This document shows, in pieces, positions 1-64,000 of a stretch of 64,000 nucleotides of DNA. Numbering within the stretch: the stretch's first letter is position 1; every line of letters begins with the position of its first letter. The notes beneath the pieces are model-generated. The model ran no database searches, had not been told where the DNA came from, and saw only the letters and a list, made by a program, of their open reading frames with translations. Source of the DNA: Brumimicrobium mesophilum (GTDB lineage: Bacteria > Bacteroidota > Bacteroidia > Flavobacteriales_D > Crocinitomicaceae); contig NZ_PVSS01000002.1 of NCBI RefSeq assembly GCF_003025005.1, positions 1 through 64,000 on the forward strand. The letters run 5' to 3'. The translations under genes were made by a program, and so were the position numbers.

Positions 1-51
1 GTATGGAAACCCAAGGCCACGAGAAAGCGAATATCTAATAGGTAGCGTGGG

Positions 52-468
52 TTAATTAATCTTTTTTCCATTAAGTTCTATTAACTTCCGCTTGTCATAA
101 AGTTGCTTCCTTTGAATTTCATTATTCGAAATCTGATAAACGGCATATCTATAGTCTCCAAGGTAGGATTCCCACTCACTTCCAAAAGGTTCAATATCTT
201 GCCCAAAATTAGTGCTGTCAATACCCCAACCTTCCTTATATAAAGTTATAGTTATTGATTTCTCTTTAAGCGCTTCTTTGACAACCATACTATCAATTAC
301 ATTCTTTTTTTCGTATAAATTATCACCTGTTACGATAAAAAACAGATGTTCTGAACTATTTATATTACATTTCTCATAAAATTTCGAAGGAAACTGGATT
401 AACATATTTTTCTCACTCTTACATGAAAAAAGTACAACTGTTATAAGGATTAAAATAAATTTATACAT
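52..468 (-). CDS. Small predicted lipoprotein, function unknown
   Basis: The 138-residue product starts with a hydrophobic signal segment ending in a lipobox (LFSC, Cys about residue 16), so it is probably exported and lipidated. The mature part is polar, with a Trp- and Tyr-rich stretch in the middle (around WGIDSTNFGQ and WESYLGDYRYAVY). I do not recognise a family. It lies alone on the minus strand and its stop is almost at the window edge, so its downstream neighbour is not visible. The lipoprotein call rests on the N-terminus only. Confidence 0.7.
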   Translation of the reverse strand: MYKFILILITVVLFSCKSEKNMLIQFPSKFYEKCNINSSEHLFFIVTGDNLYEKKNVIDSMVVKEALKEKSITITLYKEGWGIDSTNFGQDIEPFGSEWESYLGDYRYAVYQISNNEIQRKQLYDKRKLIELNGKKIN

Positions 469-910
469 ATTAAAAACTACCTTTTATTGTGATAGGGATA
501 ACTAAATCATTTTTCATGGGCTCATACCTTCTTTGATACTGTAAAACCCAAAATACGGCAAGGGGAGAAAACATTCCTCGACCTCGCTACGGCGAGATTA
601 TTCTCGTGGTAGTATGAATCCTAGCTTCTACCAAAGTTAAAACTATAACTATTTTCAGATATTTACCAACACTACTCCATATAAAATTCCTTTCTCCCCG
701 CTAAAATCAATAACACTGCTGTATGAATAATCTTTTGGTCGAAAAACATAAACTTGCGCTGTCTGGTTCATTTACATTTCTAAAGTAAGTGTTTTTTCTT
801 GTCAAATATTAATTAATCACTTTTTTAATTTGCATTTATTTGCATTATATTTGTTTAATAATGTGATGGTAGGATTTTATTCTAAAAGCAATTACTAAAT
901 TAATAACATC
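469..910. other. Gene-free interval upstream of the antitoxin gene
   Basis: No convincing gene is visible here. It contains a short GC-richer stretch with a small hairpin (CTCGC-tacg-GCGAG, near 580-593) and, at its right end, the promoter of the antitoxin gene. Confidence 0.5.
846..853 (+). promoter_or_regulatory. Predicted -7 promoter element for the antitoxin gene
   Basis: TATATTTG fits the Bacteroidota -7 consensus TAnnTTTG and lies about 58 bp before the antitoxin ATG. Just upstream a near-direct repeat, TTTGCATTTA then TTTGCATTA (about 829-847), abuts the element and could be an operator for autoregulation. The operator role is inference. Confidence 0.45.
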
Positions 911-1120
911 ATGAAAGAAATTACATTAAAAGTTCCCGATACAAAATTAAACTTCTTTATGGAACTCGTTAATCAGCTTGGTTTAGAGATTAAGAATGAT
1001 GAAGTAAATATTCCTTTAGAACAGCAACAAGAAGTTCAAAGACGATTAGAACTTTTACAAGAAGGAAAAATGAAAACTAGAAGCTGGAGTGAAGCCAAAC
1101 AAGATATTTTTAAACCATAA
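911..1120 (+). CDS. Putative antitoxin of a ParD/RelB-like addiction module
   Basis: This 69-residue protein has a predicted N-terminal beta strand (KEITLKVPD), a helical middle and a basic C-terminal tail with Trp and Phe. That layout is typical of small antitoxins encoded upstream of ParE/RelE toxins. The stop codon directly abuts the degraded toxin frame that follows, as in a toxin-antitoxin operon. The assignment rests mainly on the recognisable ParE-like sequence downstream and on size. With its toxin broken, the antitoxin may be an orphan or may act on a related toxin elsewhere. Confidence 0.6.
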   Translation: MKEITLKVPDTKLNFFMELVNQLGLEIKNDEVNIPLEQQQEVQRRLELLQEGKMKTRSWSEAKQDIFKP

Positions 1121-1412
1121 TTGAATATTCTTTATCTATTTCAGAAGCCGCTGAGCTAGATATCCGAGACGCCTTTCTTTGGTATGAAGATCAAAAAGAT
1201 AATCTAGGCCTAAACTTTGAAAAACACATCTCCAAAACCATCCAAAACATTCAGAAAACCCGCTGAAGATTCAAATTCGTTACAATCAAACCAGAGTGGC
1301 ATTTTTAAATAAATTCCCTTACGGTGTGCATTTTAACATCAACGAAAATGAAATAATTATTATTGCCGTTTTTCATACTTCGCAAAGCCCGAAGATGTGG
1401 AATAAAAGTTAA
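1117..1412 (+). pseudogene. ParE/RelE-family toxin, broken by loss of start codon and a frameshift
   Basis: The first frame reads IEYSLSISEAAELDIRDAFL and onward to IQNIQKTR, then stops at TGA (1264-1266). A second frame continues KIQIRYNQTRVAFLNKFPYG to FHTSQSPKMWNKS and a TAA at 1410-1412. Together they give a full-length ParE-like toxin of about 97 residues with the family's typical C-terminal strands. Adding one C to the CCC run at 1259-1261 would join the two frames. The codon where ATG is expected, overlapping the antitoxin stop, reads ATA (1117-1119). An ancestral overlap ATGA changed to ATAA would explain both the TAA stop and the lost start. A sequencing error could account for the frameshift but not for both lesions. 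Confidence 0.75.
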
Positions 1413-1556
1413 GCCACGTCCTCGAAAAAACTTCATCAATATTCTTGGCAGCCCTTTAGGACTCTTTTATGGATTTTAAATCAAAACAAAATTAGAATTA
1501 GCGCATCCCCCACAAACGAGATGAAACCTCTCTCAAGTGGGTTCTAACTCTCACCT

Positions 1557-1611
1557 CTTTTGCTCTTGAGCAAAAGCAATTCATCTGGTACGGACGTTTT
1601 GTAAAACGTCC
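1557..1611. repeat. Palindrome pair, copy A of the dispersed family
   Basis: The stem CTTTTGCTC/GAGCAAAAG (1557-1576) is followed by GGACGTTTTGTAAAACGTCC (1592-1611). The second is a variant of the GGACGCTTTG/CAAAGCGTCC palindrome found at 4184, 5054 and 22468. Confidence 0.75.
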
Positions 1612-1742
1612 ACCCACACCAGATAATGGAATTGCATATTATTCAAAAAAATGATTTCTACTAGTTTTTTTCTTTTTTAAGAACCCTATCTATTCCTCAA
1701 TAATTCCCGATAAGAAACCACACGCTAACCTCAATAAATCCT

Positions 1743-1750
1743 TATCTTTG
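1743..1750 (+). promoter_or_regulatory. Predicted -7 promoter element for the HAD phosphatase gene
   Basis: TATCTTTG matches TAnnTTTG and lies 16 bp before the GTG start codon, implying a very short leader. Confidence 0.45.
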
Positions 1751-1766
1751 CAGTAAAACAAGTATT

Positions 1767-2438
1767 GTGAATTTCAAGGACAAAGAACTTATTATTTTCG
1801 ATTTTGATGGAACACTCATAAACAGTATTCCAGATCTTACATCAGCTATCAACAAAATGTTGTCGCATTACAGCTTGTCTGCTTTAACCATTGAGCAAGT
1901 GACTCCTTTTATCGGAAATGGCGCAAAACCTTTGGTGAAAAGATCTTTAGAAGCATCGGTGAATCAGAATAGTGAAATAAAAATAGAGTTTGATGAAGCG
2001 TTCGACATTTATTTGTCAGCGTACAATGAAATAACGTGCGAAGATACTTTCATGTATCCTGGCGTTCTTGAAACCTTAAACTACCTTGATCAAAAAGGAG
2101 TTAAAATGGCAATTTGCACAAATAAGCCTTTCAAATTTATCGAACCTATTTTAGATACTTTAAAAATTAAACATTTCTTTAAATCTTGGGTTGGAGAAGA
2201 TTCTTTGGCCGAGAAAAAACCAAATGCTTTACCGCTTGTTCACTTAGTAAATACGCTAAATTCATCAATTGAAAGAAGTATTATGATTGGAGATTCAAAA
2301 AATGATATTCTCGCTGCTCAAAATGCTAAAATGGAAAGTATTGGTGTGAGTTATGGATATAATTATAATGAAAAAATCTCTGATTACCACCCAACTTTAG
2401 TTGTCGATGATTTTGCCGATTTACAAAACTATTTCTAA
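1767..2438 (+). CDS. HAD-superfamily hydrolase, phosphoglycolate-phosphatase-like
   Basis: The 223-residue protein has the HAD nucleophile motif DFDGTL (residues 12-17, with Asp12 and Asp14 as nucleophile and acid/base), a helical cap region, a motif II-like CTNKP, a Lys in the EKKPN stretch and motif IV GDSKNDILAA. This is the arrangement of Gph-type phosphatases, which remove phosphate from 2-phosphoglycolate or similar small phosphorylated molecules. Length fits the family. The start is GTG, chosen because it gives the usual short lead-in to motif I. The following FAD oxidoreductase begins one base after the stop, so the two are probably co-transcribed. The exact substrate cannot be told. 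Confidence 0.85.
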   Translation: MNFKDKELIIFDFDGTLINSIPDLTSAINKMLSHYSLSALTIEQVTPFIGNGAKPLVKRSLEASVNQNSEIKIEFDEAFDIYLSAYNEITCEDTFMYPGVLETLNYLDQKGVKMAICTNKPFKFIEPILDTLKIKHFFKSWVGEDSLAEKKPNALPLVHLVNTLNSSIERSIMIGDSKNDILAAQNAKMESIGVSYGYNYNEKISDYHPTLVVDDFADLQNYF

Positions 2439-2439
2439 A

Positions 2440-3873
2440 ATGGATAAAATTTATAATGTAGGTGTCATTGGAGGTGGTGTTTCGGGCGTTGTTACCGCGT
2501 TAGAATTGGCTAAATACGGAATTGATACTGTTTTGTTCGAACAAGAAAATAGTGTTGTGAACGGTCCGCCTTTCTGTCATTTGCATGCCGGTGGAAATCT
2601 TTATCCTGATATTTCTGATGAACAATGCCGTTTGCTGATGAAACAATCCATTGAAATGGCGCGCTTATTTCCGCAATCTATCGATAAAAGACCTACGTTT
2701 ATTAGTATTCCAAAATCACAAAAATATGATGTTGATATGATTCAGCATCGTTTAGATATGCTGGTTGAATACTACAAAACTTTAATTGATGAAGATCCGT
2801 TAAATGAAATTCTCGGAACTCCAGAAAATTATTATAAAACATATTCAAAAGAAGATTTAATTGAGTTAGCAAAGCAACCAACAGTTGATATCCCGAGTAC
2901 TCCAGACCAATGGATCACTAATGCGATTAAATTTATTGATTACGAAAAATTGAAAACTCCAATTACTTTAGTTCAAGAATATGGATGGAATCAGTTTAGA
3001 TTAGGAGCTCAAGCACAACTGGCCTTAAATAAATCGGAAAAGTGTCTTTTAAAAACGAATACTGAGGTAAAGCTAATTAAAGACGTTCGCAATGAAAATG
3101 TCGACTACAATTGGGAAATCCATACAGAATATGAAGTTTTTAAGGTCAATTATTTAGTCAATTCTTGTGGATTTAAAACAGGAAAATTCGACGAGTCTCT
3201 TCACATCAATTCGGGTAGACTAATTGAATTTAAAGCAGCCTATGTTTCAAAATGGCAGCCTATCTCTGGTTTAATTCCTGAGTTGATCTTCCATGGAGAA
3301 CGCGGTACGCCTAACGGAATGGTACAATTAACTCCCTACAGTCAAGATTATTATCAAATTCACGGGATGACCCAAAATATCACCCTATTCAAGGATGGAT
3401 TAATACATTCTAATGATGATGAAGCACAACCAGAATTTAATGATGACATCAATCAAAAATTGTTTCGTGGTTGGGAATCGGATGATATAAAAACGAGAAC
3501 AGAAAATGCAATTGACTCCGTTTCCAAGTTCGTTCCATCTTTTACAAATGCGACGGTTGGCGGTCCTCCCCTTTTTGGAGCCCAACAAATTCCTGGTGAT
3601 GACGCAACTTTAAGGGTTGGCGAAGTAAGTTTTCCATATAAATCTTATGCAAGAAGCGAAATCGTGAAGGCTTCTTCAGCATTAACTGTGGCCAATCAGA
3701 TTTTAGATAAAATTCAAGAAGAGAAAATTGTTCCTTTTATTTCAAAAAGAATTATCCAAAATTCATTACTCGAAGCTGTTTCTAAAAATGAAATTGATGA
3801 ACTTTCAGCGGAATTAGCTATAGAACGTGGTTATCCAGAAGCGATGTCGAGGTTGATTATAGAACGAAATTAA
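2440..3873 (+). CDS. FAD-dependent oxidoreductase (DAO-like fold)
   Basis: The start at 2440 (MDKIYNVG) is preferred over an in-frame codon at 2401 because it places the dinucleotide-binding strand VGVIGGGVSG at the N-terminus and avoids overlap with the HAD gene. The 477-residue product has a GxGxxG Rossmann motif followed by the helix VVTALELAKYG and an acidic strand end (LFEQE), typical of FAD-binding oxidoreductases. The C-terminal third includes a Gly-rich GGPPLFG segment and a likely second FAD contact (FPYKSYARSEIVKASSALTV). It resembles the broad DAO / malate:quinone-oxidoreductase-like group. The substrate is unknown. The HAD gene ends one base upstream, suggesting an operon. Confidence 0.75.
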   Translation: MDKIYNVGVIGGGVSGVVTALELAKYGIDTVLFEQENSVVNGPPFCHLHAGGNLYPDISDEQCRLLMKQSIEMARLFPQSIDKRPTFISIPKSQKYDVDMIQHRLDMLVEYYKTLIDEDPLNEILGTPENYYKTYSKEDLIELAKQPTVDIPSTPDQWITNAIKFIDYEKLKTPITLVQEYGWNQFRLGAQAQLALNKSEKCLLKTNTEVKLIKDVRNENVDYNWEIHTEYEVFKVNYLVNSCGFKTGKFDESLHINSGRLIEFKAAYVSKWQPISGLIPELIFHGERGTPNGMVQLTPYSQDYYQIHGMTQNITLFKDGLIHSNDDEAQPEFNDDINQKLFRGWESDDIKTRTENAIDSVSKFVPSFTNATVGGPPLFGAQQIPGDDATLRVGEVSFPYKSYARSEIVKASSALTVANQILDKIQEEKIVPFISKRIIQNSLLEAVSKNEIDELSAELAIERGYPEAMSRLIIERN

Positions 3874-3960
3874 AATTAAGAATTGAGCAATTACGAATGA
3901 GTTTAAGTTCAAATGTATTTCATTACGAATCACTTTCAAAATTCTCAAATTTATCTTTTT

Positions 3961-4034
3961 CTTTTGGGGCTGCCCTATTCAATTCTTTAACCAAAATAGC
4001 TCCATTTAAAAAGCAAATACAAAGAATTGAATAG
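3961..4034 (+). pseudogene. Remnant of the 3' end of a gene like that at 21993-22274
   Basis: Read from 3960, this stretch encodes SFGAALFNSLTKIAPFKKQI and then QRIE and a stop, matching the last 24 residues of the 93-residue protein at 21993-22274. Six of 74 bases differ, four of five changed codons are non-synonymous, and similarity fades upstream of about 3945. It is a truncated duplicate carried on the repeat, not a functional gene. Confidence 0.7.
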
Positions 4035-4120
4035 GTCGGGTCATTCGCTATATCTTTTTATTTCCGCGAGTTTTCAACTCGTGATAATAAAAAGGATGCC
4101 GCTGCTACCCCTTAGCCGAG
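3961..4120. repeat. Long-hairpin composite repeat, copy 1
   Basis: This block aligns without gaps to 22201-22360, with about 13 differences in 160 bases (about 92% identity by eye). It holds a gene 3'-end remnant followed by an imperfect inverted repeat, 4051-4097: ATCTTTTTATT pairs with AATAAAAAGGAT around an inner CGAG/CTCG stem. It continues with the motif GCCGCTGCTACCCC. Confidence 0.85.
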
Positions 4121-4144
4121 ATTTAAGCTTGACAGAAAACTGTT

Positions 4145-4240
4145 CCCTCAAATTTCATTAATGAAATTTCCCTGCCATAGTACGGACGCTTTGCAAAGCG
4201 TCCATACAAGGCAACCGCTTTTTCGTTTGCGAAAAAGAAG
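4145..4240. repeat. Three-palindrome repeat, copy B
   Basis: Three palindromes follow one another: AAATTTCATTAATGAAATTT (4150-4169, perfect), GGACGCTTTGCAAAGCGTCC (4184-4203, perfect), and the hairpin CTTTTTCG-tttg-CGAAAAAG (4218-4237). The same order occurs at 5021-5110. Confidence 0.85.
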
Positions 4241-4309
4241 GAAAAGATTCCTCATACATCTTTTAATAACATTTTTTTCTTAAACATTATGAACTTCAAC
4301 CCAACCAAC

Positions 4310-4897
4310 CTATCCATTATTTTTTGGTTTTCCAACAATCACATATTTCACAAAATACTCATACAAATATATCAATCCAATTAAGCTGAAAATGTAGACA
4401 AATGCTAGAAAATAGATGCTTAAATTTTGACCCCATTCATCAGAGTTTGGTCCATACAACACCCTACCTAAACGAACGAAGGCAACCATCAAAATCGCTC
4501 CTGCTATTATAGTAAATAAAGTTTTCAAAGCGACAGAAAGTATGGAATAACGAAACAATTGATCTCTTTTGTATTGTTGGTAATTCATTTTCGAATGGGC
4601 TTGTGCCCTACTATTTCCTTTTCTCGTTCTACGGTTTACATCTTGCTGATATTTTTGCTTGACCCTTGGATTCGCTCGCTGCATACGTTGCATCTTAAGC
4701 AATCTGTCATAAGCCAAACGCGTTTTTCTATCAGACAAACAACTATATGCAACTTCAATTTCAATAAATTTATCTTTCGCGTTTTCCGATGAATTTAAAT
4801 CTGGATGGTATTGTTTGGCTAGTTTTCTGAAAGCTTTTTTTATTTCAGATGAATCTGCATTTTCCGATATTTCTAATGTTGTGTAGTATGTGGACAT
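4310..4897 (-). CDS. Membrane-anchored DnaJ-domain protein
   Basis: The first 65 or so residues form a J domain with the invariant HPD tripeptide (residues 31-33) between helices II and III, so it should stimulate an Hsp70 (DnaK) ATPase. A basic linker rich in Arg, Lys and Gln follows. The C-terminal half has two hydrophobic segments, one near TIIAGAILMVAFV and one near YFLAFVYIFSLIGLIYLY, indicating anchoring in the inner membrane with the J domain presumably cytoplasmic. It lacks the Gly/Phe and zinc-finger regions of true DnaJ, so it is a type III J protein with an unknown client. It stands alone, flanked by repeat-filled gaps. Confidence 0.85.
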   Translation of the reverse strand: MSTYYTTLEISENADSSEIKKAFRKLAKQYHPDLNSSENAKDKFIEIEVAYSCLSDRKTRLAYDRLLKMQRMQRANPRVKQKYQQDVNRRTRKGNSRAQAHSKMNYQQYKRDQLFRYSILSVALKTLFTIIAGAILMVAFVRLGRVLYGPNSDEWGQNLSIYFLAFVYIFSLIGLIYLYEYFVKYVIVGKPKNNG

Positions 4898-5264
4898 GAA
4901 ATAAATAATTCAAAATAACAAACCTACTAAATATTTCACTACCTAATTTCAATCAGGTTAAGAATTAACCGTCCATACGGACGGTTTTCAAACCGTCCCC
5001 AGCAAACCAACCTTTCCCTCAAATTTCATTAATGAAATTTCCCTGCCGTAGTACGGACGCTTTGCAAAGCGTCCGTACAAGGCAACCGCTTTTTCCTATG
5101 CGAAAACAAGGGAAATCTAAACTCCATCTTTAGATTGTATGCTACTTAATTCATTTTTTTTGGACGACTCAATTCTAGCCTTTTTTCATTCAATTATAAA
5201 ATTAGTCTTACTTAAAAATATTACTTTTACAACCCTTGAATAAAGAAAATATTGATATTCTTCT
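4898..5264. other. Gene-free interval filled by palindromic repeats
   Basis: Copy C of the palindrome family occupies 4969-5110. No gene is visible. The last 100 bases are AT-rich and presumably hold the promoter of the membrane-protein gene. Confidence 0.6.
4969..5110. repeat. Palindrome repeat, copy C, with an extra unit
   Basis: The near-palindrome GGACGGTTTTCAAACCGTCC (4979-4998) precedes AAATTTCATTAATGAAATTT (5021-5040) and a perfect 28-bp palindrome (5051-5078) whose core is GGACGCTTTGCAAAGCGTCC. A degenerate third hairpin (GCTTTTT...GCGAAAA) follows. It is nearly identical to copy B over the shared part. Confidence 0.85.
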
Positions 5265-7046
5265 TTGAAAGAATCCAAACTTTTAAATTCACTCCATAAA
5301 TTAAAACAATTGAGTTTGTTAAAAAATAAATTCATATCCCCATCTAATATTTGTCTGATTATAATTTCAGTATCAGCAATTTTGTTCTCAATTCACGGGG
5401 GATTAACGGATATGAATGGAAATAATCGAAACACTATTTCTAGTGATGGCCTTGGATATTATAACTATTTACCTTCTATCTTTATTCATGACGACTTTTC
5501 AGATAAGTTCGAAAATAGCACATTCATTTTACCTTTGAATGACAGTACAGCCTATAATAAATACTTTTCAGGTACTGCTGTACTCATTAGTCCTTTTTTT
5601 GCTGCAGGCCATTTATCAGCCTATCTTTTCGGATATGAACAGAATGGATTTTCTATTCCGTATCAAACTTCTGTCGCATTTGCAGGATTATTCTATCTAT
5701 TTCTAGGATTGCATTTTCTTCGGAAATTATTAAAGTCATATAATTTTTCAGAATTCTCTATTTCTGCAACATTACTTTTATTATTCTTTGGAACAAATTT
5801 GCTGTCATATAGCACTTTGAGTCCTTCTATGTCCCATGTTTACTCCTTTTCATTAATTTCAGTCGGACTTTATTTGGCAAGGAGTTATTGGGTTTCAAAT
5901 GAAAGTAAAACCAAAAATCTGATTGCTTTTAGCATTGTTTTAGCCCTGATTGTCTTGATTCGTCCAATTAATGGTTGCGTTCTATTCCTTTTCCCCTTTC
6001 TTTCAAACAATTACATTCAATGGAAAAATGAATGGAAATCAATCCTCGGCGATAGAAGCACTTATTTTTCTGCCATTATTTTTATTGCAATTCTGTTTGT
6101 TCAACCCTATTTGTGGTATTTACAAACTGGTCAATGGTTTATTTGGAGTTATGCTGGTGAAGGTTTTAACTTTTCGGAACCTAGAATCACAGATGTGCTC
6201 TTTAGTTTTAGAAAAGGTTGGTGGATTTATACTCCATTGATGATTATTTCTACAATTGGATTATTCTTCTGGTTCAAAAAGAATGTTTTTTTAGCAATTG
6301 GTCTTAGTTTCTTCGTTTTATTTTTCATTTATATAACGAGTAGTTGGTGGAATTGGTATTATGGATCCTCATTCGGACAACGACCTTTTATCGATATATA
6401 TGGAATTATGGCATTGGGCTTGGCTGTTCTTTTGGATCATTTCACTAATTGGAAAAAATATGTTTTGCTTTCCCTTGGTGTCATTTTTTCTGCTTTAAAC
6501 CTAGTCCAAACTTACCAATATGAAAATCAAATTTTGTCTCCAGATTTTATGACAAAAGAGAAATATGAATTTGTTTTCTTAGAAACAGACGAGTCTTTTA
6601 AAGACATTTTTGGTGGTTATTCTGATATTGAGCCTTTCAATGCAGAACTAAAATCAGTATATCATCATAAAGTTGAAAATTTCGATTGTAAAAATGTAGA
6701 ATATTGTGGTATTCCAAAGAAGAATATTGACACCTATGAAAGTCAAGGTTTGTGGTTAGAAGTGAATGTAAAATGGGAAACTTTTGAAAAACTTAGCCCA
6801 GATAGTGTTCTCTTGGTTGTTCAATTAGCAAATCAAGAAAAGAGTATTTCATATTTTACAGCAGGGTTAACACCAGTTCCTAGAAATAAAGCAAATTTAG
6901 TTGAGGATGAAAATTATACTTTCCACTTCAAAGAATACCGCGAAGATAATTGTGATGTATCTATTTTTATATGGAATAGATCTTTGTCAGACTTTAAAAT
7001 AAATTCAATCGACGCCGAAATTTCAACAATTAATTTCAATGATTAA
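5265..7046 (+). CDS. Polytopic membrane protein, GT-C-like, function unknown
   Basis: The 593-residue protein has a first membrane segment near residues 28-45 followed by a short polar loop containing ISSDGLGYYNYLPSIF, then about nine more hydrophobic segments to about residue 420, and a soluble C-terminal region of about 170 residues. This resembles the membrane part of GT-C glycosyltransferases or O-antigen-type integral membrane proteins, including an acidic first loop, but no decisive catalytic motif was found. The start is TTG. The first in-frame ATG lies after the first membrane segment and would delete it, so an upstream non-ATG start is more plausible. It is a single-gene unit. Confidence 0.65.
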   Translation: MKESKLLNSLHKLKQLSLLKNKFISPSNICLIIISVSAILFSIHGGLTDMNGNNRNTISSDGLGYYNYLPSIFIHDDFSDKFENSTFILPLNDSTAYNKYFSGTAVLISPFFAAGHLSAYLFGYEQNGFSIPYQTSVAFAGLFYLFLGLHFLRKLLKSYNFSEFSISATLLLLFFGTNLLSYSTLSPSMSHVYSFSLISVGLYLARSYWVSNESKTKNLIAFSIVLALIVLIRPINGCVLFLFPFLSNNYIQWKNEWKSILGDRSTYFSAIIFIAILFVQPYLWYLQTGQWFIWSYAGEGFNFSEPRITDVLFSFRKGWWIYTPLMIISTIGLFFWFKKNVFLAIGLSFFVLFFIYITSSWWNWYYGSSFGQRPFIDIYGIMALGLAVLLDHFTNWKKYVLLSLGVIFSALNLVQTYQYENQILSPDFMTKEKYEFVFLETDESFKDIFGGYSDIEPFNAELKSVYHHKVENFDCKNVEYCGIPKKNIDTYESQGLWLEVNVKWETFEKLSPDSVLLVVQLANQEKSISYFTAGLTPVPRNKANLVEDENYTFHFKEYREDNCDVSIFIWNRSLSDFKINSIDAEISTINFND

Positions 7047-7156
7047 CTCCTTGCGAAACTGTAGCGTAATTATATAGAAGAAAATCAAATTCAATCAATA
7101 ATTATTGATAAAAAACACTGTAATTGAATCTCATGTTTTTTAACTATTTTAGTAAC

Positions 7157-8158
7157 ATGAAAAAATTATCACTACTGATATTAGTTATTTTTGCATTCAC
7201 CTCTTGCAATAAAGAGGGAGTTAAAATTGATGATTCCATTTCTTTTTCAGATGTAAAAACTCAATTCTACTCTGATATTATTGTTATTATAGAATATGAT
7301 GTAACCGTAGAAGGAAATCCTATTTTTCGAGAAAGTGGAACAATTATTACCGTTGATCCTGAAGTTTCATATTTTAATCATAAGGTTAAGAATGAAGAGG
7401 AGTTTAAAGAAAACGTGAGCATAAATTTGAGTGTAGAGGCTGAAACGCAATATTATGTAAGACCTTATGTTATTACTTTTGAAGATACTGTTTATGGAGA
7501 TGTCCAATCCTTTATGTCTGGCTCATATTTTAAAGATGGAAATGGCGTTTCTGATGCTTCAGGAAATAATTATGAGACTATAATTCTTGGAAATCAAGAA
7601 TGGATGGCTGAAAATTTGAAAAGTTCTCAATACTGTAATGGAGATTCAATTCCATTCTCGGTGAATGACACCATCTATTTTGAACGCTATAACGAAGCAC
7701 AGTCAGTGTATTATGACTATGACACAAGCAACTTCAACACTTATGGCATGATGTACTCCGGTTATGCCATTTTAGATAGTAGAAATATCTGCCCATGTGG
7801 TTGGAGTGTGCCAACAAGCTATGATTGGGATGAATTATTTACGTATTTAGGGAATAACAAGTTTGTTGGAGGAAAAATGAAATCAACGGGTGTCTTAGAA
7901 GACGGAACTGGCTTATGGGAAAGTCCAAATGGTTTAGCTAATAATCTATCTGGATTTACAGCTCTCCCTGGAGGATACCAAGTAAGTCCTAGTTCTTTTT
8001 ATGGAAAAAATTCCTACGGAAACTTCACTTTTATAAACGCAAATGAATCACAACCCTTTGTACAAATGATTTCAATTGATTATATACGTGGCCAAATACA
8101 TGTTTTAAATAATAATAACAGCAGCGGAATGTATGTAAGGTGTATAAAAGATGCTTAA
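7157..8158 (+). CDS. FISUMP-domain lipoprotein
   Basis: The start at 7157 (MKKLSLLILVIFAF) gives a clean lipoprotein signal with lipobox FTSC. An upstream in-frame TTG at 7124 would add an unlikely lead. The C-terminal two thirds show the marks of the Fibrobacter succinogenes major paralogous (FISUMP) domain: a start DASGNNYETI, then ILGNQEWMAENLK, the mid segment NICPCGWSVPTSYDWDEL, and a late Gly-rich FTALPGGYQ. The N-terminal portion is probably a beta-sandwich (fibronectin-like). The protein should be a surface or periplasmic lipoprotein. FISUMP function is poorly known, with suggested roles in adhesion or carbohydrate binding. Confidence 0.85.
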   Translation: MKKLSLLILVIFAFTSCNKEGVKIDDSISFSDVKTQFYSDIIVIIEYDVTVEGNPIFRESGTIITVDPEVSYFNHKVKNEEEFKENVSINLSVEAETQYYVRPYVITFEDTVYGDVQSFMSGSYFKDGNGVSDASGNNYETIILGNQEWMAENLKSSQYCNGDSIPFSVNDTIYFERYNEAQSVYYDYDTSNFNTYGMMYSGYAILDSRNICPCGWSVPTSYDWDELFTYLGNNKFVGGKMKSTGVLEDGTGLWESPNGLANNLSGFTALPGGYQVSPSSFYGKNSYGNFTFINANESQPFVQMISIDYIRGQIHVLNNNNSSGMYVRCIKDA

Positions 8159-8237
8159 CTGGCATGAATAATTGAAATCGACATAACGCAAATATAATTT
8201 AGTTATACTATTTAATTAATGATTTTAGTCAAAAGAA

Positions 8238-11200
8238 TTATAGCTTAATCAGTTTAGCTGTTTTACTTTCATCTTCGCCATATAAATTGATAAAGTAAAC
8301 ACCTTTTCTTTGACCAGTTAAATCTATCTTTAAAAAGTTCTGATCTAGGACTTTTCCTTCTTGAATTAATTGACCCATGGCGTTGACAATTTTATAGTTT
8401 TCAAAATCAAACTCCATATCCTGAAAATTAATTTCGAATGTAGATGTGAAAGGGTTAGGATATACATTTAAGTTTAGGTTTTCATCAACATTTCTAACAT
8501 CCATTGGTCGAATTGTTTGTGGAGTTAAAACCCAATCATCAATTTCAAATTTTAATACAGAAAGAACTGGTGAATATCTCCAGGTATCGGAAATTGGATA
8601 TTCACTATCTGCCGAAAAACTTGGACCAGTTAAAACAAAAAAGCCATCCTTAACATCAAAAGATGCCTCCCAAGCTCTTTGATTGATCAACTTCTTCCCT
8701 TTATATTCTCCATCTAAGCTATACCGTTGAATCATGGTGTTTTTAGTTTCAAAATCTTCACCCATAAAGTAGATGTAGTTTTCGTCTTTCTTTACTTGCA
8801 GTGGTACCATTCCTTGGTTGTCCGTTGTAACATTTGCCCTCAATACTCTATTTTGTTTTTGATCATAAATCAAGGTATATTCTGAGACTTCGAAGCACTC
8901 ATTCCCTATCTCATTTTGAAATTCATATATATCAGTCTGAATTACACCACTTGAAAGTCCTTTTACTAATACTTTTCCGTCATTCAGTTGTGTTGCCACA
9001 CCATTATAGTGCAGGCTGTTTCCCGAGATTACCAACCTTTGTTTTTCATTACCATCAAAATCATAAACAATTAATACACCTCCCCAACTATCAGTGGCAC
9101 ATGACCAACTCCTATTTTGAGAACAATAAACAAGAATTTCCTTGGTTTCTTTATTCAGTTCTATACTTCTAATATCACCAATAAAATCACTCCAATTGGT
9201 TAAAACATTTTTGGCCCATATAAAATTACCTTCATCATCATATTTTGCTAAAAAACTTTGATGTGTCCAATCACTTAACAGTATAGTGTCGTTTAAATCA
9301 AGTTCATAATCATTGTATTTTCCAGACATATAAAAATTGTCTTCACCATCAACCTCAACTTTAAAAAATTCAGGGTCATCTGTAAATGTTGTTTTATACA
9401 AGATTTTAATATCTGTGACGTCACCAGTTTCACTGTCTAGTTTTGCCCAATACCTGTTAGATTCACTTAGCGCTAGGGTATCAGAATCAAAATAACCTTC
9501 GTTGTATAAAACTCCATAAACATGAACATTTCCTTCACTATCCAATGAAAACTGATCATAATCAGAAAAGAGTTTGTAATAACTTCCTATTCCTTTCATC
9601 CACTGAAGTTCGCCATACTTGTCATATTTGGCATAAACATCTGATATTCTATTTTTAACACGTGATTTGCTCGCTAAATCATAATAAATATTATCCTCAC
9701 GCAAACCTCCGTATTGATTATTTGTAAAACTAACATAGGTTGCCCCTGCATTATCAATAATTGTGTTTTGAGATCGTAAATTGTCTGCATATTCCACACA
9801 TACTCTACCCTCATGATCAAATCCAATTTCTGTGTACCACGTTTCTGAATCAAAAGATCTGTTGGTGGGTTGAGGGTTTACAACAGCGTTCCATTTCCAC
9901 CTATAAACTTTACTTAATTCTGATTGTGAATTTTGAGTTATGTAATAAATATAATCATCATAAGGAAGTATCCTTACCCTTGAAGAGTTGAATTCAGGTG
10001 CTTTACTCAATGATACCAGGGAATCAGGTCTTACTTCATAGAGGTAAACACTTTCATCATTACCATTACTTAAAAAAGCATATGATTTATTATCATGTTC
10101 GAAAAACGCTGTGTTATAACTCGGAGTGCCTCCTATACTGCAATATCGAAAAGGTACGCTAGAAAATTCCCCTTCATTTAAATCTTTGATCAATTCTATT
10201 GAATCATTCTGATTTACAACACCTAACTCTATTCCTAAATCGTGGTCAACAATACTATAAATTTTATTCCGTCCCGACTCAAGTGAATAGGAATGATTTT
10301 TATTTAACAACTCACTTTTCAGCTTCATCTCAGCCCCAATAATCAAACTATCATTTACAAATTCTCCTTTAAAAAAACCACCTGAATAACCTTCTGTTCT
10401 AACGTTACACTCATTATTTGAGGTAGGATGAATCTCTTGAATATTATTTGCAGTAATTGTTGAAGTCTCAAATGTATTTCTGTTAATCCTTACGACATGA
10501 ACTGAGTCTGAGTTAAAATTATTTCGTACGTACCAATTTAAAGTGTCACTCGTTGGTACTAAATAGGGGTCATATACATACTGATAGCTATCATTTGCCA
10601 AAATGGTTTTAACTCCATTATGATCCAATAAAATCACATTACCAATCGAAGGAGTAAAGTGTTCTATAAACAAAAGTCCTTCTTCAAAGACATTAATGAA
10701 CCTCAAATCTCCAGTACTTTGATATAATGTATCTTGTTCTTGAGTATGGGTATTAAATTTAAAAAGTATTTCCCTGTATTCTTTTTCAACTTCGTAAAAT
10801 AAGTTTTCGTTGTGTTGATAAAAACTCCTTAGATAATCTGGATTATCATGTGATAGGATTTGACTTACCTCCTGATCTGCATTGCACATGTGCAACTCTA
10901 AGACATCAGGGTGATCATCAATGACGAAGAAATATAAATTTTCATTTATTTCATAAAATTTAGAAGAAACCGATTCATAACCGAAATCTTTAACCAATTT
11001 CGGAACACGTTCATCTTCATTTAACACATAGAGTTGTCTGCGATAATTTCTCGATGCGTAATACAAATTAGATTGCATCTTTACTACAGATACATTTGAA
11101 TAACTATCGTAAAAATCACCTCGTTTATCATAGGGTATTTCTCCCATGAACTCAAATTGTGAAAATAGGGAGCTCGAGAATAAAAACAATGTACAAATCA

Positions 11201-11243
11201 AAGTTGCACATTGTTGTAAATAGATTTTTTTCAGAGTAGTCAT
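8238..11243 (-). CDS. Large secreted protein with a T9SS type A sorting domain
   Basis: The 1001-residue product begins with a signal peptide (hydrophobic core near LICTLFLFSSSLFS, cleavage near SQF). It ends with a T9SS type A C-terminal domain: NVYPNPFTSTFEINF, then a strand with NAMGQLIQEG, GVYFINLYG and a basic end KLIKL. It should cross the outer membrane by the type IX system. The body has many repeated strand motifs with Asp/Gly turns such as AKYDDEGNFIWAKN, suggesting beta-propeller (SBBP-like) blades. No enzymatic motif was recognised. It lies alone, transcribed toward the FISUMP gene. Confidence 0.85.
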   Translation of the reverse strand: MTTLKKIYLQQCATLICTLFLFSSSLFSQFEFMGEIPYDKRGDFYDSYSNVSVVKMQSNLYYASRNYRRQLYVLNEDERVPKLVKDFGYESVSSKFYEINENLYFFVIDDHPDVLELHMCNADQEVSQILSHDNPDYLRSFYQHNENLFYEVEKEYREILFKFNTHTQEQDTLYQSTGDLRFINVFEEGLLFIEHFTPSIGNVILLDHNGVKTILANDSYQYVYDPYLVPTSDTLNWYVRNNFNSDSVHVVRINRNTFETSTITANNIQEIHPTSNNECNVRTEGYSGGFFKGEFVNDSLIIGAEMKLKSELLNKNHSYSLESGRNKIYSIVDHDLGIELGVVNQNDSIELIKDLNEGEFSSVPFRYCSIGGTPSYNTAFFEHDNKSYAFLSNGNDESVYLYEVRPDSLVSLSKAPEFNSSRVRILPYDDYIYYITQNSQSELSKVYRWKWNAVVNPQPTNRSFDSETWYTEIGFDHEGRVCVEYADNLRSQNTIIDNAGATYVSFTNNQYGGLREDNIYYDLASKSRVKNRISDVYAKYDKYGELQWMKGIGSYYKLFSDYDQFSLDSEGNVHVYGVLYNEGYFDSDTLALSESNRYWAKLDSETGDVTDIKILYKTTFTDDPEFFKVEVDGEDNFYMSGKYNDYELDLNDTILLSDWTHQSFLAKYDDEGNFIWAKNVLTNWSDFIGDIRSIELNKETKEILVYCSQNRSWSCATDSWGGVLIVYDFDGNEKQRLVISGNSLHYNGVATQLNDGKVLVKGLSSGVIQTDIYEFQNEIGNECFEVSEYTLIYDQKQNRVLRANVTTDNQGMVPLQVKKDENYIYFMGEDFETKNTMIQRYSLDGEYKGKKLINQRAWEASFDVKDGFFVLTGPSFSADSEYPISDTWRYSPVLSVLKFEIDDWVLTPQTIRPMDVRNVDENLNLNVYPNPFTSTFEINFQDMEFDFENYKIVNAMGQLIQEGKVLDQNFLKIDLTGQRKGVYFINLYGEDESKTAKLIKL

Positions 11244-11399
11244 TTTATAAAAATATAGAATTTAATTTTTTAAAACTATAAATCTTAAATTAAAACTAAA
11301 ATCAGTTAAAAAGCTCAACAACTATTTGAACTATGAACCAGGTATAATCTTAACAATCTCCCCCGCACCATTCCTATCAAATCCGCTATATTTACATCC

Positions 11400-12410
11400 A
11401 TGGAATACAAAAAGATAATCATCTCAGAATTTGGTGGTCCTGAAGTTTTAAAAGTAGTTACCGAACCAAAACTTCCCGAACCCAAAGAAGGCCAAGTTCG
11501 TGTAAAGGTTTCTGTTACAAGCGCTGCTTTTACTGACACACTCATTCGACGAGGAATTTATTTAGGAATCAAAAACAAACCTCCATTTTCTCCTGGATAT
11601 GATCTTATTGGAACAGTTGATAAACTCGGAGAAGGAGTAACAGATTTCCAAGTCGGTCAAAAAATTGCTGAGCTGACGGTAATTGGAGCATACACAGAAT
11701 ATATTTGCTTGGATGTAAAAACTCTTGTTCCTGTCCCAGATAATTTAGAGGATTCAGAGAGTGTGAGCTTGGTACTCTCCTATATAACGGCCTACCAAAT
11801 GCTTCATCGTTCCGCAAAAGTCAAAAATGGTCAAACGATACTAATTCATGCTTGCTCCGGTGCCGTTGGAATTGCCATACTTCAACTTGGACAATTGATG
11901 AACCTAAAAATGTATGGTACAGCATCCAAATCAAAGCACGATTTTATCAAACAATATGGCGCTATTCCTATCGATTATAAAAACGAAGACTTCCTTGAAG
12001 TTTTAAAAAAGGAAGAACCAAATGGTATCGATGCTGTTTTTGATCCAATTGGAGGAAGTTATTTTCCGCGTTCCTTAAAAGTACTCAAGAAAAAAGGAAC
12101 TTTGGTTGGTTTTGGTTATCAGAATTCTGCCAATGGAAAAGATGGAAATGTTGTGCTGGACTTCTTTAAAATTCTATTTTGGAACATACTTCCCTGGAAA
12201 CCTTCTGCTAAATTTTACATCATTAGTGAATTGCACAAAAAACATCCAGATTGGTTTAAAGAAGATATGTCTCAACTTTTAAATCTATTGAAAGATGGAA
12301 AAATCAAACCAGAAATAGGATTAACGCTCCCATTAAGTGAAGCTGTTAAGGCCCATAAACTGGTTGAAGAAGGTGAAATCAAAGGAAAGATTGTTTTGAA
12401 AGTGGGGTAA
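11400..12410 (+). CDS. Zinc-independent MDR oxidoreductase (quinone oxidoreductase-like)
   Basis: The 336-residue protein follows the medium-chain dehydrogenase/reductase plan. An N-terminal GroES-like domain has GPEVLKV and the SPGYDLIGTVDKLGEGV strand-turn. A Rossmann domain has the nucleotide-binding segment ILIHACSGAVGIAILQL. The catalytic zinc ligands of alcohol dehydrogenases are absent, pointing to the NADPH:quinone oxidoreductase / enoyl-reductase subfamily. A TATATTTA box (11387-11394) lies immediately before the ATG, implying a near-leaderless mRNA. The substrate is unknown. Confidence 0.85.
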   Translation: MEYKKIIISEFGGPEVLKVVTEPKLPEPKEGQVRVKVSVTSAAFTDTLIRRGIYLGIKNKPPFSPGYDLIGTVDKLGEGVTDFQVGQKIAELTVIGAYTEYICLDVKTLVPVPDNLEDSESVSLVLSYITAYQMLHRSAKVKNGQTILIHACSGAVGIAILQLGQLMNLKMYGTASKSKHDFIKQYGAIPIDYKNEDFLEVLKKEEPNGIDAVFDPIGGSYFPRSLKVLKKKGTLVGFGYQNSANGKDGNVVLDFFKILFWNILPWKPSAKFYIISELHKKHPDWFKEDMSQLLNLLKDGKIKPEIGLTLPLSEAVKAHKLVEEGEIKGKIVLKVG

Positions 12411-12430
12411 TGCAACCAAACACATCGAAC

Positions 12431-12602
12431 AGAAGTTTTGTAAAACATCCCTTTTGCAATGACATTTTCGGATACAAAATAGAAAAAAGAACCAAGGCTT
12501 CATGGTCTTGTTTTTTTTGCTGCATTTTTTTTTCGATTCATGAAATCAAACATATTAGACCAAAATCAGCCTTTCCTCAAATTTCAATAAGAAAATTGCC
12601 TT
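12431..12602. repeat. Degenerate palindrome/terminator repeat
   Basis: AGAAGTTTTGTAAAACATCC (12431-12450) is a decayed version of the GGACGTTTTGTAAAACGTCC palindrome. The stretch 12489-12602 resembles 13597-13712 (roughly 80% by eye), including the AACCAAGGCTT...TTTTTTTT terminator-like part, CGATTCAT..AATCAAAC and CCTCAAATTTCA. Confidence 0.65.
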
Positions 12603-12769
12603 ATGTACATTCCCGTGTTTTGACCTTTTTGCATTTAAAAAAAAGTGTTAGTAAAAATTTTTAACCCTAACAGGCACTATTACAATCTGGTAATCAAACC
12701 TGTACGATAAATACTGGGATTCTAGGCTTGTTTTTCAATTCTCAAGGGACATTTTCAAGAGAAAATTAT

Positions 12770-12777
12770 TATGTTTG
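12770..12777 (+). promoter_or_regulatory. Predicted -7 promoter element for the outer-membrane protein gene
   Basis: TATGTTTG fits TAnnTTTG. It lies about 155 bp before the ATG at 12932, so the transcript would have a long leader. Confidence 0.4.
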
Positions 12778-12931
12778 CGCGCATCAAACCTAGGATATCT
12801 ACTTAATTATTTATCCTACTAAAAACTACTATAATGAACAAAACAAGAGCTCCAGTACCCAATTCATATCTTTAAATAAACTTTTTAAAACGTGGAAATA
12901 TTTCCCAAAACAAATACAAAAAAATATAAAA

Positions 12932-13573
12932 ATGAATTCATTAAAACTAATTGCCACAGCCCTATTTATTACAATTTTATCTTCTCAAGCCTACTCTCAA
13001 CTAAGTTTGGGTGGACAGGTTTCTTACCTAAATTTATTTGGAGGAACAGGTCTAAAAAGCTTTGGTGTCGGGGTAAAAGGAGATTATGCTATAGACGACA
13101 AAACAGTGCTTTCAGGTGGATTAAACTTTTATTTGCCTTCAACGTTAACAGAAGGAGCATATGCAAATGCTTTCAGCAACCAAACAAGTCCTAGTCAAAT
13201 AGTGATTGATACTGAAAATAAAATTTCATTCATTCATTTATATTTTGGCGGAAAAAGATATTTCGTTGGTGACTACGAAGATGATTTTGGATTCTATGGA
13301 TTGGCTGAAATAGGTATCCTACTTGCACCTACAAAAACTACTCTTGAGGAATTTGATGAATCAAAATACTACTCAACTGTAGAAGAAGGAAGAGAAACCT
13401 TATCCAACTTCACTATAAATTTTGGTGCTGGAGTTGAAAAAGAAATCGATTTTGGATATATCTTCTTAGATTTGAAATTAAATCTACCTGCAAATCAAGC
13501 GAACGGTCAAACAGTGGCTGTGGAAATTCCATTTTCAGCTAGTATCAATGCTGGTGTGAGAATTCCACTATAA
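12932..13573 (+). CDS. Outer-membrane beta-barrel protein, porin-like
   Basis: The 213-residue product has a clear signal peptide (KLIATALFITILSSQAYS, cleavage before QLSLGG). Alternating amphipathic strands with Gly and aromatic residues follow (QVSYLNLFGGTGLKSFGVGV, FIHLYFGGKRYFVG, FGFYGLAEIGILL), ending in a strand near VRIPL. This is the pattern of small outer-membrane beta-barrels in Bacteroidota, often annotated as porin family. It is monocistronic: a strong terminator follows at once and a -7 element precedes it. The role is unknown. Confidence 0.8.
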   Translation: MNSLKLIATALFITILSSQAYSQLSLGGQVSYLNLFGGTGLKSFGVGVKGDYAIDDKTVLSGGLNFYLPSTLTEGAYANAFSNQTSPSQIVIDTENKISFIHLYFGGKRYFVGDYEDDFGFYGLAEIGILLAPTKTTLEEFDESKYYSTVEEGRETLSNFTINFGAGVEKEIDFGYIFLDLKLNLPANQANGQTVAVEIPFSASINAGVRIPL

Positions 13574-13596
13574 CATTCTTATTCAATTACTCAAGA

Positions 13597-13780
13597 AAAC
13601 CAAGGCTTCGAGTCTTGGTTTTTTTTGCTTCAAATTCTTATCGATTCATAGAATCAAACCTTTAATACCAAAATCAGCTTTTCCTCAAATTTCATTTATG
13701 AAATTTCCCCACCCATCGCACGGAATTTTTGCAAAGCGTCCACTCCAATTCAATCGCTTTATCACTTGCGAAAAAGAAAA
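13597..13780. repeat. Terminator plus palindrome repeat, copy D
   Basis: A terminator-like hairpin (13598-13626) leads into CCTCAAATTTCATTTATGAAATTTCCCC, a half-decayed GGAATTTTTGCAAAGCGTCC (13722-13741) and CGCTTTatcacttGCGAAAAAG. It has the same order as copies B and C and matches 12489-12602 at its left end. Confidence 0.75.
13598..13626 (+). terminator. Rho-independent terminator after the outer-membrane protein gene
   Basis: The 10-bp stem AACCAAGGCT/AGTCTTGGTT (one G-U pair) with loop TCG is followed by a run of eight T. Confidence 0.85.
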
Positions 13781-13846
13781 AAAATATTTCAAATTCTTCC
13801 TTTTCATTTAAAAATCCCCTTACCTTTAAAATCATAAATTATTCTC

Positions 13847-14893
13847 TTGAAAACATCATTAAAATACCTATCAATATTCGTTGTTGCAATTATTACTGCA
13901 AGCTGCTCTAAGAAAACTGAAGTTACTCGAGGTTTCTATGCTTGGCAATCTCATTACGATGTTGATGAAGTAAAAAATCAAAAATTATTTCAATCTTTTG
14001 CAGGTGAACGTCTTTATTTAAAGATGTTTGAAGTCACTTATGATGAAAAGTCTGGTGCTATTCCTGTTTCTAAAACGAACACGAAATTACACAACGAATT
14101 TATGTCTAACGCTGAATTGGTACCTTGTGTATTTATTGAAAATGAGGTGTTGAGTAAATTAAGTTCTATTCAACTCAATGAGTTGGCAGATAATATTATT
14201 TTCCTGGTTAATAAATATGTTGATAATGAAGTGTTTCAATATTCAGCAAAGAATAATACTTATACAGAAATTCAATTGGATTGCGATTGGTCAAAAGCCA
14301 ATCAAAACAGCTATTTCGAATTGATTAAGCTCATAAAGGAAAAATCTCAAAAGACTGTCTCATGTACAATGCGCTTGTATCCTTACAAATACAGAGATGA
14401 AATGGGAACACCGCCTGTCGACCGAATCATGTTGCTGTGCTATAATTTATTGAATCCAACGAAAAACACAGATAAAAACAGTATACTAGAAATCGAAGAA
14501 TTAAAGAAATACATTGATTTTGACACGCCATATCCTGTTCCTGTGGATGTCGCGCTTCCAGCCTACTCTTCTGGATATCGCTTCGATCAACAACGTTTTG
14601 CAGGAATTTTTCATGCTGTTCCCGAAAATTTCGAGGAAATTGCTGTTGCCACAAAGGATAACTTGCATTTCATCGTAAAAGAAGACACTTCAATTAATCA
14701 TAAATATTTCCGGAAAGGAGAAAAAATCAAGATTGAACGAATAAGCGAATCCGTTTTGTTAGAAGCCGCAGAGTTAATCTCAAATCATATTAATCAGTCC
14801 GAAATGAATGTGGTAATTTACCATTTGGACCATGAAGAAATATATCAATACAAACATGAAATACTGGATAGCGTCTTTTCTATTTTTAACTAG
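13847..14893 (+). CDS. Lipoprotein of unknown function, possibly TIM-barrel-like
   Basis: The 348-residue product has a lipoprotein signal (IFVVAIITASC, Cys about residue 20) and starts at TTG, just after a TACCTTTA -7-like box (13821-13828). Motifs include GFYAWQSHYDVDE near the mature N-terminus, EIQLDCDWSKANQNSYFELI and RIMLLCYNL. The pattern of acidic residues at strand ends recalls glycoside-hydrolase-like TIM barrels, but that is inference and no family is confirmed. Its last 38 bases overlap the following exported protein, so the two are almost certainly translated from one mRNA and probably work together. Confidence 0.7.
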   Translation: MKTSLKYLSIFVVAIITASCSKKTEVTRGFYAWQSHYDVDEVKNQKLFQSFAGERLYLKMFEVTYDEKSGAIPVSKTNTKLHNEFMSNAELVPCVFIENEVLSKLSSIQLNELADNIIFLVNKYVDNEVFQYSAKNNTYTEIQLDCDWSKANQNSYFELIKLIKEKSQKTVSCTMRLYPYKYRDEMGTPPVDRIMLLCYNLLNPTKNTDKNSILEIEELKKYIDFDTPYPVPVDVALPAYSSGYRFDQQRFAGIFHAVPENFEEIAVATKDNLHFIVKEDTSINHKYFRKGEKIKIERISESVLLEAAELISNHINQSEMNVVIYHLDHEEIYQYKHEILDSVFSIFN

Positions 14894-17078
14894 TTTCTCT
14901 ATTTCATTTGCCTGCGGACCTTGGTATCCTTATGGCGAAGAAACACGTTTCTCATTACTCTATCCAGGGTGGTTTGACAATGGAGGACTTTCTGAATTTT
15001 ACTATTCTGCAGACTATATTGCGGAGGTTTATGAGTTCTCTGCTGAGAATGATAAGAATGTTTTAGACTGGTGCGAAACGACGGACAATAATGTAAGTAA
15101 AGAATCTGTTTTTCATGTACTTTACGGCATGAGTATTAAAGAAATACATGAAGCTAAAAACGAACCATTTATCAATGCGTTAAAATACAATGGGAAGGAA
15201 GCCTATATCGATTATCTTGTATTTGCGAAAACATATTCTCACCTCAATGATGTCACAAATGACTATTGGGAAAGAGATGAAACCTACCATGACTCATTAA
15301 GAAATGTTGCAGTAGAATTAGCCATTCAAAAAGCCGAATCCACAACGGATGAAATACTCAAAAGAAGATATGCTTTTCTTGCTTTGAGGTTCCAATTTTA
15401 TAGCGGAAATGAAGCTGAAGTTGTTGAATTGTATCAGCACTATTTTTATGGAAAATCGGAATTAGCAATCGATCGTTGGGCGGAATATCACCGTTTACAT
15501 TATGAAAATAACTCGGTAGAAAGAAATTTCCGTGTTGCTCAATTGTTTGCTTCTGTTCATTCAAAACGACGTGGACTTTGGAATTTATTTAATAAAAACG
15601 TTCCTAAATCTCAAATCCTCGAATTGGCCAAAACAAATCAAGAAAAAGCCAATATTCACGCGATGTACATGTTAAGAGAAAGAGGGAAATCACTGGAGAA
15701 CATCAAAACGATTTATCAATTAGATCCCAAAAATGAACTCTTACCTTTCTTTGTGATTCGTGAAGTGAATAAATTGGAAAACTGGGTTTTAGGTCCTGAA
15801 ATTACCGCGTATGAACCTGTAATTCGTTCGCATGAAGTTAACGAAGAAATTGCATCTGGCATAATGAAAGAACGCATCGTTGAAGATCGTTTGTATGCAA
15901 AAAAGTTGCTGAATTGGATTACAAATGATGCCATGGAACTTAATGCTGACGTAAAATCTGCAAGTATCGCAATATTGTCACTTGTGGTGAATCAGCCAAA
16001 AATTGGATTGGAACATCTAGAAAGTCAAACCTTCTCCTCTCCTGAACTCTCAAATTGGAAAAAGAATATTTCAATTTTGTTGAATGTCAAGAATTCGAAA
16101 AATCCAAAATTGGAAGATTTCGAAATTGATACTTTGTTGATCACTGATTATCGTTTTAAAAATGCATTGATTTTTGCCATCGGAAGAACATTAGAGTTTA
16201 GCGGAAATATCACCGAATCGATGTTGCTCTTCAGTCATATCAATCACAACAACAAATATTACAATTCATTTACTTGGTCAGAATCGAATGGCTTGGCAGC
16301 CTACAATGTTGACTTTTACTATGATGGTTTCGATTATTTCGACGCCAATTATTCTGCTGCTGAAATTGAAAAAGGCTGGAATAAAATTGAAAAGCAGGGA
16401 AATTCTTTCTTAACAGAACCAATTTTGAATGACAAATTGAACTGGTTAGACCTGATAGGAACAAAGTATTTACGAGAAGAAAATCTAAAGAAATCAATTG
16501 CCATTTGGGAGGAAATTCCAGTTGAATATTGGTCATCGGAAGCACGTAACTACGATGATTATTTACAAGCCAATCCATTTTATGCCGACTTCTACTCTAG
16601 TCACGAGAAAACAAAAGGCGACACGATTTCATATACGAAACTAGAAATCGCCCAAGAATTACAAAAGCGAATCAAACAAAGCAAAAAGTTGAAAGGAAAT
16701 GCAAGAGCGAAAGTTTTGTTCGAAATAGCGAATTGCTACTACAACATGACGCAATACGGAAATTCCTGGATGATGAAACGTTACTATTGGTCAATACACA
16801 ATTACAACACCATTTACGCCGACAACGTTGATTTCAACACTTGTGTAAACGCCAAAAAATACTACATGCTCGCAAAACAAGCCACGCAATCAAGCGACTT
16901 TCAAGCCCTTTGCCTCCGCATGGCCGGAAAATGTGAATCTTTGAGCGCTCGTTTTAACAAAAACTATTACGAAAACAATAAATATTACAATCAGCTGAAA
17001 AAGGAATTCCCTAATGATCAGGAAGAATTGTTGACGAATTGCTTTTCTTTTGAGAGGTATTGGGAGTCTTTAAAATAA
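14856..17078 (+). CDS. Large exported protein, helical-repeat-like, function unknown
   Basis: The start at 14856 (MKYWIASFLFLTSFSISFAC) gives a clean signal peptide. A second in-frame ATG at 14832 would add eight residues before it. The protein (about 740 residues) begins CGPWYPYGEE after the signal. The body is rich in helix-forming stretches with recurrent Leu/Ala/Tyr patterns (LALRFQFYSGNEAEVVELYQ, VLFEIANCYYNMTQYGNSWM), suggestive of TPR-like alpha-solenoid repeats. The Cys right after the signal could be lipidated, although FAC is a weak lipobox. It is translationally coupled to the preceding lipoprotein. No catalytic motif was found. Confidence 0.75.
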   Translation: MKYWIASFLFLTSFSISFACGPWYPYGEETRFSLLYPGWFDNGGLSEFYYSADYIAEVYEFSAENDKNVLDWCETTDNNVSKESVFHVLYGMSIKEIHEAKNEPFINALKYNGKEAYIDYLVFAKTYSHLNDVTNDYWERDETYHDSLRNVAVELAIQKAESTTDEILKRRYAFLALRFQFYSGNEAEVVELYQHYFYGKSELAIDRWAEYHRLHYENNSVERNFRVAQLFASVHSKRRGLWNLFNKNVPKSQILELAKTNQEKANIHAMYMLRERGKSLENIKTIYQLDPKNELLPFFVIREVNKLENWVLGPEITAYEPVIRSHEVNEEIASGIMKERIVEDRLYAKKLLNWITNDAMELNADVKSASIAILSLVVNQPKIGLEHLESQTFSSPELSNWKKNISILLNVKNSKNPKLEDFEIDTLLITDYRFKNALIFAIGRTLEFSGNITESMLLFSHINHNNKYYNSFTWSESNGLAAYNVDFYYDGFDYFDANYSAAEIEKGWNKIEKQGNSFLTEPILNDKLNWLDLIGTKYLREENLKKSIAIWEEIPVEYWSSEARNYDDYLQANPFYADFYSSHEKTKGDTISYTKLEIAQELQKRIKQSKKLKGNARAKVLFEIANCYYNMTQYGNSWMMKRYYWSIHNYNTIYADNVDFNTCVNAKKYYMLAKQATQSSDFQALCLRMAGKCESLSARFNKNYYENNKYYNQLKKEFPNDQEELLTNCFSFERYWESLK

Positions 17079-17229
17079 ATTGATAATTCAGGGAAAGAAT
17101 TAATTGTATATTTAGGATATATAGAAAACAATAAAAATGGAATTCAAATTTCAAAATGAGTTGATTTAATAAAATTTAACTTTGAAAACAACAATATTGA
17201 CATCCATTAATAAACCCAAAATCAGTTAA

Positions 17230-17586
17230 ATGACAAAAAGAATTTTACTGATTACCATAACATTTATGAGTATGTTGAATCTATTCGGACAAGGAAAAAA
17301 AGGTAAACCTGAATTTAAATTTAGTGATGCAGAAAATAAAGCTGTTTTCACTTGCAATCATGTCCTAGATGAGAAAAATCCCATTTTATATGCTATTCAT
17401 GACAGTGACGGAGATTGGCAATTCTTATGTGGACTGAATGAACATACAGAAGGAAATGCAAAGATTATTTCTTTAAAAAACGCAGTAGAATTAGACAACT
17501 CTCTAAACGATTTGTTTGAAATGCCATTAGGAGTTGGAGCGGTACGCAATCGAGTTGGCGAAAAATGGAAACCGTTTAAATTGTAA
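17230..17586 (+). CDS. Small exported protein, function unknown
   Basis: The 118-residue protein has an N-terminal signal (RILLITITFMSMLNLFGQ). Its mature part has the conserved-looking blocks FTCNHVLDE, YAIHDSDGDWQFLCG and MPLGVGAVR followed by a Trp-containing end. These blocks recall small Bacteroidota proteins of the DUF2185-like type, but I cannot confirm that. It stands alone with about 150 bp of AT-rich upstream sequence. Confidence 0.65.
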   Translation: MTKRILLITITFMSMLNLFGQGKKGKPEFKFSDAENKAVFTCNHVLDEKNPILYAIHDSDGDWQFLCGLNEHTEGNAKIISLKNAVELDNSLNDLFEMPLGVGAVRNRVGEKWKPFKL

Positions 17587-17684
17587 ATAAAATACACGTA
17601 CCTGAAAAACCTAAGAAAAGATGGACAGAAACCCACTTCTAAATCCCTATGCTTCTTAGTTAGGTCATAATAAAGGCAATATCG

Positions 17685-18176
17685 ATGATAACAAAAACCT
17701 ACATTTGGAAACTTCCTATTTTCTTACTTTTTTGGTGTATAAATTATGCGTGTTCAGTTGAATCCAATCCCGCTATACCTGATTCTTCTAATAATCTAGT
17801 TAAATTAAATAAACTTATTAACCTAGAGACCTACCCTCCATCAAAGGCAAAATGGACTTTTAGCAAAATGGGAAATCAGTCTGAATCAAGGACGCCAGGA
17901 CCGAATGATTACAAATTGCAAGCAGTTCTCGAATTTGATTATGATGTCATCAAAAAATTAAAGGAAAATTACAAGTATCTTTCTACTACCATAAGTGAAT
18001 TACATAAAGATCAATTTAGATTTAAATGGTTAGACAAAAAAAACTTGAAGAAGCTTAATAACAAAAACAACCTTTTCTATTATCATCCCTATTTCTTCGA
18101 GAAAGGATCTTTCAGGCATGGTGGATATGTAATAATAGATGATTATACCGTTTTACTGAGCCTGGTTACAATGTAA
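17685..18176 (+). CDS. Predicted lipoprotein, function unknown
   Basis: The 163-residue product carries a hydrophobic N-terminus (LPIFLLFWCINYAC) ending in a possible lipobox NYAC. The mature part is Lys- and Asn-rich with aromatic C-terminal strands (FYYHPYFFEKGS, GGYVIIDDYTVLLSLV). No family is recognised. It precedes the restriction-modification genes by about 70 bp on the same strand but has no obvious relation to them. Confidence 0.6.
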   Translation: MITKTYIWKLPIFLLFWCINYACSVESNPAIPDSSNNLVKLNKLINLETYPPSKAKWTFSKMGNQSESRTPGPNDYKLQAVLEFDYDVIKKLKENYKYLSTTISELHKDQFRFKWLDKKNLKKLNNKNNLFYYHPYFFEKGSFRHGGYVIIDDYTVLLSLVTM

Positions 18177-18246
18177 ACAGATAACTAAAACAATAAAGAA
18201 ACTAAATCTTAATAATTAGTATCTTGCAGGGAAAATTGATTTAAAA

Positions 18247-19515
18247 ATGAAGTTGAAAGAAAAAATATCGTTAGAAGAAGTTCGTGATCAATCATTTAAT
18301 GATAAATTGAGGGAATCTTCCGAATACGGTAAAGCAGTATTTACTCATTATTTACATAACTATAAAAACGGATTTTCAAAAATTTATAAAAAGGAAGCGG
18401 TTTCACACGTAAAAATTGCATTAGAGTATAAATATCCTGAAGAAAACTTCTCTTCAGAAGTTGCTGAAGAAGCTTTACAATATATGCTTTTCGATTTTAA
18501 AGAAGATATTCCATTCCCCAAACCAAAAAAGCCAAAGTTTAAATTTATTGACCTTTTTGCAGGTATTGGCGGTTTTCGGTTAGCACTGCAAAATCTACAA
18601 GGAAAGTGTGTTTATACCAGTGAATGGGATAAATATTCAAAGAAAACTTACGAAGCTAATTTTGGAGAAATTCCATTTGGAGATATCACTAAGCCAGAGA
18701 CAAAAAACTTTATTCCAGATAACTTTGATGTACTATGCGCAGGATTTCCATGTCAAGCTTTTTCGATAGCAGGAAGACGTGGCGGATTTGAGGATACAAG
18801 AGGAACGTTGTTTTTCGATGTAGCAGAAATAATAAAGAAAAAACAACCAAAAGCTATTTTCCTCGAAAATGTCAAAGGACTTCGAAGTCACGACAAAGGA
18901 AAGACTTTAGCTACTATTTTAAATGTGCTAAGGGAAGACTTAAACTATTTTGTTCCTGAACCGCAGGTTATAAATGCAAAGGAGTTCGGTGTTCCTCAAA
19001 ACAGAGAAAGAATTTTTATTGTTGGCTTTAGGAAAGATTTAGGGATTTCTGATTTTGCATATCCTAAACCGACAAATAAAAAAGCTGTCTTAGAAGACAT
19101 TTTAGAGAAGAATGAAGTTTCTGTAAAATACTATTTATCGACAACTTATGTACAAACTTTAAAAGACCACAGGTCAAGACACGAAAGTAAAGGCAATGGT
19201 TTCGGTTATGAAATCATTCCAAATGATGGAACTGCAAATGCGGTAGTTTGTGGAGGAATGGGTCGAGAAAGAAATTTAGTCCTGGATGATAGATTAACGA
19301 ACTTTGTTCCCATAACCCACATTAAAGGTACAGTCAATCGAGAAGGAATAAGAAAAATGACACCACGAGAATGGGCAAGGCTTCAAGGTTTTCCTGATGA
19401 ATTCAAAATTGTAGTTTCAGACGCGCAAGCGTATAAACAATTCGGAAATTCAGTAGCAGTTCCAGCAATTCAAGCAACAGCAAAAAAAATCATAGAAAAA
19501 CTTAACATCATATGA
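18247..19515 (+). CDS. DNA (cytosine-5)-methyltransferase of a type II R-M system
   Basis: The 422-residue enzyme transfers methyl from SAM to C5 of cytosine. Motif I is FIDLFAGIGGFR (residues 100-111), the catalytic PCQ loop of motif IV is AGFPCQAFS (Cys169), motif VI is ENV (207-209), motif VIII is QNRERIF (251-257), and motif X QFGNSVAVPA is near the C-terminus. The order I-IV-VI-VIII-X is canonical. An N-terminal extension of about 95 residues precedes motif I. The target-recognition region is between motifs VIII and IX. The stop overlaps the start of the endonuclease gene (ATGA), so modification and restriction are translationally coupled. Pairing with an HpaII-family nuclease suggests a CCGG-like target, to be tested. 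Confidence 0.93.
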   Translation: MKLKEKISLEEVRDQSFNDKLRESSEYGKAVFTHYLHNYKNGFSKIYKKEAVSHVKIALEYKYPEENFSSEVAEEALQYMLFDFKEDIPFPKPKKPKFKFIDLFAGIGGFRLALQNLQGKCVYTSEWDKYSKKTYEANFGEIPFGDITKPETKNFIPDNFDVLCAGFPCQAFSIAGRRGGFEDTRGTLFFDVAEIIKKKQPKAIFLENVKGLRSHDKGKTLATILNVLREDLNYFVPEPQVINAKEFGVPQNRERIFIVGFRKDLGISDFAYPKPTNKKAVLEDILEKNEVSVKYYLSTTYVQTLKDHRSRHESKGNGFGYEIIPNDGTANAVVCGGMGRERNLVLDDRLTNFVPITHIKGTVNREGIRKMTPREWARLQGFPDEFKIVVSDAQAYKQFGNSVAVPAIQATAKKIIEKLNII

Positions 19516-20591
19516 TTACAGGAAATAAAGGAGAATGGAGCGAGATATATGCTTTATTTAAATTATTAGGAGATAAACAGTTATTTCTTGGTAACAAAGA
19601 CATAGAAAGATTAGAAGGTATAGTATATCCCATTATTAAAATACTTCGCACTGAGAATAATGGAAATTTTGAATACTCAATTCAAGATGAAATAATTTTA
19701 ATTTCAGGAAATGAATTAGTATTAAAAATTCCAATTTCAGATTTTAAGAGTAAGGCAATTTTTCTTCTTAATGCGATTAAAGAAAATAAAGAAAGAACGT
19801 TTTCTATTCCTGAAATAGAGGAATTCATGCAATCTATTAATTGTATTTCTCTAAAAGCAGGTTCGTCAGCAAAAACGGATATTACAATTGTGGTCCACGA
19901 CCAAAGAACAAATCAACAACCAACTCTTGGATTTAGTATAAAATCTCAACTTGGAAGTCCTTCCACTCTCCTTAATGCAGGTAAGACAACAAACTTCATT
20001 TTTAAAATTGTTGGAACGGACTTAACTAAAAATGACATTGATCAAATCAATAAGATTGATTCCAGAAGCAAGATAATGGATAGAATCGTGCAAATAAAAA
20101 ACAAAGGAGGAGAGTTTGTTTTTGTGAAAACCGAAAGGCAAATATTCTCAAATAATCTTGTTTTAATAGATAGTTTACTTCCAGAGATTTTATCTCAAAT
20201 AGTTTTTGATTTTTATTCAAGTGAATATTCACACTTGACAGATCTAGTCCACAAAACAGCTATCAAAAATCCATTGAACTTTGATATCGAAAATGAACAC
20301 AAGTTTTATGAATACAAAATTAAAAGATTCTTAACTGATGTTGCACTTGGAATGATGCCTTCAAAAGTTTGGACAGGACAATATGACGCAACGGGAGGAT
20401 ATTTAATCGTAAAAGAAAATGGGGATGTATTATGCTATCATATTTACAACAGAAATGAATTTGATGATTACTTGTTAAACAATACAAAACTTGATACGGC
20501 AAGTTCATCCCGACACGGTTTTGGGGAAATTTATGAAGCAAACGGAGATTTATACTTTAATCTGAATTTGCAAATTAGATTTACTAAATAA
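19512..20591 (+). CDS. HpaII-family type II restriction endonuclease
   Basis: The 359-residue protein has the N-terminal signature NKGEWSEIYALFKLL and YYPIIKILR-like YPIIKILRTE that I recognise from R.HpaII relatives. A likely PD-(D/E)xK-type active site is visible as KTDITI (Asp123) and, one strand later, GFSIKSQLGS (Lys144). HpaII itself cleaves CCGG. Family membership is from remembered sequence character, not a search, and specificity is inferred. The gene begins inside the methyltransferase stop codon (ATGA, 19512-19515), the classic layout of a two-gene R-M operon. It appears intact, with no internal stop or frameshift. Confidence 0.82.
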   Translation: MITGNKGEWSEIYALFKLLGDKQLFLGNKDIERLEGIVYPIIKILRTENNGNFEYSIQDEIILISGNELVLKIPISDFKSKAIFLLNAIKENKERTFSIPEIEEFMQSINCISLKAGSSAKTDITIVVHDQRTNQQPTLGFSIKSQLGSPSTLLNAGKTTNFIFKIVGTDLTKNDIDQINKIDSRSKIMDRIVQIKNKGGEFVFVKTERQIFSNNLVLIDSLLPEILSQIVFDFYSSEYSHLTDLVHKTAIKNPLNFDIENEHKFYEYKIKRFLTDVALGMMPSKVWTGQYDATGGYLIVKENGDVLCYHIYNRNEFDDYLLNNTKLDTASSSRHGFGEIYEANGDLYFNLNLQIRFTK

Positions 20592-20675
20592 AGAAGAGAT
20601 AAATAATTATATATTCTAATCATTTTTATTTCGAAAATGAAAGACTATTGGTAATCACACCCCCAAAAACCCAAA

Positions 20676-21188
20676 ATGAGAAAATACATCCTCCTCCTTC
20701 TAATCATTGGAATTCCATTATTGGCATTCAACAGAAAACATCTTTTTGTTTATGATAGTGATGAGTTAATTATGGATATTCAGCTATTAGGATTGGCGCT
20801 TGTATTGCTTTCTCTTATTTTATCTCTGATTCCAAAGCTTCGCAAACCAATATTTTTAAGGGTTTTATTAATAATCTCAATTTCAATAGTCTCAACAGAA
20901 CTAATTCTATCCTACAGATCATTACAAGTATTCAATAGAATTAGTTTTACAAATAACTATAATGACCACAATTGCGATAAACTTTTGGAACGGTTTGAAT
21001 ATGATAAAACTCAAAATAAATTCGCTTATTTTGAAGCTGGAATAGGAATTGATTCAGAAGGAATTAAACGTGAATTTAAGGAGAAATACAATGTCGACGT
21101 TGTTGCTATTGGTTTAGGCTGTTCCGGAGATAGTGAAAATCATTGTTACAATATGGCTTTAATGGATTATTTAGAATCAAAGAAATAA
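20676..21188 (+). CDS. Small membrane-anchored protein, function unknown
   Basis: The 170-residue product has hydrophobic segments at residues 4-16, about 35-53 and 62-82 and a soluble C-terminal domain of about 85 residues with two Cys-bearing blocks (NDHNCDKLLE, GLGCSGDSENHCYNMALMD). The block FAYFEAGIGIDSEGI suggests a compact alpha/beta domain. No family is recognised. It is the first of several small genes downstream of the R-M pair, 84 bp after the endonuclease. Confidence 0.6.
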   Translation: MRKYILLLLIIGIPLLAFNRKHLFVYDSDELIMDIQLLGLALVLLSLILSLIPKLRKPIFLRVLLIISISIVSTELILSYRSLQVFNRISFTNNYNDHNCDKLLERFEYDKTQNKFAYFEAGIGIDSEGIKREFKEKYNVDVVAIGLGCSGDSENHCYNMALMDYLESKK

Positions 21189-21251
21189 TTACGAGAACAA
21201 ACACGCCCTTGCGCCGGATGAGCTTTAAAAATAAAAGGTAAAACGACAAAA

Positions 21252-21509
21252 ATGAAACTACTCGATTGGTTTAAATTAGCTATAAATCTGTTTATAGGTT
21301 TTCTGACTCTTTTGCTTCAGAATTTTATACCTTTTGATAACGAAATTTCCTTGGTTTTTCTAATCACCTTACCCATTACCATAGTTTTATCATTTCTTTC
21401 TTCAATTATCTACATTATTCTAAGGAATAAAAAATCAAAAAATATGGTCTTGTTGATTACCATAATTATAAACTCATTCATCTCATTCGCGATGTATCCT
21501 TATGCTTAA
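21252..21509 (+). CDS. Small membrane protein, function unknown
   Basis: The 85-residue product is almost entirely hydrophobic, with three predicted membrane segments (near KLAINLFIGFLTLLLQ, LVFLITLPITIVLSFLSSII and MVLLITIIINSFISF). It ends seven bases before the next small membrane-protein gene, so the two are probably co-transcribed. No family is recognised. Confidence 0.55.
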   Translation: MKLLDWFKLAINLFIGFLTLLLQNFIPFDNEISLVFLITLPITIVLSFLSSIIYIILRNKKSKNMVLLITIIINSFISFAMYPYA

Positions 21510-21515
21510 TATCGA

Positions 21516-21875
21516 ATGAAAACTTTCAATTTTAAGAAATACAAATCTTGGACTATATATTTAATTGTACTTCCCGTTATTCTTATCCTAACTATTGGAG
21601 TTGAATATTTATTGAATGTCAAAGAAACTTTGAACGGTAGTTTCAAATATGAATTTATGTTTGGTGCAGATTCTATTCCAATTCCATGGTTCATGAAAAC
21701 GAAGGATTTATACATCAAATATTGTTTACTGTATGGCTCATCCCTAATTCTTATTGTGATTGGATATTTATTGGCTATTTTTAAAAGAAATAAAATTATT
21801 CAAATTGTAACTGGGATTATTGTTGTTCTAATTTTAATCTTCGAACAAAACGTGTATTTTATTTCACTACCGTGA
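21516..21875 (+). CDS. Small membrane protein, function unknown
   Basis: The 119-residue product has membrane segments near residues 12-30, 70-88 and 96-113, with an exposed loop of about 35 residues between the first and second (NVKETLNGSFKYEFMFGADS). It follows the preceding small membrane gene by six bases. No homologue is recognised. Confidence 0.55.
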   Translation: MKTFNFKKYKSWTIYLIVLPVILILTIGVEYLLNVKETLNGSFKYEFMFGADSIPIPWFMKTKDLYIKYCLLYGSSLILIVIGYLLAIFKRNKIIQIVTGIIVVLILIFEQNVYFISLP

Positions 21876-21992
21876 TTGATACACATGTTAAAATCACAAT
21901 CATATGAATTGCTTACTCTGTAATGATTAGTTTATTGAACAATAAAATAGAATTCATTACCTTGCAACCTTGAATAACCCAAAATCTACTCC

Positions 21993-22274
21993 ATGGAAAT
22001 AAAATTCGCAAATAATAATTCCTTCACTTTTGAAGAAGTCATAGAAGCAAAAAACAATGGCGGATCATTTGTCACTTATCAATGGATTATTCCTCTACCT
22101 CTATTTTATCCTGTGCGTAGGTTGTCGAAAGTTTACTTTATTCCAAAAGGTGGAAACCAAGCCAAGTATGCGAAAAAATTCAATATAATTTCATTAATTT
22201 CTTTTGGGGCTGCCCTTTTCAATTCTTTAATTAAAATAACTCCATTTATAAAGCGAATACAAAGAATTGAATAG
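21993..22274 (+). CDS. Small protein of unknown function whose 3' end is a repeat
   Basis: This 93-residue protein has a polar N-terminus (EIKFANNNSFTFEEVIEAKN), a central strand-rich part (YQWIIPLPLFYPVRRLSKVYFIP) and a hydrophobic C-terminus (ISLISFGAALFNSLIKI). Its last 24 codons and the 86 bp after the stop form a 160-bp block that recurs at 3961-4120, where only the tail of the gene is left. The full frame, upstream sequence and ATG suggest this copy is the intact one. No function can be given. Confidence 0.55.
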   Translation: MEIKFANNNSFTFEEVIEAKNNGGSFVTYQWIIPLPLFYPVRRLSKVYFIPKGGNQAKYAKKFNIISLISFGAALFNSLIKITPFIKRIQRIE

Positions 22275-22360
22275 GTCGGGTCATTCGCTGTATCTTTTTG
22301 TTACCGCGAGTTTTCAACGCGTGATAATAAAAAGGTTGCCGCTGCTACCCCTCAGCCGAA
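22201..22360. repeat. Long-hairpin composite repeat, copy 2
   Basis: This is the partner of 3961-4120 with the same order: gene 3' end, ATCTTTTTGTT...AATAAAAAGGTT long hairpin (22291-22337) and GCCGCTGCTACCCC. Differences are equally frequent in the coding part (6 of 74) and non-coding part (7 of 86). Confidence 0.85.
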
Positions 22361-22623
22361 ATCATACGTTAAAGTGAGCATTTTTCCTCAAATTCCATTT
22401 ATGAAATTACCCTAAGCATGCTAAGGACGCTTTGCTGAGATATGGATGGTTTGCAAACCAATTGTACGGACGGTTTGCAAACCGTCCTCAGCAAACCTAC
22501 TTATCCTTGCAACGACTTTCTCACATTTATAATAAGAAGAAAAATATACTTGAGTTTATAGTTTATTTTTCACAATATTTGAAACACCCCTTCGTTTTCT
22601 AAGAAATTACTAAAACATAAAAA
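22275..22623. other. Gene-free interval filled by repeats
   Basis: The interval contains the second half of the long-hairpin repeat and palindrome copy E (22381-22487). Beyond that only AT-rich sequence is seen before the next ATG. Confidence 0.6.
22381..22500. repeat. Palindrome repeat, copy E, rearranged
   Basis: A decayed CCTCAAATTCCATTTATGAA palindrome is followed by half a GGACGCTTTG unit (22424-22433), then GGTTTGCAAACC (22448-22459) and the perfect GGACGGTTTGCAAACCGTCC (22468-22487), ending CAGCAAACCTAC. The extra unit and the CAGCAAACC tail are shared with copy C near 4979-5008. Confidence 0.75.
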
Positions 22624-23532
22624 ATGAAATCTAAAATTGTTCTGCCTGCCTTTGCAATCATGTCTTTATCTTTTCTAACAATAGGACAAGAGAAATTAGA
22701 AACTCCTATAAAAAGAATTACCGTTCATGATATTTATATTTCAACTGGAACAATCAATAACCGAGTAGCCAGAGGGACTTATGATGATTTTAAAGCCTTA
22801 GCTCCTCAATCTGATTTATTAAATCAAGGTGAATTTAACTTCTCGCAATCTGGTGGATATAGTTACAACGGCAATTCTACAATCGCTATTATGTTAGGCT
22901 TAAAATTCAGCGATAAAGAAAAATCTAACTATAAATTAAACCCTGTTTTACGTTTAGGGTTTAATTATTCCAATGGAACTAATCTATCAACTGGAGGTTA
23001 TAAGGAAACACGTGAACCTTTCGATACTTTGATATCTTCTCAAACAGGTCAAGCTACCTATATTGATTCAGTTTTTACTGAAAATTATGGGGCAAATTAT
23101 TCAACTGATCAATTAAGTATTGTGGGTTCTTTGATTTTCAGTACAGATCCTGAAGCGAGATGGTCTTTGTACTCAGGAATTGGTATTGCTGCTGGAATAT
23201 CCCTAAATTCGAATACTCACATTTATTACAGTACGGATAGATATCAAGAAACTTTATTTGACAATTCAAATGGTTCAGGATATGGAAATTCATATGGTAG
23301 TTCAACAGAAACGGAACATGAAACAATCACCAACAAAACATCTTTTGGAGGTATGGCCTACATTCCACTAGGAATTGATTTTAGAATAGCAAACAGAAGT
23401 GAATTTTGGAAACGTGTTCATGTTTTTTATGAAATTAAACCTGGTCTAGGATTTACCTCAATTCCAGAATTAAACACTATTGTTAACACCAATTTCCAAC
23501 AAGGATTCGGACTGAGGGTAACTTTCGATTAA
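22624..23532 (+). CDS. Outer-membrane beta-barrel-like protein
   Basis: The 302-residue product has a signal peptide (KIVLPAFAIMSLSFLTIGQ) and many amphipathic strands with alternating aromatics and Gly (YKLNPVLRLGFNYSNGTNL, LSIVGSLIFSTDPEARWSLY, SGIGIAAGISLNSNTHIYYS, FYEIKPGLGF), ending in GFGLRVTFD. A C-terminal strand with a terminal aromatic/hydrophobic pattern fits outer-membrane insertion. A Ser/Gly/Tyr-rich loop (SNGSGYGNSYGSS) sits near residue 220. The role is unknown. It converges on the efflux operon across a shared hairpin terminator. Confidence 0.75.
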   Translation: MKSKIVLPAFAIMSLSFLTIGQEKLETPIKRITVHDIYISTGTINNRVARGTYDDFKALAPQSDLLNQGEFNFSQSGGYSYNGNSTIAIMLGLKFSDKEKSNYKLNPVLRLGFNYSNGTNLSTGGYKETREPFDTLISSQTGQATYIDSVFTENYGANYSTDQLSIVGSLIFSTDPEARWSLYSGIGIAAGISLNSNTHIYYSTDRYQETLFDNSNGSGYGNSYGSSTETEHETITNKTSFGGMAYIPLGIDFRIANRSEFWKRVHVFYEIKPGLGFTSIPELNTIVNTNFQQGFGLRVTFD

Positions 23533-23544
23533 ATGAAATATAAA

Positions 23545-23584
23545 AGTAGAATCTAACTTTTCTCACGATCCGTTAGATTCTACT
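23545..23584. terminator. Bidirectional hairpin terminator
   Basis: A perfect 13-bp stem, AGTAGAATCTAAC with GTTAGATTCTACT, flanks a 14-base loop between two convergent genes. T-rich flanks are present on the minus strand (TTTTAT) and weaker ones on the plus strand (CTCTTT). Confidence 0.75.
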
Positions 23585-23629
23585 CTTTACAAGGAAAAAT
23601 TTATTTGAATTATTAAAACTTATTCCCCA

Positions 23630-24814
23630 TTATCCTTCTGATGTTAATATTTTCGCTTTTGATTTTTTCTTGAATAGATAGATCTTTAGTTGTAATAAAC
23701 CGACCATTGAAACAAACGCAACAACAGAAATTAAAATAAGCATATTTACCTCTGTGCTAATGGATGACATATCTCCACCGTAAAAAGCAACTTTTCTAAA
23801 TCCTGCCAAGAATTGTGTCAACGGAATATATTGTGCAACATTTGATATTGCAGTAGGGATTGCCATGGTAGGCCAAGTAAATCCACTCAAAACAAAGGCT
23901 GGCGTAGAAATCACCATGAGTAATTCTGTCGCTTTCAATTGACTTGGAATTGCGATTGAGAACAACATACCTATATACATTGATGCAATTGTTAACAATG
24001 AAGCTAAAATGATCATCGGAGTATTAAAAATCGAAGCATCTACACTAAAAAATGGTAAAAACATACTTACGCCAATCCACATAATTGGGAGCATCAATAG
24101 AAATGGAGTTGATTTAAGTAAAATATGATATAAAGCGTTATTGCTTTTACCTACTAATTTCCCAAAATATCCATCTTCAAAATCACGTGAAAACACCAAG
24201 GCCATTCCCAGAAAAATAATTTGTTGCATTATTCCAGCCAATAATCCAGGCAGCATGAATGTGACGTAGTTTCCCGTAGAATTATATAATTTATTGAAGT
24301 TGATTTTAAAACTTTCATATGAGGAAACCGCTTGCTCAGGATGCATTCCTTGTTTTTTTAATCCTTCAATCTCTATTCCTGCATTCAAGGTCATTAAAAC
24401 AGATTGAATATTTTTACTTGCTGTATTTGCATTTAAAATATTCGCCATATTTAAATCAACGCGCACCTCTGGATGTTTTTTCTGTAACAATTTTGCTTCA
24501 AAATCATTAGGTAAAGTAATCACCGCCGCATATTGTTTTACGGGCATTTCTTCGATGATGTTTCCTGCTGTATATCGAATATCTTCCACAAACAATCCTT
24601 CATTGTCTTGAAAGGCATCAATTATTTTATCAGACATAGGACTTCTGTCCTGATCAACAATAACAATCGGCAAATCAACTACTTTAGCTTGTTGATAAAC
24701 ATATCCAAATAAAAAACCATAAAGTACAGGTGCTCCGAAAAAAATCGCCATTAAAACACCGTTTGAAAATATCCGTTTAAACTCAATTCGGATCAACGCT
24801 AAAAATTTCTTCAT
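23630..24814 (-). CDS. ABC-2 type permease of an efflux system
   Basis: The 394-residue protein has one N-terminal membrane segment (VLMAIFFGAPVLYGFLFGYV), a periplasmic domain of about 150 residues (PIVIVDQDRSPMSDKIIDAF...), and a cluster of five or so membrane segments in the C-terminal half (MLPGLLAGIMQQIIFLGMAL, LIILASLLTIASMYIGMLF, PAFVLSGFTWPTMAIP). This is the ABC-2 membrane plan of YhhJ/YbhR-type exporters. The order on the minus strand is TolC, HlyD, permease, with 7 bp between HlyD and permease. A cognate ATPase and a second permease are not found beside it, which is unusual. Confidence 0.88.
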   Translation of the reverse strand: MKKFLALIRIEFKRIFSNGVLMAIFFGAPVLYGFLFGYVYQQAKVVDLPIVIVDQDRSPMSDKIIDAFQDNEGLFVEDIRYTAGNIIEEMPVKQYAAVITLPNDFEAKLLQKKHPEVRVDLNMANILNANTASKNIQSVLMTLNAGIEIEGLKKQGMHPEQAVSSYESFKINFNKLYNSTGNYVTFMLPGLLAGIMQQIIFLGMALVFSRDFEDGYFGKLVGKSNNALYHILLKSTPFLLMLPIMWIGVSMFLPFFSVDASIFNTPMIILASLLTIASMYIGMLFSIAIPSQLKATELLMVISTPAFVLSGFTWPTMAIPTAISNVAQYIPLTQFLAGFRKVAFYGGDMSSISTEVNMLILISVVAFVSMVGLLQLKIYLFKKKSKAKILTSEG

Positions 24815-24821
24815 GATATTA

Positions 24822-25781
24822 CTATTTAATTAAAACTGTACTGTTCAAGTAAAATGACTGATTATTTACTTTGCCTATAGGAACAATTTTCAGTTCATAA
24901 ATTGATTCATCCAATTCATACAATGGCGATGTACTTGTGATATTCGCATATTGAGGGAGTTGCTTAATAGCTATTATTTTTGCTTGGTAATCTTCCTTGG
25001 TATATGGGTTTGTTAAGGTTAACTCTTGATTCACTTTAAACTCATAAATCTTCGATTCAGGAATTGTAAAACGAAAATAAATACTATTCGTTTTGTATCC
25101 GTTAAACAATGTATATCCAGGCGTAAGTAGCTCTCCTTCATCTAAACTAATCGTCTCAATCGACATATCAGTTGGCGCAATTAAATACTTTTCACTCGAT
25201 GCAACAGTAACCTCTTCTTTCGCTCCCAAAGCTCTGTCTAATTGACCTTTCGCTTGACTAATTTGCTCAAAACGTGTACCTTTTGTTACCTCTTGTTTTT
25301 TCGCTTCTACGGCATGTACCTGTGCTTTAGCCATGGTTAATTTCATTTTCACTTCGTCAAATTGTTGCTGACTCACCAAAGAATCCTTATGCATTTTTTC
25401 TAAACGATTAAATGATTCTTGCGCAAAGTCTAATTGAGCTTGAGCAGCTTTCAGTTTCTGATCAACTTGGTTCAATTGTTCTGTTGTCGCTCCATTAAAC
25501 GCCATTTCTAACTGACCTTGTGCCGACATAATCGCACCTTCAACTTGCATCATTTTCGCCATTACTTCTGGCACATCAATAAAAGCCAATGTATCACCTT
25601 TCTTTACTTGTTGACCTTCTTCAACATACAGTTTTGAAATTCTTCCAGCTAGTTTTCCACTCAAAGAAATTGTTTCAAATTTTACTTTTCCTCTATTTGA
25701 TGTTATTTTATCCTCTCCTGAACATGAACTTACACTTAGTAAAACTAGGCTGCTCATGATTAATATTTTAATTGATTTCAT
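24822..25781 (-). CDS. HlyD-family periplasmic adaptor (membrane fusion protein), lipoprotein
   Basis: The 319-residue product begins with a lipoprotein signal (IKILIMSSLVLLSVSSC), so it is likely tethered by lipid to the inner membrane. A split biotinyl/lipoyl-type domain flanks a long coiled coil: GKLAGRISKLYVEEGQQVKKGDTLAFID before it and MSIETISLDEGELLTPGYTL after. The hairpin itself (residues about 70-185) is rich in Gln, Ala and Leu. This is the YbhG/HlyD pattern bridging the inner-membrane permease to TolC. It sits 22 bp downstream of the TolC gene and 7 bp upstream of the permease gene. Confidence 0.9.
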   Translation of the reverse strand: MKSIKILIMSSLVLLSVSSCSGEDKITSNRGKVKFETISLSGKLAGRISKLYVEEGQQVKKGDTLAFIDVPEVMAKMMQVEGAIMSAQGQLEMAFNGATTEQLNQVDQKLKAAQAQLDFAQESFNRLEKMHKDSLVSQQQFDEVKMKLTMAKAQVHAVEAKKQEVTKGTRFEQISQAKGQLDRALGAKEEVTVASSEKYLIAPTDMSIETISLDEGELLTPGYTLFNGYKTNSIYFRFTIPESKIYEFKVNQELTLTNPYTKEDYQAKIIAIKQLPQYANITSTSPLYELDESIYELKIVPIGKVNNQSFYLNSTVLIK

Positions 25782-25803
25782 TTTTTTTCTTTAATTCTTG
25801 TGA

Positions 25804-27177
25804 TTAATAGCTTAATGTACCTTTAGCGTGAAGCAAGGCTGTTATTGCCTGACGTTGATTGAAAACAGCTTCTTGATATTTAAAATTGGTTTTCTCTAAC
25901 TCTGTTAAAGCGTCCAAAACATCATTGATCGAAACTAAATTACTTTTGTATTGCTCATTCACCATGTTATAGGTCTCTTGAGCTAATTCCACTTCTTTCT
26001 CAACTATTCTAACAGATTGAACTTTTGCACCCAAATTCAACTGAGCATTTACAACACTCAATGCAATCATTTCTTCGGCCTCCTTGATTTGCTCCCTATA
26101 CTTTAAACTTTCAAGCTGCGTTTTCTTTGCTTTTATTCGTGATTGATTCCCATCAAAAACATTCCATTTTATTCCAACTCCGACATACCATTTAGGATCA
26201 AGAAGAGACAAATTTTCTTCAAGAAATTCGTAATGACCTTTTAGTGCTACTTTAGGAATAAAATTACTTTTCTGCATTTTGGATTTATAAAGTGTTGCCA
26301 TCTCTGCTTCTTCTAATGCCTTTACTTCATTTCGTTTTTCGCTTTCTTGAGCCGAATTAATTCCAGCAATTTGAAGTTTAGGAACCATTAGTTTTAACTC
26401 CTCTCTCTCCACACCCGTCAATTGATTTAACTGTTCTATTAACAAGGTTTTGTTATTTTGATAATCAATCTTCTTGCCTTCCAATTGTTGTTGTGCTAAT
26501 TCAATTTTTTTTCTTCCAATCGGCGTTGCTAAACCATTTTCAATTGCTTTTCTAACGAAAAGTTCTTGTTCTTTTAAATACTCTTCAGAGGTCGTTAAAA
26601 CTTTTTCAGATGCATAAACTAAAGCCAATTGATCGTAAGCTGTTATTATTTGAATTGCGATTTTATCTTTCTCCGCCATTCCCAAATAATTTAAAGAAGA
26701 AGCCTTATGTTTACTCGCTTTAATTGCATTTGTAGCTTCCATTCCACTAAACAAAATCCAATCCACATCAACAGAAGATCTCAGTATATTTTTATCTTGT
26801 AGATTAGCTGGTTCCCGAAGCTCAATTCCTTCAGGAAGAGCAACATTAAAAGGAACACCCACCGCTTCTTTTATCAAAAGTTTTTGAGTGGCCATCAACA
26901 AATCTTGAGTTTCTTGATCGAAAGTTATATCGTCATCTAATCGAGTAAAGCTTCCATTTAAGGTAACTTTTGGAATGAATGTAGATTTTGCCAAACGTTG
27001 GTCGAGCACTGCTTGTTCCACATTCATTTCATTAATTTTTACGGTTTGACTCTTGTTCAGTCCCTTACTAATCAAATCTTGGAGATAAGGATCCAATTCT
27101 TGAGAAAAGCTAGAAAACGAAACAAGTCCGATAAGCGGAACAACCAACAGGTTTGTTATGATTTTATCTATTTGCAT
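25804..27177 (-). CDS. TolC-family outer-membrane efflux protein
   Basis: The 457-residue protein has a signal peptide (LLVVPLIGLVSFSSFSQ) and two related halves, each with long helices and strand pairs. The AKSTFIPKVTLNGSFTRLDD segment in the first half corresponds to KSNFIPKVALKGHYEFLEEN in the second, which is the internal duplication of TolC/OEP channels. It forms the outer-membrane exit duct for the HlyD/ABC-2 pump encoded next. It is the first gene of the operon, with about 190 bp separating it from the Crp/Fnr regulator on the same strand. Confidence 0.92.
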   Translation of the reverse strand: MQIDKIITNLLVVPLIGLVSFSSFSQELDPYLQDLISKGLNKSQTVKINEMNVEQAVLDQRLAKSTFIPKVTLNGSFTRLDDDITFDQETQDLLMATQKLLIKEAVGVPFNVALPEGIELREPANLQDKNILRSSVDVDWILFSGMEATNAIKASKHKASSLNYLGMAEKDKIAIQIITAYDQLALVYASEKVLTTSEEYLKEQELFVRKAIENGLATPIGRKKIELAQQQLEGKKIDYQNNKTLLIEQLNQLTGVEREELKLMVPKLQIAGINSAQESEKRNEVKALEEAEMATLYKSKMQKSNFIPKVALKGHYEFLEENLSLLDPKWYVGVGIKWNVFDGNQSRIKAKKTQLESLKYREQIKEAEEMIALSVVNAQLNLGAKVQSVRIVEKEVELAQETYNMVNEQYKSNLVSINDVLDALTELEKTNFKYQEAVFNQRQAITALLHAKGTLSY

Positions 27178-27365
27178 TGTTTTGGTTTTTTAATACAGTG
27201 CAAATATCAAGAGATAGAATACCTATTCCTTTGACATAAATCAAAAACCAACAACAACACCTTTTTTAACAGATTTTTTTCTTTTCTGAAAACCTTTATT
27301 GAAAATACCTGATTGAGGAATTTAATGAATTAATTTTCATAGAAATCTTGGTATAGGCAGAATTC

Positions 27366-27923
27366 CTATCTTCTAATTCGACTTAAAGTTTCTTGCGTCA
27401 TTCCTAAATAAGATGCTATATAACCAAGTGGAACTCGAGTAGAAATATTTGGAAATTCTTCTAACATATACTGATAGCGCTCTTTGGCCGTTTGAAATTG
27501 AATCGCATTCAACTTGTGAACCACTTTTGTCAACATTTCTATTGAGACCAATCGACCTAGTTGTTCCATCTGGTGATACTTTGAAAATAAATGATCTAAA
27601 TTTACCTTTGAGATACTATAAATTACAGATTTTTCTAATGTTTCCAAATAGTACAAGCTAGGGGTTTGTTGAAAAAAACTATCCGCACTTGCCATAAATT
27701 TACCACTACCAAAAAACCACTGTGTAACTTCTTTACCATCTTTTTTTAAATAGTAACTTCTGCCCATACCGTTTTCAACAAAATACAAGTTGTGACTTAT
27801 TTCACCTTCATTGATTAAAATGGTGTTTTTTTCATAAACTTTTTTATCAAAATATGATAAAATATCACTTAATTCATCTGTGTTCAAATTAATTAAGGAA
27901 TGTAAAAAGTCAGATAAATTCAT
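27366..27923 (-). CDS. Crp/Fnr-family transcriptional regulator
   Basis: The 185-residue product has a cyclic-nucleotide-binding-like beta roll (YEKNTILINEGEISHNLYFVENGMG, then VTQWFFGSGKFMAS) and a C-terminal helix-turn-helix (GYIASYLGMTQETLSRIRR). The segment corresponding to the phosphate-binding cassette has no obvious cAMP-binding Arg-Ser pair, as is common in Bacteroidota Crp-like regulators, so the ligand is unknown. The protein is slightly short, ending right after the recognition helix. It precedes the efflux operon on the same strand and is a plausible regulator of it. Confidence 0.88.
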   Translation of the reverse strand: MNLSDFLHSLINLNTDELSDILSYFDKKVYEKNTILINEGEISHNLYFVENGMGRSYYLKKDGKEVTQWFFGSGKFMASADSFFQQTPSLYYLETLEKSVIYSISKVNLDHLFSKYHQMEQLGRLVSIEMLTKVVHKLNAIQFQTAKERYQYMLEEFPNISTRVPLGYIASYLGMTQETLSRIRR

Positions 27924-28135
27924 TTTAAAATAATATATTAGAAATAGAAGAAAATCAGTAGTTTCAAATATAGTTAAATGATAAAGAAAAGTATAAAATA
28001 TTTCTACTCATACTTACTCCTAAAAAATCATTTTAGCTTTCGTACATTGAAATGAAAATAAGGTATCAACACCTGTAATATTGAAACTTTAAAGTAATGA
28101 AATCGAAAAATCGTTAAATTTTAATCATTTAAAGC

Positions 28136-28143
28136 TATATTTG
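28136..28143 (+). promoter_or_regulatory. Predicted -7 promoter element
   Basis: TATATTTG, a perfect TAnnTTTG match, lies 48 bp before the ATG at 28191. The interval upstream separates it from the divergent Crp/Fnr gene. Confidence 0.5.
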
Positions 28144-28190
28144 CATCATTTCCATACTATTAGAAAGAACCTGATTTAAAACCAAGCAAA

Positions 28191-29330
28191 ATGAAAAAAA
28201 CATTACTCTTACTCGTTTCTCACCTTTTTTTATCTTCTCTATTCGCTCAAACAGCCACTGATTTGATTGATTTAGAAACACCAAAGTTAGATGAATCATC
28301 TGGTTTACTTTTTTACAACAACAAAGTTATCACTTTTAATGATAGCGAAGGAGAAGCAGAATTATATGAAATTGACATTAATTCGGGTAACATTTCTAGA
28401 ACAATAATTATTAATAATGCAATCAATACAGACTGGGAAGACATCGCTCAAGACAATGATTTCATTTATATTGGTGATTTTGGAAATAATACGGGAGATA
28501 GAACTGATTTAAAAATCTATAAAATTTCTAAAACTGATTATGATGACGCCAGTAACACAGCTGATGCTGAAATAATTAACTTTTCATACGCCGATCAAAC
28601 AGATTTCACAATAAATGCAACAACTAATTTTGACGCAGAAGGTTTAATTTCAATTGGAAATAATTTAATCATATTTTCTAAAAATTGGGGAGATAATATG
28701 GTCAAAGCTTATTCTATTCCAAAAACTATAGGAACCCATAGTGCAATTTTAGAAAGCACTTATGACGTAAACGGTTTGATTTCTGGTGCAGAGATTTCTT
28801 CTGATGAAAAAACAATCTTTCTAACTGGCTACAGCTCCTCTTCTGCACCATTCATGTACACAATTAACAATATTCCAAATGCGAGTTTAGATGTTTTTTC
28901 GGGAAATGTTTCGAACAAAATAATAAATATTGTTCCTTTTGGAAATATCATTGAAGGTGTAGCACTTTTTGAAGTTACATCCAGTGAATACAGATTATAT
29001 TTAACTAATGAAAAATTTATTGCAACAGCTGGTCCAATTACGGTTCCTTTTCCTGCAAAATTATGGTCTATTGAAATTGAAGATGAATCTTTAAGTATTA
29101 CACAAAACGATTTGAGTTCAATGGTTACTGTTTATCCAAATCCAGTGAATAATCTTATAAAACTAAGTGATAAAGTTGATGCAGTAAAAATCTATAATTC
29201 ATATGGAAAACTAATAATAATGGATGAATTAACCTCTGAAGTAGCGGTTGATGATCTTGTCAAAGGTGTCTACTTTATTCATTTGAATATTAATAATACA
29301 ATTGTAATTCAAAAAATAATCAAGAATTAA
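28191..29330 (+). CDS. Secreted protein with a T9SS type A sorting domain
   Basis: The 379-residue product has a signal peptide (LLLLVSHLFLSSLFAQ), a central domain with repeated four-stranded patterns typical of beta-propellers (NKVITFNDSEGEAELYEID, IAQDNDFIYIGDFGNN), and a C-terminal T9SS type A domain (VYPNPVNNLIKLSD, VKIYNSYGKLI, LVKGVYFIHL, QKIIKN). The core resembles lactonase-like seven-bladed propellers, but no catalytic residues can be named. It is expected at the cell surface or in the medium. A perfect -7 element precedes it. Confidence 0.85.
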   Translation: MKKTLLLLVSHLFLSSLFAQTATDLIDLETPKLDESSGLLFYNNKVITFNDSEGEAELYEIDINSGNISRTIIINNAINTDWEDIAQDNDFIYIGDFGNNTGDRTDLKIYKISKTDYDDASNTADAEIINFSYADQTDFTINATTNFDAEGLISIGNNLIIFSKNWGDNMVKAYSIPKTIGTHSAILESTYDVNGLISGAEISSDEKTIFLTGYSSSSAPFMYTINNIPNASLDVFSGNVSNKIINIVPFGNIIEGVALFEVTSSEYRLYLTNEKFIATAGPITVPFPAKLWSIEIEDESLSITQNDLSSMVTVYPNPVNNLIKLSDKVDAVKIYNSYGKLIIMDELTSEVAVDDLVKGVYFIHLNINNTIVIQKIIKN

Positions 29331-29376
29331 AAAGAACTAATTTTATTTCACATTATCCTAAATTTATGTAGTTGTT

Positions 29377-29883
29377 ATGAAAAGTAAAGTTGAAAAATTA
29401 GTAGAAACACTAAATTTATCACCACATCCAGAAGGTGGATTTTATAGAGAAACCTACAGAAGCTCAGGAAATGTAAGTGAATCTAGTTTAGGTTCTAAAT
29501 ATCAAGGAGAAAGAAGTTACTCAACATGTATATATTTTCTATTGACCTCAGATAATTTTTCTGCTTTTCACAAAATAAAACAGGATGAAATTTGGCACCA
29601 CTACGATGGCTCACCAATAAAATTGCACATGATTTCTGCACAAGGGGAATATTCCGTTCAGATTATAGGAAAAGATATTGAAAATGGTCAACTGCCTCAA
29701 TATGTGGTAGAAGGTGGTTGCTGGTTTGGATCTGAAGTACTTAACGAGAATGATTACTCTCTAACGGGTTGTACTGTTTCGCCAGGTTTTAGCTTTGAAG
29801 ATTTTGAACTTTTTTCACGAAAAGAATTAATTGCACTCTATCCACAATTTGATAAAGAGATTACTCATCTGACCCATTTTTAG
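29377..29883 (+). CDS. DUF985 cupin protein
   Basis: The 168-residue protein matches the DUF985 (YML079w-like) cupin family: PHPEGGFYRETYRS at the N-terminus, STCIYFLLTSDNFSAFHKI, then the cupin core DEIWHHYDGSPIKLHMI and a late GCTVSPGFSFEDFEL. The fold is a small double-stranded beta-helix, and the molecular role is not established. Its 3' end overlaps the convergent acyltransferase gene by 23 bp, so the two mRNAs would be complementary there. Confidence 0.9.
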   Translation: MKSKVEKLVETLNLSPHPEGGFYRETYRSSGNVSESSLGSKYQGERSYSTCIYFLLTSDNFSAFHKIKQDEIWHHYDGSPIKLHMISAQGEYSVQIIGKDIENGQLPQYVVEGGCWFGSEVLNENDYSLTGCTVSPGFSFEDFELFSRKELIALYPQFDKEITHLTHF

Positions 29884-30454
29884 AACTTCGCAAGTTTTTC
29901 TTCAAATGCCTTAAATCAAATTCTGGATTAGCTCCTTGAATGGTTGAAAAGAACTCAATAATTTTTTCGATATCTAATACCTCATTATCAGATGTATAAA
30001 TAAGATCTCCAACCAAAACCACCCTGCTCTTATAGTCAAAACCAATCAAAACTATTGGAATATTGGCTGTTTTAGCAATGTGATAAAATCCTGTTTTTAA
30101 TTTATTCACTCGCTTTCGTGTTCCTTCGGGAGATACGCCAATAATCAATCTATTATTTTCATTATAATACTTTGCTATTTGATCCACAACTCCTAGTTTG
30201 GCCTTACGATCGACAGGAATTCCTCCCATATTTTTAAGTATTTTCCCAAATGGACCTTCAAATAATTCTTTCTTCCCCATAAATTTAGCGTCCTTTATTC
30301 CCAATTTAGGTCGAGCAGCAAATCCTATCAAAATATCTATCCAACTTGTATGCGGTGCAATTACAAGAATCATTTTGTTGATTTTTGGAGGAATAGAACC
30401 AACAATTTTCCAACCGTAAATCTTCCAGTAAATTTTTGATATTAATGTGATCAT
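29861..30454 (-). CDS. plsC: 1-acyl-sn-glycerol-3-phosphate acyltransferase family protein
   Basis: The product carries the HX4D acyltransferase motif (APHTSWIDIL), the KKELFEGPFGKILKNMGGIPVDR block with the second motif, and SPEGTRKRV with the conserved EGTR. It adds a fatty acyl chain to lysophosphatidate or a related lysolipid at the inner membrane. The ATG at 30454 (MITLISKIYWKIYGWKIVG) is preferred to one 66 bases upstream because family members begin about this far before the HX4D block; that gives 197 residues. It overlaps the DUF985 gene tail-to-tail by 23 bp. Confidence 0.85.
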   Translation of the reverse strand: MITLISKIYWKIYGWKIVGSIPPKINKMILVIAPHTSWIDILIGFAARPKLGIKDAKFMGKKELFEGPFGKILKNMGGIPVDRKAKLGVVDQIAKYYNENNRLIIGVSPEGTRKRVNKLKTGFYHIAKTANIPIVLIGFDYKSRVVLVGDLIYTSDNEVLDIEKIIEFFSTIQGANPEFDLRHLKKNLRSSKNGSDE

Positions 30455-30644
30455 GAAAATAATATTAGGTGAATAAGTTCCAATTGAATTATGGAACTGA
30501 GTGATGCGTAAATATATCATATTTATTTCGCTCAGAAATTAATTAAGGCAAAAGATGATTGCATTTTTATATTAAGAATGATATTCTAAAAATTAATCCA
30601 CTCAAAACTATTTCTAACGATTGAATTCTATTAATTTTGAAAGG

Positions 30645-32684
30645 ATGAATTTTGTATACCCAAATATACTGTATTTCCTGTTATTGCTAATCATTCCGAT
30701 TATCATTCACCTATTTAATTTTAGGCGATACAAGAAACTCTATTTCTCAAGTCTACAATTCATTAAAAAGGTTGAAAAAGAGACCAATGCAACTAAAAAC
30801 TTAAGACATTATCTTATTCTTACCTGCCGAATGTTAGCTTTCACAGCTTTAATTTTCGCATTTGCTCAACCGTATATTCCAACTTCAACCCAAGCTAAAT
30901 CCTATGAGAATTTGATTCCAATTTATTTGGACAATTCTTTTTCGATGTCTGCTAAAGGAAGTAATGGCAGCTTACTAAATCAAGGGAAAACCACTGTTCA
31001 GCAAATTGCAGATGCATATCCAAAAGGTCAGCGATATTTGTTGGTTACAAATGCCCTGAATGGCACTGAACATCGGGTAATTACACGTTCTGAGTTGCAA
31101 GACAAACTAGAATATGTGAACCTCTCTCCTATTTCTCGAGCGATTACTAATCCCTTAGAAAGTATGAAGGAATATTTGAATTCCATTTCTTATGATGGAA
31201 ATTCACATTATTATGTTATTTCCGATTTTCAAAAACGTAACCTTACAGAGACTAGACCGGCTATAGATACTGCTGCAAATTATTCTTTTCTTCAACTTAC
31301 ACCCCAAATTAATCGAAATTTATACATCGATTCTATTTGGTTTGAACAGCCATTCCAGCGTGTGAATACGAACAACACTCTGAATATTCGAGTGCAAAAC
31401 ACAGGAAACGAAAAATTAACCAACGTTGAGTTAAATCTAAACGTTGGCGGGACCAAACGTCAAACCTTAACTGATTTAGAAGCCAATAATAGTACTATTG
31501 TGGCTATGAATTATACAGATAAATCTACAGGCATAAAAGAAGGAATTATTGAACTTATGGATGAAAATTTATACTTTGATAATCGTTTTCATTTTACATA
31601 TAAGGTCGAGGAATCAATAAATATTCTAATTATAAATGATGAAAACAGTACTCCTTTACCAGGAATGGTATACGAAACCGACGATTTTTATGATATTGAA
31701 GAAACTTCAGTTGCACAATTAAAAACAAATTTATTAAGTGAAGCAGACTTGATTGTTTTAAACGGATTAAGCAATATTAGCTCCGGAATTCAAACACAAT
31801 TAAAACAATTAGCGACCAATGGAATTCACGTTTTAATAATTCCTTCTCCAGAATTCAATATGACTTCATATAATAATCTTTTGAGTTCTTTTCAATTACC
31901 ACTTTTCGGTAAAGCTACATCACAAGAAATACGAATAGGTAAAATTTCATCAGAATTAGATTTCTTCATTGGAATGTTTGACGGAAATGTAGACAATATT
32001 CGAATGCCACCATTAACGAACTATATTTCATCCTCGACCTATTCGAATGCTAACTTCAATACTTTGATTCAATACGAAAACGGAATGCCTCTCTTAGTTG
32101 AGCAAGCCAAAGGGAAAAATGTCTATGCACTATACTCTCCTGTTGATCCAAATTTCAACAACTTTGGAAAATCTGCATTATTTTCTTCTTTATTGTTAAG
32201 AGTTGGTGAAAAAAGTCAAGGTCAATTGCCTTTATCCCTTACCATTGGTTCTTCCAATAACTACCGAATAAAAATGAAAGGTCAAAATGAAAGCGCATTG
32301 ATTCTAAAACAAAAAGATGCCGAATTTATACCTGAAATCACTAAAAATGTTGGATTTACTTCCATTTCAGTACGTAATTCAATAGACAATCAATCCATTA
32401 ATGATGGTGTTTATTCAATATTAAATGATGGAAAAACACTTGGAAAATTAGCATTAAATTATAATCGTTATGAGTCTGACATGAGTTATGCCTCTGAAAA
32501 TGAAATTACAAATTACTTTAAAAGCATAAATGTCAGTAAACTCAATACCGCAGGAATTTCAGCCCTATCGGATATTCAACAATTAACCCTGAAAAAACCC
32601 AATGAATTTTGGAGAATTCTCTTAATTTTGGCACTTACGTTTTTTCTTTTAGAAATGTTAATACTCATCTTTTGGAAAGTATAA
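30645..32684 (+). CDS. BatA-like membrane protein with von Willebrand A-type domain
   Basis: The start at 30645 (MNFVYPNILYFL) places the BatA N-terminal domain (IIPIIIHLFNFRRYKKLYFSS) correctly; an in-frame upstream codon at 30621 is less likely. Two N-terminal membrane segments flank this domain. A VWA-like region follows with a MIDAS-type DNSFSMS. A large extracytoplasmic part with Ig-like strands comes next, and a C-terminal membrane segment (ILLILALTFFLLEMLILIFW). The length of 679 residues fits Bacteroidota members of this aerotolerance-related group. The dihydroorotase-like gene begins one base after the stop, so they are an operon. Confidence 0.85.
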   Translation: MNFVYPNILYFLLLLIIPIIIHLFNFRRYKKLYFSSLQFIKKVEKETNATKNLRHYLILTCRMLAFTALIFAFAQPYIPTSTQAKSYENLIPIYLDNSFSMSAKGSNGSLLNQGKTTVQQIADAYPKGQRYLLVTNALNGTEHRVITRSELQDKLEYVNLSPISRAITNPLESMKEYLNSISYDGNSHYYVISDFQKRNLTETRPAIDTAANYSFLQLTPQINRNLYIDSIWFEQPFQRVNTNNTLNIRVQNTGNEKLTNVELNLNVGGTKRQTLTDLEANNSTIVAMNYTDKSTGIKEGIIELMDENLYFDNRFHFTYKVEESINILIINDENSTPLPGMVYETDDFYDIEETSVAQLKTNLLSEADLIVLNGLSNISSGIQTQLKQLATNGIHVLIIPSPEFNMTSYNNLLSSFQLPLFGKATSQEIRIGKISSELDFFIGMFDGNVDNIRMPPLTNYISSSTYSNANFNTLIQYENGMPLLVEQAKGKNVYALYSPVDPNFNNFGKSALFSSLLLRVGEKSQGQLPLSLTIGSSNNYRIKMKGQNESALILKQKDAEFIPEITKNVGFTSISVRNSIDNQSINDGVYSILNDGKTLGKLALNYNRYESDMSYASENEITNYFKSINVSKLNTAGISALSDIQQLTLKKPNEFWRILLILALTFFLLEMLILIFWKV

Positions 32685-32685
32685 A

Positions 32686-33948
32686 ATGAAAATCTTACTC
32701 AAACAAGCAACAATATTAGATAGCGAATCTGCGTTTTTTAATCAAAAAGTGGACATCTTAATTACAGATGGAAAGATTTCTAAAATAGAAGAAAATATTC
32801 TTGATGATGGCGCTCAAGAAATAACCAGCAAGGAACTTTATGTATCTCAAAGTTGGGTTGATTTAAAAGCTGACTTTTGTGACCCAGGATTTGAATACAA
32901 CGAAGATATACAAACGGGTCTAGCAGCTGCGTGCGATGGTGGATTTGGACATGTTTTTATCGTTCCTACAACTTCTCCAATCGTAGACAGTAAAGGTCAG
33001 GTGAATTATCTGAAAGCTGAAAGCTCAAACCACATTACAGACTTGTATCCAATGGGTGCTATTTCTAAAGAAGCACAAGGTGAAAGTCTATCCGAAATGT
33101 ACGATATGTATAAAGTTGGGGTCCGTTTATTTACAGACAATACTCACTTTATTTCTGCCGGAATATTATTTAGAGCTTTACTTTATGTAAAAAACTTCGG
33201 TGGTAAAATTATCTCTTTTCCTCAAAATGAATCTTTGAGTCATGGCGGACAAGTGAATGAAGGGATAGCATCTTTAAAAACTGGTTTAAAGGCCATTCCT
33301 GCGATTGGAGAACAAATACAAGTGCAGAGAGATTTAAGTTTATTAGAATATACAGAAGGTGAATTACATTTTTCTGGAATTTCATCAGAAGCATCCTTAA
33401 ATTTAATTCGAGAAGCTAAAGAAAAAGGAGCTAAAGTAACTTGTGATGTGCATGTACATCAATTAATTTTCAATGAATTAGACACTTTAAATTATGATAC
33501 CAATCATAAAGTTTTTCCTCCATATAGAAAGGAGAATGATAGATTGGCACTTTGGGAAGGATTAAAAGATGGTACCGTTGACTGTATTGTTTCAAATCAC
33601 CAACCTAAAACTGTTGAGGAAAAAGATATAGAATTTGATAATGCAGGGTTTGGAAGTATAACCTTACAGAGTTTTTACGCTTCGTTAGTTGAAAAAAATG
33701 TAGTAAATCAAGCAACTTTTATTGATAAAATCTCGGTTCAACCACGTAAAATCGCTAAATTTGAGAATGACACAAGTTTAAACGAAGGTAATTCTGCTGA
33801 TATAACTATTTTTGATCCTACAATTGATTGGGAATATGGTGTGGATACAAACCTTTCGAAAAGTAAAAATTCCCCATTTTTTGGACAAAAGTTAAAAGGA
33901 AAGGCTTTGGGAATTATTAAAAATAACAAACTCACTTTAAATATTTAG
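32686..33948 (+). CDS. Dihydroorotase-like amidohydrolase, probably non-catalytic
   Basis: The 420-residue protein follows the class I dihydroorotase sequence, with DPGFEYNEDIQTGLAAACDG GFGHVFIVPTTSP aligned to the family's first metal region and CDVHVHQLIF and SNHQPKTVEEKDIEFDNAGF to later ones. The metal-binding HxH before the DPG is replaced (WVDLKADFCDPG), and the usual late DHAPH reads NHQPK. Loss of the zinc ligands suggests it does not catalyse the carbamoyl-aspartate/dihydroorotate reaction and may instead be a structural partner, as described for pseudo-dihydroorotases. It is coupled by a 1-bp gap to the BatA-like gene and precedes a methyltransferase gene. Confidence 0.82.
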   Translation: MKILLKQATILDSESAFFNQKVDILITDGKISKIEENILDDGAQEITSKELYVSQSWVDLKADFCDPGFEYNEDIQTGLAAACDGGFGHVFIVPTTSPIVDSKGQVNYLKAESSNHITDLYPMGAISKEAQGESLSEMYDMYKVGVRLFTDNTHFISAGILFRALLYVKNFGGKIISFPQNESLSHGGQVNEGIASLKTGLKAIPAIGEQIQVQRDLSLLEYTEGELHFSGISSEASLNLIREAKEKGAKVTCDVHVHQLIFNELDTLNYDTNHKVFPPYRKENDRLALWEGLKDGTVDCIVSNHQPKTVEEKDIEFDNAGFGSITLQSFYASLVEKNVVNQATFIDKISVQPRKIAKFENDTSLNEGNSADITIFDPTIDWEYGVDTNLSKSKNSPFFGQKLKGKALGIIKNNKLTLNI

Positions 33949-33953
33949 ATCAC

Positions 33954-34520
33954 TTGGACAATAAGAAAGATAATTTCCTAAAAGAATTCTTTAAAGAACG
34001 TAAAACAGTTGGAGCAATTCGTCCTAGCTCTAAATCTTTGGGAAATAAAATGTTGAAAAACGTTGATTTCAAAACTTCCAACGTCATCGTAGAATTTGGT
34101 CCTGGAACAGGTGTTTTTACTCGTCGAATCATCGAAAAAATGAATCCTAGCGCCAACTTATATGTTTTTGAATTACACGAACCTTTCTATAAAAAACTGA
34201 AAAAGGAATTTGAAAATGATAAAAGAGTACAAGTAATTTATGACAGTGCTGCAAATTTGAGAAAATACCTCGATGCCGATCATAAGAAGTTTGCTGATGT
34301 CATTATTTCATCTTTACCATTGACCAACTTTGATCAGATGTTAACAATGAGAATCTTGAAATCTGCAGAAATTGCATTGAAACCAGAAGGAAAGTATATC
34401 CAATTTCAATATTCTTTAAATGCGCGTAAATTGTTGATTAAAATATTCAACTCAATTTCAATTCAATTCACAGCTAACAACCTTCCACCCGCTTTTGTAT
34501 ATACATGCAAAAAAAAATAA
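33954..34520 (+). CDS. SAM-dependent methyltransferase, phospholipid N-methyltransferase-like
   Basis: The 188-residue product begins FLKEFFKERKTVGAIRPSSK, the lead typical of PmtA-type phospholipid methyltransferases, followed by the SAM motif I VIVEFGPGTGVFTRRI and a motif II acid (LYVFELHEPF). Such enzymes methylate phosphatidylethanolamine, although rRNA adenine methyltransferases share part of the pattern. The start is TTG, six bases after the previous stop, supporting co-transcription. A hairpin terminator overlaps its stop codon. The substrate is not proven. Confidence 0.78.
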   Translation: MDNKKDNFLKEFFKERKTVGAIRPSSKSLGNKMLKNVDFKTSNVIVEFGPGTGVFTRRIIEKMNPSANLYVFELHEPFYKKLKKEFENDKRVQVIYDSAANLRKYLDADHKKFADVIISSLPLTNFDQMLTMRILKSAEIALKPEGKYIQFQYSLNARKLLIKIFNSISIQFTANNLPPAFVYTCKKK

Positions 34521-34543
34521 GTCCAATTGCTCAGACTTATTTT
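34514..34543 (+). terminator. Hairpin terminator overlapping the methyltransferase stop
   Basis: The stem AAAATAAGTC/GACTTATTTT (10 bp) has a 10-base loop and T-rich 3' arm. The TAA stop lies inside the 5' arm. Confidence 0.65.
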
Positions 34544-34714
34544 AGAGATCCCATCAGTAGTAATGTTTAAAATCTACAACATAGACGTTGGCAGTTTAAA
34601 CTAAGTTGCTTCGAAAGTGAAAAAATATTAAGTATTTTTAACATAAGTAATAATCCCCTATTTTACAGAGAGATATCAATAAATTTTATTGATTCAAATT
34701 TTCTAATTTTTTCT

Positions 34715-34722
34715 TACCTTTG
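34715..34722 (+). promoter_or_regulatory. Predicted promoter of the universal stress protein gene
   Basis: TACCTTTG matches TAnnTTTG, and a TTG at 34689-34691 lies 23 bp upstream as a possible -33 element. The ATG follows 18 bp after the -7 box. Confidence 0.5.
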
Positions 34723-34739
34723 AATAACACTAAAAATTT

Positions 34740-35555
34740 ATGTCCATGAGTGCTAACTTATATATTGTTCCCCATGATTTTACAAGCGTTGGAGATGCAG
34801 CGCTTGAATATGCTATTTTTTTGGCTAAGCCAAGAAATACTTCGATTACCCTATTACATATTATTAGTAGTCAAAAAGAAGAGAAATCAGCTTATGAGAA
34901 ACTTAACAAAGTGATCGCTGAACTACAATTAGGTTCTGATGATATACATATTGAAGCAAAAGTTGTCGAAGGAAGTATATTCGAGGATATAGCAAAAATA
35001 GCAGCTGACGCAACTGCTCGTCTAATTATAATGGGAACACATGGTGCAAAAGGAATGCAGAAATTATTTGGTTCCTATGCAATGAAAGTTGTAAGTAATT
35101 CCTCTGTTCCTTTTTTAGTTGTTCAAGACGGTGTTGAACATAAATCATTAAAGAATATTGTGGTTCCAATCACTACATCAAAAGAAAGTTTACAAATTAT
35201 TCATCTTGCCGGTGAAATCGCATTGACTTTTGATAGTAAAATTCATGTTATAGCGGAACATCAAACCGATCAACGACTAGCGCAGCAATTAAAAGTCAGA
35301 ATTTCCTTGGTTAAAAATCAATTTGAAGAAAGAGGAATCGATTCTGATATTCATATTTTGAAAGATAAAAAAGCATTTCATTCAGTAGTTATCGAATTTG
35401 CTCAGAAAAATAACTGCGATATGATTGCAGTTTCACACCATTCTGATAGCTTGTTTGCTCAATTCGAAAAATATACCCAAAGCTTAATTACAAACGAAGA
35501 AAACTTTCCTTGTTTAATTGTTAATGCGAAGTTACTCTCGAAACTGTATTACTAA
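34740..35555 (+). CDS. Tandem universal stress protein (UspA family)
   Basis: The 271-residue protein contains two Usp domains. The first runs from about 4 to 132 (LYIVPHDFTSVGDAALEYAI...LIIMGTHGAKGMQKLFGSYA) and shows the nucleotide-binding GxHGxxGxxxxxxG-S/A-like loop. The second runs from about 137 to 266 (IVVPITTSKESLQIIHLAGE) and keeps the strand order but has a degenerate loop (AVSHHSDSLFAQFEKYTQS). Such tandem proteins support survival under stress. It is monocistronic, framed by a terminator upstream and its own promoter. Confidence 0.9.
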   Translation: MSMSANLYIVPHDFTSVGDAALEYAIFLAKPRNTSITLLHIISSQKEEKSAYEKLNKVIAELQLGSDDIHIEAKVVEGSIFEDIAKIAADATARLIIMGTHGAKGMQKLFGSYAMKVVSNSSVPFLVVQDGVEHKSLKNIVVPITTSKESLQIIHLAGEIALTFDSKIHVIAEHQTDQRLAQQLKVRISLVKNQFEERGIDSDIHILKDKKAFHSVVIEFAQKNNCDMIAVSHHSDSLFAQFEKYTQSLITNEENFPCLIVNAKLLSKLYY

Positions 35556-35566
35556 AAAAGTTAAGT

Positions 35567-35574
35567 TAACTTTG
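35567..35574 (+). promoter_or_regulatory. Predicted -7 promoter element for the CvfB-like gene
   Basis: TAACTTTG matches TAnnTTTG and lies 18 bp before the ATG at 35593. Confidence 0.5.
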
Positions 35575-35592
35575 CAGGAGTAAATATTGATT

Positions 35593-36423
35593 ATGGTTTA
35601 TATAGGAGAATACGCAGATTTAAGAATTGACCGTTTCACAAGTGTTGGAGCGTTTTTGGAAGATGACCAGGGTTTCGAGGTTTTATTACCGAACAAATAC
35701 CTAACGGACGACATGGAGGAAAACCAAACGGTAAAAGTTTATATCTATAATGACTCTGAAGATCGTCCTGTAGCCACAACTGAAACTCCAAAAATTGAAC
35801 TTAATGATTTTGCTTTTCTTAAGGTAAAGGCCGTAAGTAATTTTGGAGCCTTCTTAGATTGGGGATTAGAAAAAGACCTATTGGTTCCTTTTAAGGAACA
35901 AACAGCCAAAATGGTAGAAGATGGAGTATATTTAATTAGACTTTATCGTGATGACCAAACAAATCGTTTGGTTGGATCTGCAAGAATAAATCGATATTTG
36001 GAAGATGAAGTTACCGACCTAGAACAAGGTGACGAAGTAGATTTATTTGTAGCCGAAATTTCTGACTTAGGAAGAAAAGTTATCGTTAATGAAAAATACA
36101 GTGGTCTTATTTTTAAAGATCGCCTCGTTCGTCCGTTAAGAAATGGTGAAAGAACTAAAGGTTACGTTGAATTTGTACGTGAAGATGGTAAAATTGATAT
36201 TTCTCTCGTTCCAATTGGATTAGAGAAATTTGATGAATTTTCAGAACAACTTTTGGAATATCTTAAAGCTCACGATGGTGTTAGCCATGTAACGGATAAA
36301 TCTAGTCCTGACCTTATCAGAGATGTGCTAGGGATGAGCAAAAAGTCATTCAAAAAAGCAGTCGGAAATCTATACAAAAACAAGAAAATTAAATTAACCG
36401 ATAAAACAATCGAGTTGATTTAA
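35593..36423 (+). CDS. cvfB: CvfB-like S1 RNA-binding protein
   Basis: The ATG at 35593 (MVYIGEYADLRID) is preferred to an upstream in-frame TTG because it fits the -7 box spacing and the family N-terminus. The product, about 276 residues, shows serial OB/S1-like domains: VGAFLEDDQGFEVLLPNKYL, then FLKVKAVSNFGAFLDWGLEK with the canonical S1 GAFLDWGL turn, then a third S1-like segment, and a C-terminal winged-helix (GMSKKSFKKAVGNLYKNKKI). This is the CvfB/YitL architecture, an RNA-binding protein influencing gene expression. A remarkable 50-bp palindrome follows 25 bp after the stop. Confidence 0.88.
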   Translation: MVYIGEYADLRIDRFTSVGAFLEDDQGFEVLLPNKYLTDDMEENQTVKVYIYNDSEDRPVATTETPKIELNDFAFLKVKAVSNFGAFLDWGLEKDLLVPFKEQTAKMVEDGVYLIRLYRDDQTNRLVGSARINRYLEDEVTDLEQGDEVDLFVAEISDLGRKVIVNEKYSGLIFKDRLVRPLRNGERTKGYVEFVREDGKIDISLVPIGLEKFDEFSEQLLEYLKAHDGVSHVTDKSSPDLIRDVLGMSKKSFKKAVGNLYKNKKIKLTDKTIELI

Positions 36424-36448
36424 GTTAGAAAATATCAATCATGCAATT

Positions 36449-36584
36449 CGAATAAAACAAAAGAGACACACGGCCGTGTGTCTCTTTTGTTTTATTCGTG
36501 TGTTTCCTCTGATTTACACCTGTGTCACTTCTAATTTACACCTGTGTTTCCTCTGTTTTATACATGTGGCTCTTCTGTTTTATA
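36449..36584. repeat. 50-bp perfect palindrome continued by 22-bp tandem repeats
   Basis: Positions 36449-36498 form a perfect palindrome (25-bp arms, centre between 36473 and 36474, within CGGCCG). The right arm (36475-36496) is the first of five tandem 22-bp units at 36475, 36497, 36519, 36541 and 36563. They share the pattern CNTGTGNNNCNTCTNNTTTA followed by two more bases. The left arm is the only inverted unit. The hairpin can terminate transcription from both convergent genes. Confidence 0.92.
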
Positions 36585-36672
36585 CGCTATTAGGCCAAGA
36601 GAAAAGTGTTTCGCTCAACTAACTTTTGGTGTTTTGGGTCAAACATAGTTGGAAACCATCTACAAAACAAAA

Positions 36673-36698
36673 GAGGTTGCCACTTTCGCGACAACCTC
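36673..36698 (-). terminator. Rho-independent terminator after the TPR gene
   Basis: On the minus strand an 11-bp stem beginning GAGGTTG and closing CAACCTC (two or three wobble pairs) encloses a GAAA tetraloop and is followed by TTTTGTTTTG. Confidence 0.85.
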
Positions 36699-36720
36699 TC
36701 AATAATGATAAATCTAATTA

Positions 36721-37935
36721 TTATTCTCCTGCATCAATCGCATCAGCACGCTTCTTATACTCTAACGCTTTGTCAGTATTTCCAGCATTTCTGTGCACTT
36801 GAAACAATACATTCAAAACACCAGAGTTATTAGGATCTTGTTTAATGTAAATTTCTAAAGGTTCAATCGCTTTTTTATACATCTCTTGACTTCTTTTACT
36901 TACATCATCATAATCAGGATTGTTGAAATCCATTTGACTAGCTGTAGTCTTCAATTTTTCTCCTCTTCCTAAGTATAATACTCCAAGATTATATGCCGCT
37001 TCAGCATATTCAGAATCAATTTTAATTGCACGTTTAAGATTAGTTTCTGCCTTTGTATACAACTCCTCTACCTCTTCAGATTTTTGTTGATATCCCTCTT
37101 GCGTGATTTCCATTTTAGAAAAATCAGCATAAGCTTTATCTGCTGCTGTCAAATATATAGAACCCATATTAGAAAACAATATTTTATTTTCTGGTGAAGA
37201 TTTAGCTGCGGCATCAAAGTATGCTTCTGCTTTTACCAAATCACCATTATCAAGAGCAATGTTTACACCCGAAATTGCCAAATCAGCACTTTCTGGGAAT
37301 AACTCAAGAGCACCAGAAATGAAATTTAAAGCCTTCTCTGATTCTCCAGATTTACTCAAGGTATCGATATAGTTTCTTCCAGCAATAATTGCATTTGTTT
37401 TCATTGCTTCTTGCTCCTCTTCAATGTTTGCAATTTGCTTCATTTGATAAGCTCCAGCAAAACCAGCAAAAGCCAATTCATAATTCTTTTGCTTAAACAT
37501 CATCTCACCTATCGTTACCGCTTGAGCAATCTTACGGTTGAAGAATACATCAACATCTTGCTTATAGCGTTTTTTAGATTCGGTGTGCTTAATAGAATTT
37601 GCAATCACATCCTTAATTGAATCACTTCTATATAACATCAAATCCTCATGATTTGTTTTACCCGATAATTCTACTAAACTGTAATTAATTACAGCATTGT
37701 AGTAATTTGCCTTCGGATCAGTCTTAGTTGACTCATCCTTCATCGCAGGATCAATATATCTTTTTGCTTGTAGCAAATAGGTTTTCGCGTTCTTTAAATC
37801 ATCTTTTGCAATTGCAGGTTCGTATTTTTGAAACTCAAGTGCAGCAGAAACAACATTGCTGTTTTGTGAAAACCCTTGCGCACCAACAAAAAAAGTTGCG
37901 CAAATGATTCCTAAATTAACTTTATTCAATTTCAT
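36721..37935 (-). CDS. Exported TPR-repeat protein
   Basis: The 404-residue product has a signal peptide (LGIICATFFVGAQGFSQ) and several tetratricopeptide-like helical pairs, for example ALNFISGALELFPESADLAI, AEAYFDAAAKSSPENKILFS and EAAYNLGVLYLGRGEKL, ending with LNVLFQVHRNAGNTDKALEY. It should be a periplasmic or outer-membrane-associated scaffold. It starts only 20 bp after the gyrA stop and shares its strand, so it is probably expressed from the gyrA transcript. No enzymatic role is apparent. Confidence 0.88.
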   Translation of the reverse strand: MKLNKVNLGIICATFFVGAQGFSQNSNVVSAALEFQKYEPAIAKDDLKNAKTYLLQAKRYIDPAMKDESTKTDPKANYYNAVINYSLVELSGKTNHEDLMLYRSDSIKDVIANSIKHTESKKRYKQDVDVFFNRKIAQAVTIGEMMFKQKNYELAFAGFAGAYQMKQIANIEEEQEAMKTNAIIAGRNYIDTLSKSGESEKALNFISGALELFPESADLAISGVNIALDNGDLVKAEAYFDAAAKSSPENKILFSNMGSIYLTAADKAYADFSKMEITQEGYQQKSEEVEELYTKAETNLKRAIKIDSEYAEAAYNLGVLYLGRGEKLKTTASQMDFNNPDYDDVSKRSQEMYKKAIEPLEIYIKQDPNNSGVLNVLFQVHRNAGNTDKALEYKKRADAIDAGE

Positions 37936-37955
37936 TCTGATTAATTTTTATTGTT

Positions 37956-40562
37956 TTACTCTTCAGTAGTATCATTTTCTGTGCCATCTTCTTCTGATGT
38001 GTCTGTATTTTCAGAATCTGACTCTTTTGAATCAACTTCGTCTCCTTCAACAGATTCACCATCAATGACTTCACCTTCTACTATCTCTACTTCGTCTTCT
38101 TTTGGAACTTTTGCAACAGCTGCTATTTCACCACCTTTCGAAAGGTTGATTACTCTAACTCCTTGAGCAGCACGACCCATCACACGAATTTGATCAACTC
38201 TTGAACGAATTGTAATTCCACGTTTAGTGATAATCATTAAATCATCTTCATCCGTAACATTCAAAATAGCAATTAAATCACCCGTTTTTTCAGTAACAGA
38301 AAGTGTTTTAACACCTTTTCCACCACGGTTCGTTACACGATAAATTGGGTCTCCTGTTTCTGGATCATTAAAGAATGAACGTTTTCCATAACCATTTTCA
38401 GAAACAACCAAAATACTGTTCTCACTGTCTGGTTCTAAACAAATCATTCCAATAACTTCATCGTTTTCTGGACGACTCATTGTTACACCCTTAACACCAA
38501 TTGAGTTTCTTCCTACAGTTCTAACCGTAGACTCATTGAATCGAATAGCATAACCTGATCTTTTCGCTAAGATGATTTCTTGCGTACCGTTTGTTAACTT
38601 GGCACTTAATAATTCATCACCTTCATTAATATTAATTGCATTAATACCGTTAGAACGTGGACGAGAATAAGCTTCTAACTTCGTTTTCTTAATGATACCT
38701 TTCTTAGTACACATAACAATAAAGTTATTGTCAACATACTCTTCATTCGTTAAATCCTCAACGTTGATGTATGCTTTAATTTTATCGTCTTGCTCTATAT
38801 TAATCAAGTTTTGAATCGCTCTTCCTTTAGAAGTTTTACTTCCTTCTGGGACTTCAAACACACGCATCCAGAAGCATTTACCTTTTTCAGTAAATACCAT
38901 TAGATAATTGTGGTTCGTAGCTACAAAAATTGTTTCTAAGAAATCTTTATCTCGCGTAGTAGAACCTTTAGATCCAGTTCCACCTCTATTTTGAACTTTG
39001 TATTCGCTTAAACTTGTGCGTTTTATATAACCCGCGTGAGAAATTGTTACAACAACCTCTTCATCTGGAATTAAATCCTCAATTCTCATCTCTGATGCCG
39101 AGTATTCAATCACAGAACGACGCTCATCACCGTATTTATCACGGATATATTCTAATTCTTCTCGAATGATTGCCATTCTGCGTGACTCATGAGCTAAAAT
39201 ATCTTTCAAGTCGGCAATCGTTAACATTAACTCAGCATATTCTGCTCTTAACTTATCTTGCTCAAGTCCTGTTAATTGTCTCAATCGCATTTCAACAATC
39301 GCACGAGACTGAAGATCTGAAAGTTCAAAACGCTTAATTAAGTTTTCTCTAGCTTCATCAGGACTACTAGACGCACGTATGATCTTAATTACTTCATCAA
39401 TATTATCTGATGCAATGATTAATCCTTCTAAAAGATGAGCTCTTTCTTCTGCTTTCTTTAATTCGTATTTAGTTCTTCTTACAATCACTTCGTGACGGAA
39501 CTCAACGAATTTTTCAATCATTTGTTTTAAGTTCAACAACTCAGGTCGACCATCAACCAAACAAATGTTATTAACTGAAAATGAGGTTTGTAAAGACGTG
39601 TATTTAAATAACTTATTTAACACAACATTAGGAATAGCATCACGCTTCAATTCATAAACAACGCGTAAACCATTACGGTCAGATTCATCACGGATATCAG
39701 TAATCCCTTCGATTCTGCCTTCATTTACCATGTCTGCAGTTTTCTTGATCATATCTGCCTTATTCACTTGATAAGGAATTTCAGATACTACAATATGTTC
39801 ACGACCGTGTTTATTTTCTTCAATAATTGCCTTAGCACGAATTACAACACGTCCTTTTCCAGTTTCAAAAGCAGATTTTACACCATCATAACCATAAATG
39901 ATTCCTCCAGTTGGGAAATCAGGAGCGGTAATGTGCTTCATTAAACCGTCAATCTCTATCTCTTTATCATCAACATACGCAATTGTACCGTTAATAACTT
40001 CTGTCAAGTTATGCGGTGCCATATTTGTTGCCATACCCACGGCAATTCCACTTGCTCCATTAATTAGAAGATTAGGAATTTTCGTAGGTAAAACCGTAGG
40101 CTCAGTTAAACTATCATCAAAATTTGGAATGAAATCAACAGTATCTTTGTCAAGATCACCCAACATTTCTTCAGAAATCTTTCTTAAACGTGCCTCAGTA
40201 TAACGCATTGCGGCTGGACTATCGCCATCCATTGAACCAAAGTTACCTTGTCCATCAACCAAAGGATAACGCAATGACCAATATTGAGCCATACGTACCA
40301 TTGTATCATAAACTGAACTATCACCATGCGGGTGGTATTTACCCAAAACCTCACCAACGATTCTCGCTGATTTTTTATGTGCCTTGTTGGAGTAAACTCC
40401 TAAGTCTTGCATTCCATAGAGTACGCGTCTGTGTACTGGTTTAAATCCATCACGTACATCTGGAAGAGCACGCGAAACAATTACTGACATCGAGTAATCG
40501 ATGTAAGCGGATTTCATTTCATCTTCGATATTAATCTTAATGATTCTTTCTCCTTCTGCCAT
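37956..40562 (-). CDS. gyrA: DNA gyrase subunit A
   Basis: The 868-residue protein is the DNA breakage-rejoining subunit that, with GyrB, introduces negative supercoils. The N-terminal part has the GyrA fold with [20 protein letters not shown] and the catalytic Tyr in [10 protein letters not shown] (Tyr121). The quinolone-resistance-determining segment reads GDSSVYD with Ser82 and Asp86, the wild-type susceptible residues. The C-terminal beta-pinwheel includes a GyrA-box-like [10 protein letters not shown]. An acidic tail rich in Glu and Asp closes the protein. The TPR gene follows after 20 bp. Confidence 0.97.
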
Positions 40563-40720
40563 CTTGTCATTTAATTTATTACTGCACGAAAGTTGCGTGC
40601 TTTTAGAATGTCCGAAAATAAGGATTTAAATCAAGGTAGAGGGTAGTATTTTTATTAATTATAAACAAAAACCTGTGAATAATTGTGGAGAACTTAAACC
40701 TTTCACTTGCTAAATCGTTT

Positions 40721-40728
40721 TATTTTTG
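40721..40728 (+). promoter_or_regulatory. Predicted -7 promoter element for clpC
   Basis: TATTTTTG matches TAnnTTTG, 57 bp before the preferred ATG at 40786, in the divergent gyrA-clpC gap. Confidence 0.45.
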
Positions 40729-40785
40729 AAAGTGTTATTTACTCATTAAGTAAGCAACACAAAATTTATGTATATTCGTAAAACT

Positions 40786-43338
40786 ATGGAAGCAAAATTT
40801 TCACCAAGAGTAAAAGACGTTATCAACTTTAGTCGAGAGGAAGCTCTTCGATTAGGGAATGATTATATAGGTGTCGAACACCTACTGCTTGGTCTAATTC
40901 GTGAAGGAGAAGGCTTGGGCATACGCGTATTAAAAGAGTTTAACTTAGATTTAGAACAAATACGATATCAAATCGAATCGTATTTGAATAAATCTTCAAA
41001 TAATTCAGCAAAAGATTTAACCAATATACCATTGGTAAAACAAGCTGAAAAAGTACTAAAAATCACATATTTAGAAGCAAAGTTATTTAAAAGCCCGGTA
41101 ATTGGAACTGAACATTTGTTACTGTCTATATTAAAGGACGAAAACAATGTGGCTTGCAGAACTTTGAACAGATATGGTGTGATATATGACAACATTAAAG
41201 ATGAAATTGAAGCTATGTTAGAAGAAAATAACCCAAGGGCTGAATTCCCTGGTGCTGGTGAAGGTAGCGGAGACGCTGGTTTTGCTGGTAGTGGACCAAC
41301 TGGAGGTGGTGCTAGAAAATCAGGAGATACAAAGTCGAAAACGCCTGTATTAGACAATTTCGGTAGAGATTTAACCAAACTTGCAGAAAATGATCAACTT
41401 GATCCAATCGTTGGACGAGAAAAAGAAATTGAACGTGTAAGTCAAATCTTATCACGTAGAAAAAAGAACAATCCTATTCTTATAGGTGAACCTGGAGTTG
41501 GTAAAAGTGCCATCGCTGAAGGTTTAGCATTAAGAATTGTACAACGTAAAGTTTCGCGTGTACTTTTTGATAAAAGAATTGTATCACTTGATTTGGCTTC
41601 ACTAGTTGCGGGCACAAAATACCGTGGTCAGTTTGAAGAACGTATGAAAGCTGTAATGGCTGAAATCGAAAAAAACAGAGATGTCATTCTTTTCATTGAT
41701 GAGATTCATACTATAGTTGGTGCTGGAGGAGCAAGTGGTTCTTTAGATGCTTCTAACATGTTCAAACCTGCATTGGCAAGAGGAGAACTCCAAGCAATTG
41801 GTGCAACGACGCTTGATGAATACCGTCAACATATTGAAAAAGATGGTGCTTTAGAACGTCGTTTCCAAAAAGTATTGGTTGAACCAACTACTGCAGAAGA
41901 AACTGTTGAAATTTTGAACAACATTAAGGAGCGTTATGAAGATCACCACAGTGTGACTTATACTCCAGAAGCCATTAAAGCTTGTGTTTCTTTAACTGAT
42001 AGATATATTTCAGATCGCCATTTACCAGACAAGGCTATTGATGCTTTGGATGAAGTAGGTTCTCGTGTTCACTTAACGAACATTAATGTACCGAAACAAA
42101 TTATCGATATTGAAGGGAAAATTGAAGAAATTAAAGACAAGAAGAATGATGTAATTAAGTCTCAGCAATATGAAAAAGCTGCTGAACTTCGTGACTCTGA
42201 AAAGAAACTTCAAGATGAACTCGAAGAAGAGAAATTAAAGTGGGAAGAAGATACTAAGAATCATAAAGTAACTGTCACTGAAGAAAATGTTGCAGATGTT
42301 GTGGCAATGATGACCGGTATTCCGGTCCAACGAATCGCTGAAAAAGAAAGTGGTAAGTTGGCAAAAATGTATGAAGAAGTTAGAAGTCATATTATTGGAC
42401 AAGACGAGGCTGTTTCTAAGGTTGTGAAAGCAATTCAAAGAAACCGTGCGGGATTAAAAGATCCTAACAAGCCAATCGGTTCATTCTTCTTCCTAGGGCC
42501 AACAGGAGTTGGTAAAACATTATTGGCTAAAGTATTGGCTAGACAAATGTTTGACTCAGAAGAAGCTTTAATTAGAGTTGATATGTCTGAATACATGGAG
42601 AAATTCTCTATTTCTAGACTAGTTGGAGCACCTCCAGGATACGTTGGATACGAAGAAGGTGGTCAATTAACTGAAAAAGTGAGAAGAAAGCCCTACTCTA
42701 TCATTCTTTTAGATGAGATTGAAAAAGCGCATCCAGATGTATTCAATATCTTATTGCAAGCTTTAGACGAAGGTCACATGACTGATGGATTAGGTCGTAA
42801 AATCGATTTTAAAAACACAATTGTTATTATGACTTCTAACATTGGAGCAAGACAATTGCAAGACTTCGGAACAGGTGTTGGATTTGGAACTGCAGCAAGA
42901 GCAGCAGCAACTGATGATGATCAAAAATCAGTAATTCAAAGTGCATTGCGTAAAGCGTTCTCACCAGAATTCTTAAACCGAGTAGACGATATGATTATGT
43001 TCAAATCTCTTGAACGTGAAGATATTCATAAGATTATTGATTTGGAATTGGTTCACTTATATAAGCGTATTAATAACTTAGGTTATGAAATCGAATTGGA
43101 TGATGCAGCGAAAGACTTTATTGTTGACAAGGGATACGATTCTAAATTTGGAGCTAGACCATTGAGTCGTGCGATTCAAAAATACATTGAAGATCCATTG
43201 GCTGAACAAATCATCAATGCTTCAATCAAAGAAGGAGACAAAATAAAAATGACTTTGAACGAGGCAAAAGATGCTTTGACCACCGAAGTTGAAAAAGGTG
43301 AGAAAAAAGTGAATGATGCAAAAGAAGATGAAAAATAA
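40786..43338 (+). CDS. clpC: ClpC-type AAA+ unfoldase of the Clp protease
   Basis: The start at 40786 ([13 protein letters not shown]) is preferred to one 18 bases upstream because ClpC proteins begin with this segment. The 850-residue protein has a double Clp N domain, a Gly-rich linker ([15 protein letters not shown]), AAA+ domain 1 with Walker A GEPGVGKS and Walker B LFIDEIHT, a UVR-like middle helix ([16 protein letters not shown]), and AAA+ domain 2 with GPTGVGKT and [13 protein letters not shown]. The late IGF-type ClpP loop is degenerate, around [10 protein letters not shown]. It unfolds substrates for ClpP in the cytoplasm. A terminator follows. Confidence 0.96.
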
Positions 43339-43359
43339 ACCTTAATATTTTTAATAGAA

Positions 43360-43386
43360 GGGAGTGTTTTAATGCTCCCTTTTTTT
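43360..43386 (+). terminator. Rho-independent terminator after clpC
   Basis: The stem GGGAG/CTCCC extended by wobble pairs (43360-43379) is followed by a run of seven T. Confidence 0.8.
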
Positions 43387-43397
43387 ATTCTTTCAAT

Positions 43398-44276
43398 ATG
43401 AAAAAACTATCCTTACTCCTATTGTTTGCTTTGTCATTCAATACTTACAACGCTCAAGTAAACCCTAACTTGGTTGATATTCCTCATGAAGTTTTTGTGA
43501 ATGAAGGAAAAACCGATTTCAATAAAATCCTTTCTCAGGATACATCTATCATGAGTAAAGTAAGAGATCTCCACAGATTTAATGAATTGAGTCATGATTT
43601 AACTATACAAACCAATAATTTTGATGAGTATTGGGAAAGATATGCTTCACAATGGTATTCTTTCAAATTCCATAAAAATCAAGAGGCAATGTTATTATTC
43701 ATGGGTCTTAAAAATGATTTGGATGAAAGAGAATATGTTGAGATATTTGACTTAGAAAAAGGAATAGAGCAAAAAGGAGTGTATGGAAATGTTGGAAGAC
43801 TTTTAGCCTACAAATTTCACCCGCTAACAAATGAGCTTATACTTTACACACATAAATACCCTTGTTGTGCAGGTGCTAGCCACAATATTTACCGCATCAG
43901 AAAAGTAAATGACAAATTAAAAGTTGAGGACCGATTCTTTGTAGGAAGAGACTCCGGAGATATGGTAGGTCCATTTTTCCCTGAGAAAGTAAACTTCTCT
44001 GACAAATACCACAAACTAGACAAAAAAACTGAACTTCGTTGGTCTCCTGCAATAGTAAATGAAAATGCATTTGAGGATTATACAGAATCAAATTTGATTA
44101 TCAATTACAACAAAGGTGCAACATACAAAATTCTACATGAGAAAAACGATTGGCAATTTGTCGTGTTTTTTAACGGTATAGCCGAAGAACAAAGTATGGT
44201 TTTGAACTATACGAATTTCAAGAACAAAGGAGTTTATGGATGGATTAAGGTGGTAAATACGACTAAGAATTTATAG
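43398..44276 (+). CDS. Exported protein, function unknown
   Basis: The 292-residue product has a signal peptide (LSLLLLFALSFNTYNAQ). The mature part includes the block HPLTNELILYTHKYPCCAGASHNIYRIR with a Cys-Cys pair and a C-terminal strand-rich segment (TYKILHEKNDWQFVVFF) that recalls a bacterial SH3-like domain. It lies between the clpC terminator and cca, 12 bp after the T-run, so its promoter would overlap the terminator. I do not recognise a family. Confidence 0.65.
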   Translation: MKKLSLLLLFALSFNTYNAQVNPNLVDIPHEVFVNEGKTDFNKILSQDTSIMSKVRDLHRFNELSHDLTIQTNNFDEYWERYASQWYSFKFHKNQEAMLLFMGLKNDLDEREYVEIFDLEKGIEQKGVYGNVGRLLAYKFHPLTNELILYTHKYPCCAGASHNIYRIRKVNDKLKVEDRFFVGRDSGDMVGPFFPEKVNFSDKYHKLDKKTELRWSPAIVNENAFEDYTESNLIINYNKGATYKILHEKNDWQFVVFFNGIAEEQSMVLNYTNFKNKGVYGWIKVVNTTKNL

Positions 44277-44408
44277 TTTTAAATGGATTGGGTGGATTTG
44301 AAAATCAAAGTAAATTCATTAATCCAAAGAATCAAAGAACAGCCAATTGGGTGGAATTTTCAAACTCCTTATTCACTTGGCTCTATCTCATCTTTCCCAA
44401 AAGTTCAG

Positions 44409-44416
44409 TATATTTG
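44409..44416 (+). promoter_or_regulatory. Predicted -7 promoter element for cca
   Basis: TATATTTG is a perfect TAnnTTTG match only 8 bp before the ATG at 44425. It implies a near-leaderless mRNA and argues against the upstream in-frame start at 44347. Confidence 0.55.
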
Positions 44417-44424
44417 CACCCGAA

Positions 44425-45837
44425 ATGAAATTGAATTACAAAGAAAAGCTTAAGCATCCCGTTTTTAAAGTTACACGAGATATTATTACCGAACTAGGAT
44501 TGGAAGCCTATGTTATCGGTGGATATGTTAGGGATTTACTTTTGGAAAGACCTTCGAAAGACATTGATATTGTTGTTGTTGGGAATGGATTAGAATTAGC
44601 TAAAAAAGTAGCAGAAAAGTTACGTGTTAAAAAAGTGACCACTTTTAAGTCATTTGGAACTGCACATTTTATATATAAAGATCTTGACATTGAATTTGTT
44701 GGCGCGCGAAAGGAATCTTACAATAGAGATTCAAGAAAACCAATTGTTGAAGATGGCACACTTGATGAAGATCAAAAAAGAAGAGATTTTTCTATAAATG
44801 CACTGGCCCTTTCATTGCATGAAGACAGTTTTGGTGACATAATTGATCCTTTTGATGGAATAGCAGATTTAGAAAACGGAATTATTCGTACACCATTAGA
44901 TCCTGAAACAACTTATTCTGATGATCCTTTGAGAATGTTGCGTGCAATTCGATTTGCCACTCAACTTGATTTTAAAATTGAAAACGAGAGTTTAACCGCT
45001 ATTAAGGAAAATGCTGAACGTCTTTCGATTATTTCTGAAGAAAGAATCATGGATGAACTCAATAAAATCATTCTAAGTAAATCACCTTCTCGAGGATTTA
45101 AACTTTTGTATTCGACACACCTACTCCATCAATTTTTCCCTGAAATGGTAAATTTAGCTGGAATTGAAACAATCAATGGACATTCGCACAAAGACAATTT
45201 CTACCATACTTTAGAAGTTTTAGATAATATTTCAGAAAATACAGACGATCTATGGTTGAGATGGGCGGCAATTATGCACGATATTGCAAAACCACCAACA
45301 AAAAGATACAATCAAAAAGTAGGTTGGACTTTCCACGGTCACGAAGATTTAGGTGCTAAAATGGTACCTAAATTATTCCGTAGAATGAAATTACCTATGG
45401 ATGCCAAAATGAAATACGTACAAAAACTTGTACGCCTTCATTTACGTCCAATTGCTTTGGTAAAAGGTGATGTTACAGATTCGGCAATTCGCAGGTTATT
45501 GAATGAAGCGGGCGATGATGTGGATGATTTGATGACACTATGTAATGCAGACATCACTTCAAAAAACGATTTTAAGGTTAAGAAATTCAGAAACAACTTT
45601 ATAAAAGTTAAAGAAAAACTTAAAACCGTAGAGGAAAAAGACAGTGTTCGAAATTTCCAACCACCAATTGATGGTAAAATTATCATGGAAACATTCGATA
45701 TAAAACCTTGCGGTGAGATTGGAACAATTAAAAATCGAATTAAAGAAGCAATCTTAGAAGGAGAAATCCAAAACGACTTTGATGAGGCATTTGGAATGAT
45801 GTTAAAATTAGGGGAAGAATTGGGGTTGAAAAGATAG
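44425..45837 (+). CDS. cca: CCA-adding tRNA nucleotidyltransferase with HD domain
   Basis: The start at 44425 (MKLNYKEKLKHPVFKV) matches the family N-terminus and lies just after a perfect -7 box. The 470-residue protein has the class II nucleotidyltransferase head GGYVRDLLLERPSKDIDIVV with the DxD metal pair, KRRDFSINALALSL and DDPLRMLRAIRFATQ, which binds tRNA and nucleotides. A C-terminal HD phosphohydrolase-like domain (HSHKDNFYHTLEVLDN, WAAIMHDIAKPPTK) follows. It builds or repairs the 3' CCA end of tRNAs. A cluster with a pRiA4b-like protein begins 43 bp later. Confidence 0.92.
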   Translation: MKLNYKEKLKHPVFKVTRDIITELGLEAYVIGGYVRDLLLERPSKDIDIVVVGNGLELAKKVAEKLRVKKVTTFKSFGTAHFIYKDLDIEFVGARKESYNRDSRKPIVEDGTLDEDQKRRDFSINALALSLHEDSFGDIIDPFDGIADLENGIIRTPLDPETTYSDDPLRMLRAIRFATQLDFKIENESLTAIKENAERLSIISEERIMDELNKIILSKSPSRGFKLLYSTHLLHQFFPEMVNLAGIETINGHSHKDNFYHTLEVLDNISENTDDLWLRWAAIMHDIAKPPTKRYNQKVGWTFHGHEDLGAKMVPKLFRRMKLPMDAKMKYVQKLVRLHLRPIALVKGDVTDSAIRRLLNEAGDDVDDLMTLCNADITSKNDFKVKKFRNNFIKVKEKLKTVEEKDSVRNFQPPIDGKIIMETFDIKPCGEIGTIKNRIKEAILEGEIQNDFDEAFGMMLKLGEELGLKR

Positions 45838-45879
45838 AAAACTATTAACTTCGCTGATTGTTCAATAGGAAACAATAGT

Positions 45880-46440
45880 ATGGCAGGACTAAAATTTAGA
45901 ATATTACTCGATAGTGTTGAGAAAACAGAAGTTTTTAGAGATATTTTAATCAACGACGATTTTAATTTCGAACATTTTTACAATACTATATTGGATGCTT
46001 TTGGTTTTTCAAATGATCAAATGGCATCCTTCTTTGTGAGTGATGAAGATTGGAATAAAGGAGAAGAAATCTCATTAATGGATATGTCCTTTGGTCAATT
46101 AGACGAAGAAGAGGCTCCGGTTGAAATGAATTCTTTGCTTTTAAAAGAAAGAATCGAAAATACAAAACAACGTTTTATTCTAGTTCACGACTTTTTATCT
46201 ATGTGGATTTTCTTAATTGAACTTCACGAAATTACAGATGAGGAAGTTGAACATCCCCAATTAATTTTAGAGGTCGGTGAAATTCCTCCGGGCATCTTGG
46301 ATAAGGGGCATAAAAATCTAGAAGAAATGAAATTCGAAACAGATCGTGATCCAAACGCGGAAGATTTTGATGATTTCAATGACTTCGATGATGAATTTGG
46401 AAATGGTCAATTCGATAATATTGACGATTACGATATATAG
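45880..46440 (+). CDS. Plasmid pRiA4b ORF-3-like protein
   Basis: The 186-residue product resembles the pRiA4b ORF-3 (IS1096 TnpR-associated) family: an N-terminal FRILLDSVEKTEVFRDILI strand-helix, FEHFYNTILDAFGFSNDQMA, FFVSDEDWNKGEEISL, and WIFLIELHEI. Function is unknown despite the mobile-element name, and no transposase is nearby. The C-terminus is strongly acidic (DDFNDFDDEFGNGQFDNIDD). The methyltransferase gene starts 14 bp later, so this opens a four-gene operon. Confidence 0.78.
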   Translation: MAGLKFRILLDSVEKTEVFRDILINDDFNFEHFYNTILDAFGFSNDQMASFFVSDEDWNKGEEISLMDMSFGQLDEEEAPVEMNSLLLKERIENTKQRFILVHDFLSMWIFLIELHEITDEEVEHPQLILEVGEIPPGILDKGHKNLEEMKFETDRDPNAEDFDDFNDFDDEFGNGQFDNIDDYDI

Positions 46441-46454
46441 TTAGATCAAATAAA

Positions 46455-47168
46455 ATGAACACAAAAGACCCTATCGGTTCCGCTATCTGGGATTTTCATA
46501 CCAACAATAATCCCATTGATATTACAGTGGAATCAGATTTAATCGATGACGATTTTCTACCTATCAATCATTTAATGCGCGAATACACCGACTTTCCTAA
46601 GTTAGAAGCAACAGCCATGAATTTTTGTGAAGGGAAAATTTTAGATGTTGGTGCAGCAGCAGGACCACATGCCAAGTATTTACTTGAAAAAGGTCACGAC
46701 GTTACAACATTAGAAGTAAGTCCAAAAGCTTTTAAATATTTAAACGAAGTTTATCCAACAGCAAAGCACTACTCTACCCCAATCTTAGAATTTAATTCAG
46801 GTAAATACGATACCATTTTATTATTGATGAATGGAATTGGATTAGCTGGCACGTTTAATGAAGTTACTCCATTTTTAAAACATGTTGCCTCCTTATTAGC
46901 GCCTGGAGGAAGTATTTTATGCGATTCTACTGATGTTCAAAATGTATTTGAAGACGAAGAAGGTGGACTTTGGGTTGATTTGAACGCCAATTATTATGGA
47001 GAATTCAAATTTAATATGAAATACAAAGACCATGAGAGTGGCTGGTTTAACTGGGTTTATGTGGATTTAAAAAACCTTGAGGAGTTTGCAAATGAAGCAG
47101 GACTATCATTAACTTTATTAGACGAAGATGAAAATTCATTTTTAGTTCAATTAACAAAACAAGTATGA
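46455..47168 (+). CDS. Class I SAM-dependent methyltransferase
   Basis: The 237-residue protein has SAM motif I ILDVGAAAGPHAKYL, motif II TTLEVSPKAFKYL and a post-motif strand DTILLLMNGIGLAGTF, fitting a class I Rossmann methyltransferase of the Methyltransf_11/25 type. The substrate is unknown. The stop overlaps the ATG of the TraB/GumN gene (ATGA, 47165-47168). Confidence 0.85.
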   Translation: MNTKDPIGSAIWDFHTNNNPIDITVESDLIDDDFLPINHLMREYTDFPKLEATAMNFCEGKILDVGAAAGPHAKYLLEKGHDVTTLEVSPKAFKYLNEVYPTAKHYSTPILEFNSGKYDTILLLMNGIGLAGTFNEVTPFLKHVASLLAPGGSILCDSTDVQNVFEDEEGGLWVDLNANYYGEFKFNMKYKDHESGWFNWVYVDLKNLEEFANEAGLSLTLLDEDENSFLVQLTKQV

Positions 47169-48034
47169 AAAGATTACTGACAATAATTACAAGCTTATTT
47201 TTTGTTGCGCAATTTGGGATTGCTCAAGAAGCAACGACATCTTCACTTTTATGGGAAATTACAGGGAAGAAAGTGAAATCTCCTTCCTATTTATTTGGAA
47301 CAATGCATTTAATTCCAAATGATGATTTTTTATTTCCAGAATCATTACAGGAAAAAGTGAAGGAATCTGACATTTTAGTGATGGAAATTGGCGGATTGAA
47401 CGAACAAATGAAAGCCATGAAATTGATGATGTTGGATTCTGGAACGATGTTCGATAAATTTAATGAAGAACAATTAGATTCTATTTTTACTTATTCGAAA
47501 GAAAACTTAGGTTTTGAAGAAGCACAGATGAGAATGGCTTTTGGAAAAATGAAACCTTTCGTATTATTACAATTGTTTATCAAAGATGCTTTTGGAGAAA
47601 ATCCACAAAGCTATGAGATGTCATTTGAACAAATCGCAAAGGCCGAGGAAATTGAAATTATTGGGTTGGAAACCATTGAAGAACAAATGGGTTTTATAGA
47701 CAATTTAAGTGATGAAGAACAAGTGAAAATGGTAATGGACGCGTTAAAAGATGAAGAGGATGGCGCAGAATCTTCAAGGGAACTCGTCGACATTTACTTA
47801 TCTCAAGATGTGGAAAAAATTCATGAATTTACAACAAGTTCTAACATGAGTTCACCAGAGTTTGAAGAAGATTTCTTAAACAACAGAAATCAAAATTGGA
47901 TCAAACCAATTAGAAAAATAATTAAGAAAAATAAAGCTTTTATTGCTGTTGGAGCGGCTCACCTAGGTGGTCCGGAAGGAGTAATCGAATTATTAAGAGC
48001 TCAAGGATATACTTTAACACCAGTAAAACTATAA
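47165..48034 (+). CDS. TraB/GumN-family protein
   Basis: The 289-residue product has a signal peptide (RLLTIITSLFFVAQFGIAQ) and the family's two GxxH motifs, LFGTMHLIP near the N-terminus and VGAAHLGGPEG near the C-terminus, with a helical middle. TraB/GumN (Tiki-related) proteins are metalloprotease-like proteins of the cell envelope, usually of unknown substrate. It begins within the stop of the methyltransferase gene and ends two bases before the FKBP gene. Confidence 0.9.
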   Translation: MKRLLTIITSLFFVAQFGIAQEATTSSLLWEITGKKVKSPSYLFGTMHLIPNDDFLFPESLQEKVKESDILVMEIGGLNEQMKAMKLMMLDSGTMFDKFNEEQLDSIFTYSKENLGFEEAQMRMAFGKMKPFVLLQLFIKDAFGENPQSYEMSFEQIAKAEEIEIIGLETIEEQMGFIDNLSDEEQVKMVMDALKDEEDGAESSRELVDIYLSQDVEKIHEFTTSSNMSSPEFEEDFLNNRNQNWIKPIRKIIKKNKAFIAVGAAHLGGPEGVIELLRAQGYTLTPVKL

Positions 48035-48036
48035 GC

Positions 48037-48489
48037 ATGAGGTGGATTGGATTTATTTTACTCTTAGCATCAATTTCAAGTTGTACCACGTATTCGGATA
48101 ACGATTTAGAATCATTCGACCAAAAAATTCAGAAATACATTGATTCCACCGGTCTTGACATGGAGAAAACAGAAAATGGCCTCTACTACTCCATTTTGGA
48201 AGAAGGTGAAGGTGAAGAATTTATCAAATACAAAGACCAAGTTACATTTCACTACAAAGGTTCATTTCTAACAGGAAACACATTTCAGGTTATTGATGAA
48301 AATGATCCTTTAAGTTTTAAAGTAAACCAATTAATTATTGGCTGGCAAGATGGCTTAATGATGTTAAAAAAAGGTGGTCGAATTCATTTAATCATCCCAC
48401 CGCAATTGGGTTATGCCGATAAAAGTTCGGATGTTATTCCCACAAATACGATATTAGAATACAAATTAACGGTTTTAGATGTGCAGTAG
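48037..48489 (+). CDS. FKBP-type peptidyl-prolyl isomerase, lipoprotein
   Basis: The 150-residue product has a lipoprotein signal (GFILLLASISSC) and an FKBP domain: DQVTFHYKGSFLTGNTFQVI, SFKVNQLIIGWQDGLMMLKKG and IHLIIPPQLGYADKSS..IPTNTILEYKLTVLDVQ. The order and the VIxGW-like IIGWQDG segment are typical. It catalyses cis-trans isomerisation of prolyl bonds in proteins of the cell envelope. It ends the operon, and a strong terminator lies about 240 bp downstream. Confidence 0.92.
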   Translation: MRWIGFILLLASISSCTTYSDNDLESFDQKIQKYIDSTGLDMEKTENGLYYSILEEGEGEEFIKYKDQVTFHYKGSFLTGNTFQVIDENDPLSFKVNQLIIGWQDGLMMLKKGGRIHLIIPPQLGYADKSSDVIPTNTILEYKLTVLDVQ

Positions 48490-48810
48490 GCTTGCCCTAC
48501 TAAGGCATGCCTACATTGCACACATGCCTACCGCCCACTGTTAACCATAAATTTATCACCATTCCAACACTATTGCGAAACCTTAAATTCAACCGCAATA
48601 TACCACCGCGTTTCAAAACAGAATGTGATACCAAATTCACAGGGGAATTACAAAACACAATTAAATTATCATCCAATAAAAAAATCGTAGATTTCTATTT
48701 TTCAATATTATTTCCATAAAACCCAAAAAGGACGCACAATTCGTGCGTCCTTTTTTAATATATCTTTCATTACTGTGAGCTTAATGCCCTCGGTAGCTTA
48801 AAATTAACTC
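48490..48810. other. Gene-free interval between convergent genes
   Basis: The left part shows a 9-bp direct repeat, CATGCCTAC (about 48505 and 48523). The centre is AT-rich with a frame (48507-48719) that has no recognisable product. The right part is a strong terminator hairpin. Confidence 0.5.
48725..48755. terminator. Bidirectional hairpin terminator
   Basis: The 13-bp stem AAAAAGGACGCAC/GTGCGTCCTTTTT around the loop AATTC is flanked by T-runs on both strands and separates the convergent FKBP and GAPDH genes. Confidence 0.88.
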
Positions 48811-50262
48811 CTAGTAATAAATCAATCTTCTCACTTTAGCTACATATTTAGCTAAACGAATAACTTGTTTAGTATATCCAAACTCATTATCATACCAAGT
48901 GTAAAGCACTACGTTTTTCTTATCATTTGAAACAATTGTTGCTGGCGAATCAAATACCGAACAGCAAGTGTTTCCGATGATATCGCTTGATACCAACTCT
49001 TCATCAACTGAGTAATGAATCTGGTTGATTAAGTTTCCATTTAATGCTGCATGCTTAACTGCCTCATTAACTTCTTCTGTAGAAATTTCTTTATCCAATT
49101 CTAAAGATAAAATTGCTAAAGAACCATTTGGCGTAGGTACACGAACAGCATTTGCAGTTAATTTATCTTCTAAATCAGGAATAACTTTAGTTACCGCTTT
49201 ACCAGCTCCAGTTGATGTAATAACCATGTTGATTGCAGCAGAACGACCTCTTCTTGGTTTTTTGTGCATGTTATCCAACAAGTTTTGGTCATTTGTATAA
49301 GCGTGAACAGTTTCAATATGTCCTTTCTTTACACCAAACTTATCATTAATTACATTCAATATTGGTGCAATAGCATTGGTTGTACAAGATGCTGCAGAGA
49401 AAATCTTAGTATCTTCCAAATTTAACGTTCCTTGGTTAATTCCATAAACAATATTTGGAATTCCTTTTCCTGGAGCTGTTAAAATAACACGAGATGCTCC
49501 TTTTGCTTGAAGGTGTCTTGATAAACTTTCTTTATCTGTAAAAACTCCAGTGTTGTCAATAATTAAAGCATTATTGATTCCATATTTTGTATAATCGATA
49601 TCTTCTGGATTTTTGGCTTCAATCATTTGAACCTTCATTCCGTTGATATTCAATACTTCATTTTCAGCATCAACGTCAACTATTCCGTCAAAAGCACCAT
49701 GCACAGAATCATTCATAAACAATGCCGCACGTTTTTCGATTATTGCTGGATTAACATCTCTTGTTACAATTGCTCTAAGTCTCAATTGTTGACCTTTACC
49801 AGCTTGTTTAATTAATTCACGCGCAGCTAATCTACCAATACGACCAAATCCAAACAAAACCACATCACGAGGTTCAGTTTTTGCTTTATCTTGACCAATA
49901 AAATCTTTTAATGTTTCTTTTAAAAACTCAGTTGAATTATTGTATTTGTCTTTTGACTCATTGAATTCATAAGCCAAACGACCGATATCTAATTTAGAAG
50001 GTGCTAAATCAATAGATAACAATGCTTCTGCCATATCTGATGTAGTGTAAACATCGATTGGTTTTTGAACTACCTTGCGTGAATAGTCATGCAAGTTCAT
50101 TATTTCAGAAACCGTTAATCCTACTAGGTGGTTTCTAAACAATACTAACTCCACTCCCTTGTCATAAAGAAGTTGACCGGTTTTACTAGCTAATTTTACA
50201 GCTGCTCTTTCTCTTTTAACATGAGCATCTAACTGTTCTTCATACCCGTTTGAAGTATCCAT
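48811..50262 (-). CDS. gap: Glyceraldehyde-3-phosphate dehydrogenase with N-terminal extension
   Basis: The C-terminal 350 residues form a GAPDH: the Rossmann motif VVLFGFGRIGRLAAREL, the nucleophile Cys in SAASCTTNAIAPIL, the conserved KPRRGRSAAINM loop and the end YDNEFGYTKQVIRLAKYV. It interconverts glyceraldehyde 3-phosphate and 1,3-bisphosphoglycerate. The first 130 or so residues are an extension absent from ordinary 335-residue GAPDHs and mostly helical (NGYEEQLDAHVKRERAAVKL). Cofactor preference cannot be read safely from the IVTRDVNP region. Its start lies 45 bp from a terminator that ends rpoD. Confidence 0.92.
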   Translation of the reverse strand: MDTSNGYEEQLDAHVKRERAAVKLASKTGQLLYDKGVELVLFRNHLVGLTVSEIMNLHDYSRKVVQKPIDVYTTSDMAEALLSIDLAPSKLDIGRLAYEFNESKDKYNNSTEFLKETLKDFIGQDKAKTEPRDVVLFGFGRIGRLAARELIKQAGKGQQLRLRAIVTRDVNPAIIEKRAALFMNDSVHGAFDGIVDVDAENEVLNINGMKVQMIEAKNPEDIDYTKYGINNALIIDNTGVFTDKESLSRHLQAKGASRVILTAPGKGIPNIVYGINQGTLNLEDTKIFSAASCTTNAIAPILNVINDKFGVKKGHIETVHAYTNDQNLLDNMHKKPRRGRSAAINMVITSTGAGKAVTKVIPDLEDKLTANAVRVPTPNGSLAILSLELDKEISTEEVNEAVKHAALNGNLINQIHYSVDEELVSSDIIGNTCCSVFDSPATIVSNDKKNVVLYTWYDNEFGYTKQVIRLAKYVAKVRRLIYY

Positions 50263-50307
50263 ATTCTTAATTTATTGTTTGATATTTTTATTGATACATA
50301 TAAAAAA

Positions 50308-50331
50308 GGGGCTGCTAATAATAGCAGCCCC
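50308..50331 (-). terminator. Rho-independent terminator after rpoD
   Basis: The perfect 10-bp stem GGGGCTGCTA/TAGCAGCCCC has a 4-base loop. On the minus strand it is followed by TTTTTT, eight bases after the rpoD stop. Confidence 0.92.
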
Positions 50332-50339
50332 CAAATTTC

Positions 50340-51206
50340 TTATCCTAAATAAGCCTTCAAAAGTTTGTTTCGCGAAGTGTGTCGCAACCTCCTAATAGCC
50401 TTTTCTTTAATCTGTCTTACTCGCTCTCTAGTTAAGTTGAATTTAGATCCAATCTCTTCTAAAGTTAATCCATGGTTCATTCCAATTCCGAAGAACAAAC
50501 GAATGATTTCACGTTCTTTATCAGTTAATGTTGAAAGTGAACGCTCAATTTCTCTTTGCAAAGATTCAGCCATCAATAAAGTATCTGCCTTTGGTGAATC
50601 ACCGTTAGCCATAACGTCCATCAATGTTCCTCCGTCTTCATTAGCCGATAATGGTGCATCCATAGATACGTGACGACCCGAAACGTTCATACTTTCTTTA
50701 ATCTTATCTTCTGGAACTTCCAAAGCCTCTGCCAATTCCTCAGCTGAAGGTGGACGTTCGTATTCTTGTTCTAAACGAGAAAATGCTTTATTGATTTTGT
50801 TCAAAGAACCTACTTGATTCAAAGGCAAACGAACAATACGTGCTTGTTCTGCCAATGCTGACAAAATAGATTGACGAATCCACCAAACTGCATAAGAGAT
50901 AAATTTGAATCCACGAGTTTCATCAAATTTCTGAGCCGCTTTAATCAAACCTAAATTACCTTCATTAATTAAATCTGGAAGTGTAAGTCCTTGGTTTTGA
51001 TACTGCTTTGCTACTGAGACAACGAATCTAAGGTTTGCTCTGGTCAATTTTTCTAAAGCGCGTTGGTCTCCTTGTTTGATCTTTCTTGCCAACACAACCT
51101 CTTCATCGGCTGTAATCAATTCTTCCTTACCAATGTCTTGTAGATATTTATCTAATGATTGACTTTCGCGGTTAGTAATCGACTTCGTAATTTTAAGTTG
51201 TCTCAT
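50340..51206 (-). CDS. rpoD: Primary RNA polymerase sigma factor, short Bacteroidota type
   Basis: The 288-residue protein has sigma-70 regions 1.2 ([20 protein letters not shown]), 2 ([20 protein letters not shown], then [20 protein letters not shown] and [10 protein letters not shown]), 3 ([20 protein letters not shown]) and 4 ([20 protein letters not shown], helix-turn-helix). It lacks the long N-terminal region 1.1, as expected for the Bacteroidota housekeeping sigma factor, which reads the -33 TTTG / -7 TAnnTTTG promoter. The gene has such a promoter itself and is bounded by terminators on both sides. Confidence 0.96.
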
Positions 51207-51249
51207 GTTTTTTTAATCCTTATTTAATATAATGTGAAATAAAGTTCGG

Positions 51250-51281
51250 CAAATTTACACCAATAAAACTATTCTACAAAA
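51250..51281 (-). promoter_or_regulatory. Consensus Bacteroidota promoter of rpoD
   Basis: On the minus strand, TTTTG (51281-51277) is separated by 19 bp from TAAATTTG (51257-51250). This is the textbook -33/-7 arrangement, 43 bp upstream of the rpoD ATG. Confidence 0.8.
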
Positions 51282-51334
51282 TATAAGTGAGTGCAAATTT
51301 TAAATATGTTAGTAATTGAATTCCTTCAAATAGA

Positions 51335-51366
51335 AACGCCCTCAAACAAACTTGTTCAAGAGCGTT
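51335..51366 (-). terminator. Hairpin terminator after the HtrA gene
   Basis: A stem of at least 13 bp (AACGCTCTTGAAC with GTTTGAGGGCGTT, including wobble pairs) around a short loop lies 25 bp after the HtrA stop. Its T-tract (TTTCTATTTG) is weak. Confidence 0.65.
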
Positions 51367-51390
51367 AATGTACGAATAATTATTGAATTC

Positions 51391-52866
51391 TTACAATCCG
51401 AATCCAACATAATCTTTTTTACCACTTTCAGTCATTATTTCTAATAAGACTCCTTTTTGATCTTTGCGTTTCAGAAACTCTGTTAACTGCTCAACACTTG
51501 TGACTTCAACATTGTTGATTTTTGTAATAATTATTCCCTTAGATAAACCTATCGATCTTAACTTCCCAGATGAAATAGATGATATTTTAACTCCATTTGA
51601 AATATTCAATTCTTTTTTCTCAGAGTTTGTTAACTCTGCAAATGATGCGCCTAAAGCAGAATATTTTTCAACATCTTCCTTAGAAGTCAAATCGGTATTT
51701 CCATCTATGTTTTTTAATAGCACATCTTTCGTGATTACATCACCATCTCTTCTTAATGTTAAAGTAACAATATCACCAGGTCTTCTTCTTCCAATCTCTT
51801 CTTGTAATTCTGCCACTGAGTTAATTGGTTTACTTCCTACCTTTAATATAACGTCTCCTTCCTTAACTTTTGCTTTTTCTGCTCCAGAATCAGCATTTAC
51901 TCCAGCTACATATAGTCCTTGGGAATCAGAAAGGTTTTTAGCATCAATTAATTCTTGTGTTACTTCTTGAATTTGGACTCCTAAGAATCCACGTTGAACC
52001 ATTCCAAAATCAATTAAATCACTCATAATTTTTGCAACTAATCTTGAAGGAACAGCAAATGAATAACCTGCGTAGTTACCCGTTTGAGAAGCAATTGCCG
52101 TATTTATCCCTATCAATTGACCTTGAGTATTCACCAAAGCACCACCTGAATTCCCAGGATTTACCGCCGCATCCGTTTGAATGAATGATTCAATTGGCAT
52201 AATCTCCTTATTTTGACTTCCTATAATATTGATGTTTCTTGCTTTTGCAGATACAATTCCAGCCGTTACCGTTGAGTTCAAATTAAATGGATTTCCTACA
52301 GCCAATACCCACTGCCCTACTTTAACATCATCGCTATTGGCAATTGGTATAGCTCGCAAACCAGTTTTGTTAATTTTTAGAACTGCAATATCCGTTGATG
52401 GATCTGTTCCTACAACCTCTGCATCATAAGTTGTGTTGTTATTTAACGTCACTTGAATTTCACTAGCGTTTTGAATTACGTGATTATTGGTGACGATATA
52501 TCCATCTTGAGATACAATTACACCAGAACCAGAACCACTACCATATTGTTTTCGTTCTCGACCAGAACCTGGTCCATAAAAGAATTCCAAGAAAGGATCT
52601 CTTTGCACATAAGATTGGACAACTTTAGTTTTAACGTGAACGACAGAATGTACACTTTCTTCACTTGCTTTTGTAAAATCCAATTTTCCATCCAATTCAG
52701 ATGAAACAAAATTAACATTAGATACTGGAGCGCCTAAATTATTATTTGAATAGCCATTTGCATCAAAATTATCGTTCAGTTCTGATGTATTCAACATAAA
52801 AAACACGCCCAAAGGCAATAGTCCTCCAAGGACTCCTAAACCAATAGATTTTATATTCTTTTTCAT
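51391..52866 (-). CDS. htrA: Periplasmic HtrA/Deg serine protease
   Basis: The start at 52866 (MKKNIKSIGLGVLGGLLPLG) gives a better signal/anchor than one 21 bases upstream. The 491-residue protein has a trypsin-like domain with the catalytic triad visible as TNNHVI (His), STDIAVLKI (Asp) and PGNSGGALV (Ser), followed by two PDZ domains (RGFLGVQIQEVTQELIDAKN and later ISSGKLRSIGLSKGIIITKI). It degrades or refolds damaged envelope proteins. It is upstream of rpoD on the same strand but separated from it by a hairpin terminator and a promoter. Confidence 0.95.
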   Translation of the reverse strand: MKKNIKSIGLGVLGGLLPLGVFFMLNTSELNDNFDANGYSNNNLGAPVSNVNFVSSELDGKLDFTKASEESVHSVVHVKTKVVQSYVQRDPFLEFFYGPGSGRERKQYGSGSGSGVIVSQDGYIVTNNHVIQNASEIQVTLNNNTTYDAEVVGTDPSTDIAVLKINKTGLRAIPIANSDDVKVGQWVLAVGNPFNLNSTVTAGIVSAKARNINIIGSQNKEIMPIESFIQTDAAVNPGNSGGALVNTQGQLIGINTAIASQTGNYAGYSFAVPSRLVAKIMSDLIDFGMVQRGFLGVQIQEVTQELIDAKNLSDSQGLYVAGVNADSGAEKAKVKEGDVILKVGSKPINSVAELQEEIGRRRPGDIVTLTLRRDGDVITKDVLLKNIDGNTDLTSKEDVEKYSALGASFAELTNSEKKELNISNGVKISSISSGKLRSIGLSKGIIITKINNVEVTSVEQLTEFLKRKDQKGVLLEIMTESGKKDYVGFGL

Positions 52867-53010
52867 ATTTATTATTTTATTAATCATTTTTTCTACGTCA
52901 ATAATAACTCCAAAACTTATTTTTTATGCATGTTGTCATGTTAAATGATGTTAAGCACATTATTCATTCTTTTTATGTACTTTTGTGAAGCTTTAGACCA
53001 TTAAAAATTA

Positions 53011-53625
53011 ATGAAAAAAATACTCTTATATTTAATACTTTTACTTGCGGGTGTTGGAATAGGTTACCTTCTAAATTCCACTTTACATAACAGCGAATTA
53101 GATCAAAAAGACCCTGAAACTGTTTACGTTGAAAAAATCAAGAAAAAGATAGTTCGTGACACGATAAAAATCAAGAAATACATTGATGTTCCCTCTCGTG
53201 TTGACTCTGTATTTATTTCAGATACGGTTTATCTTTCAGACAGTTTAATTACTGATGAAGAAAATAAAGAATTCCTTTCTACTGAAGAAGATGGTAGCGA
53301 AGAAATCATTATTATGGAAGAGATGATTTCTCAAAGAACGATTTCCTTAACTTCTATTCCTAATGATTCAACGGATGTTTCTGAAATTTTGAATTTGAAA
53401 AGCAGCTCATTTTCTAAAGATATCATTGTAGAGTTTTGGCAGAGTCCGCTAAATTTAACAGGTTATGAATTAACAAGAAATAGACTTAAATTATTTGGAT
53501 TTAATCCAAATGAAGTTATCACTTTACAAATTGACAAAAATGAAGAACAGATTTTATTGAACGCTGAATCAATGAGCTTGGTTCTGCGAAAAACGAAACA
53601 ATTTAAGACACTGAAATTAAGATGA
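53011..53625 (+). CDS. Membrane-anchored protein of unknown function, coupled to dapF
   Basis: The 204-residue product has one N-terminal membrane segment (ILLYLILLLAGVGIGYLL) and a soluble part with alternating charged strands (VEKIKKKIVRDTIKIKKYID) and an acidic middle (EENKEFLSTEEDGSEEIIIM). No family is recognised. Its stop overlaps the dapF start (ATGA, 53622-53625), implying translational coupling with lysine/peptidoglycan precursor synthesis. Confidence 0.7.
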   Translation: MKKILLYLILLLAGVGIGYLLNSTLHNSELDQKDPETVYVEKIKKKIVRDTIKIKKYIDVPSRVDSVFISDTVYLSDSLITDEENKEFLSTEEDGSEEIIIMEEMISQRTISLTSIPNDSTDVSEILNLKSSSFSKDIIVEFWQSPLNLTGYELTRNRLKLFGFNPNEVITLQIDKNEEQILLNAESMSLVLRKTKQFKTLKLR

Positions 53626-54398
53626 CAATTAGGTTTACAAAATATCAAGGGACAGGAAATGATTTCATTATGGTTGATTGCACGTCTTCCAATAATTTTA
53701 AGTTAGAAAATGAACAAATTCAAGCGCTTTGTGACAGAAGATTTGGAATCGGAGCTGATGGAGTAATCCTTATATCTAAGCACCCCTCCCTAGATTTTAA
53801 AATGACCTACTATAATTCTGATGGATCTCAGAGCTTTTGTGGAAATGGTGCTCGATGTGCAGTTCAATTTTCGAAATCCTTAGGGTTATTTAAAACAAAA
53901 ACTTCTTTTGAAGCTATTGATGGTGAGCATTCAGCAACCATAGAGGGAGATTTAATTTCATTAAAAATGAATGATGTTCCAACTTTCTCAAAAGATGACA
54001 CAGCATACATAATTAATACAGGAAGTCCACATTACGTTAAATTTGTGCAAGATGTTGACAATGAAAATATTGTTGAGTATGGTAGAAATATTCGTTATTC
54101 CAAAAAATACAATGCTGAAGGCATCAATGTAAATCTTGTTGAAGTACTAGCAGACAATGAATTAGAAATGTTGACCTATGAACGAGGAGTTGAAGATGAA
54201 ACTTATTCTTGTGGAACCGGAGCAACTGCTGTAGGCTTAGCTTTCGCCTTGGTTTTGGACTATGACGATGTAGATGTCAAGATTTTCGTTAAAGGTGGTG
54301 AATTGTTTGTGAAGGCCGAACGCAATGATGATTCGTTCGACCATATTTACCTTATTGGACCAGCGGAAAAGGTTTATGACGGATTGATTACAATCTAA
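53622..54398 (+). CDS. dapF: Diaminopimelate epimerase
   Basis: The 258-residue enzyme interconverts LL- and meso-diaminopimelate, the lysine precursor and peptidoglycan cross-link residue. Both catalytic cysteines are visible: SFCGNGARC near residue 73 and YSCGTGATAVG near residue 198. Opening motifs FTKYQGTGNDFIMVD and GIGADGVI, and the internal two-fold repeat, are typical. It is followed by an acetyltransferase gene and mltG, a cluster frequent in Flavobacteriales. Confidence 0.96.
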   Translation: MTIRFTKYQGTGNDFIMVDCTSSNNFKLENEQIQALCDRRFGIGADGVILISKHPSLDFKMTYYNSDGSQSFCGNGARCAVQFSKSLGLFKTKTSFEAIDGEHSATIEGDLISLKMNDVPTFSKDDTAYIINTGSPHYVKFVQDVDNENIVEYGRNIRYSKKYNAEGINVNLVEVLADNELEMLTYERGVEDETYSCGTGATAVGLAFALVLDYDDVDVKIFVKGGELFVKAERNDDSFDHIYLIGPAEKVYDGLITI

Positions 54399-54515
54399 AT
54401 TCTTATCCTTAAAAAAGAACAAATCGTTAACCTCATTTTTTCTGAAACCTAAAATTATTCTAAGAATAAAGGATTCTGATAGAAATGTTGCCGAAAATCT
54501 TATATTTGAAGGATA

Positions 54516-55031
54516 ATGCTGAAAGGAAATAAAATATATCTTCGACAACTGGAAGAAGATGATGTAAACTTGTTGTTGCTTTGGGAAAATGACACAGAAA
54601 ACTGGAGATATAGCGAGTCTGAAGCACCTTTTTCATTACATCAACTCCAACATTATGTAAAAAACGCAAGTCATGTTCGTGAAAATCGGCAATTGCGATT
54701 GATTATATGTTTAAATGAAAACGATTTATCTATTGGAACAATTGATTTATTTAAGATTGATTTCAAAAATCAACGCAGCGGAGTTGGAATCCTAATTGCC
54801 AGTAAAGAGAATCGAAATCAAGGATTTGCATATGAGGCACTGGACATAATTTCTAAGTTTGCTGCACAACGTATGGGAATGAGTCAACTTTTCTGTGATA
54901 TTCAAGCAGATAATACCTCGAGTATTGCGCTTTTTGAAAAATGTGGATTCCAGAAAACGGGTACAAGAAAAAACTGGTATATTTTCAAAAACAAAGCAAT
55001 TGATGCTTATTTTTACCAAAAATTTATTTAA
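54516..55031 (+). CDS. GNAT-family N-acetyltransferase (RimJ/RimL-like)
   Basis: The 171-residue product begins LKGNKIYLRQLEEDDVNLLL and contains the GNAT core strand VGILIASKENRNQGFAYEAL with the acetyl-CoA-binding R/Q-x-x-G-x-A pattern, followed by SIALFEKCGFQKTGTRKNWY. This is the RimJ/RimL-type acetyltransferase layout, with unknown target. The stop overlaps the mltG start (TAATG, 55029-55033). Confidence 0.88.
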   Translation: MLKGNKIYLRQLEEDDVNLLLLWENDTENWRYSESEAPFSLHQLQHYVKNASHVRENRQLRLIICLNENDLSIGTIDLFKIDFKNQRSGVGILIASKENRNQGFAYEALDIISKFAAQRMGMSQLFCDIQADNTSSIALFEKCGFQKTGTRKNWYIFKNKAIDAYFYQKFI

Positions 55032-56092
55032 TGATGAATAAGGGATTCAAACTAATGAACTACTTATGTATTTTAGCATTTCTATTGATGCTACATTCGT
55101 GTACTTCGATATCCGCTTATTTTGGTGGTAAAAAGGAAACTTTAAATCAAAATAATACTGAATTTTACATTCCAACGGGAACTGGAATTGAAGCGCTAAA
55201 AATGCTTTTAATTCAACATAAAATTATTGATGATGTAGACGCTTTTCAGGCAGTTCTAGACTATAAAGAATTCGGAAATAAGAAAATTGGAGCAGGTAAA
55301 TATATAATTGCCCCAAACACTGAGTACAAAACATTAATTAATGGGTTTACTCAGAACAGTTTAGACAATGGAAACAAAGAAGTTGAAGTTGAAGTAACTT
55401 TTAATAACTGCTTGCACATCAGAGACATAGCAAGTAAAGTTTCTAAACAAATTGAAATGGACAGCGCCACATTCGTTGACTATATTTTATCAGATGAAAT
55501 TCTTAAAAAATATGGATTCAATGAAGCTAAAATAGGAGCCCTTTTCCTGCCAAATACATACCGTTTTTATTGGGACACTGATCATGTGCAATTTATTGAA
55601 AAAATGGCCAGCGAATTTAAAACTTTTTGGACAGCAGATCGCATGACAAAATTAAAACAAGTTGGTCTAACTAGTCAATCTGATGCAGTAACATTAGCTT
55701 CAATTATATATAGAGAACAGGATAAATATCCAGAAGAATGGAAAACAATTGCTGGGTTGTATTTAAACAGAGTACGCAATGGATGGTTATTACAATCTGA
55801 TCCAACTTTTAAATTCTGTTGGGGTGATGAATTAAAAGGTGTTGAAAGATTAACCTACGAACACAGAGCTCGAGATTGTCCTTACAACACATATATTTAT
55901 CCTGGCCTTCCTCCGGGACCAATATTTATTCCTCCTGCAGCGGTCGTGGATGCCGTCTTAAACGCAGAAAACAATGATTACTTTTACATGTGCGCCAAGC
56001 CAAGAGGAAATGGCCTACATAATTTTGCGAAATCACTGGCTCAACATAATAGGAATGCTCGAGAATTTCAAAATTGGATTAGAAATAGATAA
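55031..56092 (+). CDS. mltG: Endolytic murein transglycosylase MltG, possibly lipid-anchored
   Basis: The 353-residue protein has the YceG/MltG domain with the active-site region LASIIYREQDKYPEEWKTIA (the Glu in YREQ is the likely catalytic acid), YLNRVRNGWLLQSDPTFKF and NTYIYPGLPPGPI. It cleaves nascent glycan strands in the envelope to end their polymerisation. The N-terminus combines a hydrophobic segment (LCILAFLLMLHSC) with a lipobox-like HSC, unlike the usual pure transmembrane anchor. It overlaps the GNAT stop (TAATG). Confidence 0.93.
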   Translation: MMNKGFKLMNYLCILAFLLMLHSCTSISAYFGGKKETLNQNNTEFYIPTGTGIEALKMLLIQHKIIDDVDAFQAVLDYKEFGNKKIGAGKYIIAPNTEYKTLINGFTQNSLDNGNKEVEVEVTFNNCLHIRDIASKVSKQIEMDSATFVDYILSDEILKKYGFNEAKIGALFLPNTYRFYWDTDHVQFIEKMASEFKTFWTADRMTKLKQVGLTSQSDAVTLASIIYREQDKYPEEWKTIAGLYLNRVRNGWLLQSDPTFKFCWGDELKGVERLTYEHRARDCPYNTYIYPGLPPGPIFIPPAAVVDAVLNAENNDYFYMCAKPRGNGLHNFAKSLAQHNRNAREFQNWIRNR

Positions 56093-56094
56093 AA

Positions 56095-56598
56095 ATGGAA
56101 ATGATGAAAACATTGGTGCTCGACGAAAAAAAAATTAATCAAAAGTTGGATAGAATAGCTTATGAAATAGTTGAAAACAACTTTGATGCTGAAAATTTAT
56201 ATCTTGTTGGAATCAAAGGTAATGGATTCGAAATCGCTAAAGAACTAGGTAAAAGATTAGAAGATATTGGTCAGCAAAAAATTGAAGTTTGTGAATTAAC
56301 TATTGATAAGAAAAAGCCACTTGAACATGATATAACAACTAGCATGTCCATGGAAAAATTTGATAATCAAGCCATAATATTAATAGACGATGTGATTAAC
56401 TCTGGTCGAACAATGCAATATGCACTGATGAAATTACTCGAAAGACCAACAAAAAGAGTCAAAACAGTTGCCCTGGTTGACAGAAAACATAGAAATTTCC
56501 CTATCCGATGTGATTATGTAGGCCTTACCCTTTCTACTACTCTTCAAGATCGAATTGAGGTGACTTTAGATGGTGAGAAAAAAGCTTATTTAGTTTAG
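56095..56598 (+). CDS. PyrR-like phosphoribosyltransferase
   Basis: The 167-residue product has the PRPP-binding signature ILIDDVINSGRTMQYALMKL and a PyrR-like layout (NLYLVGIKGNGFEIAKELGK, CELTIDKKKPLEHDITTS, KRVKTVALVDRKHRNFPIRC). PyrR-family proteins act as uracil phosphoribosyltransferases or as UMP-sensing attenuators of pyrimidine genes. No anti-terminator-like leader was noted here. It begins two bases after the mltG stop. Confidence 0.85.
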   Translation: MEMMKTLVLDEKKINQKLDRIAYEIVENNFDAENLYLVGIKGNGFEIAKELGKRLEDIGQQKIEVCELTIDKKKPLEHDITTSMSMEKFDNQAIILIDDVINSGRTMQYALMKLLERPTKRVKTVALVDRKHRNFPIRCDYVGLTLSTTLQDRIEVTLDGEKKAYLV

Positions 56599-56691
56599 GA
56601 ATAATTGATACTGGACAATTGTGTACTTCTCCATATTGCCTTAAAGGCTGCGCATGCTTGTAATGTTTAATTGATAATTCGTAATTCCAAA

Positions 56692-57564
56692 TTAATTATC
56701 TTGATTATAATATTCATCCAAAAACTCAAATAAGGGTCTATTTTTCCTCTTTAATAAGCCAGGACATTCTTTATAATAGGTAGTAATTACAGCAAAGAAT
56801 TCTGCTTCAGAAGTTCCACCATAGTCAGGAATAGTAGATTCATTGGCATTAATTTTATCCATCGCTTCTTTCATTAAACGCACCCATAATTTCTTGTCTT
56901 CTTCACCTAGGTATTCAGGAATACCATCAATATCCCCATCTGATTTATCCAATAGATGAGCAAATTCATGTACCCCAACATTGTGCTTATCGTTATCAAT
57001 TTGAAAGCCTCTTTCTAAAGCTGGCAAAGACAATATCATTGTGTTGTTCATTAATCCACCATGATGAACTTTTCCATTAACTATTCCTCTCTTATTTAGA
57101 GAATTGTCCATATCGAAGTTGGTAGGATAAATCAAGACTTCTCTCAAATCTCCATAGTTATAGTAAGGCAATCCCCAAAAAGCGATAACTGCACTTGCCC
57201 CAACATAAATACATGTTTCCTTTTCAGGTTTTTCTTTTCCTATCTCGGTAATCGTTACATCAGCAATAAAAATCCCTACTCTATCTTCAAAAATGACTTT
57301 GTCTTGTTTACTCAATTTTTTGTAGAAAGAAATATTTTCAATCATCCAATGTTTATCGTTAACCGATAATGAGACTTTATTATTTCTAGGTGATTTTTTA
57401 CGAGAATTGATTTTCCAGAACCACAAAGCTGCGACAACAGAAATAACCACAATTACTCCAATAATTCTAGCGCTTGTGAAACCTTTGAAATGAAGAATTA
57501 CAGGAATACTTGACAAGCACACTAAAAAAAGGACAATCCACGGTAAAAATGATTTATTTTTCAT
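56692..57564 (-). CDS. M90-family zinc-dependent peptidase, MtfA-like
   Basis: The 290-residue protein has two N-terminal membrane segments (PWIVLFLVCLSSIPVILHF, IGVIVVISVVAALWFW) and a soluble domain with the zinc-site HEFAHLLDKSDGDIDGIPEY, diagnostic of the M90 (MtfA) group. Unlike cytoplasmic Escherichia MtfA it is membrane-anchored. The target is unknown. It is separated by about 140 bp from the small lipoprotein gene on the same strand. Confidence 0.85.
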   Translation of the reverse strand: MKNKSFLPWIVLFLVCLSSIPVILHFKGFTSARIIGVIVVISVVAALWFWKINSRKKSPRNNKVSLSVNDKHWMIENISFYKKLSKQDKVIFEDRVGIFIADVTITEIGKEKPEKETCIYVGASAVIAFWGLPYYNYGDLREVLIYPTNFDMDNSLNKRGIVNGKVHHGGLMNNTMILSLPALERGFQIDNDKHNVGVHEFAHLLDKSDGDIDGIPEYLGEEDKKLWVRLMKEAMDKINANESTIPDYGGTSEAEFFAVITTYYKECPGLLKRKNRPLFEFLDEYYNQDN

Positions 57565-57704
57565 GGGTTAAAGATAGGAGTTATCTTGATTTTTGCAATG
57601 AGCACCAAATTTCAAACCTGTTTAAGAAGCACTACTTTCAATAAAATAACTATACTCCCTTCGAACCATTTAAAAGCGAATGCCATTATTACATAAACAA
57701 AAAA

Positions 57705-58055
57705 CTATTTTACAATTCTGTAAATAGGTCTTTTAATTACAGGTTTAACATTAATAAAAGGGACAATTCTAGTTTCATCCAAATTATTGGTTGTAATCAC
57801 CACTAATCTACCAGAAATCTTTATCATTTGACCCAAAAGTTTTTGATTCCAATCCTTTAGTTTTCCTACATAATAAATTGAATCTTGCTCTGTTTCGATA
57901 ATCGCTCCACCTTTTGCATTTTCAGCTTTTCCAATTACCGTAATTCTATTTTTTCGTTCTGTTGTTATTTCAAAATCATTGTATATCACTTTACTGGGTT
58001 TACAACCAACAATTAAGAACAAAACTAAAATACAATACATAATAAATTTCAACAT
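57705..58055 (-). CDS. Small predicted lipoprotein, function unknown
   Basis: The 116-residue product has a lipoprotein signal (YCILVLFLIVGC) and a compact mature part of predicted strands (RITVIGKAENAKGGAIIETE, DSIYYVGKLKDW, MIKISGRLVVI) with the look of a small OB- or lipocalin-like barrel. No family is recognised. It lies 30 bp downstream of the small membrane-protein gene on the same strand. Confidence 0.65.
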   Translation of the reverse strand: MLKFIMYCILVLFLIVGCKPSKVIYNDFEITTERKNRITVIGKAENAKGGAIIETEQDSIYYVGKLKDWNQKLLGQMIKISGRLVVITTNNLDETRIVPFINVKPVIKRPIYRIVK

Positions 58056-58085
58056 TTCATTCTAAAATTAGCCTATTGATTAAAA

Positions 58086-58385
58086 CTACACTTCTTTGTG
58101 TATTGAAAAATACGCAAAAAGAAGAGATACAACTATAGTAACAATTGGCACAATTGGGAAGCTGATAAATAGTGATAAACCAATAGAACTATAGAGGTCA
58201 TTGTCTAAATGATCCGAATCAAAATGTTCCTGTAGCAAAATATAACCAACTGTAAAAAGAATATAACAAAGGTAGCCAATCCAAATCAAGCCTACTACAT
58301 TCCTATTTTTCCTAATAAGAAGAAAAGGCATACCATAACACATAAGTATTATGAGGATTAGCATGAACAGTACGGAGAAACTCAT
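58086..58385 (-). CDS. Small membrane protein, function unknown
   Basis: The 99-residue product has three hydrophobic segments (VLFMLILIILMCYGMPFLL, VGLIWIGYLCYILFTVGYIL, ISFPIVPIVTIVVSLLFAYF) and a short charged loop. It is followed at once by the small lipoprotein gene and separated upstream from the next gene by a hairpin terminator. No family is recognised. Confidence 0.55.
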   Translation of the reverse strand: MSFSVLFMLILIILMCYGMPFLLIRKNRNVVGLIWIGYLCYILFTVGYILLQEHFDSDHLDNDLYSSIGLSLFISFPIVPIVTIVVSLLFAYFSIHKEV

Positions 58386-58434
58386 TTTACAATTTTAATT
58401 CAAAAAACAAATTCATCATGAAACCTTTGCCCAT

Positions 58435-58470
58435 AAAAAAAGGCTTTCCAATTACGGAAAACCTTTTTTT
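58435..58470. terminator. Bidirectional hairpin terminator
   Basis: AAAAAAAGG pairs with CCTTTTTTT and TTTCC with GGAAA around a 6-base loop, with one mismatch between. It ends the 75-residue protein gene on the minus strand. Confidence 0.85.
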
Positions 58471-58486
58471 AATCCTTGAATGGATA

Positions 58487-58714
58487 TTATTTCTTTTTTG
58501 CTGCTTTAGAGTCCTTTTTATTAACCCATTTGTCATTTTTCAACTCACCTAAAACAGTAACATCTTTAATTCTGTTGTAATCTTCGATAGCCATTTGCAT
58601 TTCTTCTTTAGTATCACGTCTAATTTTAATACCGTTTGCTTTTGAACCTTCGTTTCTTACTTCTATATAAAAACCATCTTTTAGCTTCGCTGGTCTTGTT
58701 GGCGGTCTACCCAT
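58487..58714 (-). CDS. Small basic conserved protein, AT-hook-like start
   Basis: The 75-residue product begins MGRPPTRPAKLKDGFYIEVR, where GRPPTRP recalls an AT-hook that binds the DNA minor groove. Then come KIRRDTKEEMQMAIEDYNRI and a Lys-rich tail (KKDSKAAKKK). Small proteins of this kind occur widely in Bacteroidota with no known role; a nucleic-acid-binding function is inferred. A terminator follows directly. Confidence 0.7.
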   Translation of the reverse strand: MGRPPTRPAKLKDGFYIEVRNEGSKANGIKIRRDTKEEMQMAIEDYNRIKDVTVLGELKNDKWVNKKDSKAAKKK

Positions 58715-58867
58715 AATATTTATTTATCTAAATTATTAAAAAAACACCGAGATTTCTCGATTTTACTAAGATAGAGAACTAAAATTGGAATACCAAACTT
58801 TAATTGAAAAAGTTTCATTAAAATCAAAATGAAACCTAAAAATTGAAAGAACAATACCGCAGTTCAA

Positions 58868-59836
58868 TCAATTCAACAACTTTAATTCCTTTCTTAAATA
58901 TGAATCTTCTTTGTTGTTCATCCTCCAATAAGGCATTACTTCCACTCCTTTCATTTCATAAATAGATTTTCGTAACGTCCCGTCAAAAACAGTTGGATAA
59001 GTTTCCTCCCATTTCATTATTCTGTTTTGATTATCATTAGAAACATGAATCTTAACAGACCTTTTTATTTCTGGAATAGTGTATTCATAAATAAAACCAT
59101 TTTCTCCTGAAGAAATAGAACCATTGGCTAAATAACTTTTTACTTCTATATGAGATGACCTTAAATAAGATATACTAGGTAAGATTTCAAATTCACCAAT
59201 GGGCAATAAATCCTTAGAAATCCGTATAAGGTTTAGCATATTATCTTCAGTTAAAACATAATCTAAATTGAATATTGTATCACCTTCCGATTCAAAATAT
59301 GATTTTTGATTGAATTCAAATCCATTCCTGTTGTTGACTTGGTAAAATGATTGACCACACCAATCTTGACTTCCCATCGTAATTTTTATAGGATACTTAG
59401 CATCGTATTTTTGATAAGGAGTGAAAACAGACGTGAACTGAGAATAGTCATAAACTCCAGTTGAAAACCTATCTATCCTATTCATTTTTAAGACTTTCAC
59501 GCTATTATCGGAATTAGGGCGATCTGCCTTCACTTGCTTTTCGCTTAAAAATGGTTCAGAAACAAACACTAAAACAGCTTCTCCGGGATGAATATCCTGA
59601 TACCTCGCCTTTTTAAGTGTGTAAGTTGCAATTTCTGCTTGACCTGAGAAATAACTCATGTCATAATTTTCATCGCTTAAATTTATATCCTCTTTGAATT
59701 CTAAATCACCACCAACTTCGCTATTCTTTATATTAGAATCAGCTGTTTCAGGATTGATATGATTCGATTCTATATTTTCAGAATTGCAACTTAACAACAA
59801 TGTAAATACACTAAATACTAAAATTTTTGCATTCAT
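58868..59836 (-). CDS. Predicted lipoprotein, function unknown
   Basis: The start at 59836 (MNAKILVFSVFTLLLSC) gives a classic lipoprotein signal with Cys17; an in-frame ATG 48 bases upstream would bury it. The mature part of about 305 residues is polar at first (NIESNHINPETADSNIKNSE) and then strand-rich, with the blocks DWCGQSFYQVNNRNGFEFNQ and MKWEETYPTVFDGTLRKSIY. A Trp-Cys-Gly feature is visible (QDWCGQSF). No family is recognised. Confidence 0.7.
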   Translation of the reverse strand: MNAKILVFSVFTLLLSCNSENIESNHINPETADSNIKNSEVGGDLEFKEDINLSDENYDMSYFSGQAEIATYTLKKARYQDIHPGEAVLVFVSEPFLSEKQVKADRPNSDNSVKVLKMNRIDRFSTGVYDYSQFTSVFTPYQKYDAKYPIKITMGSQDWCGQSFYQVNNRNGFEFNQKSYFESEGDTIFNLDYVLTEDNMLNLIRISKDLLPIGEFEILPSISYLRSSHIEVKSYLANGSISSGENGFIYEYTIPEIKRSVKIHVSNDNQNRIMKWEETYPTVFDGTLRKSIYEMKGVEVMPYWRMNNKEDSYLRKELKLLN

Positions 59837-59958
59837 ATCATGAGTTTTAATACTTAAAGCTAAGGAAATCTTAAGAATAAACACTTTAAAGATTTCAATA
59901 ATTGCTAACTTTTATCATTAATCAATAGTGAGTATCACTCCTAAACCTAAAAAATTTC

Positions 59959-59966
59959 TATTTTTG
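59959..59966 (+). promoter_or_regulatory. Predicted -7 promoter element for mutA
   Basis: TATTTTTG matches TAnnTTTG and lies 23 bp before the mutA ATG. Confidence 0.5.
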
Positions 59967-59989
59967 ATAAAAATACCAAAACGTCAAAT

Positions 59990-61294
59990 ATGACCGATTT
60001 TTATAACAATTTCTCAACATCTACCGAGGAGGAATGGCTTGAAAAAGTCAAAACTGATTTAAAAGGAAAAAATGTTGAAGATGCACTTCATAGGTTTCAT
60101 CCAATTGAAGAAATAGACTATGCTTTTTATGGCCTAGCAAATGATAAAAATGATAATCATGGGATTCCAGGGCAATCAGATTTCTCTAGAGGAGGACAAA
60201 TAAAAAACAACGATTGGATCAACAATGTGTATGTTCCAAATGATTCTCCTAAAAACATGAACGCTTTTGCATTAAAGCAATTGATGAATGGCGCCACAGG
60301 ATTAACCATTGATTTAGCACAATTTGACACGAATGAATGTGAAATGATTGCAAACCAAATTGGTTTCGAACATATTGTTGCTAATTTTTATTACTCTACG
60401 AAAGAGCAACACGATTGGTTGAATACATTATCATCAACTAAAGGTTTAAACGGATCTATCATAAACACTAGTAATGAAGAATTTGTACACATATCCAGCT
60501 TACGAAATAATATTGTAAAAGGAATTGATGTTCAATACGCTGGAGGTAATATTCATCAAGAAATTGGTTACGCGTTACACAAAGGCCATGAACTTTTATT
60601 TGAATTAATGGATAGTGGATTATCAGTAGATGATGCAGCTGCTCAAATTAAGTTTAAATTAGGTTTAGGAAGTAATTTCTTCTTTGAAGTGAATAAATTC
60701 AAAGCCTTTCGTGCTTTGTGGTATTCTATTGTAAAATCTTACAACCCTGAACACAGTTGCTCTACAATTCCTTATGTTGAAGCAGAGACTGGATTTTTAA
60801 ACAAATCTCTAAAAGACCCTCACAACAATTTATTACGACAAACAACTGAAGCTCTTTCTGCGGTTTTGGGAGGTATAGATGAACTCACTATTCGTCCATA
60901 CAATACTTGGTCGACAGATGAAAATATTGAAAGAGAACAACGTTTAGCTTTAAACATTGCACTTTTATTGAAAGAAGAATCGTATTTGGATAAAGTAATA
61001 GATCCTGCTGGAGGAGCTTATATTTTAGATCAATTAATGAGTTCCATTAAAGATAAAGCTTGGAAAACATTTCAAAAGTTAGAAAGTGAAGGATTAGAAT
61101 TCTTAAAGTCAGACATTCAAAGAATAGCAAAATTAAGAATTCAAAATACTGAAAACAAAAACGATACACACATCGGTATAAACAAATACTTTAATGACAA
61201 TCCAAGTAAATCTTCTTGGAAAATTGTTGTAGAAACACCATTTGGGGCACCGATTATATTAGAAAAGGAAAGTAAAATTGAAGTTGGATTATGA
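59990..61294 (+). CDS. mutA: Methylmalonyl-CoA mutase small subunit
   Basis: The 434-residue subunit pairs with the large subunit encoded next to interconvert methylmalonyl-CoA and succinyl-CoA, a step linking propionate metabolism to the TCA cycle. It shows the TIM-barrel features [60 protein letters not shown] and [16 protein letters not shown]. It ends shortly after the barrel, with no DxHxxG cobalamin-binding domain, so it is a non-catalytic partner. It overlaps the mutB start (ATGA, 61291-61294). Confidence 0.93.
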
Positions 61295-63423
61295 AGAAAA
61301 TAGATTTTAGTAATGTTTCTCCATTGGAGGCCAAAGCATCTGAAACTCATGAAGCAGTTAAAACTCATGACACAGCGGAAAAGATTGATTTGAAATCATT
61401 TTATCAATTCAAGGACATTTCTGCATTAAAACAACGACACTTTGTATCTGGAATCCCTCCTTATCTAAGAGGTCCGTACACTACAATGTACACTGCACGC
61501 CCGTGGACAATTCGTCAATATGCAGGATTTTCAACAGCTGAAGAATCGAATGCTTTTTATAGACGAAATCTAAAAGCAGGTCAAAAAGGACTTTCAGTTG
61601 CCTTTGATTTAGCGACACATAGAGGTTATGATTCTGATCACGAACGTGTTGAAGGTGATGTCGGAAAAGCAGGTGTAGCTATAGATTCTATCATGGATAT
61701 GAAACTTTTGTTTGATGAAATTCCATTGGATAAAATGTCAGTTTCAATGACTATGAACGGTGCGGTAATTCCAATAATGGCTTTCTACATTGTCGCTGCA
61801 GAAGAACAAGGTGTAGATAAAAGCCTACTCTCAGGAACAATACAAAACGATATTCTGAAGGAATTCATGGTTAGAAATACGTACATCTATCCTCCACTTC
61901 CTTCAATGAAGATAATATCGGATATTTTTGAATATACATCTCAAAACATGCCAAAATTCAACTCGATTTCAATTTCGGGTTATCACATGCAGGAAGCCGG
62001 AGCGACAGCATCTATTGAGCTTGCCTATACCCTAGCAGATGGTTTAGAGTATTTGCGAGCTGGAATAAATGCCAGCCTAAAAATAGATGAATTCGCACCT
62101 CGCTTGAGTTTCTTTTGGGGAATTGGTATGAATCAATTCATGGAGATTGCAAAAATGCGGGCTGGAAGATTGCTGTGGTCAAAAATTGTAAAACAATTCA
62201 ATCCTAAAAGTGATAAATCATTAGCCTTGAGAACCCATTGTCAAACTTCTGGTTGGAGTTTAACGGAACAAGATCCTTTCAATAATGTTGGAAGAACTTG
62301 TATTGAAGCAATGGCAGCTGTTTTTGGAGGAACACAATCTTTACATACAAACGCTTTAGACGAAGCAATTGCGTTACCAACAGATTTCTCTGCAAGAATA
62401 GCCAGAAATACACAAATTTATCTTCAAACTGAAACAGGAATTACCGACTTTATTGATCCTTGGGGAGGAAGTTATTATGTTGAGAAATTAACAGACGAAC
62501 TCGTTGAAAAAGCTTGGGAATTAATTGAAGAAGTTGAAGGACTAGGCGGAATGGCAAAAGCCATTGAAACAGGTGTTCCAAAAATGAGAATTGAAGAAGC
62601 TGCGGCTCGAAAACAAGCACGTTTAGATTCAGGAAAAGATGTTTTAGTTGGTGTCAACAAGTACCAACTTGACAAGGAAGAGGAAATGGATATTTTAGAG
62701 GTAGACAATACGAAAGTTCGTTTATCCCAAATTGAAAGACTCAACGAACTGCGTAAAAACAGAGACGATGAGAAAGTTCAAGCGACTTTGAGGAATTTAG
62801 AAAAAATTGCCGAGTCAGGAAAGGGTAATATTCTAGAAGCTGCTGTTGATTGTGCTCGAGAGAGAGCTAGTTTAGGTGAAATATCTTCTTCATTAGAAAA
62901 GTCTTTTGGAAGATATCAAGCTACAATTCGTTCAATTAGTGGTGTTTATTCAAGTGAGTCTATGAAAGATAATGATTTCAATACAGCTAAAGAAAAGGCA
63001 GAAGAATTTTCCAAGCTCGAAGGAAGAAGGCCTAGAATTATGGTTGCAAAAATGGGTCAGGATGGCCATGATCGAGGAGCTAAAGTAATTTCTACTTCAT
63101 TTGCAGACATTGGTTTTGATGTAGATATAGGTCCATTATTCCAAACACCTCAAGAAGCGGCCAAACAAGCAGTAGAGAATGACGTTCACGTTTTAGGAGT
63201 TTCATCCTTAGCAGCTGGTCATAAGACACTTGTGCCATTGGTGATTGCAGAATTAGAACGTTTGGGAAGAGGAGATATCATGGTTGTTGCAGGAGGTGTA
63301 ATTCCTCAACAGGATTACGATTACTTGTACAATGCTGGTGTTTTCGGTGTGTTTGGGCCAGGAACAAAAATTTCTTCCTCTGCTATTAAAATTTTAAATT
63401 TATTAATAGAAAGTGCTAAGTAA
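61291..63423 (+). CDS. mutB: Methylmalonyl-CoA mutase large (catalytic) subunit
   Basis: The 710-residue protein has the substrate-binding segment [20 protein letters not shown], the catalytic barrel with [20 protein letters not shown] (radical-site His) and [20 protein letters not shown], and a C-terminal cobalamin-binding domain with DGHDRG, where His593 is the lower axial ligand to cobalt, then [20 protein letters not shown]. It is a full-length adenosylcobalamin-dependent mutase. It is translationally coupled to the small subunit. Confidence 0.96.
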
Positions 63424-63499
63424 TTTATTTAGATATTTACATATTCAATTTCATGGGGAATTGAATCACCAATAACTAGATTAATTTTATAACTTTCTT

Positions 63500-64000
63500 A
63501 TGACTAAAAAATTTAATGTAGATAGAGTAGCAAAAAGTCTTTTTATCGTAACGTTTATCGTGCTTGCACTTTATTTTTTCACGAATGTATTAATGCCAAT
63601 TATTTTTTCTGGTATTGCCTCATTAATTTTATTGCCAATTGTTAAGTTTTTCGACAGAATCGGTATTAACAAATCTGTATCCGTTCTGTTAACAGTGCTA
63701 GTAATGCTTATTTTAACTTCTGGAATTATTTTCATTCTTGTTTTTCAAAGTCAGTCTATTGTAGTAGAATTGCCAAAATTAATGAATGAAAATGAGAATT
63801 TTTTAAAGATTGATCCTGACGACTTTTCAGCATCAAAAATTAGCGATATGATTTCCATTAAGACTGAATCTTTACAAGAATATCTATCTGCTATTAAAGG
63901 AGGTTTAATTTCGATGTTAGAAGGAGGATACAAAGGGTTATCTAATATGTTAATGTTCCTGGTTACATGCCCAGTATATATATTTTTCATGTTATTATAT
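63500..64000 (+). CDS. AI-2E family transporter (PerM-like), 5' part cut by window end
   Basis: Reading from the ATG at 63500 gives 167 residues before the window ends. Two membrane segments (SLFIVTFIVLALYFFTNVLM, IIFSGIASLILLPIV) are followed by LLTVLVMLILTSGIIFILVF, a soluble loop (DPDDFSASKISDMISIKTES) and the start of another hydrophobic stretch (LMFLVTCPVYIFFMLLY). This is the N-terminal pattern of the AI-2E / PerM exporter family, usually about 350 residues. The start is chosen from a TTATG shortly after a TAACTTTC box. Confidence 0.8.
   Translation, partial: MTKKFNVDRVAKSLFIVTFIVLALYFFTNVLMPIIFSGIASLILLPIVKFFDRIGINKSVSVLLTVLVMLILTSGIIFILVFQSQSIVVELPKLMNENENFLKIDPDDFSASKISDMISIKTESLQEYLSAIKGGLISMLEGGYKGLSNMLMFLVTCPVYIFFMLLY

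Follow-up and report, generated by a model that had tools for sequence, protein, structure and literature searches.

The block that is repeated in the window (the whole 64,000-nucleotide stretch of Brumimicrobium mesophilum DNA analysed here) is a full-length Flavo-1 element, a three-way junction composed of a closing helix (P1), a P4/P2 arm, and a P3 arm. We consider it probable (about 0.7) that Flavo-1 is maintained as a folded element and gives rise, on occasion, to a precise copy of itself, a reading that leaves the choice between RNA and DNA undecided, and that the palindromes beside the two window copies are independent of it. Flavo-1 is a common orphan structured-RNA family without an assigned function, and its public model lacks the P3 arm and the closing helix. 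Its full anatomy, copies that occupy corresponding sites in several species, a gene truncation, and almost purely Watson-Crick compensation together provide an improved model for searches and a picture that can be tested. Judged by the searched papers and the Rfam model, the full-length three-way junction appears to be new, and no priority is claimed for P1 or P3; a name search of papers citing RF01705, chiefly outside subscription journals, yielded no description of the second arm.

The Repeated Block Is a Flavo-1 Element

The earlier note had described two similar blocks in which long hairpins adjoin palindromic repeats, and this description was borne out. Positions 3958-4194 and 22198-22435 are 85% identical over 239 bp (E = 2e-72), and in the best-defined part, the two 152-nt elements listed in Table 1 (both on the minus strand), 140 of 152 positions (92%) are identical. 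Each block contains two long hairpins, followed by palindromes. A cmscan search matched copy 1 to Flavo-1 (Rfam RF01705) on the minus strand at 4030-4122 with 42.7 bits, just above the gathering score of 42, and this match was limited to the P2 half of the element. In contrast, copy 2 (35.5 bits) and several other copies scored under the Rfam threshold. The whole genome (3.88 Mb, 89 contigs) contained nine Flavo-1 matches at E <= 0.001, four of them above threshold, these genome-wide counts being taken from searches that scored a limited number of candidates at the first pass. The block is thus a multi-copy repeat, as had been proposed, and its further copies adjoin unrelated genes instead of being confined to the 3' ends of one gene family.

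The MFE fold of copy 1 is the three-way junction (z = -5.0), and none of 200 shuffled sequences folded as well. Copy 2 is partly decayed: its fold is weaker (z = -2.6), and its core motif CAUCC has become CAACC.

Table 1. Positions of the Flavo-1 copies, the palindromic repeats, and the truncated gene in the window.
Feature	Position	Strand	Remarks
Flavo-1 copy 1, 152 nt	3966-4117	-	P1, P4, and variable arms P2 and P3; extended model 71 bits, E = 3.5e-13
P3 hairpin, copy 1	3974-4035	-	15-bp perfect arms, 3974-3988/4021-4035
P2 hairpin, copy 1	4054-4094	-	Portion modelled by Rfam; arms 4054-4072/4076-4094
R1, REP-like repeat	4143-4245	+	AAATTTCATT/AATGAAATTT, GTACGGACGCTTTGCAAAGCGTCC, CTTTTTCG/CGAAAAAG; orthologous array in B. 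glaciale
R2, palindromic repeat without Flavo-1	5013-5115	+	93% identical to R1
R3, palindromic repeat without Flavo-1	13676-13785	+	
Truncated gene, first 69 codons	21993-22199	+	221-238 aa in relatives
24 codons and TAG stop from Flavo-1	22200-22274	+	3' edge and P3 of the element
Flavo-1 copy 2, 152 nt	22206-22357	-	Extended model 67 bits, E = 2.4e-12, end to end
R4, palindromic repeat beside copy 2	22381-22495	+	

The Full-Length Element Is a Three-Way Junction

An alignment of 51 copies from seven species showed that the element continues past the 76 positions of the Rfam model. The model describes one stem; the full element has the same P4/P2 arm and belongs to the same lineage (Flavobacteriales), but it adds the P3 arm and the 5-bp helix P1, which closes both arms. 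Full-length elements measure approximately 83-214 nt; the core is conserved, and the two arms vary in length and sequence. In the Rfam sense, the 5' part consists of P1 (5 nt), A, GGG, (A/G)TAG.A, the P2 base, GGCATCC, and the variable arm P2, after which come GATA.A, the opposite strand of the P2 base (P2 base'), GGAT., CCC, GACC, the variable arm P3, GG, P1' (5 nt), CC, and an A-rich stretch. The P1 helix occurred as GGCTT/AAGCC, GCATT/AATGC, GCGTG/CACGC, GCGTT/AACGC, GGCTG/CAGCC, GGGTG/CACCC, GCGAA/TTCGC, GGGTA/TACCC, and GCGTA/TACGC.

Pairing was assessed on cores that had been excised by sequence anchors (GGCATCC, GATA.A, and 3' G[GA]..NNNNN-CC-A) without the use of complementarity; the anchors for P1 were the sequence motifs beside it, and three copies lacking a clear anchor were excluded from the core set. 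Across 10 core pairs in 38 distinct copies, 96.6% of the pairs were standard, compared with 77.5% after shuffling of the 3' letters and 25-53% when the partner was slid; copies within the genus are related, so these shuffle counts are not probabilities. The covariation score of the core was 0.516 (0.176 for the control), with 75 double-sided changes. Consistent with this, RNAalifold recovered P1, P4, P2, and P3 unaided from 19 full-length copies.

The alignment of these 19 copies was used to build an extended covariance model (labelled R1, and distinct from the palindrome array R1 of Table 1). With this model, 56 elements were found in 7 of the 10 genomes of the genus, compared with 50 found by Rfam, and they included some that were absent from the Rfam list; the sequences from which the model was built match it by construction. 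Among 31 loci from other genera of the family, which were excluded from model building, it gave 28 end-to-end matches. Covariation of the P4/P2 stem was confirmed (GGG/CCC and AGG/CCU; GC/GC, AC/GU, and GU/AC at the P2 base). In the copies examined from the genome of another genus with 30 matches (G053), both P1 and P4 changed in pairs (for example CGGTT/AACCG, GCG/CGC, and GTG/CAC).

Within the core, the A or G that follows GGG co-varies with the G or A that precedes CCC (GGGA..GCCC and GGGG..ACCC). This pattern of letters suggests that the two positions beside GGG/CCC may form a conserved non-canonical G-A contact.

Copy 2 Truncates a Gene

The open reading frame at 21993-22274, which the earlier note had regarded as an intact gene whose 3' end is carried by the repeated block, proved to be a truncated one. 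It encodes 93 aa, and its homologues match residues 1-69/70 and then extend to 221-238 aa. Similarity to the Brumimicrobium glaciale gene ends at 22196-22198, which is 8-10 bases before the first base of P1. Residues 70-93 match other Flavo-1 copies and no other homologue, and a whole-genome search did not find the missing part of the gene (aa 70-221). The last 24 codons and the stop thus come from the element, and it is the gene that is broken. The homologues are full length without the element, and the gene is whole in B. glaciale and three other genomes. In B. glaciale, it is followed by genes of 133 aa and 315 aa and then by a relative of the window gene at 22624-23532. Where B. glaciale has the 133-aa and 315-aa genes, the window has the element and the palindromes.

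The supposed gene tail is the P3 hairpin of the element. Whatever gene lies nearby, every full-length Flavo-1 copy of the genus carries its own version of this hairpin together with the GGGC..GCCC box. The homologues and the Flavo-1 copies beside unrelated genes rule out a gene-tail origin of the repeat. A frame that continues the gene is open in both copies, as a duplication of the 3' end of one gene family would predict; such a duplication is nevertheless extremely improbable, given that the homologues have a different C-terminus and that the hairpin and box also occur in Flavo-1 copies adjoining unrelated genes. The proposal that the part common to both copies is not under selection for protein was upheld. 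The locus represents an annotation trap, in which a truncated gene and a repeat together mimicked an intact gene and a gene-derived repeat.

Copy 1 Is Old and Copy 2 Is Derived

Copy 1 is an old element that is orthologous in B. glaciale IC156 (genome G002) and in a third species (genome G003). In these two species and in the window genome, it lies 3' of a gene for a FAD-dependent oxidoreductase (Pfam DAO), and the orthology in both was established by the flanking genes; the oxidoreductase gene occurs without Flavo-1 in three other species. The P3 half is identical at 65 of 70 positions between the window and B. glaciale, and in the orthologues of both G002 and G003 a CTCTGAC..GTCAGAG stem stands in place of the entire P2 arm. 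Most of the other Flavo-1 sites of the genome are common to at least one further species. Orthologous elements are well conserved, and the neighbouring intergenic DNA can hardly be aligned. That the element outlasts its flanks at sites common to several species argues for maintenance rather than decay, and we infer from this that selection keeps the Flavo-1 fold.

The P2 arms of the seven species fall into a few recurring types (TTTTTATTACCGCGAG.., CTCTGAC..GTCAGAG, and TTTTTTGAAAAAAAA), and orthologous copies differ in type. Going by the sequences of the arms, it is as if the P2 arm had been exchanged between copies.

Copy 2 is derived, because the gene that it interrupts is whole in B. glaciale and in the three other genomes. 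Outside the element, identity between the two window copies falls to the chance level beyond approximately 5-8 bp. The identity inside the element, the chance-level spacer, and the similarity of R4 to R3 (see below) indicate that the duplicated unit was Flavo-1 together with approximately 8 bp at its 3' edge and approximately 5 bp at its 5' edge. Copies 1 and 2 are thus a case of an element-precise copy at a new site, and other Flavo-1 pairs also have non-homologous flanks. The gene truncation is proof that a Flavo-1 copy can arise at a new place, which appears to be a new observation. We further infer that this unit was copied by an element-specific route and not by a chance break. A target-site duplication is unreadable at copy 2, where the far side is missing as part of a loss of about 2 kb compared with B. 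glaciale.

The number of Flavo-1 copies ranges from 0 to 15 within the genus. Most copies are not near-identical, indicating that there has been no recent burst. A recent burst was also considered for the 30 copies of G053 and was rejected, as the 20 copies examined are diverse.

The Palindromes Form a Separate Family

The palindromes are a separate REP-like family that is independent of Flavo-1. About a dozen genomic sites carry them, fewer than is typical of REP families. The arrays beside copies 1 and 2 are alike in the first ~53 bp only and otherwise differ in make-up. R3 is continuous with the flank that adjoins the copy-1 array in B. glaciale, and R4 is a mosaic: its head is most similar to R3, and its tail to the unit on the left of R2. 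Like REP/BIME sequences associated with a RAYT (PMC2817692, PMC3733652), these palindromes are short, dispersed, and partly arrayed; unlike them, they are present at only about a dozen sites and carry CGTC inside the stem. Inspection by eye recognised no unpaired GTAG or CGTC tag at the foot of the palindrome stems.

The earlier note had further proposed that hairpin and palindromes spread together as one composite unit. The join of the long hairpin to the palindromes after a short spacer is present at both copies as described, in the same order and orientation and with the same spacing of approximately 25 nt, and it is also found at the copy-1 site in B. glaciale. Flavo-1 and an array could accordingly have been co-duplicated from copy 1 to copy 2, the spacer having diverged later. 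However, the two copies have no common spacer: only 10 of 24 spacer positions are identical (shuffled mean 7.1, P about 0.13), against 18 of 24 between copy 1 and the B. glaciale orthologue despite their earlier split. The head of R4 is closer to R3 (28/30) than to R1 (25/30), and the genome of the third species has Flavo-1 at the copy-1 site without the array. Moreover, arrays and Flavo-1 lie mostly at separate sites, since palindromes accompany 2 of the ~10 Flavo-1 copies in the genome and Flavo-1 accompanies 2 of the ~12 palindrome sites. Joint spreading is thus quite improbable. Under the favoured reading, in which the palindromes are independent, the equal spacing and orientation are a coincidence, and this counts against that reading.

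Compared with B. glaciale, the gene blocks at 4143-17061 are reordered, and a palindrome array (R1, R2, or R3) is present at each junction. In B. glaciale, the counterparts of the sequences left of 4122 and right of 13784 meet at a single array. The rearrangement looks like a repeat-associated one, which may have arisen by recombination between palindrome arrays.

Mobility and the Nature of the Folded Molecule

A search for the parent transposase that had been suggested for the repeat identified Y1 transposases with different palindromes at their flanks. Among 20 Y1_Tnp loci of the genus with 1.5 kb flanks, no RAYT flanked by palindromes of the R1-R4 type was found; the loci had other palindromes or none within this distance. 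The set includes three of the four matches from the window genome and excludes the fourth (C34:283824) and lower-ranked matches of the relatives. Likewise, no transposase linked to Flavo-1 was found within the Y1 family. The Y1 (RAYT-like) genes at L157, L160, L161, L166, and L167 have palindromes of their own, for example AGCCGTTGAAACGGCT and GCGGGATGAATCCCGC, which are apparent REP families.

Similar to REPIN and MITE sequences, Flavo-1 is short, non-coding, dispersed, and hairpin-forming, and copy 2 disrupts a gene; in contrast to them, its copies are diverse and, apart from the 5-bp P1, lack terminal inverted repeats. A non-autonomous transposable element of the REP or MITE kind, moved as folded single-stranded DNA by a transposase acting in trans, would account for the dispersed copies with non-homologous flanks, the precise unit at copy 2 with its truncated gene, and the range of copy numbers within one genus and in one relative. 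It is less readily reconciled with elements that are old and diverse and that show neither a flanking transposase, terminal repeats, nor a visible target-site duplication, nor with RAYTs that bear other palindromes, and we regard it as rather unlikely. A different possibility, which also falls short of even odds although it is slightly the better of the two, is that Flavo-1 is simply a cis element or the gene of a non-coding RNA, with duplicates that arose by ordinary recombination and no mobility of its own. Weinberg et al. (2010, PMC2864571) filed Flavo-1 as a probable RNA, and such a role would agree with the strand-specific core, in which unpaired letters are conserved, with the mostly stable orthologous sites, and with gene contexts that are more often divergent than convergent. 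These contexts were 18 divergent, 25 same-strand, and 5 convergent (from crude ORF calls with orthologues uncollapsed), a mixed result for orientation to genes as a test of cis-regulation. In Flavobacterium psychrophilum, however, Flavo-1 matches lie sense or antisense to transcribed regions and many are untranscribed (PMC9723704), data that are equivocal on expression as an RNA. The boundaries of copy 2, which are those of the element itself, also speak against a plain RNA, and so does the near absence of G-U pairs: these made up 4 of 380 Flavo-1 core cells compared with 14 of 182 in the tRNA acceptor stems of the same genome, a comparison that, the sequences being related, is an indication and not a test. 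Because there are almost no G-U pairs, the folding may matter at least partly in DNA.

The reading that we prefer, a maintained folded element with occasional precise copying and independent palindromes, would explain the window as follows. Copy 1 would be an old, maintained element downstream of the FAD-dependent oxidoreductase gene. Copy 2 would be a younger duplicate of the precise unit; it sits within a gene that relatives keep whole, ends the frame after 24 element codons, and is now decaying. The palindromes would have built up beside each copy as an independent REP-like repeat, and their positions would mark the breakpoints of rearrangement. A bolder version, which we advance tentatively and consider unlikely as a whole, is that Flavobacteriales harbour Flavo-1 as a small mobile DNA element, recognised by way of its folded three-way junction (P1/P4-P2/P3) and copied precisely, as a unit; that its arms are exchangeable; and that selection on folded DNA, and not on a transcript, accounts for the strict Watson-Crick covariation.

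Neighbouring Sequences

The sequence TTAACGCCCGGCTTAGGG, with which a few Flavo-1 copies start, resembles part of a Vibrio attC site. An identity with integron attC sites is considered unlikely, as the copies bearing TTAACGCCCGGCTTAGGG have no matching half at the other end.

The window segment 17230-21188 has no DNA similarity to the syntenic region of B. glaciale. Genes for a C-5 cytosine methylase (18247-19515) and for an HpaII-type restriction endonuclease (19512-20591) mark it as a probable restriction-modification island.

A separate repeat, AGGGATTACTCGTG..GGAACTC(G/A)TGAAT, lies immediately against several Flavo-1 copies on their 5' side. It was located at G000:C56:160523-160635, G004:C1:631981-632048, G003:C5:92641-92712, G004:C23:272349-272420, and G002:C1:2969-3040, and in two of the Flavo-1 copies at these sites it has taken the place of the 5' half of P1 and P4.
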